Positions 1 to 18,844 of a stretch of 18,844 nt of DNA are shown here, piece by piece. Source of the DNA: Flavobacteriaceae bacterium. GTDB taxonomy: Bacteria > Bacteroidota > Bacteroidia > Flavobacteriales > Flavobacteriaceae. The stretch covers positions 1-18,844 of the forward strand of contig JAUVCP010000004.1 of assembly GCA_030590765.1 (NCBI GenBank), in the 5' to 3' direction. Every line of letters starts with the position of its first letter. The stretch's first letter is position 1. Position numbers and translations under genes: made by a program. The notes under the pieces are model-generated. The model did not search any database. It was not told where the DNA came from and worked only from the letters and a program-made list of their open reading frames with translations.

Positions 1-1
1 G

Positions 2-1654
2 CCTGAAGTCCAAGGGAATACTTTAGAAGAACAGATTGAAAATTTTGAAAATATTGGCAATAATAAACTAGGTTCCATGAAGAGATATATGTTGCCATTT
101 TCCATGATGACAACAAAAGGAGTTTATGAAAATCAAAGAAAAGTTACCGACAAAAAACGTGTTTGTATTTTAACCCGTTCGGCTTTTGCCGGACAACAAC
201 ATTACGGAGCTGTAAGCTGGTCGGGAGATATTCATGCACAATGGAGTGTTTTAAGAAATCAGATCTCTGCCGGTATTAACTTTTGTGCTACCGGAATTCC
301 TTACTGGACAACCGATATTGGTGCTTTTATTCCAGATAACCCATTGGGTAACAAAGACAACGCTTATCGTGAAATATATCTTCGTTGGTTCCAGTTTGGG
401 GTTTTTAATCCGATATTCCGTTCTCATGGATCAGGAACAGCAAGAGAAATATGGAATTTTGGAGGAGAAAATTCATGGACCTATGAGCCTTTGAAGAGGT
501 TTGATAATTTACGTTATCGTTTGCTGCCTTATATTTATTCTATGGCATGGCAGGTCACCGATAATGATTATACCATGATGCGTAGTTTGGCATTTGACTT
601 TAGTGATGATTCGAATGTTTATAATATTGATAATCAATACATGTTTGGCCCGGCATTTTTAGTGAGACCGGTTACTGAAAAAATGTATTACGAAAAGAAT
701 TATCTGGGCGAATTGGTTCAGGGAGATGATTTCTTCGATAAAAATGGAAAACAAGGAAGTTTGACAACCGAATTCTTTAATGGAATTGAATTTGACACTT
801 TGGTAGCAACAGATACCCGAAAGAAAATTGATTTCAATTGGAATGATGGAATTTCTCGTCCAAAAGAAATCCATCAGCACTATTACAGCATTCGATTCTC
901 AGGAGAAATACAACCAAAAGAATCAGGTAAATTTACTTTTTTAACTACATCTAATGATGGGGTTCGGGTCAAGATCAATGATAAAATAGTTATTGAAAAC
1001 TGGACTCCACATGGAGCTACTGTTGATACAGGAGAAATTGAGCTTAAAGCCAATAAAAAATATAAAATCCAAGTGGAGTATTTTCAAACTCTTGGTGGAG
1101 CGGTTACAAAATTGGCATGGATCAAACCTAGTGTAGCTGCAAAATTGAAAGCTCAGATAATTCCAGCAACTAAATCTGTTCAGGTTTATTTACCAAAATC
1201 TTCAAATTGGATAGATTTTTGGAGAGGAAATTCTTTTAAAGGAGGGCAAACAGTTGAAACACTAGCTCCTATTGATGAGATTCCTTTGTATGTGAAAGCA
1301 GGTTCGATAATACCAATGGGGCCATATGTGCAATATGCAAACGAGAAACCTGCAGACCCAATAGAGCTAAGAATTTATACAGGTGCAGATGCCAGTTTTA
1401 CCTTATACGAAGATGAAAATGACAATTACAATTATGAAAAAGGGATCTATGCCACCATTCAATTCCATTGGAATGAAAAGGAGCAAACCCTGACAATTGA
1501 AGATATAAAAGGAAAATTCCCGGGCATGTTACACAACAGAATTTTTGAAATTGTTTGGGTTGACAACAATCATGGAGTTGGATTAGAACCCACTAAAAAT
1601 CCTGACGCAATCATCAAGTATTCCGGTAGGAAAATAGTGATAAAGAAGAAATAA
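2..1654 (+). CDS. GH31 alpha-glycosidase (alpha-xylosidase/alpha-glucosidase type) with embedded PA14 domain, 5' partial
   Basis: The frame is open from base 2, so the gene begins upstream and the ATG at 77 is internal. Residues are counted from the first visible codon. The visible part is the second half of a family 31 catalytic barrel. The retaining nucleophile of GH31 sits in a D-x-x-E-P motif and the window opens at P-E-V, so it probably lies just outside. The acid/base aspartate is D76 in SWSGD, after the family's R-S-x-F-A-G-Q-Q run. A PA14-type beta-sandwich occupies about 254-375 ([13 protein letters not shown], then an EYFQ strand). The C-terminal beta domain resumes at [15 protein letters not shown] and a DUF5110-like sandwich ends the protein (455-550). 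GH31 enzymes of this kind hydrolyse alpha-linked xylose or glucose from oligosaccharides. Export is likely but the signal peptide is not visible. The next gene starts 26 bases downstream, so the two are probably co-transcribed. Exact substrate is not assignable. Confidence 0.93.
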
Positions 1655-1680
1655 ACAAGGAAACTACAATTAACAATATA

Positions 1681-4038
1681 ATGAAGCGACAATTCGTAAA
1701 TTCTGATACTAAAAGAAGTATAAAGTCCATTACACTTGTTTTTTTATTTTTTATATCTAACCAAATAGTTGCACAAAAAGATTTAATAATTCAACCTACT
1801 GAATCTCATCCTATTATTGAGTTAGATCAGTGGCAAGTTCATATGGGTGATCTGACTGTTGATCAGGTTTTTGAAACAAATTCAAAAACAAAATGGGAAC
1901 GGGAAAGTATCGGTCATATTTGGCGAGAGAAGAATCAAGTTAAATGGTATAAAAAAGAAATTACTTTACCCGATTCTTTTAAAAGAAGAGACATTGTCAT
2001 GGAGTTTAGAGTAACCTGTGGAGGAAGTATTTTTGTTGATGGAAAGGAAATGTTCCAGTCAAATACTTCCAATGGAAGTGGTATTCTGGTAAATAATGCA
2101 AAGGCAGGCACCAAATTTACAATTGCTGTAAAAGTGAAGAATCATAGTGGAAGTTGTAGTTTTATTCAAGCAGACCTGACAGCTTTACCCCATGGTTACG
2201 CACAATTCTTTTCTTCAAAAAAGAAATTAGTATTCAATTCAAAAGGTATTTCTATAGATCATTTGAAAAGGAAATTATATGATTCCAATGAAGATATCCC
2301 TGACCAATCCTATGATGATAGTAATTGGGAGGAAGTATCATTAAATGATAACTGGGAAGGAGAAAATAAGCATGCATGGTACAGAACCAGCTTTAAGGTT
2401 CCAAAAGAGATTAATGGATTTAGTACGCAAGGTCGAGCTTTGCGAATAAGCCTTAGTACAGATGATCGTGGAGATCTTTATGCCAATGGAGTAATAAAAA
2501 TAAGTGCTCATGAAAAGAGATTTGAGACGATCATAACCACATCTGCTGATATTGAAAAACCTATCTTACTGGCATTAAAAGTGTATAACAATAGCGGTTC
2601 GGGTGGGTTGGCTGGAGCCAGCATCATCACAGAAGAAGAATATCAGTTAAAATCTGATCTTAGAGATGTTGTTAGAAGAGTTGACCGGGTGGAGAGATAT
2701 TTAAAAAGTAATCCGAAACCCAAGGTAAAGATTGTTAATTACCTATCGAATCTTATCTGTTTTAAATTGGATGAAAAACCTTTATCTAAAAAATTGGATT
2801 TGCTGACAAGTATGTTGAACCAGGTAGAAGCAGAATTAGCCAAAGATCCTACCTTTTTAATACTTCCTTATTTGCAATCGGCTGAAAAAACAGGAATGAC
2901 CATTAAATGGGAAACTATTTACCCAACTCATGGTCATATTGAGTATGGAAAGACTAAGAACTTTGGCAAAAAAACAATTGAAGAAGCAAATCCAAACTTA
3001 ATTCACCAACTAACCATAGTAGGACTTGAGCCTGATCAAAAGTACTATTACAGAGTCGTTTGTGGAAATCTGAGTAGTCCGATCTCAACCTTTACAACAA
3101 AACCAGACAGCAATAAACCTTTCAAATTTATTGTTTATGGTGATAACCGAACACAGGTTAAAGTTCACGAGAGAATTTCCAGACAAATTGCAAAAGAAAA
3201 TAGTGATTTTGTGATCAATGTGGGAGATGTTGTATCTCGTGGTGAAGTACTTCCTCAATGGATTGATGAATATTTTCTTCCAATTGGTGCATATAGTAGT
3301 ACTACACCAAGTTATATTTCTATCGGAAATCATGAATATGGAGGGTATTGGGATAAGAGAAAAGTACCTCCTTTTGAAAAGTATGTAAGTCATCCAATTG
3401 GAACGGTAGGAAGTACGCAATATTATTTTTCTTTTGATTATGGAAATTCCCATTTCATCATTTTGGATCCTAATGAGGGAGAAAATGGCGGTGATGATTC
3501 TATTATTTCACCTGATAGTCAACAATATAATTGGTTTATACAAGACCTAAAAGAAGCTCAAAAAACAAGTGACTGGATCTTTGTTATTATGCATGAGCCA
3601 CCATATTCTGAATGCTGGTCGGGTGGTTATTATGATGGGGAGCCTCCTTTACGGAAGTATATTGTGCCAATTATCGAGGCAAATAATGTTTCGATCGTAT
3701 TTGCTGGTCACACTCACGATTACGAAAGAGGATTACCCCATGAAACTTACGATCCAAAAACAGGAAAGGGAAATAATGCTGCTTATATCATTACCGGTGG
3801 CGGGGGAGCCAGTTTAGATGATCATAAATATTTCGAATGGGATCAAATTGACCTGCCAGATCATCCTGCTAATCCTGATAATGATGAATATGATGGAGGA
3901 AAATATTATAAGTACCACTATGTTGTAGTGGAAGTAAATGGAAAAAAAATAAAAGTAAAAGCTGTTGAAGTAAACGGTGACGGAACAAATGGTGGTGTTT
4001 TTGATTCATTTGAGATGAGATCTCCTTTTAACAAATAA
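1681..4038 (+). CDS. Exported purple-acid-phosphatase-like metallophosphoesterase with two N-terminal sugar-binding-like beta-sandwiches
   Basis: The N-terminus is a signal peptide (basic start, hydrophobic stretch at about 17-30, cut near IVA-Q). Two GH2-type jelly-roll segments follow, at about 38-168 and 195-320; the second carries the typical Y-D-D-S-N-W and a W-Y-R-T-S-F strand. A charged helical linker (320-395) leads to a fibronectin-like PAP N-terminal domain (about 395-475). The C-terminal metallophosphoesterase domain (480-770) shows the full metal set: D488 (GDN), D516 (GD), N550-H551 (GNHE), H638 (MHEPPY), H677 and H679 (GHTHDYER). The tyrosine ligand of true purple acid phosphatases (GDxxY) is replaced by serine at 519, so PAP-like is safer than PAP. 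It probably hydrolyses phosphate esters in the periplasm or outside; substrate unknown. At 785 residues it is much longer than the shorter relative on the minus strand at 8913-10055. The two extra sandwiches suggest docking to a glycan. Confidence 0.9.
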
Positions 4039-4120
4039 GGCTCTACCACGAATTTAATGAAAAATAGAAATATCGAATACAAAATTAAATTTAGAAGTTC
4101 GACTTTAAAAAACAAATTTT

Positions 4121-4290
4121 GATCGGATAGTGCTGGCCGCAGTGATAATGAATGAAGTACCGGAATTGCGTTTATCGCAGCACAGCAAGATAAAAAGAGC
4201 ATGCAGGTACGGGAATGAATGGTGCGCAGCAATCACCTTGGGCAGTAGAGGTTTTTTTGTTTCTTTTTTTATCCAAAAAAAGAAAAAGAA
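4121..4290. repeat. GC-richer, hairpin-rich intergenic element (candidate interspersed repeat)
   Basis: This is the only gene-free stretch above 300 bases (4039-4346). Bases 4121-4250 have 64 G/C of 130 (49 percent), well above the very AT-rich 4039-4120 and the neighbouring genes. The element has a small hairpin TTGCG-TTTAT-CGCAG (4166-4180), and GTACC (4157-4161) faces GGTAC (4206-4210). At its right end is a perfect 11-bp inverted repeat, TTTCTTTTTTT (4260-4270) against AAAAAAAGAAA (4275-4285), with loop ATCC. I recall similar poly-T/poly-A tipped intergenic sequences as recurrent in Bacteroidota genomes, but copy number cannot be tested here. A 63-codon frame crossing it (4130-4321) looks like a chance by-product. 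It could also be an untranslated leader or small RNA. Confidence 0.4.
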
Positions 4291-4292
4291 AT

Positions 4293-4318
4293 TAATTTTG
4301 GTGATATACCCATCAAAA
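4293..4318 (+). promoter_or_regulatory. Candidate -7 box overlapping an 8-bp hairpin upstream of the MBL-fold gene
   Basis: TAATTTTG at 4293-4300 fits the Bacteroidota -7 consensus TAnnTTTG and lies 46 bases before the ATG at 4347, giving a leader of roughly 39 bases. No clear TTTG -33 box is found at the usual distance. The box overlaps an inverted repeat, TTTTGGTG (4296-4303) against CATCAAAA (4311-4318), which pairs over 8 positions with one G-T wobble around a 7-base loop. That could be an operator or the edge of the upstream repeat. In DNA this AT-rich the box alone could occur by chance. Confidence 0.35.
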
Positions 4319-4346
4319 TAACAATAGAACCATAAATAAAATAATC

Positions 4347-5471
4347 ATGAAAAAACCTATTAAGTTAAGTTCCATATTTACAATCATATTGATACTGATT
4401 GCTGTAATTGGAACAACTGAATTACAGGCACAGGTTAAAAAAGGAATGTATGATAAAATGAAAGGTGGCGGTATTCCGGATACACAATTAAGTCAAAAGG
4501 ACAATGACTATCTGGATAGGCAGGCAGCAGTATTTTTAGATTCAGTACAATCCATTATTTCTGAGTTTCCTCCACAAATAAAGGAGGCAAGAGAAAGGGG
4601 AATGGCAAAATTATTAATGGATGCTGTTTTTCATGAGCATTTTGCAGCATTTAGAAAACCTGCTCAACAATTCTTTCATTCTCAGGCAAATAAAGTTATT
4701 ACAGAACTGGAAAATACAAAAGTTACTAAGGGTGCTAAGATCTGGAAAATATACAATATGGGTTTTATTGTAAAAACAAAGACGGTAACAATGGCATTTG
4801 ATCTGGTTACAGGAGAAACTTCAGGATCAGATGACTTTAAATTGAATCAAAAAGAGATTGAACGTCTTGTTGCACAATGTGATGTATTGTTTATAAGTCA
4901 CTGGCATCCGGATCATGCAGATCCCAGAATAGCCCAGGAATTTTTAGATCTGGGACGTGCAGTGATTGCTCCTGATCAGGTTTGGAAAGGAAAACCTATA
5001 CATTCAGAAATACTTCATATGGAACGTATTGCACATAAAACTCAAAAGCTCCAACTTCAAAACCAGGAGTTAAAAGTTGTTGTTAATCCCGGACATCAAA
5101 TGAAATCACATATCAACAATGTTGTTTTGGTCACAACTCAGGAAGGAATAACCATTGCTCATACGGGTGATCAGATCAATGAAGGTGATTTTATGATTGA
5201 TTTTGAATGGATTGACGAGGTATATAAACATAATAAAGTGGATATCATGATGCCAAATGCATGGACAATGGACATCTTAAGACAAGTAAAAGGTTTTAAG
5301 CCAAAACTGGTGATGCCGGGACATGAATTGGAATTGGGGCATACTGTTTGGGACAGACTACCCTATTGGGGAGATGATAAATATCTGGAACTTAATTATG
5401 CTGAGCTAAAAGCATCCAAATATCCGGTTATAGCATTGATATGGGGAGAATCATATCACTATTATAAATAA
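4347..5471 (+). CDS. Exported metallo-beta-lactamase-fold hydrolase
   Basis: A signal peptide (KKP start, hydrophobic IFTIILILIAVIG, then LQAQ) directs export. The C-terminal two thirds is an MBL fold. It has the metal motif H185-x-H187-x-D189-H190 (SHWHPDHAD), a further histidine in NPGH (H250) or KSH (H255), a bridging aspartate in HTGD (D275) and a final histidine in MPGH (H326). This complete two-metal set implies an active hydrolase. Residues 40-135 are a mainly helical N-terminal segment I do not recognise. The fold includes lactonases, alkylsulfatases, phosphodiesterases and beta-lactamases, and nothing seen here decides among them. The pattern is closer to the UlaG/Lactamase_B_2 branch than to class B beta-lactamases. 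The gene sits 29 bases before the rhamnosidase and probably shares its transcript, so a role on a glycan-derived ester or lactone is possible but inferred. Confidence 0.85.
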   Translation: MKKPIKLSSIFTIILILIAVIGTTELQAQVKKGMYDKMKGGGIPDTQLSQKDNDYLDRQAAVFLDSVQSIISEFPPQIKEARERGMAKLLMDAVFHEHFAAFRKPAQQFFHSQANKVITELENTKVTKGAKIWKIYNMGFIVKTKTVTMAFDLVTGETSGSDDFKLNQKEIERLVAQCDVLFISHWHPDHADPRIAQEFLDLGRAVIAPDQVWKGKPIHSEILHMERIAHKTQKLQLQNQELKVVVNPGHQMKSHINNVVLVTTQEGITIAHTGDQINEGDFMIDFEWIDEVYKHNKVDIMMPNAWTMDILRQVKGFKPKLVMPGHELELGHTVWDRLPYWGDDKYLELNYAELKASKYPVIALIWGESYHYYK

Positions 5472-5500
5472 TTCTCCATCAACTCCTATAGAAATAAACA

Positions 5501-8500
5501 ATGAAATATTTCAATCTATTTATTTTAAGCCTAACATTGTTCTTTTCATCATGTGATAAGAAAGTTCTGGACCTAAGTTCACCATTAGAACTTCAATGTG
5601 AATATTTAAGCGATCCTCTGGGAATTGATGTAAATTCTCCTAGACTAAGCTGGAAATTATCCCCTAACGGATCTTACACAAAACAACAAGCTTATCAAAT
5701 TTTAGTAGCGGATAATCAAAAGGATCTAGATAATAATATTGGAAATCTATGGGATACTAAAAGAGTAGAGTCCTATCAATCCATTCAATTAAAATACAAG
5801 GGAAAGAAATTAGAATCCAGACAAAAGGTTTATTGGAAAATAAGGGTATGGAATCAGAACAATAAAGTTTCTAACTGGAGTAAAATCGCTATATGGGAAA
5901 TGGCTTTATTGCATCCATCAGACTGGAAAGCAAAATGGGTTGGAACAAAAGATTCAAAAAAAATAAAGTGGAAAAAAAAGAACCCCACCTCTTACTTCAG
6001 AAAAGAATTTACTGTAAAAAATGACATTCAAAATTCCCGTGCATTTATAAGCGCTATAGGATATTATGAATTGTACATCAATGGAGAAAAAGTTGGAGAT
6101 CATGTATTATCTCCAAATCAAAGCAATTACAACAAACGACAAGAGGCTGATTTTGATGATAATAGAGTTTCTAATTTAACATCACGAAACCTTTATGTAA
6201 CCTATGATATTGGCAAACATTTACAGCAAGGTAAAAATGTTGTTTCCATTATTTTGGGAAATGGATGGTCTTATCGGACAGAAAGAGATGAATATGTACC
6301 TCTAAGCTATGGTTTACCAAGTTTTATTGTCCAGTTAGAAATGGTTGATTCCAAAGGCAAAACGCAACAAATTGTGAGTGATACTTCGTGGAAATACAAC
6401 AAAGGTCCCATAGCAGAAAACAGTATTTATTATGGAGAAGTTTACGACGCACGATTAGAACAACCTGGCTGGAACAAAGCTGGGTTTGATGATAAAAGCT
6501 GGGGTAATTCCGAAATTTATGACAGTCCTGATGGAAAGCTAAAGGCTCAAATGTCTGCTCCAGATAGAGTTACCGGTACGATAAAACCTGTATCTATAAA
6601 AACTCTTAAAAAAGGAGTTTATGTATATGATTTCGGAACTGTTTTCTCCGGATGGGTACAATTAAAGGTGAAAGGTAAAAGAGGGAATGTATTAAAAATG
6701 ACCTTTCTGGAAGATAGTGGTAATAACTTTGAGCAAAGTGATACTTATATTCTCAAAGGAGAAGGAATAGAAATTTGGGAACCTAAATTTACATGGCATG
6801 CATTTCGTTATGTGGAAGTTTCCAGTCCTGATATTTCATTAACAATTGAAAACTTAGAAGGAAAATTAGTACATACCGATGTAAATTCAGCTGGGACTTT
6901 TGAATCCTCTAATGAATTATTTAACAGAGTATTGAGAGATTTTAAAAAGACTCAATTGGATAATATGCATGGAGGTATTCCAAGTGATTGTCCACATCGT
7001 GAACGACGTGGTTATACAGGCGATGGTCAAATTGCAGCACAAGCGGCAATTTATAGTCTGGATATGAAAAGTTTTTACACCAAGTGGTTATATGACATTG
7101 CTGATTCTCAGAATAGTACAACTGGATATGTTCCTAATACAGCTCCTTACCAAAGTGGCGGTGGCGGAACTCCCTGGGGCTCTGCATATATTATAATTCC
7201 TTGGTATATGTACCTATATTATGGTGATACCACCGTTTTAGAGGAACATTATAAAGGAATGAAACTATTTCTTGACTATCTGGAAACACAAACGGATAAG
7301 GATGGATTGATCATTGAAAATAATTTAGGTGAATGGGTTCCTCCAACGGCTACTAAAATTCCACCTTCATTTGTGAGTTCTGCATATTATTATTACGATT
7401 TAACACTTATGCAAAATATTGCAACTGTTTTGAAAAAAGACCAAGATGCAGAGATATTTTTCAAAATCAAAGAGGGAGTAAAAAATTCTTTTAATAAACG
7501 ATATTATAAAACTAATGAATCCAGTTATTCTATAGGCTGGCAGGGAGCAAATGTATTTCCTTTAGCTTTTGATCTTGTACCCAAAAAACATATAGAATCA
7601 GTCTTTAATACACTGGTTAAAAATGTGGAAGTAAAAGCAAAAGGACATTTTGATACCGGTATGATGGCAACTCCATATTTATTGGAAGTGCTTACAAAAT
7701 ATGGGCGAACTGATCTGGCTTACACAGTAATGAACCGTAGAGATTTCCCAAGTTTTGGTTATAATATTGAAAGAGGATCAACAACACTTTGGGAAGACTG
7801 GGTTGGTAATGATTCTCACAGTCATCCCATGTTTGGAAGTGTTACAGCATGGTTTTTTCAGGGTTTAGGTGGAATAAATCCAGATCCTAAAAACCCTGGG
7901 TTTAAACACACAATTATAAAACCAAATATTGTGAGTGAAATAGATTATGTAAACACAATATTCCCTTCCGTTTATGGAGAAATCAAATCTAACTGGAATA
8001 TAAAAAATGGTGATTTTAAGCTTTTTGTTACAATTCCTCCAAATACAAATGCCTCCATTTTTATTCCTGCAGGAAATAAAGATAATACAAGTGTAGATAA
8101 TTCAGATGCTGAATTTATGGGTTATGAAAATAATTTCGTGCATTATGAAGTCCCTTCCGGTAATTATCAATTTATTTCCAAAAACATAAAGGGATTGACA
8201 AAAACTCCAATGCTTTCCATTCCGGTTATCCATCCTGCAGACTCAACACTTTTTTCTCCAGATTCTGTAAAGATCCATATACACCAATATTCAAAAGACG
8301 CTGAGATTAGATATACTTTGGATGGTTCTGAACCAAAAAAAGATTCAAAATTATTTGCACAGCCTTTTATGCTTGATAAAAGCACAATTGTAAAAGCAAG
8401 AACATTTAAAAAAGGATCAGATCCCAGTTTTACAAAAATGAATAGAATTTCTTTTATTGATTCACTTAAAAATGGAATGCATTATAATTATTATGTGGGC

Positions 8501-8890
8501 ACTTGGGTAAAACTTCCTCAATTTTCAAAATTAAAATCCATAAGAACCGGTAAAGTGTCTCATGTTTCTTTGGGTGAATTTGACGAATTTGACAATGCAT
8601 TTGGAATTGTTTTTTTTGGAGAAATAGACATCCGCAAAGAAAATATTTACACTTTTTATTTGCGATCAAATGATGGCAGCAGATTATTTATTGACAATAA
8701 GGAGGTAATTAATTTTGATGGGCTACATGGATCCTCTTTTAAATCAGGAAGAATTAAATTAAGTAAAGGAAGACATCCTATTAAGCTGGAATACTTCCAG
8801 GCAGGAGGAGGCAAAGGTCTTGAATTATATTTTGAAAGTAGTGAAATAGAAAAACAATTGATTCCTTCAGATCTGCTTTTTATTGAATGA
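5501..8890 (+). CDS. GH78 alpha-L-rhamnosidase, exported lipoprotein with C-terminal chitobiase-like and PA14 domains
   Basis: A lipoprotein signal ends at C18 (FFSSC), so the protein is probably anchored in an outer membrane leaflet. Domains in order: an Ig-like N-terminal domain (about 25-135); the rhamnosidase N-terminal sandwich (about 140-335, with the strand YYELYINGEKVGDHVLSP); a second sandwich (about 345-460); an (alpha/alpha)6 catalytic barrel (about 465-815); and a C-terminal beta domain (about 815-895). Acidic residues D496, E501 and D508 in the DCPHRER...GD motif have the spacing of the catalytic triad of characterised GH78 enzymes, with E501 the likely general acid. E765 in GSTTLWEDW fits the general base. 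Two extra modules follow: a chitobiase/hexosaminidase C-terminal-like Ig domain (about 905-985, RYTLDGSEP) and a PA14 domain (about 990-1125, RSNDGSRLFIDNK). It releases alpha-linked L-rhamnose from a glycan. Its 1129 residues exceed most GH78 enzymes because of these modules. Confidence 0.95.
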   Translation: MKYFNLFILSLTLFFSSCDKKVLDLSSPLELQCEYLSDPLGIDVNSPRLSWKLSPNGSYTKQQAYQILVADNQKDLDNNIGNLWDTKRVESYQSIQLKYKGKKLESRQKVYWKIRVWNQNNKVSNWSKIAIWEMALLHPSDWKAKWVGTKDSKKIKWKKKNPTSYFRKEFTVKNDIQNSRAFISAIGYYELYINGEKVGDHVLSPNQSNYNKRQEADFDDNRVSNLTSRNLYVTYDIGKHLQQGKNVVSIILGNGWSYRTERDEYVPLSYGLPSFIVQLEMVDSKGKTQQIVSDTSWKYNKGPIAENSIYYGEVYDARLEQPGWNKAGFDDKSWGNSEIYDSPDGKLKAQMSAPDRVTGTIKPVSIKTLKKGVYVYDFGTVFSGWVQLKVKGKRGNVLKMTFLEDSGNNFEQSDTYILKGEGIEIWEPKFTWHAFRYVEVSSPDISLTIENLEGKLVHTDVNSAGTFESSNELFNRVLRDFKKTQLDNMHGGIPSDCPHRERRGYTGDGQIAAQAAIYSLDMKSFYTKWLYDIADSQNSTTGYVPNTAPYQSGGGGTPWGSAYIIIPWYMYLYYGDTTVLEEHYKGMKLFLDYLETQTDKDGLIIENNLGEWVPPTATKIPPSFVSSAYYYYDLTLMQNIATVLKKDQDAEIFFKIKEGVKNSFNKRYYKTNESSYSIGWQGANVFPLAFDLVPKKHIESVFNTLVKNVEVKAKGHFDTGMMATPYLLEVLTKYGRTDLAYTVMNRRDFPSFGYNIERGSTTLWEDWVGNDSHSHPMFGSVTAWFFQGLGGINPDPKNPGFKHTIIKPNIVSEIDYVNTIFPSVYGEIKSNWNIKNGDFKLFVTIPPNTNASIFIPAGNKDNTSVDNSDAEFMGYENNFVHYEVPSGNYQFISKNIKGLTKTPMLSIPVIHPADSTLFSPDSVKIHIHQYSKDAEIRYTLDGSEPKKDSKLFAQPFMLDKSTIVKARTFKKGSDPSFTKMNRISFIDSLKNGMHYNYYVGTWVKLPQFSKLKSIRTGKVSHVSLGEFDEFDNAFGIVFFGEIDIRKENIYTFYLRSNDGSRLFIDNKEVINFDGLHGSSFKSGRIKLSKGRHPIKLEYFQAGGGKGLELYFESSEIEKQLIPSDLLFIE

Positions 8891-8912
8891 TTTGATATTG
8901 ATCAAGACTGTT

Positions 8913-10055
8913 TTACTTCCTTTTTTTTACTTTGATCTCTTCAATAAGTTGCCCATTGATATCAATCGCTTTTAGGATTGCATGTTTTTTCTTTACATCA
9001 ATTCGCATATAGTGTTCTATTTTTTTGTATTTAACAGTCTCAGGCTGAATTGCATCCGTATCATATAAAGGAGCACCTCCACCAGCAGTTACAATATAAT
9101 CAGTTCCACCATGTTTAGCATGGTGGTAATAATGATCGTGACCATTTAAAACAGCAGTAACATGGTGACGCTCAAAAATATCACCCCAGAATTCTCTTCT
9201 CATTTCTGCTTCAGCAACACGTGATTTTTTTATACTGTAATAAGTTGGATGAAAGAAAACAAAAATATATCCTGCATCTTTGTTTAAATTAAGTACATTC
9301 TCTAGCCATTTTTTCTCTTTTTCAAAATAATCTCTGCTAATATTTTGCCAGAATTCATCTTCATTTTCATCTTTAAGATAAGCAGGTGTATTGATATCCT
9401 CTCCATCCATATCTAAAACAATAAATAAAGCATCACCAACGGTAAAGAAATAATAGCTTTCATTTCCGGGTAGTGAAAAGAAATTAAAATAATTATCTGA
9501 ATTTTGTTCATGATTTCCTAAAACCGTGTAATAAGGAGTATGTCTAATCAACCGGTCATTGATATCAAAAAAATGTTCCCAGTCTGGTATACTATTTCCC
9601 CTACCTACAAGGTCTCCAGTATTTACAACAAATAATGGATCTTCCTTTATAATTCTATTTACAATCTTCTGATGCACATCATGACGAGATCGCGTATCTC
9701 CCAAAGTTACAAAAGTAAAAGGTTTTGGCTCTTCTGGAAAAGTAGTAAAACTACCTTTTCCGATATCTGTACCGTCTTTAAAAACATCATAAGTATAGGT
9801 AGTATTTGGTTCAAGTCCGGTAATAATAGATTGATGTTGTTGATACTGACTTACATCCTGAATCACTTTATCAGAATTTTTAATCTCTGTAACTCCTTCA
9901 TAGGTTGACCAAGAAATAGTAACTTCATCATGTGACATTTTTTGTAAATATGGACCGATCATTTTTTGTTGGGCAAGTAATTTATTTCCCGAAAAGGTAC
10001 CAGATAATATGATAATAAATAAAAAAGTGATTTTAGATAGACGTGCAATTTTCAT
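8913..10055 (-). CDS. Exported calcineurin-like metallophosphoesterase (short relative of the 1681-4038 product)
   Basis: A signal peptide (hydrophobic ITFLFIIILSG, ending LLAQQ) is followed by a fibronectin-like PAP N-terminal domain (about 32-108) and a metallophosphoesterase domain (112-375). Metal ligands are D120 (GDTR), D148 (TGD), N181-H182 (GNHE), H269 (FFHP), H306 and H308 (GHDH). As in the larger relative there is no tyrosine in the GDxxY position, so it is not a typical purple enzyme. The stretches FVxNxGDxVxRGxxxPxW and GNHE are shared with the product of 1681-4038, indicating paralogy by ancient duplication or independent recruitment. The gene faces the rhamnosidase tail to tail with only 22 bases between stop codons, and is divergent from the aldehyde dehydrogenase operon. 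The product is probably periplasmic or secreted and acts on phosphate mono- or diesters; substrate unknown. Confidence 0.9.
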   Translation of the reverse strand: MKIARLSKITFLFIIILSGTFSGNKLLAQQKMIGPYLQKMSHDEVTISWSTYEGVTEIKNSDKVIQDVSQYQQHQSIITGLEPNTTYTYDVFKDGTDIGKGSFTTFPEEPKPFTFVTLGDTRSRHDVHQKIVNRIIKEDPLFVVNTGDLVGRGNSIPDWEHFFDINDRLIRHTPYYTVLGNHEQNSDNYFNFFSLPGNESYYFFTVGDALFIVLDMDGEDINTPAYLKDENEDEFWQNISRDYFEKEKKWLENVLNLNKDAGYIFVFFHPTYYSIKKSRVAEAEMRREFWGDIFERHHVTAVLNGHDHYYHHAKHGGTDYIVTAGGGAPLYDTDAIQPETVKYKKIEHYMRIDVKKKHAILKAIDINGQLIEEIKVKKRK

Positions 10056-10089
10056 AAAAAAGATAGATTTAAATACATTAAATATGTAA

Positions 10090-10097
10090 CAAATTTA
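10090..10097 (-). promoter_or_regulatory. Candidate -7 box for the minus-strand phosphoesterase gene
   Basis: Read on the minus strand the site is TAAATTTG, a match to TAnnTTTG. It lies 35 bases upstream of the start codon at 10055, giving a leader of about 28 bases. A TTG at 10125-10123 is the only nearby -33-like sequence, and its 25-base spacing is longer than usual. The rest of the divergent region (10056-10345) is AT-rich and shows no gene. Confidence 0.4.
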
Positions 10098-10260
10098 CAA
10101 TTATTGCACAATTAATTTACATCAATATTTATCTTTTACTCATCAAATATTAACTTTACAAATCAAATGCGGCAATTATTAACCAATCCAAATACAATCA
10201 AATTGATTTTTTATAAAGGTTAATATTTAGTGTGTATAAAATAAGATGTCTGAAATATCT

Positions 10261-10283
10261 GACCTAATTAAGGTCTATCTTTG
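10261..10283 (+). promoter_or_regulatory. Candidate -7 box and operator-like palindrome for the aldehyde dehydrogenase operon
   Basis: TATCTTTG at 10276-10283 matches TAnnTTTG and would give a leader of about 55 bases to the ATG at 10346. Directly before it, at 10261-10275, is the palindrome GACCT-AATTA-AGGTC (5-bp arms). A weaker imperfect palindrome, GTCTGAAATATCTGAC, lies at about 10248-10263. No TTTG -33 box is present at the normal spacing, which fits an activator-dependent or regulated promoter. A palindrome placed between the -33 and -7 positions is well sited to act as an operator. No regulator gene is in the window. Confidence 0.45.
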
Positions 10284-10345
10284 TCACTAACATATTAAAT
10301 ATTAACCTTACCTAACAAAATAATTAATTATTAAACTATAAATAA

Positions 10346-11734
10346 ATGAGTAAATTACAATTGATATCACCTATTGATGGTAGTATTTATATCGAACGTG
10401 AACTTCATACACAAAAAGATATTGACAAGGCCTTAACAGCTGCTGTAAATGCCCAAAAAGAATGGAGATATTTTACCATTGAAGAACGTAAGCCTTATAT
10501 TGAAAAGTTTATAACTGCATTAGAAAGTTTAAAAGATCAAATTAGCACAGAATTAACCTGGCAAATGGGTAGACCCATTAGTCATACTCCATTTGAAGTT
10601 AATGGAGCTATTGAGAGAACAAAAGGAATGTTGAGCCTTGCCGAAAAATCCTTATCAGATGTAAGGGTTGATGAAATATCCGGGTTCAACCGTTTTATTA
10701 AAAAAGAACCGGTTGGAGTTGTTTTTGTGATTCCTGCCTGGAATTATCCTTTCCTGATAGCTGTAAACACAATTATTCCTGCTTTACTTGCCGGAAACGC
10801 TGTAATACTGAAGCATTCAGCACAAACTCTGTTGGTTGCTGAACGTTTTGCTGAAGCTTTTAAAGCTGCAGGATTGCCTGAAGGTCTTTTTCAATATTTA
10901 CATTTAACTCATAGTGATACTGCAAATGTAATAAGAGACTCTCGTGTTAATTTTGTTTCGTTTACAGGTTCTGTTGGTGGCGGACATCAAATTCAAAAAG
11001 TGGCAGGTGAAAGTTTTGTTGGTGTTGGGCTTGAACTTGGTGGAAAAGACCCTGCCTATGTATGTGATGATGCTAACTTAGATTTTTATATAGAAAATCT
11101 GGTTGATGGGGCGTTCTTCAATTCTGGACAATCATGCTGCGGTATTGAACGTATTTATGTTATTGATAGTGTTTACGATCGATTTGTAGAAGGATTTGTT
11201 GAACTTACTAAAAAGTATAAGTTAGGTAATCCATTAGATAAAGAAACCAATCTAGGGCCAGTTGCAAAAAGAAGTGGTGCACAAGATGTGATCGATCAGA
11301 TCGCAGCATCAGTAAAAGCAGGTGGAAAAACTTTGATCGATCCTAAATTATTTCCACAAACTGAGCTTGGCTTTAATTATTTAATGCCTCAGGTTATGGT
11401 TGATGTTGATCATACTATGGATATCATGACGGAAGAAAGTTTTGGTCCTGTTGTGGGAATTATGAAAGTAAAAAATGATGCAGAAGCTTTGGCTCTTATG
11501 AATGATAGTCAGTATGGTTTAACAGCTTCTATCTGGACAGAAGATCAGGATAAGGCACTTTCTATTGGAAACAAAGTAGAAACAGGTACCTGGTTTATGA
11601 ACAGATGTGATTATTTAGATCCTTATCTGTCATGGGCAGGTGTTAAAAATACAGGTCGGGGTTGTACCCTTTCAGCAATTGGATATGACCAACTTACCAG
11701 ACCGAAATCCTATCATCTTCGAACAAAAATCTAA
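10346..11734 (+). CDS. NAD(P)-dependent aldehyde dehydrogenase
   Basis: A cytoplasmic ALDH-superfamily protein of 462 residues, slightly shorter than the usual 480-500. It has the oxyanion asparagine N133 (PAWNYPF), the coenzyme-fold FTGSVGGG segment, the general base E230 (GLELGGK) and the catalytic cysteine C264 (GQSCC), plus the late EESFGPV motif. It oxidises an aldehyde to the acid with NAD(P). It is the first gene of a five-gene run (10346-15849) and is followed 27 bases later by an iron-type alcohol dehydrogenase, so an alcohol-aldehyde-acid sequence is implied. Candidate substrates are L-lactaldehyde from rhamnose (AldA-like role), or a gamma-glutamylated or other amino aldehyde as in Puu-type pathways. 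The sequence alone does not separate these. The start is chosen at the only ATG that keeps the normal N-terminal strand. Confidence 0.93.
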   Translation: MSKLQLISPIDGSIYIERELHTQKDIDKALTAAVNAQKEWRYFTIEERKPYIEKFITALESLKDQISTELTWQMGRPISHTPFEVNGAIERTKGMLSLAEKSLSDVRVDEISGFNRFIKKEPVGVVFVIPAWNYPFLIAVNTIIPALLAGNAVILKHSAQTLLVAERFAEAFKAAGLPEGLFQYLHLTHSDTANVIRDSRVNFVSFTGSVGGGHQIQKVAGESFVGVGLELGGKDPAYVCDDANLDFYIENLVDGAFFNSGQSCCGIERIYVIDSVYDRFVEGFVELTKKYKLGNPLDKETNLGPVAKRSGAQDVIDQIAASVKAGGKTLIDPKLFPQTELGFNYLMPQVMVDVDHTMDIMTEESFGPVVGIMKVKNDAEALALMNDSQYGLTASIWTEDQDKALSIGNKVETGTWFMNRCDYLDPYLSWAGVKNTGRGCTLSAIGYDQLTRPKSYHLRTKI

Positions 11735-11761
11735 TAAAAAAGCAAATAAATAAAAGACAGT

Positions 11762-12907
11762 ATGGCAAATATGAGACATTCCTATTCATTTCCTACCAGA
11801 ATTGAATACGGACCGGGAGCAATGAAAGATTTTACAGCTATTGTAAAAGAGGCTGGAGGTCAAAAAGGATTGATCGTTACCGATAAAGGAATCGAAAAAG
11901 TAGGAACTGTAAAACAACTGCAAGACTATTTTACAGAAGTTGGAGTGGAAACCGTAATTTTTAGTGATGTAAAATCTAATCCTACTGAAGAAAATGTTTT
12001 GGAAGGAACAAAGGTTTACAAAGATTCAAATTGTGATTTTATTGTAGCTCTTGGAGGTGGTTCTCCAATTGACACAGGTAAGACCATTAAAGTAATGGCA
12101 ACACATGATGGACCTCTTGAAAAATATGATGACACAAAAGGTGGGGATAAATATATCAAGAATAATATGCCTCCTTTTTATGCAATTCCAACGACTGCTG
12201 GAACAGGAAGTGAAGTAGGAAGAAGTAGTGTAATTACTGTAAACAATGTAAAAACCATTATTTTTTCACCTTATATGATGCCGGATATTGCAGTGCTTGA
12301 TCCTTTGATCACAGTTTCTCTACCAGCTAAATTAACTGCAGCTACAGGTGTAGATGCATTTGTACATAATTTAGAGGCTTACATTATGGAGACCTTTCAC
12401 CCAATGGCTGACGGGCTTGCAAAAGAAGCTATGGAAATGTGTGTGAAATATTTACCAACAGCGGTAAGTAATGGATCAGATATTGAAGCCAGAGGTAATA
12501 TGTTAATGGCATCTACAATGGGAGCCATTGCTTTCCAAAAAGGTTTGGGAATCAATCATTCTATTGCACATGCTTTAGGTGTTTTTTATGATATGCACCA
12601 CGGTTTGGCAAATGCTGTTGTTTTACCAGAAGTAATGAGATATAATTTATCAAGAGATCAAATCCGTGAAAAATATGCTTCATTAGGAACTATTTTTGGT
12701 GTAGAGAATGATGCTGAAGCTGTTATCACTGCTGTAGAAGAATGGTTAAGATCTATGAATCTGTTAAAAAACTTATCAGAACTTGGTGTTGAAGCAGATA
12801 AACTGGAAGATCTGGAAGCCTATGCTTTAAAAGATCCTTGTTGTCCATTAAATCCAAAGAAAGTAGAAAAAGGGGATGTTGTGGCAATTTTGAAAAATTT
12901 AATCTAA
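11762..12907 (+). CDS. Iron-containing (group III) alcohol dehydrogenase, FucO-like
   Basis: The 381 residues match the family length. The NAD-binding GGGSPID lies at 98-104, followed by PTTAGTGSE. The metal ligands are all present: D198 and H202 in GVDAFVH, H266 in NHSIAHALG and H280 in MHHGLAN. Their spacing nearly reproduces that of E. coli lactaldehyde reductase FucO (D196, H200, H263, H277). The enzyme interconverts a primary alcohol and an aldehyde using NAD(H). With the rhamnosidase upstream, lactaldehyde/1,2-propanediol is a sensible substrate pair. With the amidotransferase downstream, a gamma-glutamyl amino alcohol is another. No fused ALDH domain of the AdhE type is present; that activity comes from the preceding gene. 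The HAD gene begins 14 bases after its stop, so the two are co-transcribed. Confidence 0.93.
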   Translation: MANMRHSYSFPTRIEYGPGAMKDFTAIVKEAGGQKGLIVTDKGIEKVGTVKQLQDYFTEVGVETVIFSDVKSNPTEENVLEGTKVYKDSNCDFIVALGGGSPIDTGKTIKVMATHDGPLEKYDDTKGGDKYIKNNMPPFYAIPTTAGTGSEVGRSSVITVNNVKTIIFSPYMMPDIAVLDPLITVSLPAKLTAATGVDAFVHNLEAYIMETFHPMADGLAKEAMEMCVKYLPTAVSNGSDIEARGNMLMASTMGAIAFQKGLGINHSIAHALGVFYDMHHGLANAVVLPEVMRYNLSRDQIREKYASLGTIFGVENDAEAVITAVEEWLRSMNLLKNLSELGVEADKLEDLEAYALKDPCCPLNPKKVEKGDVVAILKNLI

Positions 12908-12921
12908 ATAAGAAATGAAAT

Positions 12922-13668
12922 ATGATTAAAGCGATCACTTTTGATTTATGGGATACCATTTTTATAGATGACTCTGACGAACCAAAAAGAAAAGCTGCCG
13001 GACGATTGTCAAAAAAAGAGGAAAGAAGACAGCTTGTATTCAATTATGCAAATAAGCATAAAGATGTTAGTAAAGAATTGGTTGACATCATCTACAATAC
13101 TGTAGATGCTTCTTTTAATAAAGTATGGCATGAACAATTTGTAACCTGGGAAATTGGAGAACGATTAGAATTGATTTTTAAAGGATTAGGTATCGAATTA
13201 CCTCAAGATGAAATGGCTGAGATCACCAAACTACATGAAGAAATGGAATTGGAGTTTCGACCAGATTTTATTGATGGAATTGGTGAAGTACTGGAAGAAT
13301 TAAGCAAAAACTATAAAATTGGCGTTATTTCGGATGCCATTGTTAGTCCGGGAAGTGTCCTCAGAGAACTTTTAAAAGGAGAAAATCTATTACAATATTT
13401 TGAGCATTTTGTATTTTCAGATGAAATAGGAAATTCAAAACCTATGCCCATTGTATTTGAATCTGCCTTTAAAAAGTTTGATATAGAACCTCATGAGCTG
13501 GTACATATTGGAGATAGAGAACACAATGATATTCTTGGTCCGATTGCAGTAGGGGCACATGCTTTACTTTGTACTGCAGCAATTGACAGAGATAGTAAAA
13601 ATACAAAAGCAGATGGGATTTTTAGTAATTATAAAGATCTACCACTGCTAATAAAATCAATCAAATAA
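12922..13668 (+). CDS. HAD-superfamily hydrolase with an atypical first motif
   Basis: A 248-residue cytoplasmic HAD protein. Motif I is FDLWDT with nucleophile D8; the +2 position, usually aspartate in HAD phosphatases, is tryptophan 10 and the next residue is D11. Motif II is S137 (GVISD), motif III K173 (GNSKP) and motif IV G197-D198...N202-D203. A helical cap of roughly residues 20-115 is inserted after motif I (C1 type). Loss of the +2 aspartate is seen in haloacid dehalogenase-like enzymes and in some sugar-phosphate phosphatases, so both hydrolysis of a C-X bond and of a phosphate ester are open. Placement between the dehydrogenases and an amidotransferase, with an organophosphate-type transporter in the same operon, leans towards a phosphorylated metabolite. 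The amidotransferase gene starts 3 bases after the stop, indicating tight co-translation. Confidence 0.88.
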   Translation: MIKAITFDLWDTIFIDDSDEPKRKAAGRLSKKEERRQLVFNYANKHKDVSKELVDIIYNTVDASFNKVWHEQFVTWEIGERLELIFKGLGIELPQDEMAEITKLHEEMELEFRPDFIDGIGEVLEELSKNYKIGVISDAIVSPGSVLRELLKGENLLQYFEHFVFSDEIGNSKPMPIVFESAFKKFDIEPHELVHIGDREHNDILGPIAVGAHALLCTAAIDRDSKNTKADGIFSNYKDLPLLIKSIK

Positions 13669-13671
13669 AAA

Positions 13672-14523
13672 ATGAGTAAAAAATTAAATTTTCTGATCAT
13701 AGATGGTTATCCAAAACCAAGCAGAGAACAGTTTGATGATTTTGGGGTAAAATTGGCAGGAGTGTTATATGCTGAATTATTACAAAGACATTTGCCTGAT
13801 GCTGAATATAAGATCCTTTACACAAGTGATCCTGAGACAGAAATTCCTGATCAGGAAAGATTAAAAGCATATGATGCTATTTTATGGCCGGGATGTAATT
13901 TAACTGTTTATCATGATCATGATGAAAGAGTGACTAGGATGACAAAAATATGCGATAATGGGTTTGAATTGGGCTTACCTCAGTTTGGAAGTTGTTGGGC
14001 AGCACAACTGGCTGTTTATGTTGCTGGTGGTGAAGTGGCACCTAATGTAAAAGGCCGCGAAATGGGACTTGCTAGAAAGATCTTTTTAACCGAAGAAGGT
14101 AAAAATCACCCAATGTATAAGGGGAAAACCCAGGTATTTGATGGTTTCATCAGTCATGATGATATCATTACAAAAATGCCAGAAGGCGCCATTAGTTTAG
14201 CTTCCAATGATTTTACACCTATACAGGCCGTTGATGTCAGTTTTAAAAATGGTACATTTTGGTCTCCCCAATACCATCCAGAATATGATTTATATCTAGT
14301 GGCTGGTTTGATCGCTGCCAGAGAAGAAAAATTATCCGGTGAAGGCTATTTTAGAAGTCATGAAGATCTTGTAAATTTTGTTAGTGATCTGAAAACAATT
14401 TATAAAGATCCTACTCGAAAAGATCTTCGCTGGAAATATGGAATAGATGATGATGTTTTATCAGATGATATTCGACAACTTGAATTTGCTAACTGGATAA
14501 AATACCAGATCCTAGAAAAGTAG
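13672..14523 (+). CDS. Stand-alone class I glutamine amidotransferase-like hydrolase
   Basis: A 283-residue GATase1 fold. The nucleophile elbow is F-G-S-C108-W-A-A-Q and the other triad members are H202 and E204 in QYHPEYD. It is a free-standing domain with no synthetase partner fused or adjacent, and resembles the GMP-synthase-like amidotransferases (COG0518 style) more than PuuD. Such free proteins may hydrolyse gamma-glutamyl amides, and class I members of this kind act with an alcohol dehydrogenase and an aldehyde dehydrogenase in gamma-glutamyl amine pathways. The two preceding dehydrogenases therefore suggest, as inference, that it removes glutamate from a gamma-glutamylated acid. The needed gamma-glutamyl-amide ligase is not in the window. 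Alternatively it supplies ammonia to an unlinked enzyme. About 60 C-terminal residues extend beyond the core fold (from about 222) and are charged and helical. Confidence 0.88.
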   Translation: MSKKLNFLIIDGYPKPSREQFDDFGVKLAGVLYAELLQRHLPDAEYKILYTSDPETEIPDQERLKAYDAILWPGCNLTVYHDHDERVTRMTKICDNGFELGLPQFGSCWAAQLAVYVAGGEVAPNVKGREMGLARKIFLTEEGKNHPMYKGKTQVFDGFISHDDIITKMPEGAISLASNDFTPIQAVDVSFKNGTFWSPQYHPEYDLYLVAGLIAAREEKLSGEGYFRSHEDLVNFVSDLKTIYKDPTRKDLRWKYGIDDDVLSDDIRQLEFANWIKYQILEK

Positions 14524-14571
14524 GAGTTAATCTAAAAAACAAAACTTGAAAATAATCTTAACAATTAAAAT

Positions 14572-15849
14572 ATGGCACTGATAGAGGAAGGTCCTTATCG
14601 CAAATGGCAATATAAAATCTTTTCGGCAACTTGGATTGCTTATGTAGGTTACTATTTTGGACGAAAAGCATTTTTTGTTGTAAAAAGTGCCATGGGAGAA
14701 ACATTGGGTGTCGATACCATACAGTTAGCACATCTTGGAACAGCCTATCTTGTTTCTTATATGGTAGGACAATATTCAAGTGCCTACTTTGGACGAAAAC
14801 TTGGACCAAAATATCTGTTGATACTTGGTCTGGCTATAACTTTTATATGTAACCTTGCTTTTGGATTTTCAAATAGTTACTGGACCATCATGCTGTTTTT
14901 AATTATAAATGGATTAGCACAGGGAACCGGATGGCCTGGAAGTATTGGAAGTCTGGCCTATTGGTTCAAACGAAAACAACGGGGAAGCATCCTTGGAATC
15001 TGGTCAACTTGTTATCAAGTAGGGTCTATATTGGCTACATCTTATGCAGCCTATATGTTAGGTCAATATGGATGGAGATGGTCTTTTTTTGGAGGATCAG
15101 CCGTTGTACTCATCATTTGGGCAGGTGTTCTTTACCTACACCCAAATCGTCCGCAAGATGTTGGGCTGGAACCTATTGTAGATGAAGATGAGCTTGAAGA
15201 AGAAGTAGATGAACTGGTTGAAGGGGATAAAAAAGGATTAGGATGGAATAAGGAGGTGGTTTTTACCATTGTAACGATGGGCTTGATTTATTTTGGTATT
15301 AAATTTTTAAGATATGCTTTATGGAGTTGGGTCCCATTTTTACTCAATAATAATTTTGGTCTGGCGGGTGATGATGCTGGATACATTTCTACTGTATTTG
15401 ATATTTTTGGATTTGCAGGAGTAATATTTGCAGGATTTGCATCTGATAAACTTTTTAAGGGCAGAAGGTCTTTTCTTTCCTTTATCATGTTATTTTTTAT
15501 GGCTTTGTCTTTTGTATTGATGTACACCATGGGGTCAACAAGTCTAATGTATTTTACCATTTCTATGGGACTTGCCGGCTTTATGCTTTACGGACCAGAT
15601 TCCTTAATTTCCGGAGTAGGAGCTATTGATATTGGGTCAAAACGTGGTGCTGTAGTTGCTGCAGGAATTATCAATGGAACAGGATCCATCGGACCTATTT
15701 TTCAGGAAGAAATTATTGGATGGTTGTACGAAAAATATGATCACGCTTTAACACCTATATTTCTATTGTTGCTTTTTGTTGCATCTGTAACCGCATTTAT
15801 TACCTTCATTTTATGGTTTAGATCCAGGAAAAAGATTGTACAACTTTAA
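14572..15849 (+). CDS. MFS transporter of the organophosphate:phosphate antiporter (OPA, GlpT/UhpT-like) group
   Basis: A 425-residue inner-membrane protein with a 6+6 arrangement of hydrophobic segments. A strongly acidic cytoplasmic loop separates the halves (about 190-225, with EDELEEEVDELVEGD). Two arginines align by motif with the phosphate-binding pair of E. coli GlpT (R45 and R269): R31 in YYFGRKAFF and R247 in FLRYALWSW. That supports uptake of an organic phosphate or phosphate-like anion rather than a neutral sugar. It ends the run that starts with the aldehyde dehydrogenase, 48 bases after the amidotransferase, so it probably brings in the substrate of that pathway. The exact ligand (glycerol phosphate, a sugar phosphate, phosphoethanolamine or other) cannot be read from the sequence. 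Confidence 0.9.
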   Translation: MALIEEGPYRKWQYKIFSATWIAYVGYYFGRKAFFVVKSAMGETLGVDTIQLAHLGTAYLVSYMVGQYSSAYFGRKLGPKYLLILGLAITFICNLAFGFSNSYWTIMLFLIINGLAQGTGWPGSIGSLAYWFKRKQRGSILGIWSTCYQVGSILATSYAAYMLGQYGWRWSFFGGSAVVLIIWAGVLYLHPNRPQDVGLEPIVDEDELEEEVDELVEGDKKGLGWNKEVVFTIVTMGLIYFGIKFLRYALWSWVPFLLNNNFGLAGDDAGYISTVFDIFGFAGVIFAGFASDKLFKGRRSFLSFIMLFFMALSFVLMYTMGSTSLMYFTISMGLAGFMLYGPDSLISGVGAIDIGSKRGAVVAAGIINGTGSIGPIFQEEIIGWLYEKYDHALTPIFLLLLFVASVTAFITFILWFRSRKKIVQL

Positions 15850-15851
15850 AA

Positions 15852-15893
15852 TATGTTTGGCATGTAATTATATTTGAATATCCATTCGGAATG
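15852..15893 (+). promoter_or_regulatory. Candidate promoter region for the CPBP-GH16-GH3 genes
   Basis: The 75-base gap holds two matches to TAnnTTTG: TATGTTTG at 15852-15859 and TATATTTG at 15869-15876. For the second, TTTA at 15845-15848 lies about 20 bases upstream as a one-mismatch -33 box. A palindrome, CATTC-G-GAATG, at 15883-15893 falls where transcription would start and could be an operator. Its presence suggests the last three genes can be transcribed separately from the metabolic operon. Confidence 0.4.
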
Positions 15894-15924
15894 AATAAAA
15901 TTTAAAAATTGATTAAAAATCATT

Positions 15925-16905
15925 ATGAAAACTAAATTTGCTACGCTTTGGATCATCTGGACATTATTGGGAGCATTATTGGTTTATGTAGCAACAGGTT
16001 CCGGTTCAAAAAATGATATTTCCTCAACGGTAGCTATAATATTGAGTATTGCTCCTTTAATGGGTATTATGCTTACAATGGGATCTGTAAAAGCATTTGA
16101 TCAATTTAAAAACTGGATCAACTACAACCAAAATTCACAATATTATATTGCCGGTATACTATCGATCCTTTTCTCAATTCCGGGATTGCTGACAGGTAAT
16201 TTTGATCCCTATCATACAATTATTTTTGGTTTTATCTCATTAGCAATCTTTGGAGTGATGAAACAAAATCGTTCTGAAGAGTTTAAATTCAACTGGAGTG
16301 ATCTTGCGATTTGGCTCCTTCTATGGATTCCTTTTGATCTTCGATGGTATGATGGTTTACAACCAAATCTTGATTATTCCTGGTGGTCCCAAGCAATTTC
16401 TGTTGTGGCAGTTATAGGTTGGTATGCTTACCGTGGAGCGAACATTGGTTTTAATCTGGTTCCAAAATTCAAAGACCTAACCATTGCTGTATCTGCACTT
16501 TTTCTTATCCTAGCAATGGTAATAATACCGGGAACTGCAACAGGCTTTTTGTCTTTTTCAATTCCAGAATCTTATGATATCCCGAAATTAACAACTCATT
16601 TTATTGGTCTGTTTTTAACGGTTGCCTTACCGGAGGAATTGTTCTTTAGAGGGATATTACTCAAAGGTTTAGACAAGGTTTTTTCAAAGAGATGGGTTCC
16701 AATGGTAATATCTTCATTGGCTTTTGGATTGATGCACTGGAATAACCTCAATGACCTTTCTATGCAAATTACCTATATTTCATTGGCAACGATCGCAGGT
16801 TTGGGATATGGATGGGCTTTTAGAAAAAGTGGCAATAATTTATTTGCTGCAATTTTAGCGCATACTCTTGTTGATTGGGTATGGAAATTGTTTTTATCAA
16901 CTTAA
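15925..16905 (+). CDS. CPBP-family intramembrane glutamic endopeptidase (CAAX/Abi type)
   Basis: A polytopic membrane protein of 326 residues with hydrophobic stretches near 8-25, 35-55, 70-90, 92-110, 125-140, 155-172, 190-212 and in the C-terminal third. The three protease motifs are all there: E237-E238-x-x-x-R242 (LPEELFFRG), H271 (FGLMHW) and H313...D317 (LAHTLVDW). The conserved glutamate and histidines make up the active site of this family, which cleaves membrane-embedded peptides. Family members are tied to CAAX processing, bacteriocin immunity or maturation, and stress signalling; target unknown here. It lies 12 bases upstream of the GH16 lipoprotein gene and so is probably co-transcribed with carbohydrate enzymes. 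This gives no direct functional clue but may point to processing of a membrane regulator or lipoprotein. Confidence 0.9.
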   Translation: MKTKFATLWIIWTLLGALLVYVATGSGSKNDISSTVAIILSIAPLMGIMLTMGSVKAFDQFKNWINYNQNSQYYIAGILSILFSIPGLLTGNFDPYHTIIFGFISLAIFGVMKQNRSEEFKFNWSDLAIWLLLWIPFDLRWYDGLQPNLDYSWWSQAISVVAVIGWYAYRGANIGFNLVPKFKDLTIAVSALFLILAMVIIPGTATGFLSFSIPESYDIPKLTTHFIGLFLTVALPEELFFRGILLKGLDKVFSKRWVPMVISSLAFGLMHWNNLNDLSMQITYISLATIAGLGYGWAFRKSGNNLFAAILAHTLVDWVWKLFLST

Positions 16906-16917
16906 TGAAAATAAAAA

Positions 16918-18147
16918 ATGAAAATAAAATTAATCCTTTTCATTTTAGCAGTGAGTTTATCTTGTGTAAATTCTAATACACAAAAAACTATTGATCTGGT
17001 AAAAAACTGGAAATTCTCTCCTGATACGGATAATATTGGCCATTCTGAAAAATGGTTTGCCTTAGGTTTTGACGATTCTAAATGGGATATACTGGATGCT
17101 GGCACCAAATGGGAAGATCAGGGATATCCTGATCTGGATTCTTACGGATGGTATAGAAAAAAAGTTGAAGTACCAATAGACTGGAAAGGAAAAGATATTT
17201 GGATAAAATTTGGTGCGGTCAATGATGCCTACGATCTATTTATAAATGGAGAGCAAGTAAGTTCGTTTGGAGCTGCCAATATTACTTTTGCAGATAAGCC
17301 CTCATTTACGAAGGTGACAGAAAAGATCAATTACGGGGAAAGTAATCTGATCACTGTTAAAGTAAATGATTGGGGAAATAGCGGAGGTCTGTGGCGCCTT
17401 CCGGCTATAATAACAATTGACAAGGTAGAGATCGATCTGTTTAAACCATTATCCGACAAATCTTTTAATCTAACAGAAGAGAATTATACTCTTTTTTGGG
17501 AAGATAATTTTAACAGCGATAAACTTGATTCAACAAAATGGGCAGTACGTGGTATTGGTCCCCGTGGTGTAGGTTTCGTAACACCCAATGCTTTAGAAAT
17601 CAAAGATGGTAAATTGATCATCAAGGCATTTATGGAAAATGATTCATTAAAGGTTAGTGCTGTTGGAACACAAGGCCTTTTTGATACAACTTATGGTTAT
17701 TTCGAGTGCAAAGCACAATTACCTAAAACAACAGGAAATTGGGCTGCTTTCTGGATTCAATCTCCTGGTATATCTTCGGGGGAAGATCCAGGAAAATTTG
17801 GTACCGAAATAGATATTTTTGAATACTTTAAAGGTCAGGGTGGTGATTTTGTTTCACACAATCTTCATTGGGCCTACGGACCTAATCAAAAATCGACAGG
17901 AGCATTTCTCAGTAAAGTGGAAGGTATTGGAGAGGGTTTTCACACTTTTGCTGTAGAGTGGACACCTGAGAAATATGCTTTTTTTGTTGATGGATTTAAA
18001 TATCACGAAATCAAGGAAGCAATTTCACATATAGATGAGTACATCATTCTAAGTTTTGAACCTGCACATACTGTAGAGAATCTAAAAACCGCTACCCTAC
18101 CCGATGCCTTTATTATCGATTATGTAAAAGTGTATAAAAAGAATTAA
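16918..18147 (+). CDS. GH16 beta-glycanase lipoprotein with N-terminal GH2-like sugar-binding sandwich
   Basis: A lipoprotein-type signal ends at C16 (AVSLSC). Residues about 20-185 form a GH2 N-terminal-like beta-sandwich (FDDSKW, SYGWYRKKVEVP, DLFINGEQV, GLWR). The GH16 jelly roll follows at about 190-409. The catalytic strand is E297-I-D299-I-F-E302, the ExDxxE pattern of the beta-bulge GH16 branch (laminarinases, agarases, porphyranases, carrageenases), with E297 nucleophile and E302 acid/base. Flanking NWAAFWIQSP and FAVEWTPEKYAFFVDG are typical GH16 strands. It endo-cleaves a beta-linked polysaccharide at the cell surface or in the periplasm, but the exact glycan cannot be fixed. The CPBP gene ends 12 bases upstream and the GH3 gene starts 20 bases downstream, so an endo-acting GH16 followed by an exo-acting GH3 makes a coherent depolymerising pair. 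Confidence 0.93.
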   Translation: MKIKLILFILAVSLSCVNSNTQKTIDLVKNWKFSPDTDNIGHSEKWFALGFDDSKWDILDAGTKWEDQGYPDLDSYGWYRKKVEVPIDWKGKDIWIKFGAVNDAYDLFINGEQVSSFGAANITFADKPSFTKVTEKINYGESNLITVKVNDWGNSGGLWRLPAIITIDKVEIDLFKPLSDKSFNLTEENYTLFWEDNFNSDKLDSTKWAVRGIGPRGVGFVTPNALEIKDGKLIIKAFMENDSLKVSAVGTQGLFDTTYGYFECKAQLPKTTGNWAAFWIQSPGISSGEDPGKFGTEIDIFEYFKGQGGDFVSHNLHWAYGPNQKSTGAFLSKVEGIGEGFHTFAVEWTPEKYAFFVDGFKYHEIKEAISHIDEYIILSFEPAHTVENLKTATLPDAFIIDYVKVYKKN

Positions 18148-18167
18148 TGAATATAAATAGACGAACA

Positions 18168-18844
18168 ATGAATTTAATCAGATCAAAAGTTAGTATTGAA
18201 ATATTTTTTACAATATTATTTTTCAGCGTTAACAGCACAAATTTAACTGCACAGACAAACACTGAAAAGAGCACAATTGAGAAAAAGGCTAAAGAGCTCG
18301 TATCTCAAATGACAATCGAAGAAAAAATTGGTATGATCGTAGGTGATGGAAGATATTTGATCGATACTGAGGTAGAGAAGATCAATGATGTTTGGATTGC
18401 CAATCGAAACTCAAAAATGATCATTCCCAGACTTTCCATTAGAACAACTGCACTTACAGATGGTCCTTCGGGAATTAATAAAGGCCCTGCTCCCGAGGGA
18501 GCAAAGGATTATACCTACACAACTGCATTTCCTACTTCCACTTGTTTAGCTGCCACCTGGAATACCGAATTGGTAGAAAATGTTGGAAAAGCTTTTGGAA
18601 ATGAAGTACTGGAATATGATTACGACCTGGTACTAATGCCCGCTTTAAATCTGCACAGAGATCCAAATGGAGGTCGTAGTTTTGAGTACTATTCCGAGGA
18701 TCCTTTACTTTCAGGGAAAATGGCTTCCTCTATTGTCAAAGGCTTGCAGTCTAATGGAATTGGTGCTACATTAAAACATTTTTTGGCTAATAATCAGGAA
18801 ACGAATAGAAGAAAATATAATGCTGTTGTAAGTCAAAGAGCTTT
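18168..18844 (+). CDS. GH3 beta-glucosidase-type glycoside hydrolase, 3' partial
   Basis: The frame opens at the ATG at 18168 and runs off the window end with 225 codons visible. A signal peptide (hydrophobic IEIFFTILFFSV, ending LTAQ) indicates periplasmic export. The visible part is the N-terminal GH3 TIM barrel: LVSQMTIEEKIGM, LTDGPSG, then NLHRDPNGGRSFEYYSEDP, and the substrate-binding K203-H204 in LKHFLANNQE. The catalytic nucleophile aspartate (SDW motif) lies beyond the end. Family 3 enzymes remove terminal beta-linked glucose, xylose or related sugars, and this one would finish products of the GH16 enzyme encoded just upstream. The substrate is undetermined. An earlier ATG at 18148 is followed by a stop after four codons, which supports 18168 as start. 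Confidence 0.93.
   Translation, partial: MNLIRSKVSIEIFFTILFFSVNSTNLTAQTNTEKSTIEKKAKELVSQMTIEEKIGMIVGDGRYLIDTEVEKINDVWIANRNSKMIIPRLSIRTTALTDGPSGINKGPAPEGAKDYTYTTAFPTSTCLAATWNTELVENVGKAFGNEVLEYDYDLVLMPALNLHRDPNGGRSFEYYSEDPLLSGKMASSIVKGLQSNGIGATLKHFLANNQETNRRKYNAVVSQRA

What the first reader, a model, noticed from the sequence alone, without database searches (positions are those of the whole stretch)
10346..15849. Five-gene operon pairing an OPA-type transporter with ALDH, Fe-ADH, HAD hydrolase and a free amidotransferase: a possible undescribed catabolic route
Seen: five plus-strand genes with gaps of 27, 14, 3 and 48 bases; intact active sites in the two dehydrogenases and the amidotransferase; and both GlpT-like phosphate-binding arginines in the transporter. 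Known: ADH plus ALDH plus class I amidotransferase is the logic of gamma-glutamyl amine/amino-alcohol degradation (Puu pathway; the GlnA4-initiated ethanolamine route of Streptomyces), while OPA carriers import organophosphates. Inference: uptake of a phosphorylated amino alcohol such as phosphoethanolamine, dephosphorylation, two oxidations and release of glutamate. The gamma-glutamyl ligase is absent from the window, so the chain is incomplete.
Basis: partly seen in the sequence, partly recalled or inferred. Interest (0 to 1): 0.7.

Follow-up and report, generated by a model that had tools for sequence, protein, structure and literature searches.

The report
Likely phosphate-linked variant of ethanolamine catabolism
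Five neighbouring genes in a Bacteroidota genome form a conserved cassette that most likely imports a phosphate-bearing amino alcohol and oxidises it in a glutamate-capped form, a new variant of a known ethanolamine pathway whose capping enzyme was not found in most carriers.

Summary
In detail: five intact plus-strand genes (ALDH, Fe-ADH, HAD, class I amidotransferase/GAT, OPA-type MFS) with gaps of 27, 14, 3 and 48 bases. The order is conserved: of 78 GAT loci in genome contigs, 17 keep ALDH-ADH-HAD-GAT and 13 add the carrier. The gamma-glutamyl idea is supported by kin: the ALDH shares a clade with ALDHs beside GS-like ligases, including ethanolamine-type operons, away from E. coli AldA and PuuC. 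A Calditrichota locus has ligase-ALDH-ADH-HAD-GAT-OPA in a row. The GAT model is closest to gamma-glutamyl peptidase 1. The carrier groups with PhnW-linked carriers, not GlpT/UhpT/UhpC. Against it: 16 of 23 cassette genomes, the window's own (67% complete) included, show no PuuA-like ligase; the HAD has Trp where phosphatases have the acid Asp (41 of 41); HAD-GAT also travels with PhnW, which points to an aminophosphonate. Substrate and HAD step are inferred. Best reading: a variant of gamma-glutamyl (phospho)ethanolamine catabolism.

The parts
10346..11734 (+). ALDH: probable gamma-glutamyl-aminoacetaldehyde dehydrogenase
   Evidence: Aldedh E 2.6e-120; 52.8% and 52.7% identical to the ALDHs of Paracoccus and Sinorhizobium GS-ALDH-Fe-ADH operons; 32-row clade (99/98) with eight GS-adjacent ALDHs, apart from E. 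coli AldA, GabD, BetB, PatD, AldB, PuuC, Sad
11762..12907 (+). Fe-dependent ADH: probable alcohol-to-aldehyde step on the (gamma-glutamyl) amino alcohol
   Evidence: Fe-ADH and ADH_Fe_C; 37-41% identical to five GS-operon Fe-ADHs; apart from FucO, EutG, YiaY (100/100, only three outgroups)
12922..13668 (+). HAD-superfamily protein with Trp at nucleophile+2; phosphate-removing role inferred
   Evidence: HAD_2; D8 40/40, W10 41/41, D11 41/41 in rows that cover them; nearest solved relative by profile 2om6, with the same FDxWxT
13672..14523 (+). free class I amidotransferase: probable gamma-glutamyl amide hydrolase
14572..15849 (+). OPA-family MFS carrier, grouped with PhnW-linked (AepP-like) carriers
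   Evidence: TIGR00881 194 bits, cut-off 407.75; 23-row group 100/100 with four PhnW-linked carriers, apart from GlpT, UhpT, UhpC
8913..10055 (-). divergent calcineurin-like phosphoesterase, possibly an outside supplier; membership not shown
   Evidence: Metallophos E 1.7e-16; at the same place in the close relatives L008 and L009

Best explanation
The five genes are a variant of the gamma-glutamyl ethanolamine pathway adapted to a phosphorylated amino alcohol, most simply phosphoethanolamine. Proposed chain: the AepP-like OPA carrier imports it (inferred); the HAD removes the phosphate before or after glutamylation (inferred, weak); a GS-like ligase joins the amine to glutamate (encoded beside the cassette in some kin, not seen in the window's MAG); the Fe-ADH makes the aldehyde; the ALDH makes gamma-glutamylglycine; the GAT releases glutamate and glycine. 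The ALDH and GAT steps rest on clade, fold and context; the ADH step on weaker homology; substrate, HAD step and ligase identity are inference. Nothing was assayed.
For: Synteny: 17 of 78 loci ALDH-ADH-HAD-GAT, 13 of 78 also OPA. GS-ALDH-ADH-HAD-GAT-OPA in L030 (gaps 13, 14, 61 and 7 bases, then 481 to the carrier start used), and in L034, where the GS is cut by the contig start. The same GS type (64-78% identical to L030's) recurs in the genomes of L022, L034, L061, L075, L080; GS-ALDH or GS-ALDH-ADH modules in the genomes of L049, L053, L075, L080. ALDH clade. L018: TRAP binding protein 60.6% and large permease 58.3% identical to those of the Paracoccus GS operon, near a choline/ethanolamine kinase, the GAT and an Fe-ADH. 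Same kinase family beside the cassette in L014. GDPD beside it in L012 and L033, 72% alike. Paracoccus PD1222 has the gene order that PMC10132767 gives for Phaeobacter's ethanolamine operon, whose proteins rose on phosphorylethanolamine (passages). GAT fold. OPA group.
Against: No PuuA-like ligase in 16 of 23 cassette genomes at thresholds that find it in others; G000 has a GSIII-like hit only. Most are MAGs, so a single absence is weak; sixteen are harder to explain. HAD: Trp at the recalled acid/base position. PhnW over cut-off in 7 of 7 HAD-GAT-only genomes tested (of 24 such loci, cut contigs L025 and L029 aside), against 18 of 229 gammaproteobacteria drawn. L053's genome has a whole ethanolamine-type operon, and L058's contig TRAP genes, GS and ADH, besides HAD-GAT, so there HAD-GAT does something additional. 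ADH similarity to the GS-operon ADHs is only 37-41%.
Confidence: 0.5

Rival explanations
1. Aminophosphonate route: the carrier takes up 2-aminoethylphosphonate or a close derivative, and HAD-GAT act on it or on a gamma-glutamyl form; ADH, PhnW or TauD are alternative ways to the aldehyde that the ALDH oxidises.
For: The OPA groups with PhnW-linked carriers; AepP, an OPA-family 2-AEP permease, is reported also from Bacteroidetes (PMC8316502 passages). PhnW, over the cut-offs of all three PhnW models in L058, lies between HAD-GAT and ALDH in L058 and L059 and after HAD-GAT in L055. PhnW over cut-off in 7 of 7 HAD-GAT-only genomes tested, 18 of 229 controls. The HAD lacks the acid Asp, as phosphonoacetaldehyde hydrolase does (recalled).
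Against: PhnW over cut-off in only 1 of 22 cassette genomes (L034's, one TAA inside the frame; L029's is just under, 357.2 of 360.8 bits), none in G000. PhnX is not among the 25 NCBIfam families the HAD matches at E<=0.001. 2-AEP has no alcohol for the Fe-ADH. The control drew Gammaproteobacteria only and includes L058's own genome.
Confidence: 0.22
2. Direct oxidation without a glutamyl cap: phospho-amino-alcohol to amino alcohol to amino aldehyde to glycine or a betaine, with the GAT in an unrelated or protective role.
For: No PuuA-like ligase in 16 of 23 cassette genomes. The ADH also scores 293.7 bits with the GbsB choline dehydrogenase model, cut-off 550.
Against: The HAD lies within 1.5 kb upstream of the GAT in 46 of 78 loci, and the ALDH belongs to the ligase-linked clade.
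Confidence: 0.15
3. Lactaldehyde metabolism: FucO/AldA-like enzymes serving rhamnose released by the nearby GH78.
For: GH78 at 5501-8890; the ADH matches the lactaldehyde reductase model with 297.4 bits, cut-off 523.
Against: ALDH and ADH lie outside the branches of E. coli AldA and FucO; GH78-like matches lie near the cassette in 3 loci only, at 28-38% identity (L008, L012, L033); GAT and OPA stay unexplained.
Confidence: 0.03

Closest known systems
Ethanolamine gamma-glutamyl operon of Phaeobacter sp. MED193 (PMC10132767, passages) and the operon of the same order in Paracoccus denitrificans PD1222 (L204)
   Same: ALDH in one clade with the Paracoccus ALDH, an Fe-ADH, gamma-glutamyl logic; RpiR regulator beside some cassettes (L019, L023, L025)
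   Different: No ligase in the window; class I GAT where L204 has an N-formylglutamate-amidohydrolase-like enzyme; OPA carrier instead of the TRAP transporter; extra HAD. Phaeobacter sequences were not compared
Streptomyces GlnA4 ethanolamine cluster (PMC6529630, one passage)
   Same: ALDH plus a glutamine amidotransferase, ethanolamine logic
   Different: Short-chain dehydrogenase, glnA4 present, other transporter, no HAD named in the legend seen; sequences not compared
E. coli Puu pathway
   Same: ligase-oxidation-ALDH-amide hydrolase logic
   Different: The window GAT has no significant BLAST match to PuuD (E 0.68) and the ALDH is 30% identical to PuuC; no PuuA-like hit in the window's MAG
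AepP 2-aminoethylphosphonate permease (PMC8316502, passages)
   Same: OPA family; window carrier grouped with PhnW-linked OPA carriers
   Different: P. putida AepP itself was not in hand; the window carrier is 36-39% identical to PhnW-linked carriers, and no PhnW was found in the window's MAG
Arabidopsis gamma-glutamyl peptidase 1 (PDB 9k7i-9k7l)
   Same: best fold match of the GAT
   Different: 15-16% identity; acts in plant glutathione-conjugate processing (recalled)

Membership tests
gamma-glutamyl ethanolamine pathway (Phaeobacter/Paracoccus type) | GS-like gamma-glutamyl ligase encoded with or near the dehydrogenases | tested here: not met
   G000 has only one, GSIII-like, hit in a 743-aa frame (MAG 67% complete). 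Met in kin L030, L034, L022. PuuA-like ligase in 4 of 23 cassette genomes, an outlying 505-516-aa GS in 3, neither in 16
gamma-glutamyl ethanolamine pathway (Phaeobacter/Paracoccus type) | ALDH of the ligase-linked clade | tested here: met
   32-row clade 99/98
gamma-glutamyl ethanolamine pathway (Phaeobacter/Paracoccus type) | Fe-ADH of the pathway's clade | tested here: inconclusive
   37-41% identity to GS-operon ADHs, own sub-clade, three outgroups
gamma-glutamyl ethanolamine pathway (Phaeobacter/Paracoccus type) | N-formylglutamate-amidohydrolase-like terminal hydrolase | tested here: not met
   of the loci in that database only L193 and L086 match the Paracoccus or Sinorhizobium enzyme by tblastn, and the window GAT does not; none among the window proteins by Pfam
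gamma-glutamyl ethanolamine pathway (Phaeobacter/Paracoccus type) | TRAP ethanolamine transporter | tested here: not met
   none among the window proteins; present near the GAT in L018
Puu pathway | PuuD-type hydrolase and PuuA ligase | tested here: not met
   GAT vs PuuD E 0.68; no PuuA-like hit in G000
OPA carriers, AepP-like group | two phosphate-site arginines and a place with PhnW-linked OPA carriers | tested here: met
   R31, R247; 23-row group 100/100, long branches flagged
OPA carriers, AepP-like group | transport of 2-AEP or phosphoethanolamine | not testable with these tools
   needs an uptake assay
HAD phosphatases | DxDx[TV] motif with acid/base Asp at +2 (recalled) | tested here: not met
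   Trp at +2 in 41 of 41 rows covering the motif
PhnWX/PhnWAY 2-AEP degradation | PhnW transaminase | tested here: not met
   no hit in G000 at 1e-20 (MAG 67% complete)
PhnWX/PhnWAY 2-AEP degradation | PhnX hydrolase | tested here: not met
   not among the 25 families matched by the window HAD at E<=0.001; the rest of the MAG was not searched for PhnX

The most novel reading that the evidence does not exclude
The ALDH-GAT pair is a glutamate-cap chassis with exchangeable front ends: HAD plus Fe-ADH for phosphate-bearing amines, and a TauD-type dioxygenase for sulfonates (TauD directly upstream of the GAT in 14 of 78 loci). The TauD relatives keep the residues recalled as sulfonate ligands (H70 in 14 of 15 sequences, R270 in 15 of 15) but have replaced the residues recalled as amine contacts (Y73 kept in 1 of 15, N95 in 0 of 15), as expected if the amine is capped, e.g. 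gamma-glutamyltaurine. In cassettes without any ligase the GAT itself might install the cap by transfer from glutamine as well as remove it.
Probability: 0.15. Interest if true: 0.75.

Novelty: new variant of a known kind. Interest (0 to 1): 0.5.

Why it matters
Phospholipid head groups and aminophosphonates are sources of organic N and P. PMC10132767 (passages) describes extracellular release of ethanolamine from its phosphate ester followed by ethanolamine uptake; this cassette suggests that some bacteria import the phosphorylated amine intact and handle N and P together. It also suggests non-homologous exchange of transporter and terminal hydrolase around a conserved ALDH, and poses a sharp question: how is the cap made where no ligase is found?

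Tried and rejected

Led nowhere or misled: a GSIII query missed the PuuA-like ligases in the loci; they appeared with E. coli PuuA. The Pfam census of neighbours scanned 139 of 161 selected proteins (235 before repeats were dropped) and lists only 25 families, so it could not exclude GS. Motif guesses for GGT, kinase and GS were weak. No viral contig matched the GAT patterns. Plasmid hits of the HAD were 22-35% identical (15 records). Promoter and terminator scans were at or near chance. Strict gene calls gave 11 of 78 five-gene orders, the tblastn count 13 of 78; the 13 include L012, whose carrier matches in two overlapping pieces as if frameshifted, and L024, whose ALDH is cut by the contig start; other loci are cut short by contig ends. 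My gene caller found no GAT in L075, L084 and L085, which one search did count. No structure of the HAD was obtained. Literature: the ten searches listed no title or abstract start that describes this cassette; the library holds open-licence PMC papers only, and most papers were seen only as listings.
Full report
Observation. Five intact plus-strand genes at 10346-15849 are as described, with gaps of 27, 14, 3 and 48 bases. Families: Aldedh, Fe-ADH, HAD_2, GATase, MFS_1. Among the NCBIfam families shown, none reaches its cut-off for ALDH, ADH, GAT or carrier (25 of 44 shown for the ALDH, 25 of 27 for the carrier).

Setting. The window is a contig of a MAG (2.44 Mb, 67% complete). Close copies (86-97% per protein) are in two relatives titled Flavobacteriaceae, reached both as G016/G021 and as L009/L008; identical coordinates and contig lengths show two genomes, not four. 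In one search, 5 of 40 relatives' genomes matched the GAT at 1e-15: the window's own, these two at 95% identity, and two more at 31%. At E<=1e-60 the GAT was found in 1 of 395 genomes of the class, the window's own, and in 3 of 164 of the order of L019's genome. It is patchy and rare.

Conservation. A scan of genome contigs gave 78 loci. By tblastn, 46 of 78 have the HAD within 1.5 kb upstream of the GAT, 17 of 78 have ALDH, ADH and HAD upstream on the same strand, 13 of 78 also the OPA carrier downstream, and 14 of 78 a TauD-type dioxygenase directly upstream. Of the 13, L012's carrier looks frameshifted and L024's ALDH is cut by the contig start. Titles name Bacteroidota groups, Ignavibacteriales, Chlorobiota, Calditrichota, KSB1, Neomarinimicrobiota and others for the cassette, and Hydrogenedentota, Alpha- and Gammaproteobacteria and others for HAD-GAT. 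The scan uses peptide patterns of the query, so distant kin are under-sampled.

Ligase. With E. coli PuuA as query, ligases appear at L030, directly upstream of the ALDH (gaps 13, 14, 61 and 7 bases through GS-ALDH-ADH-HAD-GAT, then 481 to the carrier start used), at L034, cut by the contig start, and at L022, some 5.7 kb upstream of the ADH: 3 of 78 loci. L030's GS has relatives at 64-78% identity in the genomes of L022, L034, L061, L075 and L080, and at 44-45% in those of L053 and L017 (25 of 50 genomes searched matched at 1e-40, many only at 28-38%). GS-ALDH or GS-ALDH-ADH modules were seen in the genomes of L080, L075, L053 and L049, and GS-ADH in that of L058; for L049 and L058 these lie on the same contig as HAD-GAT. 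Counting cassette genomes from L008-L016, L019-L025, L028-L031, L033, L034 plus G000 (23; L025 and L029 are cut contigs with HAD and GAT only), a PuuA-like ligase was found in 4 (G434, G445, G451, G454), an outlying 505-516-aa GS in 3 (G435, G439, G447), neither in 16 (G000 was searched with the Pfam family only). In those 16 the hits were GSIII-like (7), short GS-like frames of 338-345 aa (4), GlnA-like by score (3), or none (2).

Dehydrogenases. The ALDH lies with all eight GS-adjacent ALDHs tested in a clade of 32 of 41 rows (99/98), apart from E. coli AldA, GabD, BetB, PatD, AldB, PuuC and Sad (long outgroup branches are flagged there; of two ALDHs on the Aminobacter plasmid L086, one joins this side deeply, the other joins PuuC). 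Identity is 52.8% to the Paracoccus PD1222 ALDH, 52.7% to Sinorhizobium's and 57.7% to Allomeiothermus's, each next to or one gene away from a GS-family gene. In Paracoccus the order RpiR, N-formylglutamate amidohydrolase, TRAP (3 genes), GS, ALDH, Fe-ADH equals the order that PMC10132767 lists for Phaeobacter MED193's ethanolamine operon (passages); the Phaeobacter sequences were not compared. The Fe-ADH is 37-41% identical to GS-operon ADHs and forms its own sub-clade.

Carrier. In a 34-row tree, 16 cassette carriers, four PhnW-linked carriers and three other Bacteroidota carriers form one side (100/100) against GlpT, UhpT, UhpC and kin; long branches are flagged. PMC8316502 (passages) reports AepP, an OPA-family 2-AEP permease of P. 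putida BIRD-1, also from Bacteroidetes. That sequence was not in hand; the PhnW-linked carriers of L138 and L148-L150 stand in for it. No PhnW match lay near the three other Bacteroidota carriers.

HAD. Nucleophile+2 is Trp in 41 of 41 rows that cover it, and D11, D16, D19, E20, R23, K31 and R35 are invariant there too. In canonical HAD phosphatases this position is Asp (recalled). The nearest solved relative by profile, 2om6, named probable phosphoserine phosphatase, has the same Trp, so the feature is not unique. The phosphatase step is therefore the weakest link.

Context clues. Choline/ethanolamine kinase near the cassette in L014 and near the GAT in L018 (77% alike). GDPD in L012 and L033. 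L018 has a TRAP binding protein 60.6% identical to that of the Paracoccus GS operon. RpiR beside the cassette in L019 and L023, and after the GAT in L025. PhnW between HAD-GAT and ALDH in L058 and L059, and after HAD-GAT in L055. PhnW over cut-off: 7 of 7 HAD-GAT-only genomes tested (L036, L038, L043, L049, L055, L058, L059; these are 7 of 24 such loci, L025 and L029 being counted as cassettes; L043 has an Fe-ADH downstream), 1 of 22 cassette genomes, 0 of 1 for G000, 1 of 2 for GAT-ALDH-ADH without HAD (L054 yes, L057 no), 0 of 3 TauD-type, against 18 of 229 gammaproteobacteria drawn, L058's genome among them. The control does not match the phyla of the seven.

Judgement. The gene set works like the gamma-glutamyl ethanolamine pathway and shares its ALDH clade, but it fails that pathway's membership on ligase (in the window's own genome), terminal hydrolase and transporter. 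I call it a new variant. Phosphoethanolamine is the simplest substrate consistent with carrier group, HAD, kinase/GDPD context and the dehydrogenases; an aminophosphonate is the main rival. Literature seen: PMC10132767, PMC8316502 and PMC6529630 as passages; all other papers only as search listings.

Noticed in passing
L066, L067, L070-L072, L074, L075, L077-L082, L085: TauD-type dioxygenase directly upstream of the GAT in 14 of 78 loci, several with a Na/Ala symporter; recalled sulfonate-site residues kept, recalled amine-contact residues replaced relative to E. coli TauD (the 15 sequences include a second, opposite-strand copy in L067).
   Followed up: partly
L037, L040, L044, L045, L046 (and L035, where no HAD was matched): In Hydrogenedentota-titled loci an acetyl xylan esterase-like gene sits directly upstream of the GAT, between HAD and GAT in five.
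   Followed up: no
L005, L007, L154: Relatives of the window's genus carry a second, different GS + GAT pair (GAT about 31% identical). L007 and L154 are the same genome.
   Followed up: partly
G435, G439, G447 and several proteobacterial genomes: A GS-like protein of about 500 aa, scoring far below GlnA and PuuA types, occurs in some cassette and HAD-GAT genomes; neighbourhood not examined.
   Followed up: no
L027, L032: TauE/SafE-type exporter gene divergent from the GAT in L027 (Pfam) and its cluster-mate in L032.
   Followed up: no
window 77-1654: GH31 gene whose barrel domain matches only profile positions 190-328, so the N-terminal part is missing or out of frame near the window edge.
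   Followed up: no
window 1681-10055 and 16918-18147: Surrounding polysaccharide and phosphoester genes: two calcineurin-like phosphoesterases, GH78 with PA14, a GH16 with a GH2 sugar-binding domain.
   Followed up: partly
L058:16013-17662: One 550-aa protein made of two similar HAD halves, each with a DWHAT motif, near the PhnW-HAD-GAT cluster.
   Followed up: no
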